The notes beneath the pieces were generated by a model. It had not been told where the DNA came from. It ran no database searches and worked only from the letters and a program-made list of their open reading frames with translations. A stretch of 48,368 nucleotides of DNA, taken from NCBI GenBank assembly GCA_903844825.1, contig CAIMVC010000125.1:1-48368 (forward strand), read 5' to 3'. The stretch's first letter is position 1. The number at the start of each line of letters is the position of its first letter. A program made the position numbers and the translations under genes. This stretch comes from an uncultured Burkholderiales bacterium (lineage in GTDB: Bacteria; Pseudomonadota; Gammaproteobacteria; Burkholderiales; Burkholderiaceae_C). Shown piece after piece: positions 1 to 48,368 of the stretch.

Positions 1-846
1 AAAGTCGGCCAGACGCTGGCCGAACATCTGGCGGTTTTGTGCGTGCCCTACGGCCTCGGCCAGCGCGCGGCGGGCCATGCCCAGCGCCGCTGCCGCCACC
101 GAGGCGCGAAAAATATCCAGCGTCTGCATGGCCAGCTTGAAACCGCCGTTTTCAGGCCCCAGCAGCGCGGTGACCGGCAAGTCGCAGTCCTTGAACTGCA
201 GCACGGCCAGGGGATGCGGCGCCATCAGGGCGATGTGTTCGCTGCTGTCCAGACCGGCGCATGGCGCGTCCACGATGAAGGCGCTGATGCCGCGTGTGCC
301 GGCGCCCGGCGTGGTGTTGACGAAGGTGACGTAAAAGTCGGCCATGTCGCCGTTGCTGATCCAGCTTTTGCAGCCATCGAGCGTCCAGCCGCGGGCGTGG
401 GCTACCGCGCGGGTACGCATGGCGCCAGCGTCCGATCCGGCGTCCGGCTCGCTCAGGGCGAAGGCCGCAATTTTGCGGCCCGCGGCCACGTCCGGCAGAT
501 AGGCCGCCTGCTGCTCGGGCGTGCCGGCCAGGGTGATGGCGCCGCTGCCCAAGCCCTGCATGGCCAAAGCAAAATCGGCCAGTGGCGAGTAAAAGGCCAG
601 CGTCTCGCGCAGGATCACCAGCGCGCGCGAGTCCAGTTTTTCGAGGGCACCGCCCGCGTGGGCCGGCACGCAGTAGCGCAGCCAGCCACCGGCGCCCAGG
701 CGCTGCACCCACTCGCGGCAGGCACGGCGGTCGTCGGCTTCATCGACCTGCTGGGCCGCAGCCCAGGGCAGGAGTTGATCAGCCAGGCTGCGATGGACCG
801 GCTCGAAGAAGGGCAAGTCGAGGTGGGCGGTGGACGGCGCTGACAT
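1..846 (-). CDS. Acyl-CoA dehydrogenase, C-terminal part cut by window edge
   Basis: A 282-residue open frame runs from an ATG at 846 off the left edge. It is read directly from the reverse complement. The acyl-CoA dehydrogenase middle domain is clear: FALSEPDAGSD at about residues 129-139 and KSWISNGDMAD at about 160-170, both flavin/substrate-binding segments of the family, and NRQMFGQRL near the visible end. The catalytic Glu of the C-terminal helical domain lies outside the window. The ATG follows the TGA of the enoyl-CoA hydratase gene with no gap, so the two are co-transcribed and probably translationally coupled. Family role: FAD-dependent alpha,beta-dehydrogenation of an acyl-CoA. In this operon the substrate is probably a CoA thioester derived from the dearomatised ring, which is inference. 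Confidence 0.9.
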   Translation of the reverse strand, partial: MSAPSTAHLDLPFFEPVHRSLADQLLPWAAAQQVDEADDRRACREWVQRLGAGGWLRYCVPAHAGGALEKLDSRALVILRETLAFYSPLADFALAMQGLGSGAITLAGTPEQQAAYLPDVAAGRKIAAFALSEPDAGSDAGAMRTRAVAHARGWTLDGCKSWISNGDMADFYVTFVNTTPGAGTRGISAFIVDAPCAGLDSSEHIALMAPHPLAVLQFKDCDLPVTALLGPENGGFKLAMQTLDIFRASVAAAALGMARRALAEAVGHAQNRQMFGQRLADF

Positions 847-1701
847 TCAGTTGCCCTCAAACACTGGCGACTGTTTGGCGGCAAAAGCCTCGTAGGCGCG
901 GCGGAAGTCACCGGTTTGCATGCAAATCGCCTGCGCCTGTGCCTCGGCCTCAATGGCCTGGTCCAGCGTCATGGCCCACTCCTGGTGCAGCATGGTCTTG
1001 GTCATGCCGTGCGCAAAAGTCGGGCCGCTGGCCAGTGACTGCGCCAGGGCCTGCGCCTTGGACAGCAGCTCGGCTTCTTCATGAAGGGCATTGAAAAAGC
1101 CCCACTGCAGGCCTTCTTGCGCGCTCATGGCGCGGCCGGTGAACAGCAACTCGCTGGCGCGGCCCTGGCCGATGAGTCGCGGCAGCAGGGCGCAGGCGCC
1201 CATGTCAGCGCCGGCCAGCCCGACGCGGGTAAACAAGAAGGCCGTTTTGGCCCGGGCGGTGCCCAGGCGCATGTCGGCGGCCAGCGCCATCATGGCGCCA
1301 GCGCCGGCGCAGATGCCGTCAATGGCGGCAATGATGGGCTGCGGGCACAAGCGCATGGCCTTGATCAGGTTGCCGGTCATGCGCGTGAACTCGAGCATTT
1401 CGGGCATGCTCATGCGGGTCAGCGGGCCGATGATCTCGTGCACATCGCCGCCCGAACAAAAGTTGCCACCCGCCCCGGTCAGGACAATGGCCTTGACGTC
1501 GGTGGCGGTGTCGAGCAAGCGAAACAAATCGCGCAGTTCTGCATACGAGTCAAAGGTCAGCGGGTTCTTGCGCTCGGGCCGGTTCAGTGTGATCGTGGCC
1601 ACGCCGGCGTCAAAGGCGTAGGCGAAGTGCCTGGCCTGGTAGCTGTGCAGGGCGTTGAATTGGGCATGCATGGGGTTGGCCGCGCCGATAAAGTGTTTCA
1701 T
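847..1701 (-). CDS. Enoyl-CoA hydratase/isomerase-family protein, atypical active site
   Basis: 284 residues with a crotonase fold. [10 protein letters not shown] (about 40-49) and the CoA/oxyanion segment FCSGGDV (about 81-87) are typical. Aligned by eye with rat mitochondrial hydratase, the two catalytic glutamates (E144 in GGGCE, E164 in GQPE) fall on Met (about 137) and Phe/Thr (about 157-158). Plain hydration is therefore not assured, and an isomerase, hydrolase or lyase role is possible. The start overlaps the stop of the MarR gene by 4 nt (ATGA), and the stop abuts the ATG of the acyl-CoA dehydrogenase. It belongs to the operon that begins with the CoA-thioester monooxygenase, so it probably acts on a ring-derived CoA intermediate. 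Confidence 0.85.
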
Positions 1702-2201
1702 GGGTTCTCCTCAGGTGGTGGGTTGTTGGCCGAGTCGGGGCTGACCTGGCTGTTTTGCTGTTTGACCATGCCCAGCAGCTGGTGCAAGTTCTCGATTTGC
1801 GCCAGGTTCAGGCTGCCAAAGGCCTGCACGATCCAGGCTTCATGTTGCCTGGCCATGTCGTCAAAGCTCTGCCGGCCAAGCGGGGTCAGCCGGATGCGAA
1901 ACGAGCGCCGGTCGCCTTCGACCGGCAGGCGCTCGACCAGCCCTTCGGTCACCAGCTGGTCGGTGATGCCGGTGACGTTGCCGCCCGTGACCATCATGCG
2001 GCGCGACAGCTCGTTCATCTTCAGGCCGTCCGGGCTGCGCTCGAGCTGGGACATCAGATCAAAGCGCGGCAAGGTGGTGTCAAAGCGTTCCCGCAGTTGC
2101 GTGCGAACCTGCTTTTCAATCAGCTGCGTGCAAGTGAGCAAGCGCAGCCACAGACGCAGCGCCTCCGGGTGTTCGCTGTGACCGCGGGCTTCCAGGTCCA
2201 T
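1698..2201 (-). CDS. MarR-family transcriptional regulator
   Basis: 167 residues with the MarR winged-helix layout. A helical N-terminus is followed by a recognition region around [20 protein letters not shown] and a basic wing segment [13 protein letters not shown]. It lies inside the aryl-CoA operon, 15 bp after the monooxygenase stop and overlapping the next gene by 4 nt. Its expression is thus tied to the genes it probably controls. MarR proteins of aryl-CoA operons commonly respond to the CoA thioester; that this one does is inference. A candidate operator is the CTTTA/TAAAG inverted repeat in the promoter at 4578-4598. Confidence 0.85.
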
Positions 2202-2216
2202 CGCCGGCTCCGGTCC

Positions 2217-4550
2217 TTATTTGAGCAGCGCTGCTTCGGCGGCCGCAGCGATGGCGTTTTGTTTGCCCAGTTCGCGGTAGAGCTGGTCGCGCCCGCTCAG
2301 GTAAGGCTTGGGCCAGCTGACGTCGCGGCTTTGCAGCTTGGCCGCTTCATGCAGCGTCCAGGCCGGATCGGCCAGGTGCGGACGGGCCAGCGCGCACAAA
2401 TCGGCACGGCCCGCCGCAATGATGCTGTTGACGTGGTCGACCTCGCTGATGGCGCCGACCGCAATGGTCTGAATGCCGACCTCGTTGCGAATGCGGTCGG
2501 CAAACGGCGTCTGGTACATCCGGCCATAGACCGGCCGGGCGTCGCGGCTGGTCTGGCCGGAGGAGACGTCGATGAAGTCGCAGCCAGCTGCTTTGAACAG
2601 ACGCGCGATGGCGACCGCGTCATCGGCCGTGTTGCCGCCCGGCGCCCAGTCGTGCGCCGAGATACGCACGCTCATCGGCAGATGGGCCGGCCATACGGCG
2701 CGCATGGCCGCGAACACTTCCAGCGGATAGCGGCAACGGTTGTCAAGGCTGCCGCCATACGCGTCATCGCGCCGATTGGTCAGCGGCGTGATGAAACTCG
2801 ACAGCAAGTAGCCGTGCGCGCAGTGCAGCTCGAGCCAGTCAAAACCCGCCTCGGCGGCGTAGCGTGTGGACTGCACAAACTGCGCCTTGATCTGCGCCAT
2901 GTCCTCCGGCGTCATGGCGCGCGGCAGGTCGTTGGTCGGGCCGTAGGCCACGGCGCTGGCGGCCAGCAGCGGCCAGTTGCCGGTGGGCAGCGGCTCATCG
3001 GGCGCGTCCCAGCCGAGTTGGGTCGAGCCCTTGGGCCCGCTGTGGCCCAGCTGCATCGCCGCACGCGCGCCTTCGCCCGAGTTATGAATGAAGTTGACGA
3101 TACGTTTCCACGCCTGCATTTGCGCCTCGTCCCACAGCCCCGGGCAGCCGGGGGTGATCCGGCCTTCGGCGCAAGGGGCGGTCATTTCGGCAAACACCAT
3201 GGCCGCGCCACCGAGGGCGCGGGCGCCCAGGTGCACCAGGTGAAAGTCCTGCGGCATGCCGTCAACGGCGCTGTAGGTCGCCATGGGCGAGACGATGACC
3301 CGGTTTTTGAGCGTGAGCTCGCGCACCTGGAGCGGCAGCAACATGGGCGGGCGTGCTGCGCTGACACCGCTGCGGCCCGCCAGCCAGGTTTCATAGCCTT
3401 GCAGCCAGCCGGCGTCGCGCACGCGCAGGTTTTCGTGGCTGATGCGCTGCGAGCGGGTCAGCAGCGAATAAAAGAACTGCTCGGCTTGCAGGCCGCTATA
3501 ACGCTCCACGTTCTCGAACCATTCGGTCGAGTTGCGCGCCGCGTTCTGAATTTTGAGCACCTCCACCGAGCGCACCGTCTCGTAGGCTTGCAGCGCCTGC
3601 GCCGGCTCGCCGTGCGCGGCAAAGCAGCGCGTCAGCTCGATCGCATCTTCCAGCGCCAGCTTGGTGCCGCTGCCAATGGAGAAGTGCGCGGTGTGGGCAG
3701 CGTCGCCCATCAGCACCAGCGGCACGGTCTTGCCAGCGATGTCTTGTTGGTGGACCCAATGCTCGCAGACCACCCGCGGAAAACGGATCCAGATCGCCGA
3801 GCCGCGCACATGGGTGGCGTTGTTCATCAGCGCGTTGCCGTCCAGGTAGGGGGCAAACAGTTTTTCGCAAAAGGCAATGCCTTCTTCCTGGCTCATGGTG
3901 TCCAGACCATGGGCTTTCCAGACCGCCTCGGGGGTCTCGACGATGAAGGTCGAGGTGCTGTCGTCGAACTTGTAGGCGTGCGCGGCAAACCAGCCGTGCT
4001 CGGTCTTTTCAAAGGCGAAGGTAAAGGCGTCGAAGGTCTTGTGGGTGCCCAGCCAGACGAAGCGGCAGGCGCGCAGGTCAATATCGGGCTTGAAGGTCTC
4101 GGCGTAGCGCGTGCGCACCCGGCTGTTCAGGCCGTCGCTGGCAATCAGGATGTCGGCCTGGTATTTTTCGGCCAGTGTCTGGTCGTCTTGCACATCGGTT
4201 TCAAAGACCAGCTCGACACCGAGCTCGAGGCAGCGTTCCTGCAGGATGTTGAGCAAACGCTTGCGGCCGATACCGCAAAAACCGTGACCGCCGGAGCGCA
4301 CGCTGGTGCCCTTGAAGAACACCTCGATGTCGTCCCAGTGGTTGAAGGCGTCGCCAATGAGCTGGGCCGTGACCGGGTCGGCCTGGCGCAGGTTGCCCAG
4401 TGTCTGGTCGGAGAGCACCACGCCCCAGCCGAAGGTGTCAAAAGGGCGGTTGCGCTCGACGACGGTGATCTGGTGGGCCGGATTTTGCAGCTTCATCAGC
4501 ACGGCAAAGTAAAGTCCGGCGGGCCCGCCGCCCAGGCAAAGGATGTTCAT
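2217..4550 (-). CDS. Bifunctional salicylyl-CoA 5-hydroxylase / 2-aminobenzoyl-CoA monooxygenase-reductase
   Basis: 777 residues, a natural fusion. Residues 1 to about 385 form an FAD aromatic hydroxylase: GGGPAG at 7-12, [10 protein letters not shown] in the middle, and [16 protein letters not shown] for FAD ribityl binding. Residues from about 395 form an Old Yellow Enzyme-like FMN oxidoreductase: [16 protein letters not shown] at its start and FIDVSSGQT and IAVGAISE in the barrel. Enzymes with this architecture hydroxylate salicylyl-CoA at C5 or hydroxylate and reduce 2-aminobenzoyl-CoA. Sequence alone does not tell these apart. The acyl-CoA dehydrogenase and hydratase-like genes downstream favour a beta-oxidation-type fate. 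No aryl-CoA ligase is in the window; it may lie beyond the left edge. It is the first gene of the operon. Confidence 0.88.
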
Positions 4551-4577
4551 GGTTGCTTTCTCAGGTGGTTGGCTTTC

Positions 4578-4610
4578 CTTTATTGTTTAGGCTTAAAGTA
4601 AATTCGTCAA
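4578..4610 (-). promoter_or_regulatory. Candidate promoter and operator of the aryl-CoA operon
   Basis: On the minus strand TTGACG (4610-4605) is followed after 17 nt by AACAAT (4587-4582), a plausible sigma-70 pair 32 nt before the ATG at 4550. An inverted repeat CTTTA-N11-TAAAG (4578-4598) and the near-palindrome TTTAGGCTTAAA (4586-4597) overlap the -10 and spacer. This is where a MarR repressor would block transcription. Seen by eye; no start site is known. Confidence 0.5.
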
Positions 4611-4648
4611 CCGGTTTTTTGAGCGCCCGGCCCTCTCCCTGTCCGCTA

Positions 4649-4658
4649 CCCCCCCCCC
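4649..4658. repeat. C10 homopolymer tract
   Basis: Ten consecutive C in the 123-bp gap between the glucokinase stop and the aryl-CoA operon promoter, about 40 bp upstream of its -35. A short direct repeat TCAGGCCG follows (4663-4670 and 4674-4681), the second copy covering the glucokinase stop codon. Such a tract could slip in length, or it may be a sequencing-sensitive homopolymer. Confidence 0.7.
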
Positions 4659-4673
4659 GATATCAGGCCGCTG

Positions 4674-5678
4674 TCAGGCCGACGGCAAATCCAGCGAGCG
4701 GGCTGCGCCCTGCAGGGCCGGCGACACGCGCGCGTCAATCACCCAGCAAGGAATGGGCGCCAAAAAGGCCTTGAAGCGCCCCTTGCCTTCAAAGCGCTGG
4801 CGAAAGGGGGACTGGTCAAACCAGCTGCCCAGCCGGGGCACGATGCCGCCGCCCAGGTAGACACCGCCGCGCGCGCCCAGCGTCAGCGCCAGATTGCCGG
4901 CGACACTGCCCAAAAAGCCGCAAAACATGGCCAGCGTCTGCAGCGCCAGCGGGTCTTGCGCCGTGAGTGCTTGCGCCGTGACATCGGCCGCACTGGTAAC
5001 TTCGCTGGCCGCCAGTTGCCGGGTCTCGCGTAGCGCGTGGTACAGGTCGACCAGCCCCTGGCCGGACAGCACCCGTTCGGCCGACACATGACCGTAGCGC
5101 CGGGCCAGGCATTCGATGACCTGCCACTCCTCGGCCGTCTCGGCCGCCAGCGTGACGTGCCCGCCCTCGCCGGCAATCGGCAAATAGCCCCGCCCCCCTG
5201 GCAGCGGGAACAGGCCCGACACCCCTAGCCCCGTGCCAGCGCCCAGCAAGGCCACTGGCGCGGCGGCAACGGCAGCGCCACCGCCGACCTGGCGCAACTG
5301 TTCGGGCTCGATGTCGGGCAGCGCCAGCGCCAGCGCGGTGAAGTCGTTGATGATCTGCAGGCGCAGAACACCCAGACGGGCCTGGAGCGCCTGGATCGAA
5401 AAAGCCCAATCGTGGTTGGTCATCTTGATCTGGTCGCCCGCCACCGGGTTGGCCATGCCCAGCGCGATCTGCGCCGGCAGGCGCTGGCCGGTCTCGCTGA
5501 GGTAATGACGCAGGGCCGCCTCGATGTCGGGAAAATTCGCGCAGGGGTAGACGCGCACCTGCTCAATCGCCTGGCCCGGCCCGGCTTGCCAGGCCAGCCG
5601 GATGTTGGTGCCGCCCACGTCGCCGAGCAGGCGGGTGGTGCTGGATAGGCCTTCAGCCCCGCTATGGTCTGTCGTCAT
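4674..5678 (-). CDS. glk: Glucokinase
   Basis: 334 residues from the ATG at 5678. A TTG 21 nt upstream would overlap the preceding gene and is less likely. The phosphate-binding motif LLGDVGGTNIRLA lies near residues 18-30 and the glucokinase-type EGGHVTLA segment in the middle. Length and motifs fit the proteobacterial Glk family, which phosphorylates glucose with ATP in the cytoplasm. The start lies 13 nt after the stop of the ModA-like gene, so the two are probably co-transcribed, although no functional link is evident. The gene ends before the promoter of the aryl-CoA operon. Confidence 0.9.
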   Translation of the reverse strand: MTTDHSGAEGLSSTTRLLGDVGGTNIRLAWQAGPGQAIEQVRVYPCANFPDIEAALRHYLSETGQRLPAQIALGMANPVAGDQIKMTNHDWAFSIQALQARLGVLRLQIINDFTALALALPDIEPEQLRQVGGGAAVAAAPVALLGAGTGLGVSGLFPLPGGRGYLPIAGEGGHVTLAAETAEEWQVIECLARRYGHVSAERVLSGQGLVDLYHALRETRQLAASEVTSAADVTAQALTAQDPLALQTLAMFCGFLGSVAGNLALTLGARGGVYLGGGIVPRLGSWFDQSPFRQRFEGKGRFKAFLAPIPCWVIDARVSPALQGAARSLDLPSA

Positions 5679-5691
5679 ATTGCACCCGGGG

Positions 5692-6396
5692 TTACGCAAA
5701 GCCGCATTGGCGGCGCACGTCAGCGGTGTCGGCCTGGCCCAGCAATTCGATCAGGCCGGCCGCCGCCTGGGCCTGGCCGGACGTGGTGGTCACCGCAGCG
5801 GTGTAGACCGTGGCCAGCTCGAACTCTGGCGGCAGCGCGGCCACCAGCTCGGTGCCCGGCGTAAAGACAATTTCGGTGATTTGGGTGCAGCCCAGCAAGC
5901 CGATGTGTCCTTTGCGGCCGTCTTCAACCATGGCGGCCATGGCCGTGGCGCCATTGGCAAAGGATCGCAACTGGCCGGCCAGTTGCGCCTCCAGGCCGAG
6001 CTCGCGCAGCACCTTCATGAAGTGAATACCGGCGGTTGACTTGATCGGGTCGGGAAAGTAAATGCCCGTGGCGGCGCACAGGGCGGCCCTGAGCTCGGCG
6101 GGCGTGGCCACGGCCGGCCGGGGCTGCCCGGCAATGACCGCGACGCCGGTTTTGACCCGACCCAGGTCGCGTGCGCTGCCGGGCCGCAACTGGCCGCTGG
6201 CGGTGAGTTGCCGGGTCAGCGCATCGGTGAGGATCAGCACGTCGCAGGGCGCGCCGGCCATCAGGGCGTCCTTCATGAGGCCGACGGCGCCAAACGTGCT
6301 GTTCAGCGTCTGGCCGTGTTCGGTCTTGAAGCGGTCTTGCAAACGGGTGACCAGGCCTTGTGCGGCACCGCCGCTGAGGATGTGGAGTGGACTCAT
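5692..6396 (-). CDS. ModA-like substrate-binding-domain protein without signal peptide
   Basis: 234 residues. The N-terminus (HILSGGAAQGLVTRL) starts directly with the first strand of a type-II periplasmic binding fold of the molybdate/extracellular solute-binding kind. Further typical segments are GAPCDVLILTDALTRQL and the C-terminal LIELLGQADTADVRRQCGF. No hydrophobic leader precedes the fold and no longer in-frame start adds one, so the protein appears cytoplasmic, unlike true ModA. No modB or modC permease/ATPase is nearby. It could be an intracellular ligand sensor or a binding protein that lost its leader; function unknown. It lies upstream of glucokinase in the same direction. Confidence 0.75.
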   Translation of the reverse strand: MSPLHILSGGAAQGLVTRLQDRFKTEHGQTLNSTFGAVGLMKDALMAGAPCDVLILTDALTRQLTASGQLRPGSARDLGRVKTGVAVIAGQPRPAVATPAELRAALCAATGIYFPDPIKSTAGIHFMKVLRELGLEAQLAGQLRSFANGATAMAAMVEDGRKGHIGLLGCTQITEIVFTPGTELVAALPPEFELATVYTAAVTTTSGQAQAAAGLIELLGQADTADVRRQCGFA

Positions 6397-6494
6397 GCTG
6401 GGAGTGCCTTAATTAGAAAAAATATTGGTGAAGACCTGACGGTCCAGGCGCGGCCCCCGCTGCCGCGGCGGCTTTGTCACGCGGCGGGCGGGTG

Positions 6495-7475
6495 TCAGTC
6501 GAGCTTGATGCCGGCTTTCTTGATGACGCCCGCCCACTTGGCGATGTCATCGCGCATGTACTTGTCGAACACCTCGGCGTTCATGACCATGGGCACGGCG
6601 CCCTGCCGGGTCCAGGCCTGCCTGACGTCGGGCTGGCTGACGATTTTTGTGACGGCATCGTTCAAGCGATCCACCACCGCCCGGGGGGTGCCGCGTGGCG
6701 CCATCAGGCCCAGCCAGATGGTGGCCTCGTAACCCGGAACGCCGGCTTCGCCGAGCGTGGGGGCGTCGGGCAGCACGTCGGAGCGCTTCTGGCCGCTGGT
6801 GGCCAGCGCTTTGACCTTGCCCGATTTGACCTGCTCGGTCATGGTGGTGACCGCGTCAAACATCAGGTCGACCTGGCCACCGATGACGTCGGTGCGGGCG
6901 CCCGAGCTGCCTTTGTAGGGCACGTGCACCATGTCGATATCGGCCATGCTTTTAAAGAGCTCACCGGCCATGTGGTAGGGCGTTCCGGGGCCGGACGAGG
7001 CGTAATTGAGCTTGCCCGGCCTGGCCTTGGCCAGCGCAATCAACTCTTTCAGGTTGGCCGCCGGCACCGAAGGATGGGCGACCAGCACCAGGTCCGAATA
7101 GTTGATCGGCGCAATGGCTACAAAGTCGCGCATCAGCTGAAACGGTTTGCTGGGAATCAGCGTTTCATTGACGGTGTGGGTGTTCGACATCAGCAGCAAG
7201 GTGTAGCCGTCGGCCGGCGCCTTGGCCGCGGTATCGGTGCCAATCACCGAGCCGGCACCCGGACGGTTGTCCACCACAAACGACTGACCCAGCGCGTCGC
7301 TCAGCCGCTGGGCGATGAAGCGGGCGTACACGTCGGCCGGGCCGCCTGCCGCAAAAGGCACCACGATCTTGACACTGCGTGCCGGGTAGGACTGCGCTGC
7401 GGCAGGGGTCTGGAACAAGGTGCTGGCCAGGCCGAGCACGGCGATGGCCGAGGCCACGAAATGTTGACGACGCAT
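6495..7475 (-). CDS. Tripartite tricarboxylate transporter (Bug/TctC) substrate-binding protein
   Basis: 326 residues. A signal peptide (about 1-28, ending in AAAQ) is followed by YPARSVKIVVPFAAGGPADVYAR, the conserved start of Bug-family binding proteins, and by the VVDNRPGAGSVIGTD loop that binds carboxylate ligands. It acts in the periplasm and delivers small organic acids to TctAB-type permeases. No tctA or tctB lies in the window. It is 39 bp downstream of another TctC-type gene, so the pair is probably co-transcribed. The ligand cannot be read from sequence. Confidence 0.9.
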   Translation of the reverse strand: MRRQHFVASAIAVLGLASTLFQTPAAAQSYPARSVKIVVPFAAGGPADVYARFIAQRLSDALGQSFVVDNRPGAGSVIGTDTAAKAPADGYTLLLMSNTHTVNETLIPSKPFQLMRDFVAIAPINYSDLVLVAHPSVPAANLKELIALAKARPGKLNYASSGPGTPYHMAGELFKSMADIDMVHVPYKGSSGARTDVIGGQVDLMFDAVTTMTEQVKSGKVKALATSGQKRSDVLPDAPTLGEAGVPGYEATIWLGLMAPRGTPRAVVDRLNDAVTKIVSQPDVRQAWTRQGAVPMVMNAEVFDKYMRDDIAKWAGVIKKAGIKLD

Positions 7476-7514
7476 GAAAGTCTCCTTCTTGAATTTTTTG
7501 AAAATGCGAAAAGC

Positions 7515-8483
7515 CTACTCGACCTTGCCGATGCGCTTGACCACCTCGGCCATGCGGCGAGCGTCGGCCTGCACGTATTTTTCAAAGTCGGCGCTGTCCT
7601 GAAACAAGATGGGGCTGCCGGCGCCCAGAATCACTTCCTTGACTCTGGCGTCTTGCGCCGCGTTGCGCGCCGCCGTGCGCAAACGCTGCGCGATCGGCTC
7701 CGGTGTGGCGGCCGGAATGAACAGGCCCGACCACTGCGCGTACTCGGCTGCAAAGCCGCTGTCTTTGAGCGCTGGCACCTCGGGCAAGGCGCCCAGCTGA
7801 GCCGTTCCCCAATGGCCCAGCACGCGCAGCTTGCCGGCCTTGACCTGCTGCAGCACGGTGGCCGGACCGGACGAGACAGCGTCGATCTGCCCGCCCAGCA
7901 GCGCCACCACGGCAGGGCCGGCGCCGGTGAAGGGCACGTGGGTGAGTTTGATGCCGGCGGCTTGCGCCAGGATTTCCATGGGCACATGCATGGTGCCGTA
8001 GTTTCCCGACGAGCCGTAGTTGATGGCGCCCGGGCGCTTCTTGGCGTCGTCGACGAACTGCTGAACGGTCTTCCACGGCGCGTCGGCGCGCACCGCCAGC
8101 ACGGTCGGGTCGGCCGTGTAGCGGGCGATCGGGCGCAGGTCGGTCAGCGCGAACATGGGTGCGCGGCCGAGCAGCGCATCGGCTTCGGGAATCACCGTCA
8201 GCGAGGACAAGGCCATCAGGATGGTCTGGCCGTCGGGCTTGGCTTTGGCTGCCAGGCTCATGCCGATGCCACCGCCAGCACCAGCCTTGTTTTCGATCAC
8301 CACCGGCTGGCCGAGTTCACGCGACATGGCTTCGGCCACCGGCCGCGCGACCAGGTCAGCCAGGCCTCCGGGCGGGAAGGGCACGATCATGGTGATGGGG
8401 CGGGTGGGCCAGGCGCCCTGGGCTACGGCCCAGGAAGTGGCGACCAGAATCAGACTGCCGAGCAGCAGGGAACGACGATGCAT
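7515..8483 (-). CDS. Tripartite tricarboxylate transporter (Bug/TctC) substrate-binding protein
   Basis: 322 residues from the ATG at 8483, which has a GGAG ribosome site 7 nt upstream. The frame extends to 8597, but that part is not leader-like. The signal peptide (MHRRSLLLGSLILVATSWA) is followed by WPTRPITMIVPFPPGGLADLVAR and VIENKAGAGGGIG, typical of Bug proteins. It is similar in plan to the neighbouring binding protein but clearly diverged from it, so this is not a recent duplication. Permease partners are absent. The 271 bp between this start and the srkA stop must contain the promoter; I saw no strong consensus there. Confidence 0.9.
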   Translation of the reverse strand: MHRRSLLLGSLILVATSWAVAQGAWPTRPITMIVPFPPGGLADLVARPVAEAMSRELGQPVVIENKAGAGGGIGMSLAAKAKPDGQTILMALSSLTVIPEADALLGRAPMFALTDLRPIARYTADPTVLAVRADAPWKTVQQFVDDAKKRPGAINYGSSGNYGTMHVPMEILAQAAGIKLTHVPFTGAGPAVVALLGGQIDAVSSGPATVLQQVKAGKLRVLGHWGTAQLGALPEVPALKDSGFAAEYAQWSGLFIPAATPEPIAQRLRTAARNAAQDARVKEVILGAGSPILFQDSADFEKYVQADARRMAEVVKRIGKVE

Positions 8484-8754
8484 GAGGTGTCTCCAGGGTG
8501 AGTCGAGCTCAGGTTGAGGGGGCGCATCAGCGTTTGGCTGGCCGGCGGCCCCTGCGGGTGGTGCCGGCCCTGGCGCGCGGCCAGGGCGCGGAGCCAAGGT
8601 AAGGATCAGGGGCCGTACGTGTCAGGGCGCTGGTGAAAGTGTCGAAGGTTTTTAGAGGCTCTCATCGTATCGGCAGCAGCGGCTCGTGGGCTCATCGCAT
8701 TCCCTAGGAGCTTGGTTTTGTAACCGGTTTGTTGACCTCGGTGTCGCGTTGTTC

Positions 8755-9789
8755 TCAGACGATCAGCGGCGCCTCCTGCATGGCTTCGGTCTGCTCGACC
8801 AGCATGTCGACCTGGCCCTTCCAGTAGTCGCTGCTGCCGAACCATGGAAAGTTGATTGGAAAGATCGGATCGCTCCAGCGCTGCGCCAGCCAGGCGCTGT
8901 AATGCACCAGGCGCAGGGTGCGCAGGGGCTCGATCAGGGCCAGTTCGCGGCGGTCGAGTTCGCGAAATTCTTCGTAACCATCGACCAGCGCCCCCAACTG
9001 CTGCGTGCGCTGTGCGCGTTCCCCCGACAGCAGCATCCACAGGTCCTGAATCGCCGGGCCGCTGCGGGCGTCGTCCAGGTCCACAAAATGCGGGCCGGCG
9101 CCGGGCGAGCCTTCTGGAGTCCACAAGATATTGCCGGGGTGACAGTCGCCATGCAGACGCAAGCTGCTGACGACTCCGGCTTCGGCGATGACGGCAGCGG
9201 CGACCTGCATGGCCTCTTCAAAGGCCTGGCGCCAGCGCGACGCCATGTCCAGCGGCAGGTAGTTGCCCGCCAGCAGCAGATCGCGGCTGTCCAGGCCAAA
9301 GGTCTGCAGTGTCAGAGCAGGCCGGTGCACAAAGGGGGCGGCCTGGCCGACGCCGTGAATCCGGCCCAGAAAGCGGCCTATCCATTCGAGCACTTCCAGG
9401 TTGTCCAACTCGGGCCGGCGCCCACCCCGGCGCGGCGACACGCTGAAAGCAAAACCGGCAAAGTGATGCAGCGTGCGGCCGTCCAGCGCGAGCGGTGCGA
9501 CCATCGGAATCTCGGCGGCTGTCAGCTCGGCGGCAAAGGCATGCTCCTCCAGAATCTGCGCGTCGCTCCAGCGGCCCGGCCGGTAAAACTTGACCACCAC
9601 GCTCTCGGCGGGCGCCGTGTTGCCGGGCTGTGCGCTTTCCAGCGACACCTGGTAGACGCGGTTTTCGTAGCTCGACAGCGCCGTCAGCCGCCCGTCCCCC
9701 ATCAGGCCGACGCCGGCCAGCGCGTCCAGTACGACGTCGGGCGTGAGGTGTTCATAAGGGTGGGCGGCATTGGCGGGCAGATCGGTCAT
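8755..9789 (-). CDS. srkA: SrkA/YihE-type stress response serine/threonine kinase
   Basis: 344 residues. The N-terminus (PYEHLTPDVVLDALAGVGL, then LSSYENRVYQV at about 39-47) closely matches the E. coli SrkA (YihE) pattern. The eukaryotic-like kinase/APH fold has its ATP-site Lys at about 67 (VVVKFYRPGRW), catalytic loop HGDCHPGN at 213-220 and metal site FVDLDD at 235-240. In E. coli this cytoplasmic kinase protects against stress-induced death. It stands alone here, divergent from the YiiX-like gene across a 413-bp gap. Confidence 0.92.
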   Translation of the reverse strand: MTDLPANAAHPYEHLTPDVVLDALAGVGLMGDGRLTALSSYENRVYQVSLESAQPGNTAPAESVVVKFYRPGRWSDAQILEEHAFAAELTAAEIPMVAPLALDGRTLHHFAGFAFSVSPRRGGRRPELDNLEVLEWIGRFLGRIHGVGQAAPFVHRPALTLQTFGLDSRDLLLAGNYLPLDMASRWRQAFEEAMQVAAAVIAEAGVVSSLRLHGDCHPGNILWTPEGSPGAGPHFVDLDDARSGPAIQDLWMLLSGERAQRTQQLGALVDGYEEFRELDRRELALIEPLRTLRLVHYSAWLAQRWSDPIFPINFPWFGSSDYWKGQVDMLVEQTEAMQEAPLIV

Positions 9790-10202
9790 GCCCCGATTGT
9801 GGCCCGCGCTGCGGGTCTGGCCCTCGTCGGCCTGCGCCTGCGCTCGCCACCGGACGCCCTCTTCCCAGTCTTACCAATGGGGGGGGGGGACTGCCGGACG
9901 GTGCCAGAGGTGACAACGGGTCTTGCTCCCACCGCCTCCGGGGGAGGGCGGGGGGTTATTGCCAGCCAGGTCGGACTTTCCGTCCACCAGGACCGCGCGC
10001 GTGTCCTGCGGTCGCGTCGCGTTTGACCCGCAGGCGCGCGGGTGCCCGGTCCCGCATCGCCCTGGCTCTGTGACGCCTCGGTGGCAGACTGATCCGTTTG
10101 CCGTATATTGACCCGCTGGCATTAGCTGCCCTGATTCTTTCGAAGGTTGTCATTGATTTGGCAGCCCGGTGGCGGATAGCCTTAAATCTACGAAGCGTCC
10201 TT
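9790..10202. other. 413-bp divergent intergenic region with G11 tract and GC-rich hairpin
   Basis: No gene is supported here. It separates the divergent srkA and YiiX-like starts. It holds a run of eleven G (9879-9889), about 90 bp before the srkA start codon. It also holds a GC-rich bulged inverted repeat around 9934-9953 (CCGCCTCC ... GGAGGGCGG) followed by more G runs, which resembles the GC-rich repetitive elements common in Comamonadaceae intergenic DNA. Both promoters must lie here, but no convincing sigma-70 pair was found. Confidence 0.5.
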
Positions 10203-10967
10203 ATGAACCTGCTGCAGAACCTGAGTGGAGCGATCGGCCGACAGCTAGCGGCCTACCTGTCCAAGGAAATCGCCATCAACAGCTCGGCGCCGCCGGCCAA
10301 TCCCTTGCATCTGCAAGCGAGCCTGCGTCCGGGCGATGTGCTGTTGGTCGAGGGCAATACGCGGGTCAGCACGGCCATCAAATACATCACCCAGTCAACC
10401 TGGTCGCATGCGGCCCTGTATGTTGGCGAGCATTTGTCGGGCCGCGGCGCGCCGGCTGACCACTGCCTGGTGGAGGCGCACACCATTGAGGGCGTGCGCA
10501 GTGCCAGCCTGGAGGCTTTCGCCAGCCTGCACACCCGCATTTGCAGGCCGATCGGGCTGAGCGAGCAGGAGTGCCGGCAAGTCACGCAGGCGGCCATGGA
10601 CCGAATCGGGCACCGCTACGATTTGCGCAACATCATTGACCTGGCCCGTTACCTGCTGCCCACGCCGCCGGTGCCCACCCGTTTCAGGCGTCAACTGCTG
10701 GCGCTGGGCAGTGGCGACCCGACGCAGGCGATTTGCTCGACCCTGATTGCGCAGGCCTTTGAAGTGGTGCGCTACCCTATCCTGCCGCTACAACCGGTGC
10801 CCGGTAGCGCCCAGGTCCAGGCGCCGGGCTTTGGCCCACCAGCTTTCCGGCGGCGCCACCACAGCCTGCTCACGCCGCGGGACTTCGATGTCTCGCCTTA
10901 TTTCGATGTCATCAAGCCCACCGTGGTCAGCGGCTTTGACTTTCACAACCTTGAGTGGGTGGACTGA
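10203..10967 (+). CDS. YiiX/YebB-like permuted NlpC/P60 cysteine hydrolase
   Basis: 254 residues from the ATG at 10203; the upstream in-frame extension is not conserved-looking. The order of active-site elements is that of permuted papain-like NlpC/P60 (LRAT-like) enzymes: RPGDVLLVEG (about 42-51), SHAALYVG with the catalytic His at 69, an acidic LVEAH (Glu 91), and the catalytic Cys 178 in AICSTLIAQAF. A conserved RYDLRNIIDL precedes the Cys. Family members are predicted amidases or acyltransferases of lipids or peptides; the substrate is unknown. There is no clear signal peptide, though the N-terminus is amphipathic. Confidence 0.85.
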   Translation: MNLLQNLSGAIGRQLAAYLSKEIAINSSAPPANPLHLQASLRPGDVLLVEGNTRVSTAIKYITQSTWSHAALYVGEHLSGRGAPADHCLVEAHTIEGVRSASLEAFASLHTRICRPIGLSEQECRQVTQAAMDRIGHRYDLRNIIDLARYLLPTPPVPTRFRRQLLALGSGDPTQAICSTLIAQAFEVVRYPILPLQPVPGSAQVQAPGFGPPAFRRRHHSLLTPRDFDVSPYFDVIKPTVVSGFDFHNLEWVD

Positions 10968-11000
10968 GCCTGCATCCAGCGGTCGGGCGCATCTTGCCGC

Positions 11001-11019
11001 CTTCCCCCGGCAGGGGAAG
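11001..11019. terminator. Candidate bidirectional terminator hairpin
   Basis: A perfect 7-bp stem CTTCCCC/GGGGAAG with loop CGGCA sits between the convergent stops of the YiiX-like gene and the histidine phosphatase. There is no strong T-tract on either side, so termination strength is uncertain. Confidence 0.45.
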
Positions 11020-11058
11020 TTACACGGATCCGCGGCGCTTGCGCGCGGCGTCTGGCCG

Positions 11059-11682
11059 CTAGGCGTTTTTCCTTTTCGGCGCTTTCGGCGCGATAGGCGC
11101 GCAGAGCGACTCATTCATGCTGTCGATGCGCAACTGCCCCACGTCGTCACCGCTCAGGCGGGTGACGCCGCCATAGGCCAGCGAAAATTTGGCGAATTCG
11201 GTCTCAGGCAGACCGAGCACTGCGCTCAGCAGGGTCTTGATCGTCATGCCATGCGAAAACACGGCGATGGACCGCGTACCCGACGTGTGCAAAATCTCCT
11301 GGAAGCTGGCGATCACCTTGGCCCGAAAGGCCTCGGGGTCTTTGCCAAAAAAGCGCGCCGGTGACGCCACAAATTCGGTCCAGCGATGCGGCTCTTCGGA
11401 GCGAATCGTCTCTATCGAGCGGTAGCGTTCGACGTGCTGGTCAATTTCGGCCAATCCGTCGACGACCCTCGGTCTCAATTGCAAGCGCGTCGCCAGCGGC
11501 TCGGCAGTGTCGAGTGCGCGTCGCTGCGGACTGCTAACAATGCTGTCGATGTCGAGCTTGGCCATGACCGTCGCCAAGCGCTTGGCGTGACGCATGCCCT
11601 GCGGGTGCAGTGGCGGATCGCCCGGCCACTGAGGGTGCCCCTCATGCGGCAGGCTATGTCGGACGACAAAGAGTTGTTTCAT
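11059..11682 (-). CDS. Histidine phosphatase (phosphoglycerate mutase-like) family protein
   Basis: 207 residues from the ATG at 11682. The N-terminal RHG motif is present as VVRHS (about residues 6-10), followed by the usual HPQGMRHAKRLA helix and SSPQRRALDTAEPL, which supplies the phosphate-binding Arg. The second catalytic His is in VFSHGMTIKTLL. Family members remove phosphate from small molecules or phospho-His proteins. It lies 72 bp downstream of the TRAP large permease in the same direction, so it may be the last gene of the operon that also encodes a small-molecule kinase. That pairing is suggestive, not proven. Confidence 0.85.
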   Translation of the reverse strand: MKQLFVVRHSLPHEGHPQWPGDPPLHPQGMRHAKRLATVMAKLDIDSIVSSPQRRALDTAEPLATRLQLRPRVVDGLAEIDQHVERYRSIETIRSEEPHRWTEFVASPARFFGKDPEAFRAKVIASFQEILHTSGTRSIAVFSHGMTIKTLLSAVLGLPETEFAKFSLAYGGVTRLSGDDVGQLRIDSMNESLCAPIAPKAPKRKNA

Positions 11683-11754
11683 GCGGTGACGAACGGCCAG
11701 CTGAGGCGGTTTGAGGTTTAAAAGAGCAGGGGCCAGGCGCGCCAACGAGCCTTG

Positions 11755-13047
11755 TCAAAACAAGATGCCGGGTAGCCACAATGAGATGGCGGGCACGGCT
11801 GCCAGCAAAAGGATGCGAAAGATGTCCATCGTGATGAAGGGGCCCATGCCACTCAGGATGGTTCGCATGGAGATGTCGGGCGCAATCGAGCGGATGACAA
11901 ACAAGTTCACGCCGATAGGCGGCGTGATCAAACCGATCTCGGTCGCCACCACCACGATGATGCCGAACCAGACCGGGTCGTAGCCCAAGGCCATGACGAT
12001 CGGGAAAAAAATCGGGATCGTGATCAAAATCATCGAGATGCTCTCGAGCAGACAGCCCAAAACGATGTAGATGCCAATGATGATCAGCACCACGCCAAAC
12101 GGGCTGGCGCCGCTGTGCTTGACCAGAACCTCCAGCCCTTGGTGGATGCCGGTGAGGTTGATGAACTCGACGAACATGCTGGCGCCAAACAAGATTCCGA
12201 ACATGGTGGTGGAGACCAGCGCCGTGTCGACCAAGATAGCGCCTATGTCCTTGAGTTTGAGCGACTTGTGCGTCAAGGCAAAAAGGAAGGCGCCCGTGGC
12301 ACCGATGCCAGCGGCCTCGGTCGCGGTGAACCAGCCGCCGTAAATGCCGCCCATGACCAGGCTGAACAGCGCAATCACGGGCCACAGGCCTTTGAGGGTG
12401 GCGAACTTGTCGGCCCAGTCTGCATCGGGTGCTACCGGCGCAGTCGATGGGTCACGCCATACCGTCCACTTGACTGCCGCGATGTAAAACAAGATGCCGA
12501 CGATGCCCGGAATAATGCCAGCGGCAAACAGCTTGCCGATATGGGTTTGCGTACTCACACCGTAGATGACCATGATCACGCTGGGTGGAATCAGGATGCC
12601 CAGCGTGCCGCCAGCGGCTAAAGTGGCCGCTGTCAGGCGGTCTGCGTAGCCTAGCTCGCGCATCGGTGGGATGGCGACGCGGGCCATGGTGGCGGCGGTG
12701 GCGGCGCTGGAGCCGCAGATTGCGCCAAAACCGCCGCAGGCCAAAATAGTGCCCATCGCCAGGCCGCCGCGCTGGCGTCCGACAAACAGTTGCGCCGCCT
12801 TGAACAGATTGCCGGAAATGCCGGCGCCGGCGACGAGGTTGCCCATCAAGATAAAAAGCGGCAGCACCGTCAAGGTGTAGCTCATGGTCGAGCTGCGGAT
12901 CGACATGACGAGCGTGCTCATGGCCGGCAGCCAGCCACTCATAAGCACCACACCGCCAAACCCGGTCAGCGCCAGCGACACCGAAATCGGTACGCGCAAA
13001 AAAATAAGCGCGAAGGCGATTAAAAAGCCGATCAGTGAAGCGGTCAT
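11755..13047 (-). CDS. dctM: TRAP transporter large permease (DctM family)
   Basis: 430 residues from the ATG at 13047, only 2 nt after the dctQ stop. The frame opens further upstream but that part lies inside dctQ. About twelve hydrophobic segments are visible. Family landmarks are LFILMGNLVAGAGIS, the loop CGGFGAICGSSAATAATMA and the proline-containing IPPSVIMVIYG. With DctQ and DctP it forms a sodium-driven organic-acid uptake system in the inner membrane. It follows DctP, the kinase and the small protein in one run of minus-strand genes, so the transported acid is probably the kinase pathway's precursor. Confidence 0.93.
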   Translation of the reverse strand: MTASLIGFLIAFALIFLRVPISVSLALTGFGGVVLMSGWLPAMSTLVMSIRSSTMSYTLTVLPLFILMGNLVAGAGISGNLFKAAQLFVGRQRGGLAMGTILACGGFGAICGSSAATAATMARVAIPPMRELGYADRLTAATLAAGGTLGILIPPSVIMVIYGVSTQTHIGKLFAAGIIPGIVGILFYIAAVKWTVWRDPSTAPVAPDADWADKFATLKGLWPVIALFSLVMGGIYGGWFTATEAAGIGATGAFLFALTHKSLKLKDIGAILVDTALVSTTMFGILFGASMFVEFINLTGIHQGLEVLVKHSGASPFGVVLIIIGIYIVLGCLLESISMILITIPIFFPIVMALGYDPVWFGIIVVVATEIGLITPPIGVNLFVIRSIAPDISMRTILSGMGPFITMDIFRILLLAAVPAISLWLPGILF

Positions 13048-13049
13048 GT

Positions 13050-13541
13050 TCAATCCATCGCTTGGTTTTGGGCCGCAGCGACCGGGTTGGCCGTGAAGGC
13101 GCGAATCGCCACTACCAGCGCGGCAATGGCCGTCAGCGCCGCCATCACGCTCATGAACCACCACAGATAAGTCATTGGGAAATGCAGCTCCGGGCTGATT
13201 TCGCCATTGGTGAGTGAGCGTTTGGCAAAAACAGCCAATTGAAAGGCGGTCAAACCGAACACGATCGCACCACAGACACTCGCTAGGAAGACCTGGAACT
13301 GCTTGAGGGTTTTGCCCTCTAGCACGTCTAACAAGTCGACCGTGATGTCACGCTGGCGAAAAGCCAGCAGCGGGAAAGCAAGAAAGGCCATGACCGCCAT
13401 CACCATCTCCGAGAGCTCGGTGGCACTGGCCAGGGGTGCATTAAAAAGCCCCCTGCCGATGACGTCGATCAGCACGATCAGCATCATCAATAGCAAGGCC
13501 ATGGCGGCGATATAGCCCACCAGTTTCTCTAGGTGTTTCAT
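13050..13541 (-). CDS. dctQ: TRAP transporter small permease (DctQ family)
   Basis: 163 residues, four predicted membrane helices. The pattern is standard for DctQ: AMALLLMMLIVLIDVIGR in helix 1 and AFPLLAFRQRDITVDLL between helices 2 and 3, where RxxDITVD is the characteristic amphipathic loop. A GGAG ribosome site precedes the ATG. It couples DctP and DctM in the membrane. There is a 2-nt gap to dctM, and 58 bp separate it from the dctP stop upstream. Confidence 0.93.
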   Translation of the reverse strand: MKHLEKLVGYIAAMALLLMMLIVLIDVIGRGLFNAPLASATELSEMVMAVMAFLAFPLLAFRQRDITVDLLDVLEGKTLKQFQVFLASVCGAIVFGLTAFQLAVFAKRSLTNGEISPELHFPMTYLWWFMSVMAALTAIAALVVAIRAFTANPVAAAQNQAMD

Positions 13542-13599
13542 TGCTTTTTCTCCTGGGGTGCGGCGCCAGCGTCCGGTTGGACGCTGGTGAGCGTTTGGA

Positions 13600-14622
13600 T
13601 CAGCGCGCGCTCAAGCTCGCACGCAGTGTCTGCAGCGTTCCTGCAGGGTCGGCCAGGCCCTTCTTCTTGGCTTTTTCCAGCCACGCCTGCTCGACGGGTT
13701 GCAGTTTTTTCTTGAGCTCGGCCACCATCTCTGCCGGCACCGTGTCAAGCGAGCCACCCGACTTGCGCAACTCCTCGAGCGCCTCGCGACCGGCGTCGTC
13801 GTAAGCCTTGCCTGCGGTTCTGGCCATGGCCTCGCCGGAGATTTTCATGATCGCTTCTCGGTCGGCCGGCGAGATGGCTTGCCACTTGCTCTCGTTGATG
13901 ACCAGGGCGATGGCCGAGCAGGAAATGCCGTTGGGAAAGAAGCTGGCCTTGGGCAAGGTCTGGGTCAGCTTGAAGCTCTTGTGGTCGACAGCCGGGAAGA
14001 AGGCACCGTCGACCAAACCGCTGGAGACCATCTCGTAGATATCGGTGACCGGCTTGATGATCGGAACGCCACCTAGCAGCGTCACCGACTGAGCCATCGA
14101 GGCCGAGCTGGTGCGTAACTTCATGCCGTTGAAGTCGTCGATCGTCTTGAGAGAGCGCTTGGCCATGAACAGCAAAGGGGGTGTGTTGGTGAATATGCTC
14201 AGCACATGCGCGCCCGAAAATTCACCATGCTTGAGCAGGTTCTTGGTGTAGAAATTGTGAAATACGGGCGCTACCAATTCAGCCCGATCGCCCAGAAATG
14301 GAATTTCGACGATCTCTGTCAAGTCGAACCGGCCGGGCGTGTAGCTCGGCACGACCACTGCGATGTCGGCCAAGCCATCTTTGACGACGTCATATTGGCC
14401 GGCGACAGTGCCCACCACTTTGGGCAGCATGGTGATTTTCACGCGGCCAGCAGTGACTTTTTCAACATTGGCGATCCACGGATCAAACACTTGCGCTCGC
14501 AAAATATGCGTGGGTGGAATGTAGTTGGAGTAGCGCAAAACAGTCTGCGCGCTGGCGAGGGGCAGCAGCAGGACGCTGCCGAGCATGGATGCAGTCGCGA
14601 TCTTCTTGAAGTAGCTCGTCAT
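13600..14622 (-). CDS. dctP: TRAP transporter substrate-binding protein (DctP family)
   Basis: 340 residues from the ATG at 14622, with GGAG 7 nt upstream. The signal peptide (about 1-26, ending LASAQ) is followed by VLRYSNYIPPTHILRAQVF, typical of DctP-type proteins. The ligand-binding Arg region is DDFNGMKLRTSS. It is a periplasmic receptor of the TRAP system formed with the two downstream permease genes. DctP proteins bind carboxylates such as dicarboxylates, keto acids and aromatic or alicyclic acids; which one cannot be read here. The C-terminus is Lys-rich (LKKKLQPVEQAWLEKAKKKG), a helical cap seen in the family. Confidence 0.92.
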   Translation of the reverse strand: MTSYFKKIATASMLGSVLLLPLASAQTVLRYSNYIPPTHILRAQVFDPWIANVEKVTAGRVKITMLPKVVGTVAGQYDVVKDGLADIAVVVPSYTPGRFDLTEIVEIPFLGDRAELVAPVFHNFYTKNLLKHGEFSGAHVLSIFTNTPPLLFMAKRSLKTIDDFNGMKLRTSSASMAQSVTLLGGVPIIKPVTDIYEMVSSGLVDGAFFPAVDHKSFKLTQTLPKASFFPNGISCSAIALVINESKWQAISPADREAIMKISGEAMARTAGKAYDDAGREALEELRKSGGSLDTVPAEMVAELKKKLQPVEQAWLEKAKKKGLADPAGTLQTLRASLSAR

Positions 14623-14695
14623 GGTTGTCTCCTGGGTTGAAATGGAAGCGGGATAGGGAAACCGTTGCGCTTGGGCTGAAATACGTTGAGCCTGG

Positions 14696-15235
14696 TTAAC
14701 CGATGGGCGGGGCGGCAAGGGCCTGCTCCAGTGCGGGTACCAATTTAGGGTCTGGCTCGAAGCCCATGGGCAGGTACCAGGCGCGTTGAAGGTCGAACAA
14801 AGATGCCGACGCCAGCGTGACGGTGCGCTCGACCTGTCGGCGTACTTGCGGTTCGGCGTGCGCGGCGCCGCGCACCAGCACCGCGATGGCGGTGGTGAGT
14901 TGCTCAGTCGCCGCGCGCAGCTGCGCAGTGGTGGGTCGCGAACTATCCAGAACGGTCTGACCAGCGCTGGCTGCTGCGGCCAGCGACGGCGCGCCAGCGA
15001 CGCTGCAGTGCGGCGCAAATTCGGCCAAGGACTTGGCCAGCGCAACGTAGTGCTCGAGCTCAAAGCGATCACGCTCGAACTGGTAAGGCAAGCGCTGGCG
15101 AAGAAAGCCCAGGTAGCGCGTGACCAGCGCCAGCTGCTCACGCGCCAGCGGGTTGGATGCGTCCATGCTTTGCGCAACCACATCGTTGAGCGCCTTGATC
15201 GACGCGATCAGTCCGTTGTCGATGGGGTCGGCCAT
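14696..15235 (-). CDS. Small helical protein coupled to the kinase gene, function unknown
   Basis: 179 residues from the ATG at 15235, which shares one nucleotide with the kinase stop (TGATG), a strong sign of translational coupling and stoichiometric synthesis. I do not recognise the family. The sequence is soluble and predicted nearly all helical: IASIKALNDVVAQSM, REQLALVTRYLGFLRQRL, RFELEHYVALAKSLAEF, TAQLRAATEQLTTAIAVLV. It has no signal peptide or obvious metal motif. The gene-pair arrangement resembles LvaA-LvaB of levulinate degradation, where a phosphotransferase needs a small partner. No sequence similarity to LvaB was recognised, so the analogy rests on arrangement only. Confidence 0.7.
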   Translation of the reverse strand: MADPIDNGLIASIKALNDVVAQSMDASNPLAREQLALVTRYLGFLRQRLPYQFERDRFELEHYVALAKSLAEFAPHCSVAGAPSLAAAASAGQTVLDSSRPTTAQLRAATEQLTTAIAVLVRGAAHAEPQVRRQVERTVTLASASLFDLQRAWYLPMGFEPDPKLVPALEQALAAPPIG

Positions 15236-16515
15236 CAGAGCACCTCCTCGAGTGCCAGTCGCAAGGGCTCGGCAAAACTGTAGCCCGCTGCACCCGCCCA
15301 CGACAGCACGATGTCTTGATGCGACTTGCCCTGGCGCACCACGCGGTGGCCCGTTCCCAGGGTGGAGAGCATGAGTTGATAGCAGTTGAAGATTTTGAAG
15401 AACTGCATGCGTTTGGGGTCAATCGTCAGACCCGAGAGTTTTTCGTAGGACTCGCAGAAGTCATCAAGAGGCATCAGCCCAGAGACCAGGAAAGTGGTTC
15501 CATCTTCGGCCAGGTGGCCGAAGGGGTAGGCGGTGGCCCACGCCAGATCGCGGTGACGGTCGCCGAGGTAGCCACGCTCCCAGTCCAGCACGGCTGTTAT
15601 TTCAGCGTCTTCTTCGCGAAACAGAAAGTTGCCGCTGCGGTAGTCGCCATGGATGACGCTGACCCGGTCGAGTAGCGGCAAATTGCGCTCTAGCCAGTTG
15701 GCGGCCACCTCGACAAAGGGCAGGTCTTCGCCGCGGTCTTCTTCCCACACCCGGCGCGCCCGGTTGAGTTGCCACAAGGCGCTCTCGGTGGAGCCTAGTG
15801 ACGGCATGTCAAATGCGCTCAGGTTGCAGCCCCGTGTGTCGAAAGTATGAATCGCAGCGAGATGCTTGACGAACTGCGGGGCCAAGCGCTTGCGCAGCTC
15901 GGGCCCAAAGTTGGTGCCCGTGCCCGATATTTGGTCGTTTTTGACCAGCTTGGGCTTGGTCACTCCGTGTGCGAAGGCATAGATCAAGGCGGGCTCCGGG
16001 AACCACTTGGCTTCGTCATCCACCCAGTAAACACGTGGCACCGGGACGGTGCCCGCGAATGCCTGGAGGATTTGGAACTCGCGCAGACGGCTGGTCGAGT
16101 TCATCGACTCGGTGGGCTCCATCCGCACCACCAGGCGCGCCGTAGAGCGGCCAACGCCGGGTTCGTTCCAGGTCAATTCAAAGCCCATCTGGATCTTGGA
16201 CGCGCCGCCCGAAAACCACTGCTGCTTGCTGAGCTCGAAATCGCCCTCGACGTGGTCGCGTAAAAAAGCCGTCAGATAGGCCGTGACTTTCGCCAGACTG
16301 AGGTCCAGAAAGGGCGGTCCGGTGCGCCGGTTCATTTTTCGGGTCAGCATCAAGTCGATTTCGCGCTCGCTTGGAAAGCGCTCTCGCATGCTGGCGATAA
16401 AGGCCTGGCTGGGCGCATCGCGATCGCTGTCGGTGATGGTTGCCGGCGCCAGGCAATGCGCCAGTTGTGCTGGCTCAGCTCCCTGCGCTTGCGCGGGCGG
16501 ATCAACGGTGTGCAT
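15235..16515 (-). CDS. Phosphotransferase-family kinase (aminoglycoside-phosphotransferase fold)
   Basis: 426 residues. The APH/choline-kinase fold is shown by the catalytic loop VIHGDYRSGNFLF (about 285-297) and the metal-binding AVLDWERGYLGD (about 306-317), then HRDLAWATAYPF. The substrate-side N-lobe holds WFSGGASKIQMGF and ARLVVRMEPTE. This subgroup resembles the kinase domain of ACAD10/11 and bacterial LvaA, which phosphorylate hydroxyacyl-CoA substrates rather than antibiotics. Location in a TRAP uptake operon supports a catabolic role. A GGGAG ribosome site lies 9 nt before the ATG. The small partner gene follows with a 1-nt overlap. The substrate is unknown. Confidence 0.85.
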   Translation of the reverse strand: MHTVDPPAQAQGAEPAQLAHCLAPATITDSDRDAPSQAFIASMRERFPSEREIDLMLTRKMNRRTGPPFLDLSLAKVTAYLTAFLRDHVEGDFELSKQQWFSGGASKIQMGFELTWNEPGVGRSTARLVVRMEPTESMNSTSRLREFQILQAFAGTVPVPRVYWVDDEAKWFPEPALIYAFAHGVTKPKLVKNDQISGTGTNFGPELRKRLAPQFVKHLAAIHTFDTRGCNLSAFDMPSLGSTESALWQLNRARRVWEEDRGEDLPFVEVAANWLERNLPLLDRVSVIHGDYRSGNFLFREEDAEITAVLDWERGYLGDRHRDLAWATAYPFGHLAEDGTTFLVSGLMPLDDFCESYEKLSGLTIDPKRMQFFKIFNCYQLMLSTLGTGHRVVRQGKSHQDIVLSWAGAAGYSFAEPLRLALEEVL

Positions 16516-16605
16516 GTCTTGTGTCTCCCAAGTAAAGAGCGCTCATGGTGTTGCCATCTCAGCGGGCCGATGCGACGGTGGTGGGCAGGGTTGACGTGCG
16601 TTGAC

Positions 16606-17610
16606 TCAGGCCGTCAGGGCCGGGATCGGGTCTGTCCACCGGCGCCCGCGCATCTTGCTTTCTACCGACAGAGAGTGGTTTTCCTGAAACGAGCCATGAC
16701 CGATGTCACCGCGGTGCTCCCAGCGCATCAGGCCGCACCAGCAGACGCTGTTGGAGTAAGCCCGCCATGGTGCGCCGGCCAACGGTGTGCCGCGCAACTC
16801 GTAGCGGTTGCCACGCACGTCAGTGGCCGTGACGTCAACTGAAAATGGAATGATGCCGACCCGCGTGGTGACGGTCTTTACGTCAACGATGGCATGCACC
16901 TGGCCTTGGTCGAGCAAGTAGCCATGGGCGAATTTTTGATCCTGTCCGGCCGGCTTGCTGGGGTCAAGGTGCATGTGTATCCTGAAGCCCAGCGCCTCGC
17001 CAAACTGCGCCCAGATCGAGTTCGTTGGGGGAATGTCCATTTCCGGGCGTGGGCCCCAGCTGTGATTCATCCGGTCGACGTTGTCGATCAGGTAGTCCTT
17101 GCCATGCAAGCGCAAGGTCCCTTTGACCCTGGCATGCATATCGAAGTGGCCCTTGTAGCCGCTTCCCATCGATGTGCGTGCGAGCCGCTCGGCCTCGGTT
17201 TTGCCGGCCAGCGGATTTTCTTTCGGGTCGTGGATGTCGAAGGGGTTCATGATGCCGATGTAGTCCACATGAATCTCGGTGTCATCTTTGCCAACGTAGT
17301 CGATGCGGTAGTCGCGCGGCGGGTTCACCGCCACCACACTCAGGCCGTTGGGTCCGTGAATCTTCGAGAACTGCTTGGGCGCTGGCAGATGAAACTGGCT
17401 GTCGACATACAGCAAGTCGAACTCCGTGTCGCTCACCGCACCCATGACTCGGATGTCGTTGGCCATGCTGCCTAGCACGGGCCGCGCGGCGACATAGACG
17501 TGTGCGAACAGGCGTTCGGCCGGCACCGAGATCGGAATGTAGTAGGTCTCGGTCCAGGTGTAGTCGTCGTTCTCGGTGAAGTGATAGTCGAGGTCTTTGG
17601 CAGTGATCAT
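16606..17610 (-). CDS. Lipocalin-like (CrtC/AttH or DUF7064-type) protein, function unknown
   Basis: 334 residues, first gene of the TRAP-kinase operon. It is rich in beta strands with many aromatic residues. A central VDRMNHSWGPRPEMD resembles the His-Ser-Trp-Gly-Arg segment of CrtC/AttH-like lipocalin-fold proteins, which act on isoprenoid or other hydrophobic substrates. The C-terminal half contains RGNRYELRGTPLAG and SNSVCWCGLMRWEHRG. No signal peptide or transmembrane helix is seen, so it is probably cytoplasmic. Family assignment is by resemblance of motifs. Its position next to a kinase and an organic-acid transporter suggests hydration or binding of the same hydrophobic substrate, which is inference. 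Confidence 0.65.
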   Translation of the reverse strand: MITAKDLDYHFTENDDYTWTETYYIPISVPAERLFAHVYVAARPVLGSMANDIRVMGAVSDTEFDLLYVDSQFHLPAPKQFSKIHGPNGLSVVAVNPPRDYRIDYVGKDDTEIHVDYIGIMNPFDIHDPKENPLAGKTEAERLARTSMGSGYKGHFDMHARVKGTLRLHGKDYLIDNVDRMNHSWGPRPEMDIPPTNSIWAQFGEALGFRIHMHLDPSKPAGQDQKFAHGYLLDQGQVHAIVDVKTVTTRVGIIPFSVDVTATDVRGNRYELRGTPLAGAPWRAYSNSVCWCGLMRWEHRGDIGHGSFQENHSLSVESKMRGRRWTDPIPALTA

Positions 17611-17846
17611 GTTCGCGCGCCCATCGAGTTGAATTGTTCGAACGGTTCTTCAGACACTGGCTTCACTGTGCATGGGCTGCCACATACGCCCTTGCAAAGC
17701 GCGCAAATCACAGCTGGCGTAGAACCTCAAAGTGCCCGGCCTGCATCAAGTTTTGGAGCCTGTCGTACCCCACGGTCTGCCGCTGGTGATGCGCACTGGA
17801 GCGCTCTGGACCCTGGCTGACATGGCGCTGTTTTTTAAACCGGCTC

Positions 17847-17863
17847 TTTCGCGAAACGCGTTT
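17847..17863. promoter_or_regulatory. Two interlocked palindromes, candidate IclR operator
   Basis: TTTCGCGAAA (17847-17856) and AAACGCGTTT (17854-17863) are each perfect 10-bp palindromes sharing AAA. They lie between the divergent iclR and TRAP-kinase operon starts, as expected for an operator bound by the IclR protein encoded next door. Binding is inferred from position and symmetry. Confidence 0.5.
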
Positions 17864-17889
17864 TGATTTTAGGGTGGCTGGCGGTTAAT

Positions 17890-17918
17890 TTGCAATAGTC
17901 CCAAAATATGGAAATACT
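17890..17918 (+). promoter_or_regulatory. Candidate iclR promoter
   Basis: TTGCAA (17890-17895) and AATACT (17913-17918) are separated by 17 nt, about 130 bp before the iclR ATG. Each is a moderate match to the sigma-70 hexamers; TACTAT at 17915 with a 19-nt spacer is an alternative. The CCCAA/TTGGG inverted repeat brackets the -10. Confidence 0.35.
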
Positions 17919-18049
17919 ATCGTTTTCCCTTGGGTGGAAAAATTTACCTTTTTCGGCAAGCTTGGTATGCTCGCCATGTCAGGCGCTCTTTGAGCGGCTT
18001 TGCCGTGAGTCGACCCACTCGCGTTCCGCCCTCCCGACATACTCACCTT

Positions 18050-18877
18050 ATGGCATCCAAGACTCACCCACTGGCATCAGCAGACACAGCCCTTGCGCCC
18101 GTGCCCAAAAGCAGCTCGGAGCGCGTTTTGGGGGTGATGGATCTGTTCACGGAAGCCGAGCCGAGTTGGACGATTGAAGGCATCTCCCAGCGGCTCGATC
18201 TGGCGCGCACGACCGCCTACCGCTATGCGAGAACTCTGACGGATGCCGGTTTGCTGGCCTCGCTCAATTCAGGTGTCTATGTGCTCGGTCCGAGGATCAT
18301 TCAGCTGGACCGGCAGATTCGGCTGAGCGACCCCATGCTGCGCACCGGGCCGCCGCTGATGGAGGCGATTCGTAAACAGGCCGCCGGCATCCAGGTGCTT
18401 TGCAGCTACTACGGCGATCATGTGCTGTGCATACACGACGTGCGAGTCGACAAAGACATTCTTTCGGGCTTCGACCGGGGGCGACCCTTCCCCTTGTTTC
18501 GCGGTGCACCGTCGCGCGTGATACTGGCGCACTTGCCCCAGCGCCAGCTGAAGGATCTGATGCTCCATCACGCGGCAGATATTGCGGCCGCCGGCTTTGG
18601 CAGCAACTGGCAGGAATTCAACCAAAAACTCAAGTCGATCCGGCAAGCGGGCTACTACGCCGCACCGGGCGATATTCACCCGGACGCGTACGGCATCGCC
18701 GCCCCGATCATGCACACCAAAGGCGTTGCGGGCAGCTTGACCATTGGTCGGCGACTCGTGAACTTGAAGGAGCGGGAAATTCCTCAGCTCATCGAGTTGG
18801 CGGTGGCGACGGCGGCAAAAATCAGCATGGCGATTCAGGCTATTCAAGCGGGAGCGGACGACGAAGCTGCGGCTTGA
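18050..18877 (+). CDS. IclR-family transcriptional regulator
   Basis: 275 residues from the ATG at 18050. An N-terminal winged helix-turn-helix is visible (SSERVLGVMDLF, WTIEGISQRLDLARTTAYRYARTL, LLASLNSGVYVLGPRII, about 20-85). The IclR effector domain follows, with FPLFRGAPSRVILAHL and the late YGIAAPIMHTKGVAGSLTIG. It is divergent from the lipocalin-like/kinase/TRAP operon, so it most likely controls that operon in response to the imported acid. The ribosome site is weak. A longer frame to 17930 begins with TTG and has no IclR-like sequence, so the shorter start was chosen. Confidence 0.9.
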   Translation: MASKTHPLASADTALAPVPKSSSERVLGVMDLFTEAEPSWTIEGISQRLDLARTTAYRYARTLTDAGLLASLNSGVYVLGPRIIQLDRQIRLSDPMLRTGPPLMEAIRKQAAGIQVLCSYYGDHVLCIHDVRVDKDILSGFDRGRPFPLFRGAPSRVILAHLPQRQLKDLMLHHAADIAAAGFGSNWQEFNQKLKSIRQAGYYAAPGDIHPDAYGIAAPIMHTKGVAGSLTIGRRLVNLKEREIPQLIELAVATAAKISMAIQAIQAGADDEAAA

Positions 18878-18890
18878 CAAGCGTGCAAGG

Positions 18891-18905
18891 AGCCAGATCC
18901 TGGCT
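18891..18905. terminator. Short hairpin between convergent iclR and marR
   Basis: AGCCAG-ATC-CTGGCT is a perfect 6-bp stem with a 3-nt loop in the 51-bp gap between the convergent stops. There is no T-tract, so it is only a candidate terminator. Confidence 0.35.
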
Positions 18906-18928
18906 GTGCGCCTCGCAGAGCCGCCGGC

Positions 18929-19411
18929 TTAACCGTCGCTAGGCGCCCGGCTCAGCTCGTTGTTGGCGTTGACCAGGACCTTGAGCATGCGCATGAACTC
19001 GGCCTGCTCGTGGCTCGGTAGCGGCGCCAGCATGCGCTCTTGCGCCCGGAGCATGGCCGGCTCCACCTCGCCGAGCAGGGCTGTTCCCGCGTCCGTGGGG
19101 GTGAGCAGGCGCACGCGCCGGTCTTGCGCCGAGGGGTTGCGCAGCAGCCAGCCACGTGCCTCGAGACGGTCGATCACGCCGGCGGTGGTTGAGGTGTCCA
19201 GGCCGATCGTTCGCGCCAACGAGCGCTGATCCAACCCCGGGCCACGGCACACCGCCTGCAGCGCCGCATATTGCACTGGCGTCAGGCCATGGGCTTGCGT
19301 CTCCTGCAGAAAAATGGCCACGGCGATCTGTTGCAAACGCCGGATGTAGTGACCCGGTAGCGTGTCCAGAATTTCGGGGGCGAGGCTGGGCAAGGGCGTA
19401 GGCTGCGGCAC
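18929..19411 (-). CDS. MarR-family regulator of the gentisate operon
   Basis: 160 residues with a MarR winged helix. GLTPVQYAALQAV begins the DNA-binding domain, LDQRSLARTIGLDTSTTAGVIDRLEARGWL is the helix-turn-helix (quoted in two parts: LDQRSLARTIGL and DTSTTAGVIDRL), and SAQDRRVRLLTPT the wing. It is divergent from the 3-hydroxybenzoate/gentisate genes with a 177-bp shared region. The arrangement matches the small nag cluster described in Polaromonas, whose divergent regulator is called nagR2. It probably represses the catabolic genes and is released by an aromatic acid. The effector is inferred. Confidence 0.88.
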   Translation of the reverse strand: MPQPTPLPSLAPEILDTLPGHYIRRLQQIAVAIFLQETQAHGLTPVQYAALQAVCRGPGLDQRSLARTIGLDTSTTAGVIDRLEARGWLLRNPSAQDRRVRLLTPTDAGTALLGEVEPAMLRAQERMLAPLPSHEQAEFMRMLKVLVNANNELSRAPSDG

Positions 19412-19472
19412 GGTGGGCGATGGGGTTGGATGTTGAGGTTAAAGGGTAAACCCTAGTTTGTAGCCACCATGG

Positions 19473-19516
19473 TATCACTATACTTATGATGCGTACACTG
19501 ACGATGTGTATACTTA
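19473..19516. promoter_or_regulatory. Candidate MarR operator/promoter with 30-bp-spaced repeats
   Basis: TATACTTA occurs twice (19479-19486 and 19509-19516), 30 bp apart, that is about three helical turns and so on the same DNA face. Between them lies TACAC-N7-GTGTA (19494-19510). TATACT inside each repeat also fits a -10 hexamer for the plus-strand operon; the first has TTGTAG 15 nt upstream. The cluster sits midway between the divergent marR and nagX starts. Confidence 0.5.
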
Positions 19517-19588
19517 GACAATCGCTCGCCGCTTCAACCCCGTCGATTTGGCGCGACCTTTGCGCGCCACACTTTCACAAGGACATCT

Positions 19589-20788
19589 ATGAGCACACCC
19601 TCAACTTCACTGCCCGTTCTGGTGGCCGGCGGCGGCATCGGCGGCCTGGCGGCAGCGCTGGCGCTGGTGCGCCAGGGCTTTTCCGTGCAGGTGCTGGAGC
19701 AAGCCCCCGAGATCGGCGAAATCGGCGCTGGCATTCAGCTTGGCCCCAACGCCTTTCATGCCTTTGACGCGCTGGGCATTGGCGAAAAAGCCCGTGGCCG
19801 CGCGGTCTACACCGACGAGATGGTGATGCACGACGCGGTCGATGAAAGCCTGGTCGGCCGTATTCCCACGGGCGAAGCCTTCATCCAGCGCTTTGGCAAC
19901 CCTTATGCCGTGATCCACCGCGCCGACGTGCACCTGTCGCTGGCCGAAGGCGCCCGCGAAACCGGCCGCGTCGAGTTCATCACCTCGACCCGGGTCGAGC
20001 GCATCGAGCAAGATGCGGACAGCGTCACCGTTTACGACCAAAACGGCAAGGCTTTTCGCGGTGTGGCGCTGATTGGCGCCGATGGCGTCAAGTCGGTGGT
20101 GCGCGCCAAGTACGTCAACGACCCGGCCCGCGTCACCGGCCATGTGGTCTACCGCGCGGTGGTCGACAAAAAAGATTTTCCGCTTGACCTGCAGTGGAAC
20201 GCTGCCGCGATCTGGGTTGGCCCCAATTGCCACCTGGTGCACTACCCGCTGCGTGGCGGCGAACAGTACAACGTGGTCGTGACCTTTCACAGCCGCCAGC
20301 AAGAAGAGTGGGGCGTCACCGAAGGCAGCAAGGAAGAAGTGCAGAGCTACTTCGAAGGCATTTGCCCCTGGGCGCGTCAGCTCATCGACCTGCCCAAGAG
20401 CTGGAAGCGCTGGGCCACTGCCGACCGCGAACCGATCGGCCAGTGGTGCTACGGCCGCGCCACCTTGCTGGGCGACGCTGCGCACCCGACCACGCAGTAC
20501 ATGGCCCAGGGCGCCTGCATGGCCATGGAAGACGCCGTCACGCTGGGCCAAGCCCTGAAGAAGTTCGACAACGACTTCCTCCAAGCCTTTGAGCTCTACC
20601 AGCGCTCACGCGTGGCGCGCACGGCGCGCATCGTGCTGTCCTCGCGCGAGATGGGGCGCATCTACCACGCCAAAGGCGTCGAGCGTCTGGTGCGCAACGA
20701 CCTCTGGAAAGGCCGCACCCCCGAACGTTTCTATGATGCCGTGCAATGGCTCTACGGCTGGAACGTAGGCAACTGCCTGGCCGACTGA
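19589..20788 (+). CDS. nagX: 3-hydroxybenzoate 6-monooxygenase
   Basis: 399 residues, a single-component FAD aromatic hydroxylase. It shows VAGGGIGGLAAAL for the dinucleotide fold (about 11-23), GADGVKSVVRAKY in the middle, and LLGDAAHPTTQYMAQG for the FAD ribityl site. The C-terminus FYDAVQWLYGWNVGNCL is characteristic of 3-hydroxybenzoate 6-hydroxylases. The enzyme converts 3-hydroxybenzoate, NADH and O2 to gentisate. The next gene encodes gentisate dioxygenase, which supports the assignment over salicylate 1-hydroxylase. Gene order matches the nagX cluster known from Polaromonas naphthalenivorans. It is the first gene of the plus-strand operon. Confidence 0.93.
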   Translation: MSTPSTSLPVLVAGGGIGGLAAALALVRQGFSVQVLEQAPEIGEIGAGIQLGPNAFHAFDALGIGEKARGRAVYTDEMVMHDAVDESLVGRIPTGEAFIQRFGNPYAVIHRADVHLSLAEGARETGRVEFITSTRVERIEQDADSVTVYDQNGKAFRGVALIGADGVKSVVRAKYVNDPARVTGHVVYRAVVDKKDFPLDLQWNAAAIWVGPNCHLVHYPLRGGEQYNVVVTFHSRQQEEWGVTEGSKEEVQSYFEGICPWARQLIDLPKSWKRWATADREPIGQWCYGRATLLGDAAHPTTQYMAQGACMAMEDAVTLGQALKKFDNDFLQAFELYQRSRVARTARIVLSSREMGRIYHAKGVERLVRNDLWKGRTPERFYDAVQWLYGWNVGNCLAD

Positions 20789-20818
20789 GCGCCAACTTCA
20801 CATTCACAGGAGATGAAC

Positions 20819-21856
20819 ATGCAAGAACTAGGACGCCTGGAAGACCTGCCCATCGCGTACCGCGAGGCCCTGACCGAACGCAACCTGGTGCCCCTGTGGC
20901 CCAGCCTGCGCGGCGTGCTGCCGCCTGGCCAGCCCCGCCCCAACACGCGGGCCACGATGTGGGCCTACAGCGACATCAAGCCGCTGCTGCTGCAGGCTGG
21001 CGAACTCACGCCCATCGAAAAAGCCGAGCGCCGGGTGCTGGTGCTGGCCAACCCCGGCCATGGCCTTGAAAAAATGCAGGCCAGCGCGGCCATGTACCTG
21101 GGCATGCAACTGTTGCTGCCCGGCGAGTGGGCGCCCTCGCATCGGCACACCCCCAACGCGGTGCGCATGATCGTCGAAGGCGAAGGCGCCTACACCACGG
21201 TCGACGATGAAAAATGCCCCATGAGCCGCGGTGACCTGATCCTCACGCCCACCGGCTTGTGGCACGAACACGGCCACGACGGCACCGACCCGGTGGTCTG
21301 GCTCGACGTGCTCGACCTGCCGCTGGTCTACTACATGGAGGCCAGCTACCACATCAACGGCGAGCGCCAAGAGATCAAGCCGGGCCGCGGTGACCGCGCC
21401 TACGCGCGCGGCGGCATGGTGCCCACGGCCGTCTTTAACCGCAGCAGCAAGGCCTACCCCATGCTGCGCTACCCCTGGGTTGAGGCCCGCGCCGCACTGC
21501 TGGCGCTGGCAGCCGACCAGAGCGAACTCGACGCGGTGCAGGTGACCTACGTCAACCCGGAGACCGGCGATGACGCAGAAAACATCCTCGGCTTTTACGC
21601 CCTCATGCTGCGCCCCGGCCAAACCCTGCAGTTGCCGGTGCGCTCCCCAGCGGTGGTCTTTCATGTGATTGAAGGCGGCGCCGACGTGACCATTGGCGAG
21701 CAGGCCTTTAGCCTTGCCGAAGCCGACACCTGCTGCGCCCCCGGCTTTACCCGCGTGAGCCTGCACAACCGCCAGGCCGACAAGCCCAGCTTCTTGTTCC
21801 TGGCCGACGAATCACCGCTGCACCGCAAGCTCGGCGTTTACGAAAGCCGCGGCTGA
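20819..21856 (+). CDS. nagI: Gentisate 1,2-dioxygenase
   Basis: 345 residues, a bicupin. AGGAG at 20808-20812 directly abuts an ATG at 20813 but lies 6 nt before the ATG at 20819, so the latter start is preferred. The first cupin carries the iron ligands in PSHRHTPNA (His 108 and 110) and WHEHGH (His 149). The second cupin (FHVIEGGADVTIGE) lacks a full metal set, as usual in this family. It cleaves gentisate between C1 and C2 with O2 to give maleylpyruvate. It follows nagX by 30 bp in the same operon. Confidence 0.95.
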   Translation: MQELGRLEDLPIAYREALTERNLVPLWPSLRGVLPPGQPRPNTRATMWAYSDIKPLLLQAGELTPIEKAERRVLVLANPGHGLEKMQASAAMYLGMQLLLPGEWAPSHRHTPNAVRMIVEGEGAYTTVDDEKCPMSRGDLILTPTGLWHEHGHDGTDPVVWLDVLDLPLVYYMEASYHINGERQEIKPGRGDRAYARGGMVPTAVFNRSSKAYPMLRYPWVEARAALLALAADQSELDAVQVTYVNPETGDDAENILGFYALMLRPGQTLQLPVRSPAVVFHVIEGGADVTIGEQAFSLAEADTCCAPGFTRVSLHNRQADKPSFLFLADESPLHRKLGVYESRG

Positions 21857-21871
21857 TCCCCCCAGGTCTTT

Positions 21872-21903
21872 GCGCCGCGCCTTCGCTAGCGGAGGGGCGG
21901 CGC
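21872..21903. repeat. 32-bp near-perfect inverted repeat between nagI and nagK
   Basis: The two 16-bp halves pair at 14 of 16 positions, with outer arms GCGCCGC/GCGGCGC and centre CGCTAGCG. It lies 16 bp after the gentisate dioxygenase stop, in the only sizeable gap (131 bp) inside the operon. It could be a transcript-stabilising or attenuating hairpin, or a copy of a dispersed intergenic palindrome. Confidence 0.65.
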
Positions 21904-21987
21904 TAAACCCCCGAAAACCGACAACCTCAACGCCATCCTCCCGATCCAAGCCCCATCTTCGGCCCTCAACACAGAACCACCTTCCAC

Positions 21988-22689
21988 ATGACCACCTACC
22001 TCTTCCCCCCGCCTGCCATTGCCTCCCTGCCCATCCGTGGCAAAACCGAACGCCTGGCCGTCAACCGCCTTTTCTTTGTGGGCCGCAACTACCACGCGCA
22101 CGCGCTTGAAATGGGCAAGTCCGTCGACAAATCGGCCGAGCGGCCGTTTTACTTCACCAAGGCGCCGCAGACCCTGACCCAGTCCGGCGCCACCATGACC
22201 TACCCCAGCGAAACCAAAAACTTCCACTTTGAAATGGAACTTGTGCTGGCCATTGGAGCGCCAGGCTTTCAGGTGGCGGCGCAGGATGCGCACAAGATCA
22301 TCTACGGCTACGGCGCGGGCCTGGACATGACCCGCCGCGACCTGCAGTTGCTGGCGCGTGACAAGGGCCGTCCCTGGGACCTGGGCAAGGACGTCGAGCA
22401 GTCCTCGGTCTGCTCCGAAATCGTGCCCATGCCCGGCGTGGTGATCGAAGACGCCGGCATCGCGCTCGAGGTCAACGGCCAGACCAAGCAAAACTCCAAT
22501 GTTGACAAGCTGATCTGGAACATCCGCGAGATCATTGCCGACCTGTCGCTGTTCTACCACCTGCAGCCTGGCGACCTGATCTACACCGGCACGCCCGAAG
22601 GCGTGGGCGCTGTGCTGCCCGGTGACAAGATCACCGGCCGTGTGGATGGCGTAGCCGAAGTCGCCTTGACCATCGGCGCTGCGCAATAA
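21988..22689 (+). CDS. nagK: Fumarylpyruvate hydrolase (FAH family)
   Basis: 233 residues. The fumarylacetoacetase fold is marked by LFFVGRNYHAHALEMGK (about 29-45), FHFEMELVLAIG with the metal-binding ExE, YGYGAGLDMTRRDLQ with the metal Asp, and GDLIYTGTPEGVGAV near the end. It hydrolyses fumarylpyruvate to fumarate and pyruvate, the last gentisate-pathway step. Neighbours fix the pathway: gentisate dioxygenase upstream and maleylpyruvate isomerase 11 bp downstream. The length is that of the short bacterial FAH-type hydrolases. Confidence 0.93.
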   Translation: MTTYLFPPPAIASLPIRGKTERLAVNRLFFVGRNYHAHALEMGKSVDKSAERPFYFTKAPQTLTQSGATMTYPSETKNFHFEMELVLAIGAPGFQVAAQDAHKIIYGYGAGLDMTRRDLQLLARDKGRPWDLGKDVEQSSVCSEIVPMPGVVIEDAGIALEVNGQTKQNSNVDKLIWNIREIIADLSLFYHLQPGDLIYTGTPEGVGAVLPGDKITGRVDGVAEVALTIGAAQ

Positions 22690-22700
22690 GCCGCAAGCCC

Positions 22701-23339
22701 ATGCAGCTCTACAACTTCTTTCGCAGCGGCACCTCGCACCGCCTGCGCATAGCCCTGAACCTTAAGGGCCTGACGGTGGACTACATCCCGGTTGACCTGC
22801 GCACCGAAGCGCACCTGGGCGCCGCCTACCGGGCGCTCAATCCGCAGGCGCTGGTGCCGGCGCTGGTACAGGGCGAGCAGGTGCTGATCCAGTCGCCCGC
22901 GATCATCGAGTGGCTCGAAGAGCGCTACCCCGCCCCGGCGCTGCTACCGGCCGACCCTGATCAGCGCGCCCGCGTGAGGGCTCTGGCCGCCATCGTCGGC
23001 TGCGACATTCACCCGATCAACAACCGGCGCATCCTCGAGTACCTGCGCAAGCAGTTCAAGGCCGACGAAGCGGCCATCAACGGCTGGTGCGCGACCTGGA
23101 TCAGTGACGGCTTTGACGCGCTCGAAGCGCTGTTGGCTGCCGACGCCGCGCGCGGTAACTTCTGCTTTGGTGGCCAGCCCGGCCTGGCCGACGTGTACCT
23201 GGTGCCGCAAGTCGAAAGCGCCCGCCGTTTCAAGGTTGACATGGCCCGCTGGCCGCTGATCAGCGCCGTCGATGCGGCCTGCGGCCAGCTCGAGGCCTTT
23301 GCCCTCGCGGCCCCGGCCTTGCAGCCGGACGCGGCCTGA
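22701..23339 (+). CDS. nagL: Maleylpyruvate isomerase (zeta-class glutathione transferase)
   Basis: 212 residues. The thioredoxin-like domain begins LYNFFRSGTSHRLRIALN, the zeta-class glutathione-binding motif, and continues with NPQALVPAL and SPAIIEWLEERYP. The helical domain contains INNRRILEYL. Zeta-class enzymes isomerise maleylpyruvate or maleylacetoacetate with glutathione as cofactor. The position between fumarylpyruvate hydrolase and a TctC gene, after gentisate dioxygenase, selects maleylpyruvate. It makes the pathway glutathione-dependent and complete. Confidence 0.93.
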   Translation: MQLYNFFRSGTSHRLRIALNLKGLTVDYIPVDLRTEAHLGAAYRALNPQALVPALVQGEQVLIQSPAIIEWLEERYPAPALLPADPDQRARVRALAAIVGCDIHPINNRRILEYLRKQFKADEAAINGWCATWISDGFDALEALLAADAARGNFCFGGQPGLADVYLVPQVESARRFKVDMARWPLISAVDAACGQLEAFALAAPALQPDAA

Positions 23340-23427
23340 GCGGTCTCGCGTCGCCCACGAGCGCCGGCCCGTCCTCAGCGCCCGTTCGCCATATTTCCCC
23401 CTCATTTGAAAGCCTGAAAGTCAGAAC

Positions 23428-24435
23428 ATGAAAACCTTGTTAACGTCCCGCCGCACCAAGCTCGCAACGCTGCTCGGCCTGAGCCTCTTGTCCCTTGGCT
23501 GGATGGGCAGCGCTGGCGCGCAAACCAGCAGCACCTTCCCCAACAAACCCGTGACCGTGGTCACCGCCTTTGCAGCCGGCAGCGGCCCCGATGCGGTGCT
23601 GCGTCAGGTCGGCGACAAGCTCTCCAAGCTCTGGGGTCAGCCTGTGCTCATCAACAACAAGCCCGGTGGCGGCGGCTTCATCGCCATCGAGGCCACGCGC
23701 CGTGCCGCGCCCGATGGTTACACGCTGCTGCAACTCGACAGCGAACACCTGTCCGCGCTGCCGCTGTTGTACAAGTCCAAAAACTTCGTCACGCTCGACA
23801 ACTTCGACCCCGTGGCGCCGCTGTTTCGCACGCCATTTTTGGTGGCCGTGGCCACCGACTCCAAATGGAAAGACATGAAAGACCTGGTGGCCGCTGCCAA
23901 AGCCGCCCCCGGCAAGGTGAGCTACGGCTCCTGGGGCGTGGGCAGCCCCGGTCACCTGGCGGGCGAGCAAATGGAACTGCAATTGGGCATGGACATGACC
24001 CATGTGGCCTACCGCGAAGTCTCGCAGCTCTTTACCTCCGTGGGCGCCGGTGACGTGGCCTGGAGCATGGCCAGCATTCCGTCGAGCCAGGGCGTCTTCA
24101 AGGCCGGCAAGATCCGCTACATCGCCGTGGCTGCTGCCAAGCGCATTCCCCAGATGCCCGAGGTGCCGACCGTGGCCGAAGCCGGTGGTCCCGCCGGTTT
24201 TGAGGTGAACTCCTTCGTCTCGCTGGTCGCGCCCAAAGGCCTGGCCGCTGACGTTGCCGCCAAGATCAACGCCGATGTCCTCAAGGTTCTGGCCGACCCC
24301 GAAGTCAAGGCTCGCTACAACACCTTCGCCTTCGAGACCATCACCTGGTCGCCGGCCGACATCCGCAAACAGGCCGACATCAAGTTCAAGACCTACGAGC
24401 AGCTGGTCAAGCGCAAGAACATCAGCCTGGACTGA
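23428..24435 (+). CDS. Tripartite tricarboxylate transporter (Bug/TctC) substrate-binding protein of the gentisate cluster
   Basis: 335 residues. The signal peptide (about 1-32, ending GAQ) is followed by FPNKPVTVVTAFAAGSGPDAVLR and LINNKPGGGGFIAIE, the Bug-family landmarks. It follows nagL by 88 bp on the same strand, so it is probably the last gene of the gentisate operon and a periplasmic receptor for 3-hydroxybenzoate, gentisate or a related acid. No TctA or TctB permease is near, so it would have to share a permease encoded elsewhere. A weak hairpin CCGCA-CGC-TGCGG (24444-24456) lies just after the stop. Confidence 0.9.
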   Translation: MKTLLTSRRTKLATLLGLSLLSLGWMGSAGAQTSSTFPNKPVTVVTAFAAGSGPDAVLRQVGDKLSKLWGQPVLINNKPGGGGFIAIEATRRAAPDGYTLLQLDSEHLSALPLLYKSKNFVTLDNFDPVAPLFRTPFLVAVATDSKWKDMKDLVAAAKAAPGKVSYGSWGVGSPGHLAGEQMELQLGMDMTHVAYREVSQLFTSVGAGDVAWSMASIPSSQGVFKAGKIRYIAVAAAKRIPQMPEVPTVAEAGGPAGFEVNSFVSLVAPKGLAADVAAKINADVLKVLADPEVKARYNTFAFETITWSPADIRKQADIKFKTYEQLVKRKNISLD

Positions 24436-24625
24436 CCCTCAAGCCGCACGCTGCGGGGCCTTGTCTGGCTGCGCTGCGGTCCCCTGGCTGACAGGTGCGG
24501 GGGATTTGCAGACTTAGTCTGAGCCTGCGGTGAAGGGCGCTGTGCCTATTTGCCGCCGGGATGACTCGCCGAGTTGACGGCTGTGTGATCCGACGTTGGC
24601 CCGACAAGGGCCGGGAGTCAAGGCG

Positions 24626-25375
24626 ATGCTGAAAAACAAAGTGGCGCTGGTCACGGGTGCCTCGTCGGGCATTGGCCGGGCGATTGCGCTGGTGCTGGTG
24701 CGCGAGGGGGCCCGGGTGGTGGTGTCTGACGTTGATGCCGAAGGCGGCCAGGCAACCGTGGCCTTGATTCGGGCCGGGGGTGGCGAGGCGATTTTTGAGT
24801 CCGCTGACGTGGCGCAACCTGACCACGCCCGCCACCTGGTGGAGCGCGCGCTGAGCAACTTCGGCCGGCTCGACATCGCCTGCAACAACGCCGGCGTGAG
24901 CGGCGTGAGTGCCCCCACCGCCGACTACCCGCTGGACGACTGGGCGCGGGTGATCAGCACCAATTTGTCGGGCGTCTTCTATGGCATGAAGTACCAGATC
25001 CCCGCCATGCTTCGGACCGGTGGCGGCGCCATCGTCAACATCGCCTCCATTCTTGGAAGTGTCGCGTTTGCCAATGCGCCGGCCTACACAGCGTCCAAAC
25101 ATGGGGTGGTCGGTCTGACGCAAGCGGCGGCCCTGGAGTACGGCGCCCTGGGTGTGCGCATCAACAGTGTCGGCCCCGGCTTCATTCACACACCGATGAT
25201 CAGCCAGTTTGAGGCCGACACGAAAGTGCGCGCCATGCTGGTCGCTCAGCATCCTATCGGGCGGATCGGCCAACCCGAAGAAGTCGCCGAACTGGTGGCC
25301 TGGCTGGCTTCGAGCCGGGCCTCGTTTGTCACCGGGGCTTATTACCCGGTTGACGGCGGTTATCTGGCGCGCTAA
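24626..25375 (+). CDS. Short-chain dehydrogenase/reductase
   Basis: 249 residues from the ATG at 24626; a TTG 30 nt upstream is a weaker alternative. It is a classical SDR: VTGASSGIGRAIA (nucleotide binding, about 10-22), CNNAGVSG (about 88-95), the catalytic Ser in IASILGSVAF, and YTASKHGVVGLT with the catalytic Tyr and Lys. The C-terminal SFVTGAYYPVDGGYLAR is standard. The Asp after the second strand (VVSDVDAEG) favours NAD(H). It stands alone between the gentisate operon and the convergent eleven-gene operon, so its substrate cannot be inferred. Confidence 0.9.
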   Translation: MLKNKVALVTGASSGIGRAIALVLVREGARVVVSDVDAEGGQATVALIRAGGGEAIFESADVAQPDHARHLVERALSNFGRLDIACNNAGVSGVSAPTADYPLDDWARVISTNLSGVFYGMKYQIPAMLRTGGGAIVNIASILGSVAFANAPAYTASKHGVVGLTQAAALEYGALGVRINSVGPGFIHTPMISQFEADTKVRAMLVAQHPIGRIGQPEEVAELVAWLASSRASFVTGAYYPVDGGYLAR

Positions 25376-25377
25376 CC

Positions 25378-25442
25378 GGGTCTGCTACCCGGGTCTGCTG
25401 CTCGGGTCTGCTGCTCGGGTCTGCCTGGTGGGGTTTGCTAAC
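25378..25442. repeat. Tandem 13-bp repeats after the SDR gene
   Basis: Units starting GGGTCTGCT occur at 25378, 25391, 25404 and 25417, with a degenerate fifth (GGGTTTGCT) at 25431. The second and third are identical (GGGTCTGCTGCTC). The array begins 3 bp after the SDR stop and ends before the convergent MmgE/PrpD stop at 25494. Confidence 0.85.
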
Positions 25443-25493
25443 GGGTGCTTTGGGTCGTGCGCAGAATGCCGGTCGTGACTGCCGCAGCCGCCC

Positions 25494-26888
25494 TTAGCGC
25501 GCCCGCATCAGGCCGCTGAGTTCGGCCACCGGTAGCGCGGGGTCGCCTTGCAGCAACAGGCCAATCAGCGCCTGCTGCTGGGCCGGTTCGTAGACCTTGC
25601 CGGTGTTGGCCAGGAACTTGGCGCTGATCTCCCCTGGCGCTGCCGGCCTGTCTGCGCTGCCCTTGACTTGATCAATCCGCTGCGTGATCTGTTGGCCGTT
25701 TTTCAGCCGTATGTCAATTTGCGCCTCGAACTGCTCGGGAAAGTTGGCCCCTGCCAGGGGGGTCCAGCTCATTTTTTGCGCCAGCGCCACGGCCTGGGCG
25801 TTGAGCTCGGGCGCCATGAAGTGTTCGGGTGTGATGGGAATGTCCAGCAGTGCCAGCGCCAGGCAGTAGGGCAGGCTGTACTTGGCTTCATTGGGGGCAG
25901 TAGGTGTTTGTTTGCGCGCCCAGGGCTCGCAGATGATGGGGGCGGCGCCCGCAGGGACCTGGCATTCGAGGCTGACGATGTCGGCGGCCGAACCCCAGAG
26001 CGGCGTGAGCTGCTGCACGCATTCGAGGAAGGGGTGAATGTAGTGGCAGCAAGGAAACAGCTTGAAGGCCGCTTCGCGCACGGTCCAGCGCTGGCCCAGG
26101 CTGGCCAGTTGCTGGCCCAGTGCATCGGCCGCGCCCGGCTCGTCGGTGTAGGTGTTGAACAGGCCAAAGCGGCCTTCGTAGACCGTGGACGGTCCCGTCA
26201 TGCCGGCGCTGGCCAGTTGCGCGGCCATCAGGCCGGCGTGGGCGGCCCAGCCCGGGTGCATGGCCTTGACGGTGGCGCCCTCGCTTAAAAATTCAAAGAT
26301 GCCCGAAGCCTGGCTGCCGGCGATGCCTTGCGCCCATACCCGCTCGCTGCGACTGGCGCCCGCCGCGCTGCTGGCGATCAGGGCCGACACCAGCGCGCCG
26401 CCGACCGACGTCACCTGAAAGCCACGGCGCTGAAAAGCGCCCGGCGCTGCCAGGCCGATGCGCACCAGCACTTCCCAGCCGAGGGTGATCAGGCGCAGCA
26501 TCTGGCCCAGACTGAGCTGGTGTTGTTCGGCTGCGGCCAGGGCCGCCGGCACCAGCACGGCGCTGCCATGCACGATGGAGCCCATGTGGGTGTCGTCGTA
26601 TTCGAGGGCGTGGATGAAGCTGCCGTTGAGCAGCGCCGCGGTGGCGGCGTTGCTGCAGGCGGCGCTGCCAAAGACGCTGCAGCCGTCAGCCTGGGTGTTG
26701 GTACCCAGCAGACTGCGAGACATGCGCGTTTGCACCGCGCCGGCCGACGCCGCCGTGCCCACGCCCAGGGCGTCCAGCGTGTGCAGGCGTGCGAGTTGCA
26801 TCACGTCGGGCGGTATGTCGTGTTCGCGCAGGGACAGCGCGAAGTCGGCGATGCGTTCGGCCAGCGTGAAGGTAGTCGCCGGGCTCAT
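25494..26888 (-). CDS. MmgE/PrpD family protein, canonical motifs
   Basis: 464 residues from the ATG at 26888, 2 nt after the FAD dehydrogenase stop. Family motifs are present: ARLHTLDALGVG near the N-terminus, HALEYDDTHMGSIVH (the DDTH motif) around residue 115, and KLFPCCHYIHP in the C-terminal domain. The family includes 2-methylcitrate dehydratase, cis-aconitate decarboxylase and iminodisuccinate epimerase, which act on di- and tricarboxylates by proton abstraction. It is the last gene of the eleven-gene operon with an ABC importer and amide hydrolases. The specific reaction is unknown. Confidence 0.88.
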   Translation of the reverse strand: MSPATTFTLAERIADFALSLREHDIPPDVMQLARLHTLDALGVGTAASAGAVQTRMSRSLLGTNTQADGCSVFGSAACSNAATAALLNGSFIHALEYDDTHMGSIVHGSAVLVPAALAAAEQHQLSLGQMLRLITLGWEVLVRIGLAAPGAFQRRGFQVTSVGGALVSALIASSAAGASRSERVWAQGIAGSQASGIFEFLSEGATVKAMHPGWAAHAGLMAAQLASAGMTGPSTVYEGRFGLFNTYTDEPGAADALGQQLASLGQRWTVREAAFKLFPCCHYIHPFLECVQQLTPLWGSAADIVSLECQVPAGAAPIICEPWARKQTPTAPNEAKYSLPYCLALALLDIPITPEHFMAPELNAQAVALAQKMSWTPLAGANFPEQFEAQIDIRLKNGQQITQRIDQVKGSADRPAAPGEISAKFLANTGKVYEPAQQQALIGLLLQGDPALPVAELSGLMRAR

Positions 26889-26890
26889 GG

Positions 26891-28291
26891 TCAGACCGCT
26901 CTGGCTTGCTGGATCTCGCGAGCAGCGGCCCTGCCGCTGAGGTAGCCCAGGCCGATGGCTGTGAGCAAGCCGTTGCCCGAGGCGTAGCCTGCAGCACCTT
27001 CGCGGCCGCTGATACCGCCCGCCGCGCCACCGCCGGCAAACAAGTTGGGGATCGGCGTGCCATCGGTCTTGAGCACATGGCCCGCGCTGTCGATGGCCAG
27101 GCCGCCCTGGGTGTGGAACAAGCCTGGCGTGACGCGGCAAATCCAGTAGCTGTTCTGCAGCGGCGCCAGGGCGAACTTGCTGCGTCCCAACGGGTCCTGG
27201 CCCTGGCCGCTGGCGGCCGCGTTGTAGGCCTCGACGGTACGTACCAGGGCGTCGGCTGGCAGCTTGAACAGCGCTGCGAGTTCCTCAACACTGGCGGCAG
27301 ACTTGACGCCGCCTAAGTTGACCAGTTCGCAAAACTCCTCCTCCTTGGAGGCGATCGCTTTCATCTGCTCGTCAAAGATGGCAAACACCTCGCCTTGCTG
27401 CGCCAGCACCAGGCGGGCATAGCCCGAATAGCCCAGGTCTTCATTGCCAAAGCGCTCGCCCTGCGCGTTGACCAAAATGCCGCCTTTTTCAATCGTGGTC
27501 CACGACAGCAGCGAGCCGTGTGGATAAGCCACAGCGGCGTAGCCCTGGTAGGCGCCCATGTTGGCCAGACCCGCGCCGAGCTCGCGCCCCCAGATCACGG
27601 CTTCGCCCTGGCTGCCCAGCGCGCCAAAATACTCGGCACCGGCGATCTCCGGGCAAAACTCGCTGACCAGCGCGCGGTTGCCAGCAAAGCCGTTGCACGC
27701 CAGGATCACCTTGCCGGCCTTGATGCGGCTGGACTCGACGCCCTTGCCGCCGATGTGCGCGCCGATCACGGCGCCCGTCTCGGAGGTGAGCAAGGACTGC
27801 ACGGGGTTGCCGACGGCCAGCGGGATGTCGCGTGCGGCCACGCCCGCGAGCAGGTCATCCATCAGGTCCTGGCCGCGGCGCGAGGTCGGCGCGTGCAGCC
27901 GGGGAATCGTGTGGCCGACGTGGCAGTAATCGGTGATCAGGCTCATGCGTGCGGGCACGCGGTCAACCAGCCACTCGCACAGCTCTGCGCTCATGGCCAC
28001 CAGGGTGTTGCTGACCTGTCCCAGGTCATGCTCGCCGGTGATGCGCAGCAAGTCGGCGACCATGGTGGCCGGGCTGTCCTCGATCTGCGCGGCGCGCTGA
28101 AAGCGGCTGCCCGCGCCCGGAATCGAGCCGGTGCTCAGCGCCGTGTTGCCGCCGGGCTGCTCGCGCTTTTCCACAATGGCGACACTGGCCCCTTCGTCGT
28201 GGGCGGCGATCGCCGCCGTCAGGCCGCAGCCACCGGCACCGATGACGAGCACATCGACTTCCATGTCCCAGGCGTTGGCAGTGGCGTTCAT
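26891..28291 (-). CDS. FAD-dependent dehydrogenase, fumarate reductase flavoprotein family
   Basis: 466 residues from the ATG at 28291 (AAGGAAA ribosome site). The FAD site is DVLVIGAGGCGLTAA (GxGxxG about 18-23). The family C-terminal segment is TQGGLAIDSAGHVLKTDG, then LFAGGGAAGGISG and GYASGNGLLTAIGLG. This architecture occurs in fumarate reductases, 3-ketosteroid dehydrogenases, tricarballylate dehydrogenase and urocanate reductase: it adds or removes hydride across a C=C next to a carboxyl or carbonyl group. It lies between two MmgE/PrpD genes, so a desaturation or reduction of a carboxylate intermediate is likely. No signal peptide or heme domain is present, so it is cytoplasmic. Confidence 0.87.
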   Translation of the reverse strand: MNATANAWDMEVDVLVIGAGGCGLTAAIAAHDEGASVAIVEKREQPGGNTALSTGSIPGAGSRFQRAAQIEDSPATMVADLLRITGEHDLGQVSNTLVAMSAELCEWLVDRVPARMSLITDYCHVGHTIPRLHAPTSRRGQDLMDDLLAGVAARDIPLAVGNPVQSLLTSETGAVIGAHIGGKGVESSRIKAGKVILACNGFAGNRALVSEFCPEIAGAEYFGALGSQGEAVIWGRELGAGLANMGAYQGYAAVAYPHGSLLSWTTIEKGGILVNAQGERFGNEDLGYSGYARLVLAQQGEVFAIFDEQMKAIASKEEEFCELVNLGGVKSAASVEELAALFKLPADALVRTVEAYNAAASGQGQDPLGRSKFALAPLQNSYWICRVTPGLFHTQGGLAIDSAGHVLKTDGTPIPNLFAGGGAAGGISGREGAAGYASGNGLLTAIGLGYLSGRAAAREIQQARAV

Positions 28292-28384
28292 GGTGTTTCC
28301 TTTCGTTGTTGCTGATGACAGGCTGGCGGTGGACCCTGCCGCCTTCAAGCGCCGGCTGGATGCATCCCGTTCATTGCCAGGGGT

Positions 28385-29809
28385 TTAGACCGCTGGCGTG
28401 AAAAATTGATCGACCTGCGCGCGCCAGCTGCGGCTGAGCGCAGCGGCCGTGGCGCTGGCGGCGCAGTCCGCGTGCAGGCGGCGCAGGGTGCTGGTCAGAC
28501 CGGGGGCGGAGGCGTGTGACAGCGCTTGGATCTTGGCCCACAGGTCCTCGTCGTCAAAGGGTCGCTCGGGACCGCCGCGAGCGCTCATGCATTGGGCGCT
28601 GTAGCTGCGGCCGTCGGTGCCCTGCAGCGTCAGGAAGGCCGGGCGGTCGTGCGGCCACGGCAACTCCTGCGCCACCAGACGCATGTCGACACGGTGGCGC
28701 AGGCGCGCCACGCGCTCGTCGTCCAGGGCTTCGGTGCTGAAGGCTTCGGCCCCGCCGTGGCCATAGACCAGCGATGCGGCGAGTGCGTGCGGCATGGAGA
28801 ACTTGGCGCCCAGCGTGGTGCGGGGCTGGGTGTCGGTCAGACTCATGCCCGAACGATGGGTCTGGATCTGAATCCGGTCGATGGTTGCGCCGCCCTGCAA
28901 CGCCGGGTGCTGCTGCAAAATTTCTTGCATCGCCTCGATCGCCGAATGCGCGTACTGGCAGCAGGCGTTGACCTTGTGGTAGCCCGAGGCCACAGCCCAG
29001 TCCAGGCCGAGCTCGGCACTCAATTGCTCGGGATGGGCCTGGCTGCCCAGGGTTTCGACGTACACATCATGCGGCGTTTGCGGCAGACCGCAGATGCCCG
29101 CCTGCGCCCATTCGATGGCTAAAAAGCCGTTGGAAATGCCGGCGGCGGCCCACGCGTTGCGAATCAGCGCACCCCGAATCGCCTGGCTGTAGGGGCCAAC
29201 CACGCCCAGCGTGCTGGCGTTGGACAGGGCGTCGAGCATCAGATCGGCGGGCAAGCGCCGCAGGAAACCGATCGCGGCCGTGGCGCCTACCGTGTTGAAG
29301 AGCGCGTGAGGATGAATTTTCAGCGCGTCAAAGGGCCAGGCTCTGGCAAAACGCGCGCTTACCTCATAGGCCAGCGTGCTGGCACGAATGACTTCAGCCG
29401 TGCTCAGTTGCTCACTCTCGGCAATCGCCAGCAAAATGGGCAGGGTGTACAGGCCGGCGTGGCAGACCGCCTTGCGATAGCCCTCGTCGAGCTCGTTCCA
29501 GCTGCCCGACAAGGCATTGCCCAGCGCCGCCTGCAGCACGCTCAGTTGCGGCCGACCATGGCGCATCAAGCTGGCCGCAGCGCCCGCTTTGCCCAAGTTG
29601 GCCAGGCTGGCCGCGCTGAGCTTGTCGTGGCTGGCCCTGATTTGCGGCTCGTCTTGCGCTGACAGCATGGCCGCCAGGTCATCGGCCAGGACCATCACAG
29701 TGGCTTGCCGCACGCTGGCGGGAATGTCGCCGAGCTCCTGCCGAACCGCCCAGTTCACGAGCGCGTGCAGCCCGTCGCCCGCTGCCTGTCGCAATTGATC
29801 GTTGTTCAT
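28385..29809 (-). CDS. MmgE/PrpD family protein, divergent active-site motif
   Basis: 474 residues from the ATG at 29809, 4 bp after the livF stop. It is recognisably MmgE/PrpD: VMVLADDLAAML in place of the usual LDxLG helix, long helical domain, and YHKVNACCQYAHSAIEAM matching the KxxxCCxxxH region. However, where the family has DDTH this protein reads WNELDEGYRKAVCHAG. This differs from the other MmgE/PrpD of the operon and suggests another substrate or reaction, for example an epimerase or isomerase rather than a dehydratase. That reading is inference. Confidence 0.82.
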   Translation of the reverse strand: MNNDQLRQAAGDGLHALVNWAVRQELGDIPASVRQATVMVLADDLAAMLSAQDEPQIRASHDKLSAASLANLGKAGAAASLMRHGRPQLSVLQAALGNALSGSWNELDEGYRKAVCHAGLYTLPILLAIAESEQLSTAEVIRASTLAYEVSARFARAWPFDALKIHPHALFNTVGATAAIGFLRRLPADLMLDALSNASTLGVVGPYSQAIRGALIRNAWAAAGISNGFLAIEWAQAGICGLPQTPHDVYVETLGSQAHPEQLSAELGLDWAVASGYHKVNACCQYAHSAIEAMQEILQQHPALQGGATIDRIQIQTHRSGMSLTDTQPRTTLGAKFSMPHALAASLVYGHGGAEAFSTEALDDERVARLRHRVDMRLVAQELPWPHDRPAFLTLQGTDGRSYSAQCMSARGGPERPFDDEDLWAKIQALSHASAPGLTSTLRRLHADCAASATAAALSRSWRAQVDQFFTPAV

Positions 29810-29813
29810 AGAT

Positions 29814-30497
29814 TTAAAAAAGATGCCACAAACTTTCCTGCGCCAGCAGCTGCTGGCTCGGTCCGTCAAAAATAATCCGCCCCGACTTGAGGACGACGGC
29901 CCGCTCGACTTGCTTGAGCGTGGCTTGAACGTTTTGCTCGACCATCACCACCGTCGTGCCTTCGCTTTGGTTGATCGCGCGCATTGACGCCAGCACGTCG
30001 CGCACGATGATGGGCGCCAGGCCGGTGGTCGGCTCGTCGAGCAACAGCAGCCGGGGACGCGTCATCAGCGCCATGCCCAGCGCCAGCATTTGTTGCTGCC
30101 CGCCGCTCAGCGAGCCGGCGAGTTGCTGCTGCCGCTCCTTGAGGATAGGAAACAGCGCATACACCGTGTCGGCATAGGCCGGGTCGTGCATCAGGCCGGC
30201 AATGCGCAGGTTGCGCTCGACCGACAGTTCCCGAAACACGTTATGGCCCTGCGGCACAAAACCGATGCCCTGGCGCACGTTCAGGTGCACCTGCCCGGCC
30301 ACGATCGCCTGGCCCTTGTAGCGAACAGAACCGCTGATGTCGGCCATGTCGCCCACACAGCTCTTGAGGAGCGTGGTCTTGCCCGCACCGTTGTGGCCAA
30401 AAATACCGACCCGTTCGCCTTCCGCGATCGTCAGTGACAACTCATGCAGGACCTGCAGCTTGGCGTAGTACGCGTTGACGTTTTCAAGTTGCAGCAC
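29814..30497 (-). CDS. livF: Branched-chain amino acid-type ABC transporter ATPase (LivF)
   Basis: 227 residues. Walker A FGHNGAGKTTLLKS (about 34-47), signature LSGGQQQMLALG and Walker B LLLLDEPTTGLAP are intact. The small LivF-type ATPase pairs with LivG in high-affinity amino-acid/amide (HAAT) importers. It lies 35 bp after livG and 4 bp before an MmgE/PrpD gene, so importer and catabolic genes are one transcription unit. Confidence 0.93.
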   Translation of the reverse strand: MLQLENVNAYYAKLQVLHELSLTIAEGERVGIFGHNGAGKTTLLKSCVGDMADISGSVRYKGQAIVAGQVHLNVRQGIGFVPQGHNVFRELSVERNLRIAGLMHDPAYADTVYALFPILKERQQQLAGSLSGGQQQMLALGMALMTRPRLLLLDEPTTGLAPIIVRDVLASMRAINQSEGTTVVMVEQNVQATLKQVERAVVLKSGRIIFDGPSQQLLAQESLWHLF

Positions 30498-30532
30498 CAG
30501 GGCATCTCCTTGGGGTTGGGGTTAAACGCCGC

Positions 30533-31291
30533 TCACGCGCCGAAATACAACTGAGACAGGGTCTTGCTCGACAGCAGGGTCTCGACGCTGCCGCGCTCGA
30601 GAATCTTGCCGCTGGCCATGAACACGGCGCTGTTGCACAGGTCCTTGATGAAAGACACGTTGTGCTCGACCACGCACACGGCCCGTCCGGCTTCGGCTTC
30701 CTGACGGACGATGGCTTTCATCGTGTCGTAGGCCTGGCCTTCGACGCCGGCCATCGGCTCGTCGAGCAACAGGCAGTCGCCGTCGTTCATGAGGGCGCGC
30801 GCCAGTCCCACCAGTTTTTGCTGGCCGAAGGTGATGTCGTTGACGCTGGCGTGGGCAATCGCCTCGAGCTTCATGCGGCCCAGAATGGTCATGGCGCGTT
30901 CGCGCAGCGCCAGGTTGGCCTGCGCCACCCGCCTGGGGTGAAAAATGATCTGCGACAGATGCTCGCCCGGGTAATTGCGCGGCGCCACCAGCATGTTTTC
31001 GAGCACGCTCATGGTGGCAAACAGGCGCATGTTCTGCCAGGTGCGCGCCACACCCAGGCGCGCCCGGTGGTGCAGCGGCAGGCCGTCGAGCGACTGGCCA
31101 GCCACCGAAATGCTGCCCGAGTCCATCGGGTAGACACCGGAGATCAGGTTAAACAGCGAGGTCTTGCCGGCGCCGTTCGGGCCGATCAGGCCGAGGATTT
31201 CCCCGCGCTGGATGTCGATCGAAATGTGGTCGGCCACGACGATACCGCCGAAGCTCTTGCACACCTCTTTGAGGGAGATCATGGTGCTCAT
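30533..31291 (-). CDS. livG: Branched-chain amino acid-type ABC transporter ATPase (LivG)
   Basis: 252 residues. Walker A IGPNGAGKTSLFNLI (about 36-50), a TFGQQKLVGLARAL segment in the signature region (the usual SxGQ reads FGQQ, common in LivG), and Walker B DCLLLDEPMAGV. The LivG-type insertion LARTWQNMRLFATMSVLENM is present. It energises the LivHM permease with LivF. The start lies 13 bp after the livM stop. Confidence 0.93.
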   Translation of the reverse strand: MSTMISLKEVCKSFGGIVVADHISIDIQRGEILGLIGPNGAGKTSLFNLISGVYPMDSGSISVAGQSLDGLPLHHRARLGVARTWQNMRLFATMSVLENMLVAPRNYPGEHLSQIIFHPRRVAQANLALRERAMTILGRMKLEAIAHASVNDITFGQQKLVGLARALMNDGDCLLLDEPMAGVEGQAYDTMKAIVRQEAEAGRAVCVVEHNVSFIKDLCNSAVFMASGKILERGSVETLLSSKTLSQLYFGA

Positions 31292-31304
31292 GCCTGTCGG
31301 CTCC

Positions 31305-32165
31305 TCATGACTGACGCTTGACCGGGGCCACCAGACCTTGCGGACGCAGGAACAAAAAGATGATCACCAGCAAGGTGAAAATCACGCCCTGCAGCGGCGC
31401 CATGACGCTGGGCGGCAGGTTCAAAAAGCTGATCGCTTGCGGCAGCAGCAGCAGCAGCACCGTGCCCACCACCGGGCCGAGCTGCGAGCCCATGCCGCCC
31501 ACCACCACCATGGTCAGCAGCATGGACGACAACATGATTTCGAATTGATCGGGGCTGAGGTATTGGTAGTAGTAAGCGTAGATGCCGCCAGCCAGCCCGG
31601 CAAAGCCCGAGCCGATCGCAAAAATCGCCAGCTTGATCTTCATGGCGTTGCGACCCAGCGCAGAAAACGCCAGTTCATCGTCGCGCATGGCCGTGATGAC
31701 CAGGCCGTAGGGCCCCTTGAGCAGCCAGCGGATGGCCAGTACCACGGCGGCCGCCATCAGGCAGGAAATGGCGGCAAAGATGGCGCTGCGGTTGGGCCCT
31801 TCCACCACGTTGGGAATATTGCCCAGCCCGCTGGCACCGCCCGTCAGGCTCAGGTGCTTGATGACCTCCAGCAGGCCGAGCTGAAAGCCGATGCTGGTGA
31901 TCAGCAGGTAGTCCCCCGAGATGCGCAGGGACGGCAGCGACAGCATGATCGACGCAGCGAAGGCCAGGGCTGTTCCGGCCAGCACGGCCAGCACCGGGTG
32001 CGTGCCGAAATGAATCGCCAGCAGGCCGGTGGTGTAGGCGCCGAGGGCAAAGAAAATCGGGTGGGCAATGCTGATCAGGCCCCCAAAACCGATGATCAGG
32101 TTAAAGCTCGAACTCAGGATCACGTAGATCCCGATCATCACCGCCAGGGAAATGAGATATTCCAT
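31305..32165 (-). CDS. livM: ABC transporter permease (LivM family)
   Basis: 286 residues and about eight to nine hydrophobic segments. The LivM pattern GFGGLISIAHPIFFALGAY near residues 27-45 and the cytoplasmic coupling loop AMRDDELAFSALGRNAMKIKL are clear. It forms the inner-membrane channel with LivH. It lies 28 bp after the livH stop in the same operon. Confidence 0.93.
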   Translation of the reverse strand: MEYLISLAVMIGIYVILSSSFNLIIGFGGLISIAHPIFFALGAYTTGLLAIHFGTHPVLAVLAGTALAFAASIMLSLPSLRISGDYLLITSIGFQLGLLEVIKHLSLTGGASGLGNIPNVVEGPNRSAIFAAISCLMAAAVVLAIRWLLKGPYGLVITAMRDDELAFSALGRNAMKIKLAIFAIGSGFAGLAGGIYAYYYQYLSPDQFEIMLSSMLLTMVVVGGMGSQLGPVVGTVLLLLLPQAISFLNLPPSVMAPLQGVIFTLLVIIFLFLRPQGLVAPVKRQS

Positions 32166-32193
32166 ATTCAGAGTCCTTGTGCTGTGCGGCGCA

Positions 32194-33102
32194 TCATTGT
32201 TTTTTGCCGATGGCGATGAGTTGCCTGAACTTTTGCAGGTTCACGCCTTGCGGGAAAAACAGGATCGTGACGAACAAAAAGACGTACAGGATCAAGCCCT
32301 GCCACTGCGATGGAATCACCAGGATGCTCAGGCCCTGAATCAGAGACAGGCCAACGGCCGCCAGGGCGGCGTTGAAAATCCGGCCCATGCCGCCAAGCAG
32401 GGTCGAGATGACGGCAAACAGCATCATCTGCAGGGGCGTGTTGGGGATGATGGAGGCGCGCGAGCCAAACAGGTACATGCCGGCGGTGACCAGTACCGCA
32501 GCAATGACAAAGGTGATGAAGTAAGCGCGTTTGACGTTGATGCCGTAAAGGCGCGAGAGTTCCGGGTTGTCGGCCACGGCCGCCATGAACTGACCGTCGC
32601 GTGAGCGCGCGATGAAAAAATAAAGCAGGCTCAGCAAGGTGCCGGTGACCGCGACTGCCTGCAGGTCCCAGTTGCTGATGACGATGCCGTGAAAGATGTT
32701 GACCTTGGACATGATGCTGCGCGTCAGGGCCACGGGCTCGGTGCCAAAGATCATGGCCAGCAAATAGGCCATGAATTCGGAGACCACCAGGGTGAAGATG
32801 AAGAAGGTCAGGTTGGGCGAGTTTCTGGCGCGCAGCGTCTGCAGGCCATAAATGTCCATCAGCACGCTCACGGCGATGGTGCCCACCAGCCCGATGCCGA
32901 CACTGGCGAGCAAGGGCAGGCCCAGCCAGGTGTGCATGGCGTACATGAGGTAGAACGACAAGCCCATGATGCCGGCCTGCGCAAAGTTCCAGACCTTGAC
33001 GACCTTGAGCACCAATGAAAAAGCGACCGTGAACAAAACGGCATAGGTCGAGGCTGCCAGCCCCGTCCAGACGATCTGCAGCAAGATGGATAGATCGATC
33101 AC
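32194..33102 (-). CDS. livH: ABC transporter permease (LivH family)
   Basis: 302 residues from the ATG at 33102. LivH landmarks are LTFFIFTLVVSEFMAYL, LYGINVKRAYFITFVIAAVL (the coupling region) and LGGMGRIFNAALAAVGLSL. About eight hydrophobic segments are visible. It is preceded by a 110-bp gap after livK that contains a strong palindrome (33141-33154). Confidence 0.92.
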   Translation of the reverse strand: MIDLSILLQIVWTGLAASTYAVLFTVAFSLVLKVVKVWNFAQAGIMGLSFYLMYAMHTWLGLPLLASVGIGLVGTIAVSVLMDIYGLQTLRARNSPNLTFFIFTLVVSEFMAYLLAMIFGTEPVALTRSIMSKVNIFHGIVISNWDLQAVAVTGTLLSLLYFFIARSRDGQFMAAVADNPELSRLYGINVKRAYFITFVIAAVLVTAGMYLFGSRASIIPNTPLQMMLFAVISTLLGGMGRIFNAALAAVGLSLIQGLSILVIPSQWQGLILYVFLFVTILFFPQGVNLQKFRQLIAIGKKQ

Positions 33103-33140
33103 ACGGATCCCTTACAAGATAGCTTGATGCTTTGGTGCCA

Positions 33141-33154
33141 GGCCAGGCCTGGCC
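33141..33154. promoter_or_regulatory. 14-bp perfect palindrome between livK and livH
   Basis: GGCCAGGCCTGGCC lies in the 110-bp gap following the binding-protein gene. In RNA its extended form (CCAGGCC...GGCCGGG) could fold. Such elements often let the binding protein be made in excess over the membrane subunits by stabilising the upstream transcript or partly terminating it. Inferred from position. Confidence 0.45.
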
Positions 33155-33212
33155 GGGCTGGGCGGTCACTGCGCTTGCCGCAGATCCCGCCCGTGCTCGT
33201 TGGCTGCTGGCT

Positions 33213-34373
33213 TTACTTGATGGTGGCCAGTGGAACGAACTGACCCTTGTCAACGGTCAGCAGATACACCGGTTTGGAGACGCGGTGATCGTCACCCACA
33301 GTCAGGCCGCCCGTCATTGGCAGTTCGAAGTTCTTGGCGGTGATCAATGCCTTGCGCATGTTTTCGCCGGTGGCAGGCAGCTTGTTTTTCTCTACCCATT
33401 TGTACAGCTCGGCCACCAGGTACGGGCCGTCATACAGGTACTGGGTGTAGGGCAGGCCGTTGGGCACGCGCTTTTCGGTGTCTTGCCAGCGCTTGATGAA
33501 GGGGCCAACATTGGGGTTGTCGCTGGCCGCGGGTGCCAGCGACGTCACGATCAGGCCTTCAGCGGCTGCGCCGAGTTGCTCGATCACCTTGGGGTTGTAG
33601 CCGGCCGAGTAGGTCGACACGCGCTGTGTCAGGCCGAGCTGGCGCATTTGCGCAATCACTTGCGGCAAGTCAGACACCAGACCCTGAATATGGATCATCT
33701 CGGGGTTGGCTGCGCGCACCTTGAGCAGCGCGCCGGTGAACTCCGTGGCCTTGGTGTCATAGGCTTCGTAAGCCACGACCTTGCCACCGGCTTTTTCAAA
33801 CACGCTCTTGTAGATGGCTGCACCTTCGACACCGCTGTCGTTGTTGATGTACATGACGGCAGCGGTCTTTTTGCCCAGCGCCGTGAAGGTGTACTTGGCC
33901 AGGCCGCTCACGTCGACTTCGGCCAGCGGGAAGGTGGTGTAGACATAGTCGCCGAGCTTGGCGATGTCGGGCGAGTTGGCACCCACGCTCAGCTCGAGCA
34001 CTTTTTCGCGATTGGCGATAGGCGCCACGGCCTTGACCACGGCGCTCCAGGCGGTGATGAACACCGGCACCTTGTCAACGCTGGTCAGCCGTTTGACGGC
34101 ATTGATGCCCAGTTGCGGATCGGCCTGGGTGTCGAGCACGATCATCTCGAGCTGTTTGCCGTTGACGCCACCCTTGGCATTGATGTCGGCCACGGCCCAT
34201 TGCGCGGCCTTGACCTGGTCGGCGCCGTAGAGCGCTTGCGAGCCCGACAAAGGCATGGCCAGGCCAAACTTGAGGGTCTCCTTGGCTTGTGACCAGGCGG
34301 CGGGCGACAGGGTCGCACCACCGATGAGTAGCGCTGACAGGGCCAGCAAATGACGTCGATTGGAAGGTTTCAC
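33213..34373 (-). CDS. livK: ABC transporter substrate-binding protein (LivK/HAAT family)
   Basis: 386 residues from a GTG at 34373, chosen because GGAG lies 6 nt upstream; the longer frame to 34457 has no ribosome site and would precede the leader with non-leader sequence. The signal peptide is KPSNRRHLLALSALLIGG onward, cut near AAWSQA. The mature part begins TLKFGLAMPLSGSQALYG, typical of type-I periplasmic binding proteins, and continues NAVKRLTSVDKVPVFI. It delivers the ligand to LivHM. Such proteins bind amino acids, amides, urea or aromatic acids. The neighbouring amidohydrolases suggest an amide-containing ligand (inference). Confidence 0.92.
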   Translation of the reverse strand: MKPSNRRHLLALSALLIGGATLSPAAWSQAKETLKFGLAMPLSGSQALYGADQVKAAQWAVADINAKGGVNGKQLEMIVLDTQADPQLGINAVKRLTSVDKVPVFITAWSAVVKAVAPIANREKVLELSVGANSPDIAKLGDYVYTTFPLAEVDVSGLAKYTFTALGKKTAAVMYINNDSGVEGAAIYKSVFEKAGGKVVAYEAYDTKATEFTGALLKVRAANPEMIHIQGLVSDLPQVIAQMRQLGLTQRVSTYSAGYNPKVIEQLGAAAEGLIVTSLAPAASDNPNVGPFIKRWQDTEKRVPNGLPYTQYLYDGPYLVAELYKWVEKNKLPATGENMRKALITAKNFELPMTGGLTVGDDHRVSKPVYLLTVDKGQFVPLATIK

Positions 34374-34453
34374 TTTTTTCTCCAGGCTTGGGGGAACACA
34401 CAAACAAAAACTAAGGACATGCGGGCGCGGGCCGGGCCTTGAGCCGGGCGGGT

Positions 34454-35128
34454 TCAAATTTTTCTCAGGGTCTCGGTGATCTCGGCGGTCGGTGCCACGT
34501 CGGCATATTTCTCGGACATGTCAAACAGGTTGACGGCGTGCGAGACATGGCTGCGGTCGTAGACCGCGTCTTGTGGCACCAGCACCTTGAAGTTCAGCGC
34601 AAAAGCATCGACCACGCTGGCGCGCACGCAGCCGCTGGTGCTGCAACCGGTGACCACCAGGGTATCGGCTTGCAGGTCGATGAGGTGGCTGGTCAGTGCC
34701 GTGGCAAAAAAGGCGCTGGGGTGTTTTTTAGGCAGCAGGACGTCGCCGGGCCGGGGTGCAATTTCGCGCACGAAGTCGTAGCCATTGGCTGCGATGTTCA
34801 TGATGGCCGGAACTTTTTCGGCCAGGCGCCCGCCTTCGTGCTGGTTCTTCGGCGCCACATGCGGGTACAAGACAGGCCAGCCGCGTTGGCGAAATTCATC
34901 GACCAGCAGCCGGATATTGTCAATCGCCTTCCAGGCCACCTCGCCGCAGCTGGTGGGGAACTCCTTGACGGCTTCAAAAAATGGCATGGGCGTGGTGCCG
35001 GCAGTGCGGTACTGCACGTCAATGATCAGCAGGGCCGGGCGCTTGCCAACGCCACTCGGTCGGCCAAAACCTGCAGCGCGGTAGGCGCGTTGCTCTTCGT
35101 CGCTGATGATGCCGTCCCATGGTCTCAT
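34454..35128 (-). CDS. Isochorismatase-fold cysteine hydrolase (N-carbamoylsarcosine/maleamate amidase-like)
   Basis: 224 residues from the ATG at 35128, 1 nt after the amidohydrolase stop. The catalytic triad of the cysteine hydrolase group is visible: Asp 37 in LLIIDVQY, Lys 134 or 135 in VLLPKKHPSAF, and Cys 167 in VVTGCSTSGCVRAS. The C-terminal NLFDMSEKYADV is typical of N-carbamoylsarcosine amidase and maleamate amidase relatives. These hydrolyse a carbamoyl or amide group to ammonia. Directly after a cyclic amidohydrolase it probably hydrolyses the linear product of ring opening. Confidence 0.87.
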   Translation of the reverse strand: MRPWDGIISDEEQRAYRAAGFGRPSGVGKRPALLIIDVQYRTAGTTPMPFFEAVKEFPTSCGEVAWKAIDNIRLLVDEFRQRGWPVLYPHVAPKNQHEGGRLAEKVPAIMNIAANGYDFVREIAPRPGDVLLPKKHPSAFFATALTSHLIDLQADTLVVTGCSTSGCVRASVVDAFALNFKVLVPQDAVYDRSHVSHAVNLFDMSEKYADVAPTAEITETLRKI

Positions 35129-35129
35129 G

Positions 35130-36521
35130 TCATACCCTTGGCTGTTGCGCGTCTGGCTTCGCCAGCGAGCGAAAAAGATAGTGGCCATAGCCGGGCTGCC
35201 CGGTGATCTTGCCGTTCGCCATCACGGTCTGGCCCCGCACAATGGTTTGCACCGGCCAGCCGGTCAGGGTCTGCCCTTCGTAGAGGCTGTAGTCCGAGTA
35301 AGAACCCAACTCGGCCGGGTTCACGCTGCGCGCCAACTGGAGGTCGACCAAGGTGATGTCGGCGTCCGAGCCGATGGCCAGGCTGCCCTTGCCCGGTACA
35401 TTGAAAATCCGGGCCGGGGCCGCGGTCAGCACTTCAGCGATGCGCTTGAGGCTCAGCCGCCCTTTGTGATAGCCCTCGTGCAGCAGCACTGGCAAGATGG
35501 TGGCGGTGCCCGGGAAGCCTTGCGAGGCCAGCCACAGCGGTTTTTCTTTGGTGGCCCGTTTGCGCGGCACGTGGTCCGAGGCGACCACGTCGATCGAGCC
35601 GTCGCGCAGGCCTTCCCACATGGCTTCGACGTCATCGGCGCTGCGAAATGGCGGGTTGGCCTTGCCCAGGCTGCCGTTGTCGGCATCTTCGGTGTGGGTC
35701 AGGTAGTGCGGGCAGGTTTCGACAAAGACCTTGTCGTAGCGGCCACGCCATCGGCGCACTTCGTTCAGCGCCATGCGCGTGCTCAGATGCGGGATGTAGA
35801 TTTGTGCGCCCAGGTGCTCGGCAAAGTACATGGCGCGTACACAGCTCTCGGCTTCGGTGAAAGCTGGCTTGGACAAGGACCAGTCCTTGAGCGTGGAGCG
35901 TCCCTCGGCCTGAAAGCGGGCGCGGATGCGGTTGACGATCTCGATGTTTTCGGTGTGGCAGACGATCTTGACTTCGCCCAGCGCGGCCGCTGCCGCCAGC
36001 AACTCGTACAGGTAGCCGTCATCGGTGCCGTCCAGGCCCAGGTAGCGGCCTTCCTCGCCTTTGAAGTTCATGAAGTACTTGAACGAAGTCACGCCATAGG
36101 TCTTGACGTAGTCGGCCAGATCCCGGATGTGCTCTTCGTTGGCGGTGCTGAAGTGAAAGGCGTAGTCCACATAAGCGCGGGTTTTGGCGTAGCCCTGCTC
36201 GCGCTCGTAGACGTCGGCGTAGGCCTCGTTGTTCAGAAAGTAGCCCAGCACCGTGGTGAAGCCGCCCTGCGCGGCGTAGATCGTTTCGGTCTCGTATTCG
36301 GTGATTTTTTCGCCAAAGCCGAAATGCACATGCGCGTCGATCAAACCGGGAAACAGATGCAGGCCGTGGGCCGACTTTTCAGGCACCGAGGCGTCCACCG
36401 GGGTGCCGGGCGCCATGTGGGCGGCAATTTTGCCGCCGCGTATGAGCAGGTCTGTGGGTGTGCCGTCGGTGCTGGCATCCACCAGGGTGCCGCCGCGCAG
36501 CACGTAATCGCTTGTCGTCAT
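35130..36521 (-). CDS. Cyclic amidohydrolase (dihydroorotase/hydantoinase/allantoinase group)
   Basis: 463 residues. A full binuclear zinc site can be read: His 64 and His 66 in IDAHVHF, the carboxylated Lys 148 in SFKYFMNF, His 189 in IVCHTENI, His 245 in IYIPHLSTRM and Asp 316 in VVASDHVPRK. The flanking beta-sandwich (LRGGTLVDAS and AIGSDADITLVDL) is standard. These enzymes open cyclic amides, imides or ureides. The sequence does not select among hydantoin, dihydropyrimidine, allantoin or another ring. It starts 10 bp after cobW and is followed by a cysteine amide hydrolase, the usual two-step order for ring opening then amide cleavage. Confidence 0.88.
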   Translation of the reverse strand: MTTSDYVLRGGTLVDASTDGTPTDLLIRGGKIAAHMAPGTPVDASVPEKSAHGLHLFPGLIDAHVHFGFGEKITEYETETIYAAQGGFTTVLGYFLNNEAYADVYEREQGYAKTRAYVDYAFHFSTANEEHIRDLADYVKTYGVTSFKYFMNFKGEEGRYLGLDGTDDGYLYELLAAAAALGEVKIVCHTENIEIVNRIRARFQAEGRSTLKDWSLSKPAFTEAESCVRAMYFAEHLGAQIYIPHLSTRMALNEVRRWRGRYDKVFVETCPHYLTHTEDADNGSLGKANPPFRSADDVEAMWEGLRDGSIDVVASDHVPRKRATKEKPLWLASQGFPGTATILPVLLHEGYHKGRLSLKRIAEVLTAAPARIFNVPGKGSLAIGSDADITLVDLQLARSVNPAELGSYSDYSLYEGQTLTGWPVQTIVRGQTVMANGKITGQPGYGHYLFRSLAKPDAQQPRV

Positions 36522-36531
36522 GGCGCCTTCC

Positions 36532-37566
36532 TTAAAAACATTGGTCCAGCTCCTGCAGGGTGCGTGGCCGGCTCGACGGCTCGGTGATCAGAAGGGCCCG
36601 CAGGCTGGCCTGCAGCCAGGCCGGGTCCAGCTCGGCGCCTATGCACACCAGGCGACCCCGGGGATCGCTATCGGGCCAGGCCGACAACACGGTCGGCGAA
36701 TGAAACACCTGACCCACGCCCTGAATCAGCACAAAGGGCTGTTTGTCCTGGACCTGCAGCAAGCCCTTGCAGCGCAGCAATTGCCGGCCAAAGCGATGCA
36801 CTAGCAAATGCCACCAGGCCGAAATGCCGGCCCAGGTGGGTTGCACCTCCAGGAAAGTGCTCCATGAGCTGATGCTGCTGGCGTGCGCAAAAACCTGGCT
36901 CGCGCCGCCCTGACCGACCACCCGGTACTCCCCCACGGATGGCAGCAGTTGCAGGCGGCGGTCGTTGGTCTGCCCGGTGAACACCGCGCCGGCGGCCTGA
37001 CCCTGACGTGACTCGCTGACCTGCGCCCGCGCGTTGATCTGGTGCAAAAGCGCCCGCAGCGCCTGCAGGTGGGCGGGTTCGACCAGGTCGGCCTTGGTGA
37101 TGACCAGATGCTCGGCCACGGCGGCCTGCCGCTGCGACTCGGTGTGCTGCACCAGTTGTTCGGCGCCCTGCACAGCGTCCACGGTCGTAATGACTTGGCC
37201 CAGGCGGTAGTGCTGCATCAGCGTGCGGTCGCCCAGCAGTGCGTGCAAAACGGGGAGCGGGTCGGCCAGCCCGGTGGTTTCGACCACCACGCGGCGCAGC
37301 GGCGGGCGCCCCAGCTGGCTGGCCAGGCTCTTGATTTCCAGCAAGGTCTCGCGCAGCGAGTGCGTGACGGTGCAGCACAGGCAGCCGGAGTCCAGCAGGT
37401 AGACGTTGTCGCTGAGCTCCTGGTAGAGCAGTTGGTCCAGGCCGATGGCTCCGAATTCGTTGACGATCACGGCCGTGTCGGCCCCCGCCTCCAGGCGCAG
37501 GAAGGCGTTCAGCAGCGTGGTCTTGCCGCTGCCTAAAAAGCCTGTGAGCAGATCAAACGCAATCAT
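36532..37566 (-). CDS. CobW/COG0523 GTPase, putative metallochaperone
   Basis: 344 residues. Walker A GFLGSGKT (9-16), the metal-binding GCLCCTV motif (Cys 62, 64, 65) and the guanine-specificity ITKADLVEP are present. A CobW C-terminal domain follows. COG0523 proteins deliver zinc or other metals to target enzymes. As the first gene of the operon, 10 bp before a predicted binuclear zinc amidohydrolase, its likely client is that enzyme. It is divergent from an IclR regulator. Confidence 0.88.
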   Translation of the reverse strand: MIAFDLLTGFLGSGKTTLLNAFLRLEAGADTAVIVNEFGAIGLDQLLYQELSDNVYLLDSGCLCCTVTHSLRETLLEIKSLASQLGRPPLRRVVVETTGLADPLPVLHALLGDRTLMQHYRLGQVITTVDAVQGAEQLVQHTESQRQAAVAEHLVITKADLVEPAHLQALRALLHQINARAQVSESRQGQAAGAVFTGQTNDRRLQLLPSVGEYRVVGQGGASQVFAHASSISSWSTFLEVQPTWAGISAWWHLLVHRFGRQLLRCKGLLQVQDKQPFVLIQGVGQVFHSPTVLSAWPDSDPRGRLVCIGAELDPAWLQASLRALLITEPSSRPRTLQELDQCF

Positions 37567-37620
37567 TTTTTGGGCGGAAGAGCGGCGATGTGGCAGTTTT
37601 TGGGCTGATTTTTTTATTAC

Positions 37621-37647
37621 GTCAGGCTAAATTCTTTTTCGCCTGAC
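37621..37647. promoter_or_regulatory. Inverted repeat in the cobW-iclR divergent region, candidate operator
   Basis: GTCAGGC-N13-GCCTGAC is a perfect 7-bp inverted repeat whose centres are two helical turns apart. It lies between the divergent cobW and iclR starts (164-bp gap). On the minus strand TAATAA (37619-37614), a possible -10 for the cobW operon, directly abuts it. This placement suits binding by the adjacent IclR protein; binding is inferred. Confidence 0.55.
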
Positions 37648-37730
37648 AACTCTAGCATAAGATCATTAGCTGGAAAGCGCCATCGTTTATCTTCGGTAAG
37701 AAACTTGACAACGCGAGCCACACCCTGCCC

Positions 37731-38603
37731 ATGACCTCACCCCCACCCAAGTCCAAGCCCAAGCCCGTTAAGCCCGCCAAGGCCGTCAAGGCCTCGACGG
37801 GGTCTGTGACGCGCAAGTCCAACTCGGTGGAGGCCATCAAGGTGGCCATCCGCATGCTCAATGAAATGGCGTTGGCCCGGCGCGCCATGCGCATCACCGA
37901 GTTGGCCGACAAGATGGGCGAGACCAAGCCTCGCATCCATCGGCATCTGGCCACGCTCAAGGAGATGGGGCTGGTCGAGCAAGAGCAGGCCACCGAGCGC
38001 TACCGGCTGGGCTGGCGCCTGTTTCAGCTCGGCGAGGCCGCTGGCGCGCAATTCGACCTGCGTTACCGCGCCGAGCCCTACCTGATCAAGCTGCGCGACG
38101 AGTTGCGCCAGACCGCGGTGCTGGCCATCCCGATCAATGACCAGCCCATGGTGATTGCCACGGCCGACAACATCCATGCCCGCATCTGCATCTCGGTCAA
38201 GCCGGGCAACCGGCCGCTGCCGCATTGCTCGGCCTTTGGCCGTCTGACGCTGGCCTATTCGTCGGCCGAGACGCAGCACTTGCTGTTGTCGGGGGCGCTG
38301 CCCGCCGAGACCGAAGACTCGCTGGTCGACCGCCAGCGCGTGCTGGACCGGCTGCCGCTGATCCGCCAGCGGCTGTATGACTACGCCGCCGGCGAAATGA
38401 TGGTGGGTATCAACACCGTGGTGGTGCCCATTTTTCGGGATGACGATGTGCTGGCCGGGGCGATCGGCATCGTCGGCTCGGTACAAGAGATTCCGAGCCC
38501 GCCACACCCCGCGCAAATCGCCTTGCTGCAAACCTATGCGCAAGAGCTGTCGATCCAGTTAAACAGCCATGCCTATGAGCGCATGCGCCGCCAAGGCGTG
38601 TAA
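37731..38603 (+). CDS. IclR-family transcriptional regulator
   Basis: 290 residues. The first 30 residues are an unusual Lys/Pro/Ala-rich tail (SKPKPVKPAKAVKAS), probably disordered and DNA-contacting. Then come the winged helix-turn-helix (VEAIKVAIRMLNEMAL, MRITELADKMGETKPRIHRH, LVEQEQATERYRLGWRLF) and the effector domain, with PLPHCSAFGRLTLAYS and GINTVVVPIFRDDDVLAGAIG. It is divergent from the eleven-gene ABC/amidohydrolase operon and 96 bp upstream of the prpB-like gene, so it may control both. Confidence 0.9.
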   Translation: MTSPPPKSKPKPVKPAKAVKASTGSVTRKSNSVEAIKVAIRMLNEMALARRAMRITELADKMGETKPRIHRHLATLKEMGLVEQEQATERYRLGWRLFQLGEAAGAQFDLRYRAEPYLIKLRDELRQTAVLAIPINDQPMVIATADNIHARICISVKPGNRPLPHCSAFGRLTLAYSSAETQHLLLSGALPAETEDSLVDRQRVLDRLPLIRQRLYDYAAGEMMVGINTVVVPIFRDDDVLAGAIGIVGSVQEIPSPPHPAQIALLQTYAQELSIQLNSHAYERMRRQGV

Positions 38604-38699
38604 TTCAAGGCGTGCAAGAAACTCAACCCAGCCGAGCGTGACGGCCCGCCGTTTTATTTATCCCATCAACCCCACCCTGACACCCCCAGGACCACGACC

Positions 38700-39605
38700 A
38701 TGACCCCGAACACGACGCTGACAAACTCCCCTGGTCAACGCTTTCGCCTCGCCCTGCAGGAAGAAAAGCCGCTGCAAATTGTGGGCACCATCAACGCCAA
38801 CCACGCCTTGCTGGCCCGCCGCGCCGGTTACCGCGCCATTTATTTATCGGGTGGCGGCGTGGCGGCGGGCTCGCTGGGCCTGCCCGATCTGGGCATCAAC
38901 ACGCTCGACGATGTGCTCACCGATGTGCGCCGCATCACCGACGTGTGCGACACCCCGCTGCTGGTGGACGTCGACACCGGCTTCGGCCCGAGCGCCTTCA
39001 ACATCGCCCGCACCGTCAAGAGCCTGATCAAGTTTGGCGCCGCCGCCTGCCACATTGAAGACCAGGCCGGTGCCAAGCGCTGCGGCCATCGCCCGGGCAA
39101 GGAAATTGTGTCCACGCAAGAAATGGTGGACCGCATCAAGGCCGCTGTGGACGCCCGCACCGACGCCGCCTTTTTCATCATGGCCCGCACCGATGCCATC
39201 GCCAGCGAAGGCGTTGACGCCGCGCTCGAACGCTCGGCCCGCTTTGTCGAAGCCGGCGCTGACGCCATCTTTGCCGAAGCCGCCTACGACCTGCCGACCT
39301 TCGGCCGCTTTACCGCCACGCTCGGGGTGCCGGTGCTGGCCAACATCACCGAGTTCGGGCAGACCCCGCTGTTCACGCTCGAGCAACTGCGCTCGGTTGG
39401 CGTGGGCATGGTGCTCTACCCGCTGAGTGCTTTCAGGGCCATGAACAAGGCCGCCGAATCCGTCTATGACGCCATTCGCCGCGACGGCACCCAGCAAGCG
39501 GTGCTGGGCGCCATGCAAACGCGCGAAGAACTCTACGAGCGCATCGGCTACCACGCCTTTGAAAGCAAGCTCGACGCGCTCTATGCACAGCGCAAGCAGC
39601 CCTGA
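38700..39605 (+). CDS. prpB: 2-methylisocitrate lyase-type C-C lyase (PrpB)
   Basis: 301 residues. It matches PrpB along its whole length: [19 protein letters not shown] (about 48-66), the metal site [10 protein letters not shown] (Asp 90 and 92), and the catalytic loop [13 protein letters not shown] with Cys 128. [14 protein letters not shown] and [14 protein letters not shown] follow. PrpB cleaves 2-methylisocitrate to succinate and pyruvate. No methylcitrate synthase (prpC), acnD or prpF is nearby. The neighbours are an IclR regulator and a divergent operon with two MmgE/PrpD genes, so a related alkylmalate or methylisocitrate-like intermediate is also possible. Confidence 0.88.
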
Positions 39606-39657
39606 CCCAGCCAGGGGCTGACACGCGGCTGTAATATTCGTCGATTAACGTCACCCT

Positions 39658-40218
39658 ATGTGCCGCTCTATCGCATTTTTTCTTGGCTCCGCGTTGTCCA
39701 GGCTGCGCAGCGGGCGTCTGCTCCGGGCGGCCCTGACGACGCTGCTGGCCGGCCTGGGCTGCGCTGCAGCGCTGGCGCAGAGCGTTCCCGAGTTGCGCTT
39801 GACCGAATTTTTCAGGCCCGTCAAAAGCGCCGTTGGCTTGGCGATGACAGACAAGTTGCTCGCAGCGAATGGCCAAACCGTGCGTTTGGTCGGCTACATG
39901 GTGCAGCAAGAGCGTGCCCAACCTGGGCGCTTTATTTTGTCGCCCCGGCCGGTTGTCATGAGCGAGCATGCCGATGGACAGGCCGATGACCTGCCGCCTT
40001 CGGCGGTCACCGTCTATCTCGACAAGAGCCAGCAAGACTGGGTCGTGCCACACACCCGAGGTCTGATAGCGCTCACTGGGGAACTGCACGTCGCACGGCT
40101 GGAAGAAGCGGATGGCCGCGTCTCCTGGGTTCGCCTGCAGCTGCCGTCGCAGGCCGCCCGCAGCATGGATGGCGCCGAGATCGCCAGGTACCTCGAAACC
40201 CTTGAGCACAAGCATTAA
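39658..40218 (+). CDS. Secreted small protein of unknown function
   Basis: 186 residues. A long leader (basic start MCRSIAFFLG, hydrophobic LLRAALTTLLAGLGC, cut near ALAQ at about 41) predicts export. The mature part (about 145 residues) is beta-rich: NGQTVRLVGYMVQQE, GRFILSPRPVVM, SAVTVYLDKSQQDWVVP, IALTGELHVARLEE. This recalls small OB-like or DUF3299-like periplasmic domains, but I do not recognise it with confidence. It lies 52 bp after prpB and 76 bp before the alkaline phosphatase; the latter spacing suggests co-transcription and a periplasmic role with the phosphatase. Confidence 0.7.
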   Translation: MCRSIAFFLGSALSRLRSGRLLRAALTTLLAGLGCAAALAQSVPELRLTEFFRPVKSAVGLAMTDKLLAANGQTVRLVGYMVQQERAQPGRFILSPRPVVMSEHADGQADDLPPSAVTVYLDKSQQDWVVPHTRGLIALTGELHVARLEEADGRVSWVRLQLPSQAARSMDGAEIARYLETLEHKH

Positions 40219-40294
40219 GGCCTGCGGCGCAATGCGCTTGCAGCACTGCTGGCCACCGAGCCACCAAACTTCACGACCCATCACAAAGGACACC

Positions 40295-42343
40295 ATGACC
40301 GCCCGAACTTTGTTTTTTCGCAGCGCCCGTTGCGCCCTGTTGCCCCTGGCCATGAGTGCCGGCCTGGTATCTGTGGCGCAAGCCGCACCCGTGGTCTCCC
40401 GCCTGACGCCACCGAGCGAGCTCTTCAGCAACAACCGACCCGCTCCGGTGATCGCCCGTTTCCTGCCCGGGCAGCGCTTTGACTTGCAGGCCACGGTGCG
40501 CCCTGACGGTGCCGACAAATCGATACGCAGCGCCAGTTTCGCCATCGACGGCAAGGCGGTGGCCGGCGAGGTGTCGCTCAAGATCTGCCAGACCCAGTGC
40601 AACAAGGACGTGCCGAGCAATGCCGCCATTGTGTCGAGCCGGGCTGTGAGTGTGAACCGCCCTGGACTTCACACCTTGAGCGTGACCGCCGTGCAAAGCG
40701 ACGGCCAGAGCGTGACGGCCCACGGCAACTTCGAAATCATGCCGCTCGTGGCCGGTGGCCAAAAGGTCAAGAACATCATCATCATGCTCGGGGACGGTTT
40801 GGGTGCAGCCCAGCGCACTGCCGCTCGGATTGTGGTCGGTGGGTATGCGCAGGGAAAATCCGTCGCGCCCCTGGCCATGGATACTTTTCCGGTGACCGGC
40901 TTGGTGAAAACCGCATCGCTCAACTCGGTGGTCACCGATTCCTCGCCTGGCATGTCGGCTTATGTGTTGGGTAACAAGAACAACAACAATGAAGAGGGCG
41001 TGTTCCCGGACGACACCATCGACGCGTTTGACAATCCGCGCATCGAATACCTCAGCCAGTACTTGCACCGCACCCAGGGCAAGGCGCTGGGCCTGGTGAC
41101 GACCGCGGACGTGTTTGATGCGACGCCAGCGGCCAACGCGGTGCACACGAGTAACCGAGGTGCCGGCACGGGTATCGTTGACCAGTACTTCGATGACCGC
41201 AAGCTCACCGGGCTGTCGGTTCTGATGGGGGGCGGTCGCAAGTGGTTCCTTCCGGCCAGCACACCGGGGTCGGCACGCGGCGATCGCAGCGACTACGCTT
41301 TTTCGGCCACTGATCCGCACACTGCGCAGATCGTCAAAGCCTGGGGTGCGGCCCCCGGCAGTCTGGACAAAGAACGCAACCTGATCGCCGAGTTCCAGGC
41401 GGCTGGCTTTGCTTACGCCGGCGACAAAACCGAGATGGATGCCGTTGACGCTAAAAAAACCAGCGGCCTGCTTGGCCTGTTTTCTCACTCCAACATGAAT
41501 GTGGCGCTGGACAAGATCGACGGGCGGCGCAAGAAGGGCCTTGGCAACGAGGGCAAGAGCCGCGTGGTCGATGACTACGGTTTTCCTGATCAGCCGATGC
41601 TTGACGAAATGACTGACAAGGCACTGAGCGTGTTGTCGCAGAAAAAGCAGGGCTTTGTGCTGATGGTCGAAGGTGCCTCCATCGACAAGCAGGCCCACGC
41701 CATGGATACCGAGCGCTGGATACTCGATACCCTCGAATTTGACCGTGCTGTTCAGAGGGTTCAGGCTTTCGCTGCGCAACGTGGTGACACCTTGGTGATT
41801 GTCACCGCCGACCATGAGTGTGCCGGTGTGGCGCTGATTGGCGGCTCAATGGTCAGCGACGCACGGCTGCAGGAACTGGTGCGTGAAGGCGGCAGCGCAT
41901 TGCGCGACAAGACCGTGGGCATCTACGAGGCGGCTGGCTTTCCGACATACCGCATTGCCGCTGACGGTTACCCTGAGACCACTGACATTGATCGCCGCTT
42001 GCTGGTCGGTTATGGCGCGAACTCCGACCGGTTTGAGGACTACCGCACCAACACTTTGCCCTTGCAAGACAGCCAGCAGCCCTTCGTCAAGTCTCAGCCC
42101 TTGGCTGCCTACCCGGCCAACCCGAGCCAGCGGGACGCTGATGGCAAGCTCAGTATCACGGGCCAGGTGCCTGGCAGCAGTGCAGCACACACTGCCAGCG
42201 ACGTTCCCCTGTCAGCCTTCGGCCCTGGTGCCTACGCATTTACCGGCGTCATTGACAACACCGACGTCTTTTTCAAGCTCGCACAAGCGGCCGTCAAGGG
42301 CGTGCTGACGCCGACATATGCCCAGCCGATCAGGAAGAAATAA
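40295..42343 (+). CDS. Secreted alkaline phosphatase with N-terminal accessory domain
   Basis: 682 residues from the ATG at 40295 (AGGA 4 nt upstream). The signal peptide ends near residue 30 (AQAAP). An Ig-like N-terminal domain of about 120 residues follows. The phosphatase domain shows IIIMLGDGLGAAQ (metal Asp, about 166), VTDSSPGMSAYVLG with the nucleophile Ser in TDS (about 216), MVEGASIDKQAHAMD (about 456-470) and IVTADHECAGVAL (about 502-514). Residues match the PhoA-superfamily metal ligands. It acts in the periplasm or outside on phosphomonoesters. It is larger than E. coli PhoA because of the N-terminal domain and a long C-terminal tail. Confidence 0.92.
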   Translation: MTARTLFFRSARCALLPLAMSAGLVSVAQAAPVVSRLTPPSELFSNNRPAPVIARFLPGQRFDLQATVRPDGADKSIRSASFAIDGKAVAGEVSLKICQTQCNKDVPSNAAIVSSRAVSVNRPGLHTLSVTAVQSDGQSVTAHGNFEIMPLVAGGQKVKNIIIMLGDGLGAAQRTAARIVVGGYAQGKSVAPLAMDTFPVTGLVKTASLNSVVTDSSPGMSAYVLGNKNNNNEEGVFPDDTIDAFDNPRIEYLSQYLHRTQGKALGLVTTADVFDATPAANAVHTSNRGAGTGIVDQYFDDRKLTGLSVLMGGGRKWFLPASTPGSARGDRSDYAFSATDPHTAQIVKAWGAAPGSLDKERNLIAEFQAAGFAYAGDKTEMDAVDAKKTSGLLGLFSHSNMNVALDKIDGRRKKGLGNEGKSRVVDDYGFPDQPMLDEMTDKALSVLSQKKQGFVLMVEGASIDKQAHAMDTERWILDTLEFDRAVQRVQAFAAQRGDTLVIVTADHECAGVALIGGSMVSDARLQELVREGGSALRDKTVGIYEAAGFPTYRIAADGYPETTDIDRRLLVGYGANSDRFEDYRTNTLPLQDSQQPFVKSQPLAAYPANPSQRDADGKLSITGQVPGSSAAHTASDVPLSAFGPGAYAFTGVIDNTDVFFKLAQAAVKGVLTPTYAQPIRKK

Positions 42344-42397
42344 GCCGGAGTCCCCGCTCGGTTCGCTGGGCCTGCTCAGGCTCGCCGGGCGGGCTGA

Positions 42398-43716
42398 CTA
42401 ACCAAGGCGCTGGGGCAGCCAGGTTGCGATCGACGGGATGAAAAAAACCGCCGCCAGCAGCACCAGGCTCATCACCACATAGGGCACGACGGCCACAAAA
42501 ATATGCGCCATGGTGACCGATGGTGGCGCCACGCCGCGCATGGTCATCAGCAGCAAACCGTGCGGCGGCAGCAGCAGGCCCAGCTGCATGCAGATCAGGA
42601 ACATCACGCCGAACCAGACCGGATCAATCCCCAGCGCCTGCACCACTGGCATGAAGATCGGCAGCGTGATCATCATCATGCTGACCTGGTCCACGAAGAT
42701 GCCCAGAAAAATCAGCATCAGCATCATGCCCACCACTATCATGCCGGTCGACAGGCCCTGGCCGGTGATGTACTGAACCATGCCGTTGCTGGCGCCAGAA
42801 AACGAGAGGATCTGGGCAAACGTGGTGGCGCCCAGGATGATGAACAAAATCATGCCCGAGATACCGGCCGTCCCCTTGAGCGACTTGATCACCGCGTCCC
42901 AGCTCAGCACGCCGTAGCCCAGCGCCAGCACCATCGTGGCAAAAGCGCCCAGCGCCGCGCACTCGGTGGGCGTGGCCCAGCCGGCAGCCAACGCGCCCAC
43001 CACCACACCAAAGATTGACAGCGTTGGCAGCACGTAGCCAAAAAACAGGCGCCAGCGCGCCCAGCCGCGAAACACCTCGCTGTCGTCCTTGTCCACTGGC
43101 GCCAGCTGCGGGCTGATGCTGACGCGAACGATGATCCACAGCACAAAGGCGATCGACAGAATCACCCCCGGAATCACGCCGCCAATCAGCAGTTTGGAAA
43201 TCGAGATGCCCGACAGCGAGCCCAGCAGCACCGTCAGCGCCGACGGCGGAATCAGCATGTCGACCGCGCCAATGGCCATGATCGGGCCGGTCGCAATCGT
43301 CGGGTGGTAGCCGCGCTTGAGCATGATGGGCAGCATCAGCGAGCCGAGCATGGCGGTGGTGGCAATCGTCGAGCCCGAGATCGCCGAAAACACCGTACCC
43401 GCCACTACCGCGACCACCGCCAGGCGGCCGGGCACGCGCCGGATCAGGCGCTCAACGCCCTCGATGACCTTCAGCGCCAGCCCGGTGTGAAACAAGATCT
43501 CACCCATCAGCACAAACAGCGGGATGGGCGTGAGCGCAAAAGCCGCCACCGAGCTGACGCTGCTGCGGGCGAGTTGCATCAGCCCGGGCTCGCCGCCCAT
43601 GTACAGCCAGGCGCCTACGATGTTGACGGTGATGAAGGTCAGCGCCACCGGCATGCCGATGAACAGCAGCGCGGTCGAGCCGCCCAGCATCAGCCAGGCC
43701 GCCAGGCCCCACGCGC

Positions 43717-43720
<4 letters not shown>
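42398..43720 (-). CDS. dctM: TRAP transporter large permease (DctM family)
   Basis: 440 residues, about twelve membrane segments. DctM landmarks are ALTPIPLFVLMGEILFHTG, GTVFSAISGSTIATTAML (the GSSxA-type loop) and IPPSALTVLLGSLSG. The start overlaps the dctQ stop by 4 nt, so the three TRAP genes are tightly coupled. It is unrelated in sequence detail to the other DctM of this window, so the two systems probably import different acids. No catabolic gene is attached to this operon, and the substrate is unknown. It is convergent with the alkaline phosphatase gene. Confidence 0.94.
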
Positions 43721-45491
<1,771 letters not shown>

Positions 45492-47327
45492 TCAGCACGC
45501 GCGTACTTTTAACGCATACAGGGCCGGCGAATGGGCTGGCAGGGGTTCGAGTTCCCAGCAGGAGTCGTGGAAGGCGGCCACCGCAGGGTGGTGGGCGATG
45601 GAGACCAGGGCGCCGCCGGCTTCACGTGTCTGCGCCAGCAGGCGGGCGTACAGCGTTTGTTCGGCTGCCTCGTCCAGCGCGCTGGTGGCCTCGTCGGCAA
45701 ACAGCCAGCGGGGCTTTTTCAGGAGCACGCGGGCGATGGCCAGGCGCTGCTGCTCGCCGCCCGAGAGTTTCTGGCTCCAGGCGTCCTGGTCGTCGAGCCG
45801 GCCCGCCAGGTTGGGCAGCAGGGCCTGGCTCAGGGCTTGCTGCAGTTCGGCGTCGGTGTAGCTGTTGGCCCTCTGTGGGTAGCACAAGGCGTCGCGCAGG
45901 CTGCCGTCGGGGAAGTAGGGGCGCTGCGGAATGAACATGGTGCTGTCGGGCAGGTGGGTCTGGCCCTGGCTGAACGGCCAGATGCCGGCGAAAGCTCGAA
46001 ACAGTGTCGACTTGCCGCTGCCCGACGGGCCCCTGAGCAGCACGCTGTCGCCGGGCGCTGCCCGCAGGTTCAGCTCGCTGAGCAGCAACTGGCCCGAGGG
46101 CAGGGCCAGGCTCAGGCCTTGGGTTTGCAAGTCGGTGCGTCCGGCCTGCGGCTGGGCCGCGTGGCTGGCCGTTGAACGGTCCTGGCTTTGCTGCGTTTGC
46201 CGTGCGATATGCGCTTCAAAGCTGGTGAGTCGGTCGGTGGTGGCGCGCCAGGCGGCCAGGGTGCTGTAGTTGTCGACAAACCAGCTCAGCGAGTCCTGCA
46301 CCCGGCCAAAGGCCGAGGCGATTTGCATCAACTCGCCAAGCGCGATGGCACCACTGAAAAATCGGGGTGCCGAGACGATGAAGGGAAACACGGTGGCGGC
46401 CTGGCCAAAGAAGTTGGTAAACCAGACCAGGTTTTTCTGCTTCTTGATCAGGCTCAGGTAGTTGCGCAGAGCCGCCGAGAAGCGGGTGTCCAGGTGAGCC
46501 CGCTCGACGGCTTCGCCTTTGTCCAGCGCGATGGCTTCGCTGTACTCGCGGACCCGCACCATGTGGTGCCGAAAGTCGGCTTCGTAGCGCTGCTGCAGGA
46601 AGTTCAGGCGAATTTGTGGCCGGCCGATGTAGTGCGTGGCGACGCTGCCGACCAGGCAATACAAGACCGCCATCCAGACCATGAAGCCGGGCATGCTGTA
46701 GCTCGTCCCGTTCAAGTCAAAAGCGAAGGCGCCCGACAAACTCCACAAAATGCCGACAAAGCTCAGCAGCGTGACCACGGCGTTGAGCAGGCCCATGCTC
46801 AGCGACACGGTGTAGCTGGTGAAGAGGTTGAGGTCTTCCTGGATGCGCTGGTCCGGGTTATCGGGCGCCTGGGCGGTGGTTGGCAGGGGCGTGCCCTCAG
46901 CGCTTTTGGGCCCGGTGTAGCGCGCCAGTTCCATGGTGTAGAAGGCATGGTGCGACAACCAGCGCGTCAGGTAGTGCCCGGTCATCCACGAGCGCCAGCG
47001 AACTTCCAGCAATTGCGTCAGGTAAAAGCGATACACCGCAATCAGGATGAAGCCAAAAGCCAGGTAGCCAAAGCGCCCCAACTCGCGCCAGAACACAGCC
47101 TGGTCCTTGTTTTGCAGGGCATCGTAGAAAAGCCGGTTCCAGTCGTTGAGTAGCACCAGCATGTAGACCGAGGCCAGGTTTAGCGCCACGATCGCGGCGA
47201 GCAAGCCGCGCGCCTTCCACTTGTCCTGCGACTTGAAGTAGGGCATTGACAAGGCCCAGACGTCTTGGGCAAAAGCTCGAAAGGACTGCAGTTTGGCGCG
47301 CAGGCGGGGGAGCGTGGTAGAGGTCAT
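45492..47327 (-). CDS. SbmA/BacA- or YddA-type ABC transporter, fused permease and ATPase
   Basis: 611 residues from the ATG at 47327. The N-terminal half (to about 330) is the SbmA/BacA-like membrane domain: ALSMPYFKSQDKWKARGLL at the start, LLEVRWRSWMTGHYLTRWL, and DNPDQRIQEDLNLFTS before a long membrane region. The C-terminal ATPase has Walker A LRGPSGSGKSTLFRA (about 432-446), signature KLSGGEQQRLAIA (about 517-529) and Walker B WLFADEATSALDEA. The family moves peptides, vitamins or peptide antibiotics, and YddA-type proteins are half-transporters that dimerise. No substrate clue is nearby. Confidence 0.9.
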   Translation of the reverse strand: MTSTTLPRLRAKLQSFRAFAQDVWALSMPYFKSQDKWKARGLLAAIVALNLASVYMLVLLNDWNRLFYDALQNKDQAVFWRELGRFGYLAFGFILIAVYRFYLTQLLEVRWRSWMTGHYLTRWLSHHAFYTMELARYTGPKSAEGTPLPTTAQAPDNPDQRIQEDLNLFTSYTVSLSMGLLNAVVTLLSFVGILWSLSGAFAFDLNGTSYSMPGFMVWMAVLYCLVGSVATHYIGRPQIRLNFLQQRYEADFRHHMVRVREYSEAIALDKGEAVERAHLDTRFSAALRNYLSLIKKQKNLVWFTNFFGQAATVFPFIVSAPRFFSGAIALGELMQIASAFGRVQDSLSWFVDNYSTLAAWRATTDRLTSFEAHIARQTQQSQDRSTASHAAQPQAGRTDLQTQGLSLALPSGQLLLSELNLRAAPGDSVLLRGPSGSGKSTLFRAFAGIWPFSQGQTHLPDSTMFIPQRPYFPDGSLRDALCYPQRANSYTDAELQQALSQALLPNLAGRLDDQDAWSQKLSGGEQQRLAIARVLLKKPRWLFADEATSALDEAAEQTLYARLLAQTREAGGALVSIAHHPAVAAFHDSCWELEPLPAHSPALYALKVRAC

Positions 47328-47553
47328 GGCAAGGCGTCGGTGCGTGGGCAATGTTGGCAAGCGCCGTTGGTAGCGGCTTGCTGCATCGTAACGGTTGGGG
47401 GCCACGACAAGGTGCGGGTCTCGGGCTGCTCAAAGCGGGGTTGCGGCTCTATCTGCCGAGAACAACGGATCTTTTCAAAATCCTTTCCTGGCTCGAATTT
47501 TCTCTTTCTATGCGTTGTTTGGCCGGATATGATGATTAGGAAAGTAGCTATTT

Positions 47554-47567
47554 TTATTTATAAATAA
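47554..47567. promoter_or_regulatory. AT palindrome in low-GC boundary region
   Basis: TTATTTATAAATAA is a perfect 14-bp palindrome 42 bp before the zinc-ribbon gene. It lies within the AT-richest stretch of the window (about 47520-47600), which contrasts sharply with the GC-rich DNA on its left. It could be an operator, an AT-rich promoter element or a site bound by H-NS-like proteins. Role inferred from composition and position. Confidence 0.4.
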
Positions 47568-47608
47568 CTTCTAAAGATCTATTTTTTTGCATTTTGAAAG
47601 ACTCGTCC

Positions 47609-47890
47609 ATGGTTTCAAATGACGACTTGCAGAGGTTTTATTCAGACAAAGGAGTCAGCGGGTCCTGTCCGTCGTGCGGGCAATCGCAATGGGAAATTGG
47701 GACTGCGCCGGACGATAAGACCGATTGGGCGCTATCTAGCGTGAGAACCGATGGCAGTGCATTCCTGCCGGCGCCCTCGGTCCCAGCGGTGATCCTCGTC
47801 TGCGCTAATTGCTTCACCCTGCGCTTACACGCCTACCTCGGGATTAAAAAATGGCTTGATGAGCACCCCATCAGTGGGGCAAAAGCGTGA
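47609..47890 (+). CDS. Small zinc-ribbon protein, function unknown
   Basis: 93 residues from the ATG at 47609; a TTG 15 nt upstream is possible. Two Cys pairs, CPSCGQ (Cys 20 and 23) and CANC (Cys 65 and 68), form a zinc-ribbon-like arrangement with a 41-residue spacer. That spacer contains a hydrophobic strand (PSVPAVILV). No other domain is visible. Similar small proteins are known mostly as hypothetical. The start follows an AT-rich region and the stop overlaps a GTG (GTGA) that could begin the next frame, so the two downstream genes may be coupled. Confidence 0.7.
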   Translation: MVSNDDLQRFYSDKGVSGSCPSCGQSQWEIGTAPDDKTDWALSSVRTDGSAFLPAPSVPAVILVCANCFTLRLHAYLGIKKWLDEHPISGAKA

Positions 47891-48012
47891 AATCGGTTGA
47901 CCAGGTCACGGGCACCCTCTATCAAATGCGCGGGGTCAACCGCGTACAACCGGCTCCGCCAGAACATTTTTCAAAGACGTATGATCACCCCCAAGATACT
48001 ACCGAGAAAAAC

Positions 48013-48368
48013 GTGTCGAATACCGTCATGACCCGTGAAGAAATGGCTGCCAGGCTCGAACTGGTGGAAGCCCGCTCGGATGCTCGGCTGTCACGATTTG
48101 AAGAGCGCATCGACCAGTCGATCGGAGAGATGCGGCGCGATCGCGCCGAGATCAAAGAAGATGTTCGATCCCTGGTATCGGAATTCAAGGCAACTAAGCT
48201 TCAGCTTATCTTGGCGATGGTCGGCACGGGCGTGGCCGTCGTTTTAGGTATTGCAGCCTTCAATGCAACGGTGCTGTCAAACATGGTGGCGGCTTTTGAG
48301 TCTGGGAAAAGTTCTGCGACTGCGATCACCCAAGCGACCGAGCAAATCAAGGTCACGCAGCAGCAGTT
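48013..48368 (+). CDS. Coiled-coil protein with one membrane helix, cut by window edge
   Basis: The frame is open from a GTG at 47887 (overlapping the zinc-ribbon stop) to the right edge. The likely start is the GTG at 48013, preceded by GAG 6 nt upstream, or the ATG at 48028. The early text MTREEMAARLELVEAR, then a charged heptad-rich segment (SRFEERIDQSIGEMRRDRAE) that should form a coiled coil, is followed by a membrane helix LQLILAMVGTGVAVVLGIAAF. After it come NATVLSNMVAAFESGK and a polar tail that continues beyond the edge. Small coiled-coil/TM proteins with a similar MTREE start are widespread and uncharacterised. Confidence 0.7.
   Translation, partial: MSNTVMTREEMAARLELVEARSDARLSRFEERIDQSIGEMRRDRAEIKEDVRSLVSEFKATKLQLILAMVGTGVAVVLGIAAFNATVLSNMVAAFESGKSSATAITQATEQIKVTQQQ

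Follow-up and report, generated by a model that had tools for sequence, protein, structure and literature searches.

A conserved gene cluster of an uncultured Burkholderiales bacterium as a candidate operon for cyclic imide catabolism

The window analysed here, a stretch of 48,368 nucleotides from an uncultured Burkholderiales bacterium, carries eleven co-oriented genes on the minus strand. From position 37566 downwards, they encode CobW, a cyclic amidohydrolase, an isochorismatase-fold amidase, LivKHMGF, an MmgE/PrpD-family protein, a FAD enzyme, and a second MmgE/PrpD-family protein, and they lie opposite iclR and prpB on the plus strand. The open reading frames were located where the initial annotation had put them, and the ten intergenic gaps keep its range of 1–110 bp after correction of the starts of the amidase (ATG, 35128), LivK (GTG, 34373), and the FAD enzyme (ATG, 28291). 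The gene families it had named agree with Pfam and NCBIfam profile matches; LivH, LivM, LivG, and LivF were named from the annotation of 61–75% orthologues as branched-chain amino acid ABC permeases and ATPases. Current annotation describes parts of the cluster as dihydroorotase, isochorismatase, branched-chain amino acid transporter, and methylisocitrate lyase, and thus does not reveal a pathway.

The CobW/COG0523 GTPase (36532–37566, minus strand) matches the Pfam families cobW (PF02492, 138 bits) and CobW_C (PF07683). It occurs in 62 of the 70 homologous loci, defined by an amidohydrolase of at least 44% identity, and is probably a zinc metallochaperone for the adjacent amidohydrolase. The latter (35130–36521, minus strand) is assigned by profile and metal ligands to the hydantoinase/allantoinase/dihydropyrimidinase superfamily of ring-opening hydrolases, and carries the binuclear metal ligands of cyclic amidohydrolases (HxH, a carboxylated Lys, two His, and Asp). 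The complete set of zinc ligands noted earlier is borne out by an alignment of the window and 71 loci, in which H64, H66, K148, H189, H245, and D316 are kept in 72/72 sequences, as are the subfamily residues F153, R320, and N289. Among the 25 of 45 matched families listed, the protein scores below the NCBIfam cut-offs of the equivalogs for D-hydantoinase (273 against 393 bits), allantoinase (245 against 358 bits), and dihydroorotase (pyrC_multi, 226 against 279 bits). We know of no characterised enzyme in this subfamily. The closest solved relatives are allantoinase, L-hydantoinase, and D-hydantoinase, and the cyclic imidase HxnM and the Pseudomonas putida imide hydrolase have another fold, according to the accessible text of PMC9304392; the label "imidase" therefore lacks homology support.

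The isochorismatase-fold amidase (34454–35128, minus strand; PF00857) fits, by sequence, a joint maleamate amidase/N-carbamoylsarcosine amidohydrolase type. Its best solved relatives are 4l07, 3ot4/3uao, and 26st, of which we take 4l07 and 3uao to be maleamate amidases, and N-carbamoylsarcosine hydrolase is about as close as the maleamate-amidase-type structures. The Asp/Lys/Cys triad recognised from the outset is conserved, with D38 and C168 in 59/59 and K136 in 57/59 aligned sequences; the TSGCVR motif is also present, and its Arg is kept in 59/59.

These relatives of the two hydrolases would also suit a ureide or hydantoin system, in which the amidohydrolase would convert a 5-substituted hydantoin or dihydropyrimidine into an N-carbamoyl amino acid, the amidase would serve as a carbamoylase with CO2 and NH3 as its products, and the acidic amino acid so formed would pass to the MmgE/PrpD and FAD enzymes. 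Racemase-family genes in 5/70 loci point the same way, as do a class III aminotransferase near the Shinella paralogue and, close to the Variovorax PBL-E5 cluster, an L-serine ammonia-lyase. However, the expected product is an amino acid, and aminotransferases and ammonia-lyases are absent among the recurring neighbour clusters named by profile; PrpB and AcnA, moreover, act on hydroxy-tricarboxylates, and the amidohydrolase stays below the hydantoinase and allantoinase cut-offs. We consider such a system possible but rather improbable.

The importer consists of a LivK-type periplasmic binding protein (33213–34373; PF13458, 202 bits), LivH-type (32194–33102; same-genus orthologues at 79–85%) and LivM-type (31305–32165; 84–86%) permeases, and LivG-type (30533–31291; 83–88%) and LivF-type (29814–30497; 79–85%) ATPases, all on the minus strand, the latter four being open reading frames with same-genus orthologues. 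LivK lies well below the NCBIfam cut-offs for the urea-binding UrtA (48 against 493 bits) and for LIV importers (98 against 477 bits). An importer occurring apart from the enzymes, which would have spoken against a common system, was looked for among 199 related genomes: LivK has a match (E ≤ 1e-60) in six, the own genome included, and adjoins the amidohydrolase in all six. The converse, an amidohydrolase without LivK, occurs in one genome (G058), and one locus (L045) retains importer, CobW, amidohydrolase, and amidase with MmgE and the FAD enzyme absent.

The first MmgE/PrpD-family protein (28385–29809, minus strand; PF03972, 94 bits; PF19305, 92 bits) has a diverged active site. Part of the usual residue set of the family is missing, and a set of its own (E106, D108, E109, R217, N218, W220, K279, and H288) is conserved in 26/26 aligned sequences. 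The second (25494–26888, minus strand; PF03972, 178 bits, and PF19305) holds most family catalytic residues, with D98, D99, H107, K208, H211, K276, H282, and H285 in 23/23 sequences, while Gln158 (22/23) occupies the His position of cis-aconitate decarboxylase. Its best solved relatives are Bacillus subtilis IRG1, IDS-epimerase, and cis-aconitate decarboxylase. For the MmgE/PrpD pair, the NCBIfam equivalog cut-offs for the 2-methylcitrate dehydratase PrpD are far from reached (34 against 950 and 22 against 575 bits). Between the two lies the FAD_binding_2 flavoenzyme (26891–28291, minus strand; PF00890, 158 bits), possibly a (tri)carboxylate dehydrogenase, with Tyr at the fumarate-reductase Arg402 position in 29/29 sequences. 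We rejected its assignment as a flavocytochrome c fumarate reductase (Arg402 replaced; 246 bits, cut-off 285) and as the tricarballylate dehydrogenase TcuA (155 bits, NCBIfam cut-off 369).

The IclR-family regulator (37731–38603, plus strand; PF01614, PF09339) recurs at 76–88% in five regions of the same genus, where it likewise lies divergently to CobW. Between the two genes, a palindromic operator-like site, TCAGGC-n13-GCCTGA (37622–37646, minus strand), is kept in an alignment of 12 sequences, with one match in the window and none in 100 shuffles. Its matrix matches in 23/83 sequences (shuffle maximum 12.8 bits), and the site adjoins livK in Ottowia and Variovorax.

PrpB (38700–39605, plus strand) begins 96 bp behind iclR. 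The initial annotation saw a PrpB-type lyase; the family stands, and the wording was too cautious, as the protein exceeds the curated cut-offs of a true methylisocitrate lyase (NCBIfam prpB, 408 against 354 bits; PRK11320, 517 against 353 bits) and keeps the canonical motifs KRCGH and NITEFG. Its inclusion in the unit is upheld by a tree that groups it (100/99) with the cluster-linked prpBs of Ottowia and Variovorax, and by PrpB-like genes that follow the last MmgE at a distance of up to about 1 kb in four of 21 genomes (G202, G204, G212, and G218). In Ottowia, Variovorax, and Hydrogenophaga, prpB directly follows the amidase; in regions from the window's own genus, none was found beside the cluster. 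We claim no PrpB-like clade exclusive to the cluster, because 64–73% homologues are located elsewhere in six genomes (G199, G200, G204, G207, G208, and G216). A putative PrpC gene cluster, named from one tested member (L111) over the cut-off, adjoins prpB in 25 of 29 relatives examined and is missing at the window prpB. In the own genome, no PrpC passes the cut-off; the matches there are an 86-bit fragment at the edge of a contig and a second, weaker one. The lyase as a leftover of a methylcitrate cluster was rejected on the missing prpC neighbour and the tree.

The set as a whole recurs beyond chance: all eleven genes are found in 20/70 homologous loci, of which 17 follow the gene order of the window and three (L060, L068, and L069) are rearranged, and the amidase in 57/70. 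This gene-neighbourhood comparison, rearranged orders included, substantiates the earlier proposal of one conserved functional unit. Rearrangement extends to another family (L026/L068), and a Bacillota metagenome-assembled genome (L092) has a nearly complete set, in which CobW is absent and amidohydrolase and livK are separated by a PrpB-like gene. None of the nine distant control loci (identity at most 36%) has CobW, amidase, MmgE, FAD enzyme, or PrpB, nor did partner genes accompany any of five low-identity paralogues examined out of 24. In 5/20 genomes, a paralogous system joins the amidohydrolase to an aconitase of the AcnA type, an amidase, CobW, and a PrpB-like gene, all of these partners being present in 5/5; plasmids of Shinella and Antarctobacter have its layout, with CobW absent from the stretch. 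The hydro-lyase is exchanged for others of like chemistry, AcnA in 6/70 loci and a LeuC/homoaconitase type in 3/70, with a LeuC and PrpB-like pair in L078, and in Halomarina a CoA transferase and a CoA-ester lyase accompany amidase, amidohydrolase, and FAD enzyme. The recurring scheme is a ring hydrolase, a half-amide hydrolase, a hydro-lyase for tricarboxylates that is of the MmgE/PrpD, AcnA, or LeuC type, and a PrpB-type lyase with swappable transporters, ranging over Beta- and Alphaproteobacteria and a Bacillota genome and plasmid-borne in some cases. Cultured, non-pathogenic carriers of the cluster include Ottowia thiooxydans DSM 14619, Paralcaligenes ureilyticus DSM 24591, and Limnohabitans sp. 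Rim11.

AMP-ligases, acyl-CoA dehydrogenases, and alpha/beta hydrolases recur in variable positions near several loci and were not counted as members of the cluster, and a DMSO-reductase-family molybdoenzyme adjoins the amidohydrolase in L059, L064, L072, and L088. For the PF01177 (Asp/Glu/hydantoin racemase) homologues seen in 5/70 loci, an identity as maleate isomerase or hydantoin racemase was set aside, none of three tested matching in NCBIfam.

Partners do vary, and the DNA examined contains no hydro-lyase in 40/70 loci, no FAD enzyme in 41/70, and no PrpB-family gene in 49/70. MmgE, Bug, and Liv families are, furthermore, common in Burkholderiales, so that importer, imide hydrolysis, and tricarboxylate metabolism might be neighbours serving separate substrates. 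This we judge very unlikely, as the set persists after rearrangement, across phyla, and in the paralogous system while the control loci are empty, LivK never leaves the amidohydrolase among the 199 relatives, and the operator is common to loci and stands by livK in Ottowia and Variovorax.

From the computed families, linkage, operator conservation, and active-site residues, we infer the reactions, their order, and the class of substrate. We lean slightly towards a regulated catabolic operon that converts a cyclic imide, at best guess a substituted maleimide or succinimide, to ammonia and, further on, to pyruvate along with succinate or a homologous acid. LivKHMGF would import the ring compound, the CobW-assisted zinc amidohydrolase would open it to a half-amide, and the amidase would release ammonia and an aconitate- or maleate-like di- or tricarboxylate. 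The FAD enzyme may introduce a double bond if the ring is saturated, as in a succinimide; the MmgE/PrpD proteins would lead, by dehydration and hydration, to a 2-methylisocitrate-like hydroxy acid, which PrpB would split into pyruvate and succinate or a homologue. IclR would control the operon from the palindrome in the shared promoter region. The initial proposal of a cyclic amide or ureide can probably be narrowed accordingly: the tricarboxylate hydro-lyase and the methylisocitrate-type lyase better suit a route from an imide through a half-amide to a di- or tricarboxylate than a ureide, whose product would be an amino acid.

In isonicotinate breakdown, a citrazinate-type imide yields aconitamide and then aconitate. 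A six-membered glutaconimide carboxylate of this kind would suit the AcnA of the paralogous systems and of 6/70 loci and the resemblance of the FAD enzyme to tricarballylate dehydrogenase (155 bits, cut-off 369). The lyase, however, is of the PrpB type rather than an isocitrate lyase, and the named neighbour clusters include no pyridine hydroxylase of the xanthine-dehydrogenase type. The open-access searches gave no paper on such a gene set, and none of the 12 matches listed out of 67 concerns catabolism by title and opening of the abstract. Citrazinate, highly improbable in our estimate, was set aside, the open-access searches being empty or off topic.

Several known systems share parts of the proposed imide pathway. 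Blastobacter-type cyclic imide metabolism proceeds through an imidase and a half-amidase to a dicarboxylate; the order of ring and half-amide hydrolysis is alike, and our cluster adds tricarboxylate hydro-lyases, FAD enzyme, PrpB lyase, dedicated importer, CobW, and IclR. Anaerobic nicotinate fermentation in Eubacterium barkeri employs enamidase, dimethylmaleate hydratase, and dimethylmalate lyase. It resembles the cluster in amidohydrolase-fold ring opening and in ending with an aconitase/LeuC-family hydratase and a PrpB-superfamily lyase, but lacks a half-amide amidase, whereas the cluster has MmgE/PrpD or AcnA, a canonical PrpB, and an importer. The 2-methylcitrate cycle (PrpB, PrpC, PrpD/AcnD) likewise has canonical PrpB and PrpD-family and AcnA-type hydro-lyases; the window, however, has no prpC next to prpB, the mark of a locus for that cycle, and the proposed entry is an imide rather than propionyl-CoA and oxaloacetate. 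NicF, of the aerobic nicotinate maleamate pathway, is a maleamate amidase related to our isochorismatase-fold amidase, but pyridine hydroxylase and maleate isomerase are absent among the eleven operon genes. The end of the Aspergillus nidulans nicotinate pathway also opens a cyclic imide and hydrolyses an amide, through HxnM, which resembles peptidoglycan deacetylase/PuuE, and HxnN, which resembles FAAH1; it ends in hydroxyglutarate, and the accessible text mentions no PrpB/PrpD step (PMC9304392). Among the open-access matches listed, none describes a pathway of this gene composition; we regard the proposed cyclic-imide pathway as undescribed.

As natural substrates, we tentatively consider tetrapyrrole-derived imides from heme, chlorophyll, or bilin breakdown, namely hematinic acid, 3-methyl-4-alkyl-maleimides, and the matching succinimides, although we hold this to be unlikely. 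In protoheme, each ring carries one methyl group adjacent to another substituent, R, so that imide opening and deamidation would give 2-methyl-3-R-maleate. Hydration would then lead to 2-methyl-3-R-malate, and PrpB-type cleavage to pyruvate and R-CH2-COOH, which is glutarate in the case of hematinic acid. We found no direct link between the cluster genes and tetrapyrroles. Senescent leaves and lake sediments are reported to contain hematinic acid and maleimides (PMC7318184). Lake names (Erken, Baikal) occur in the titles of some loci; separately, a hemC gene lies 8 kb from the Shinella relative, possibly by chance.

If the tetrapyrrole origin were true, the cluster would supply the final, hitherto missing step by which bacteria of fresh water and soil recycle pigments. 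Its recurrence, its presence on plasmids, and the paralogous second version point to a common natural nitrogenous compound with an as yet unassigned breakdown route as the substrate, and the conserved operator, the subfamily residues, and the importer provide handles that make this substrate directly testable.

The eleven minus-strand ORFs of the cluster are recovered by ORF calling at the positions proposed in the initial annotation, with the same intergenic spacing of 1-110 bp. Pfam and NCBIfam matches identify CobW (36532-37566), a cyclic amidohydrolase (35130-36521), an isochorismatase-fold amidase (34454-35128), the importer binding protein LivK (33213-34373), a first MmgE/PrpD protein (MmgE1, 28385-29809), an FAD_binding_2 enzyme (26891-28291) and a second MmgE/PrpD protein (MmgE2, 25494-26888). 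LivH, LivM, LivG and LivF follow in that order 3' of LivK on the same strand, assigned from ORFs and annotated orthologues. IclR (37731-38603) and PrpB (38700-39605), identified in the same databases, face the cluster. Among the NCBIfam matches listed for nine scanned proteins (the best 25 of 76 families for the FAD enzyme and of 45 for the amidohydrolase), PrpB alone lies above a curated equivalog cut-off. Plus-strand gentisate pathway genes adjoin the cluster (19589-25375). Two of them score over cut-off, 3-hydroxybenzoate 6-monooxygenase and a maleylacetoacetate isomerase-family gene; a relative of gentisate 1,2-dioxygenase and a member of the fumarylacetoacetate-hydrolase family score below it, and a Bug-type gene and an SDR accompany them.

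Amidohydrolase matches at E<=1e-60 occur in eight of 199 related genomes, own genome counted. Five same-genus orthologues share 85-86% identity and one from another family 67%; the match in genome G018 is a 36% paralogue only. Four same-genus loci (L021, L022, L024, L025) carry the eleven genes and IclR in identical order. The fifth (L023) lacks LivKHMF and MmgE and has IclR-CobW-amidohydrolase-amidase followed by a PrpB-like gene, and the cluster genes of L026 (G177) are rearranged. LivK of the cluster type (E<=1e-60) is found in six of the 199 genomes (own, G015, G037, G051, G066, G177), always at the amidohydrolase; the importer without the enzymes, named in the initial annotation as a refuting outcome, was thus searched for via LivK and not found.

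We further surveyed genome contigs, taking the best 80 of 158 amidohydrolase loci, of which the 70 whose amidohydrolase segment reaches 44% identity or more form the homologous set. Among these 70, CobW occurs in 62, the amidase (>=55%) in 57, the FAD enzyme in 29, LivK (>=55%) in 25, any MmgE/PrpD in 24, the PrpB family in 21, AcnA-type aconitase in 6 and the LeuC type in 3. The counts are affected by the length of the loci, by contig ends and by near duplicates among the genomes (L041/L043, for example, or L083 and L087 of a single MAG), and many surveyed loci end just past the last MmgE. The eleven-gene set is complete in 20 of the 70, 17 in window order (L060, L068 and L069 differ). L092, from a MAG binned as Bacillota and counted separately as slightly below the 44.0 threshold, contiguously encodes amidase, amidohydrolase, PrpB-like protein, LivKHMGF, MmgE1, FAD enzyme and MmgE2, without CobW. 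Nine loci at <=36% (L097, L099-L106) contain no CobW, amidase, MmgE, FAD enzyme, AcnA, LeuC or PrpB; L097 and L102 have weak Liv-type genes (27-45%).

Variovorax sp. PBL-E5 (L137), which comes from soil contaminated with linuron, has the complete eleven-gene set on its plasmid 3, where genes of a catechol meta-cleavage pathway lie a few kb away. A DMSO-reductase-family molybdoenzyme adjoins the amidohydrolase in L059, L064, L072 and L088, with genes for an M20 peptidase and ABC permeases after it; AcnA is also present in L072 and L088. HyuA-type (caprolactamase-like) genes lie near the amidohydrolase in L056, L065, L077, L047 and L076, with HyuB in four of the five. Loci of the AcnA-type variant repeatedly carry a gene (c37) of the 2OG-Fe(II) oxygenase family (L061, L073, L087, L098).

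Transporters are interchangeable among loci, with Liv, Bug, TRAP and MFS types replacing one another. Between IclR and CobW lies a palindrome kept in twelve aligned sequences; its window form, TCAGGC-n13-GCCTGA (37622-37646), occurs once in the window and never in 100 shuffles. A matrix of ten sites exceeds 17 bits, a limit of our choosing, in 23 of 83 sequences, 11 of them outside the matrix set; the shuffled maximum is 12.8 bits (one simple shuffle per locus). The palindrome is located beside livK in L069 and PBL-E5 of Variovorax and in Ottowia.

The aligned amidohydrolases constitute one subfamily, judging by their conserved residues: counting the window sequence, as for the proteins that follow, the metal ligands, F153, N289 and R320 are kept in 72/72, W330 in 71/72 and R159 in 70/72. 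F153 stands at the D-hydantoinase Tyr position. The amidase retains D and C in 59/59 and K in 57/59 sequences. MmgE2 keeps eight family Asp/His/Lys residues (23/23), with Gln158 replacing a His, and MmgE1 has a different invariant set (26/26). In 29/29 aligned FAD enzymes a Tyr occupies the position of the catalytic Arg402 of fumarate reductase, so the cluster enzyme is not a fumarate reductase.

Twenty subfamily-bearing genomes contain 49 amidohydrolase matches: 20 of the subfamily, 24 at <=35% and an intermediate group of five at 44-45%. Each paralogue of the intermediate group lies in a cluster of PrpB-like / AcnA - amidohydrolase - amidase (39-42%) - CobW, and their regions include a Bug-type binding protein (5/5), an FAD enzyme (48-52%; 4/5) and MmgE2 (31-33%; 3/5). 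In the five examined of the 24 distant paralogues (L180-L184), these partners are absent within 1.5 kb. Shinella and Antarctobacter plasmids carry PrpB-like / GntR / AcnA - amidohydrolase - amidase; on the Shinella plasmid pcSHIWSC3 (L139), hemC (19670-20602), with Pfam porphobilinogen deaminase domains, is 8 kb away from this cluster. Halomarina combines a CoA transferase and CoA-ester lyase with amidohydrolase, amidase and FAD enzyme. From this gene content, hydro-lyase and lyase have therefore been swapped for non-homologous or distant proteins of equal chemistry, and this makes the strongest case for the type of reaction. A hydantoin or ureide system would explain the first two enzymes as well as an imide pathway does, but it leaves AcnA, LeuC and PrpB unexplained.

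PrpB belongs to the functional unit of the cluster. PrpBs 83-85% identical to that of the window lie immediately behind the amidase in Ottowia (L060) and Variovorax (L069, L096), an order also seen on a Hydrogenophaga plasmid. The window PrpB groups with these three in a single clade (support 100/99) within canonical PrpB in a phylogeny of 57 proteins of the family. A divergent PrpB-like gene follows the last MmgE within about 1 kb in four of 21 genomes searched (G202, G204, G212, G218). Against membership, no such prpB adjoins the cluster in the same-genus relatives. PrpB matches (E<=1e-60) occur in 40 of 149 relatives. Of 29 such loci examined, window excluded, 25 carry another conserved gene next to prpB, which is PrpC over cut-off in the one member checked (L111). 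This PrpC-type neighbour is absent at the window prpB. Neither PrpC nor AcnD scores above cut-off in the own genome, where a contig edge holds only a PrpC-like fragment of 86 bits; the absence is weak because the genome is 88.9% complete. Canonical active-site motifs are retained in the window PrpB, whereas the PrpB-like proteins retain K-[RK]-C-G-H and differ elsewhere, which suggests 2-methylisocitrate or a close likeness as the substrate cleaved in the window system.

Elsewhere in the own genome, a second acid-lyase module (L149, contig C31, 12315-16457) encodes a LeuC-type aconitase 68% identical to that of L078, an FAD enzyme (38%), GntR, AtuA and a PrpB-like lyase clustering with that of L078 (support 100/100). 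L150 (contig C2, 3282-6033), with consecutive FAD monooxygenase, PrpB-like and isochorismatase genes, is possibly another ring-degradation operon.

Published abstracts count imidases among the cyclic amidohydrolases. HxnM, a cyclic imidase, and its homologue in P. putida belong to a different fold (PMC9304392), so the imidase role proposed here is based on context. Searches of the open-access full-text literature listed no paper on this gene combination; to our knowledge, and within that literature, the individual enzyme families are known and their combination is undescribed. We postulate that a cyclic imide would be opened to a half-amide, which would give an unsaturated tricarboxylate; this would be converted to a hydroxy acid and cleaved to pyruvate and an acid. 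Such an order would account for every conserved part, including the zinc chaperone beside the zinc enzyme.
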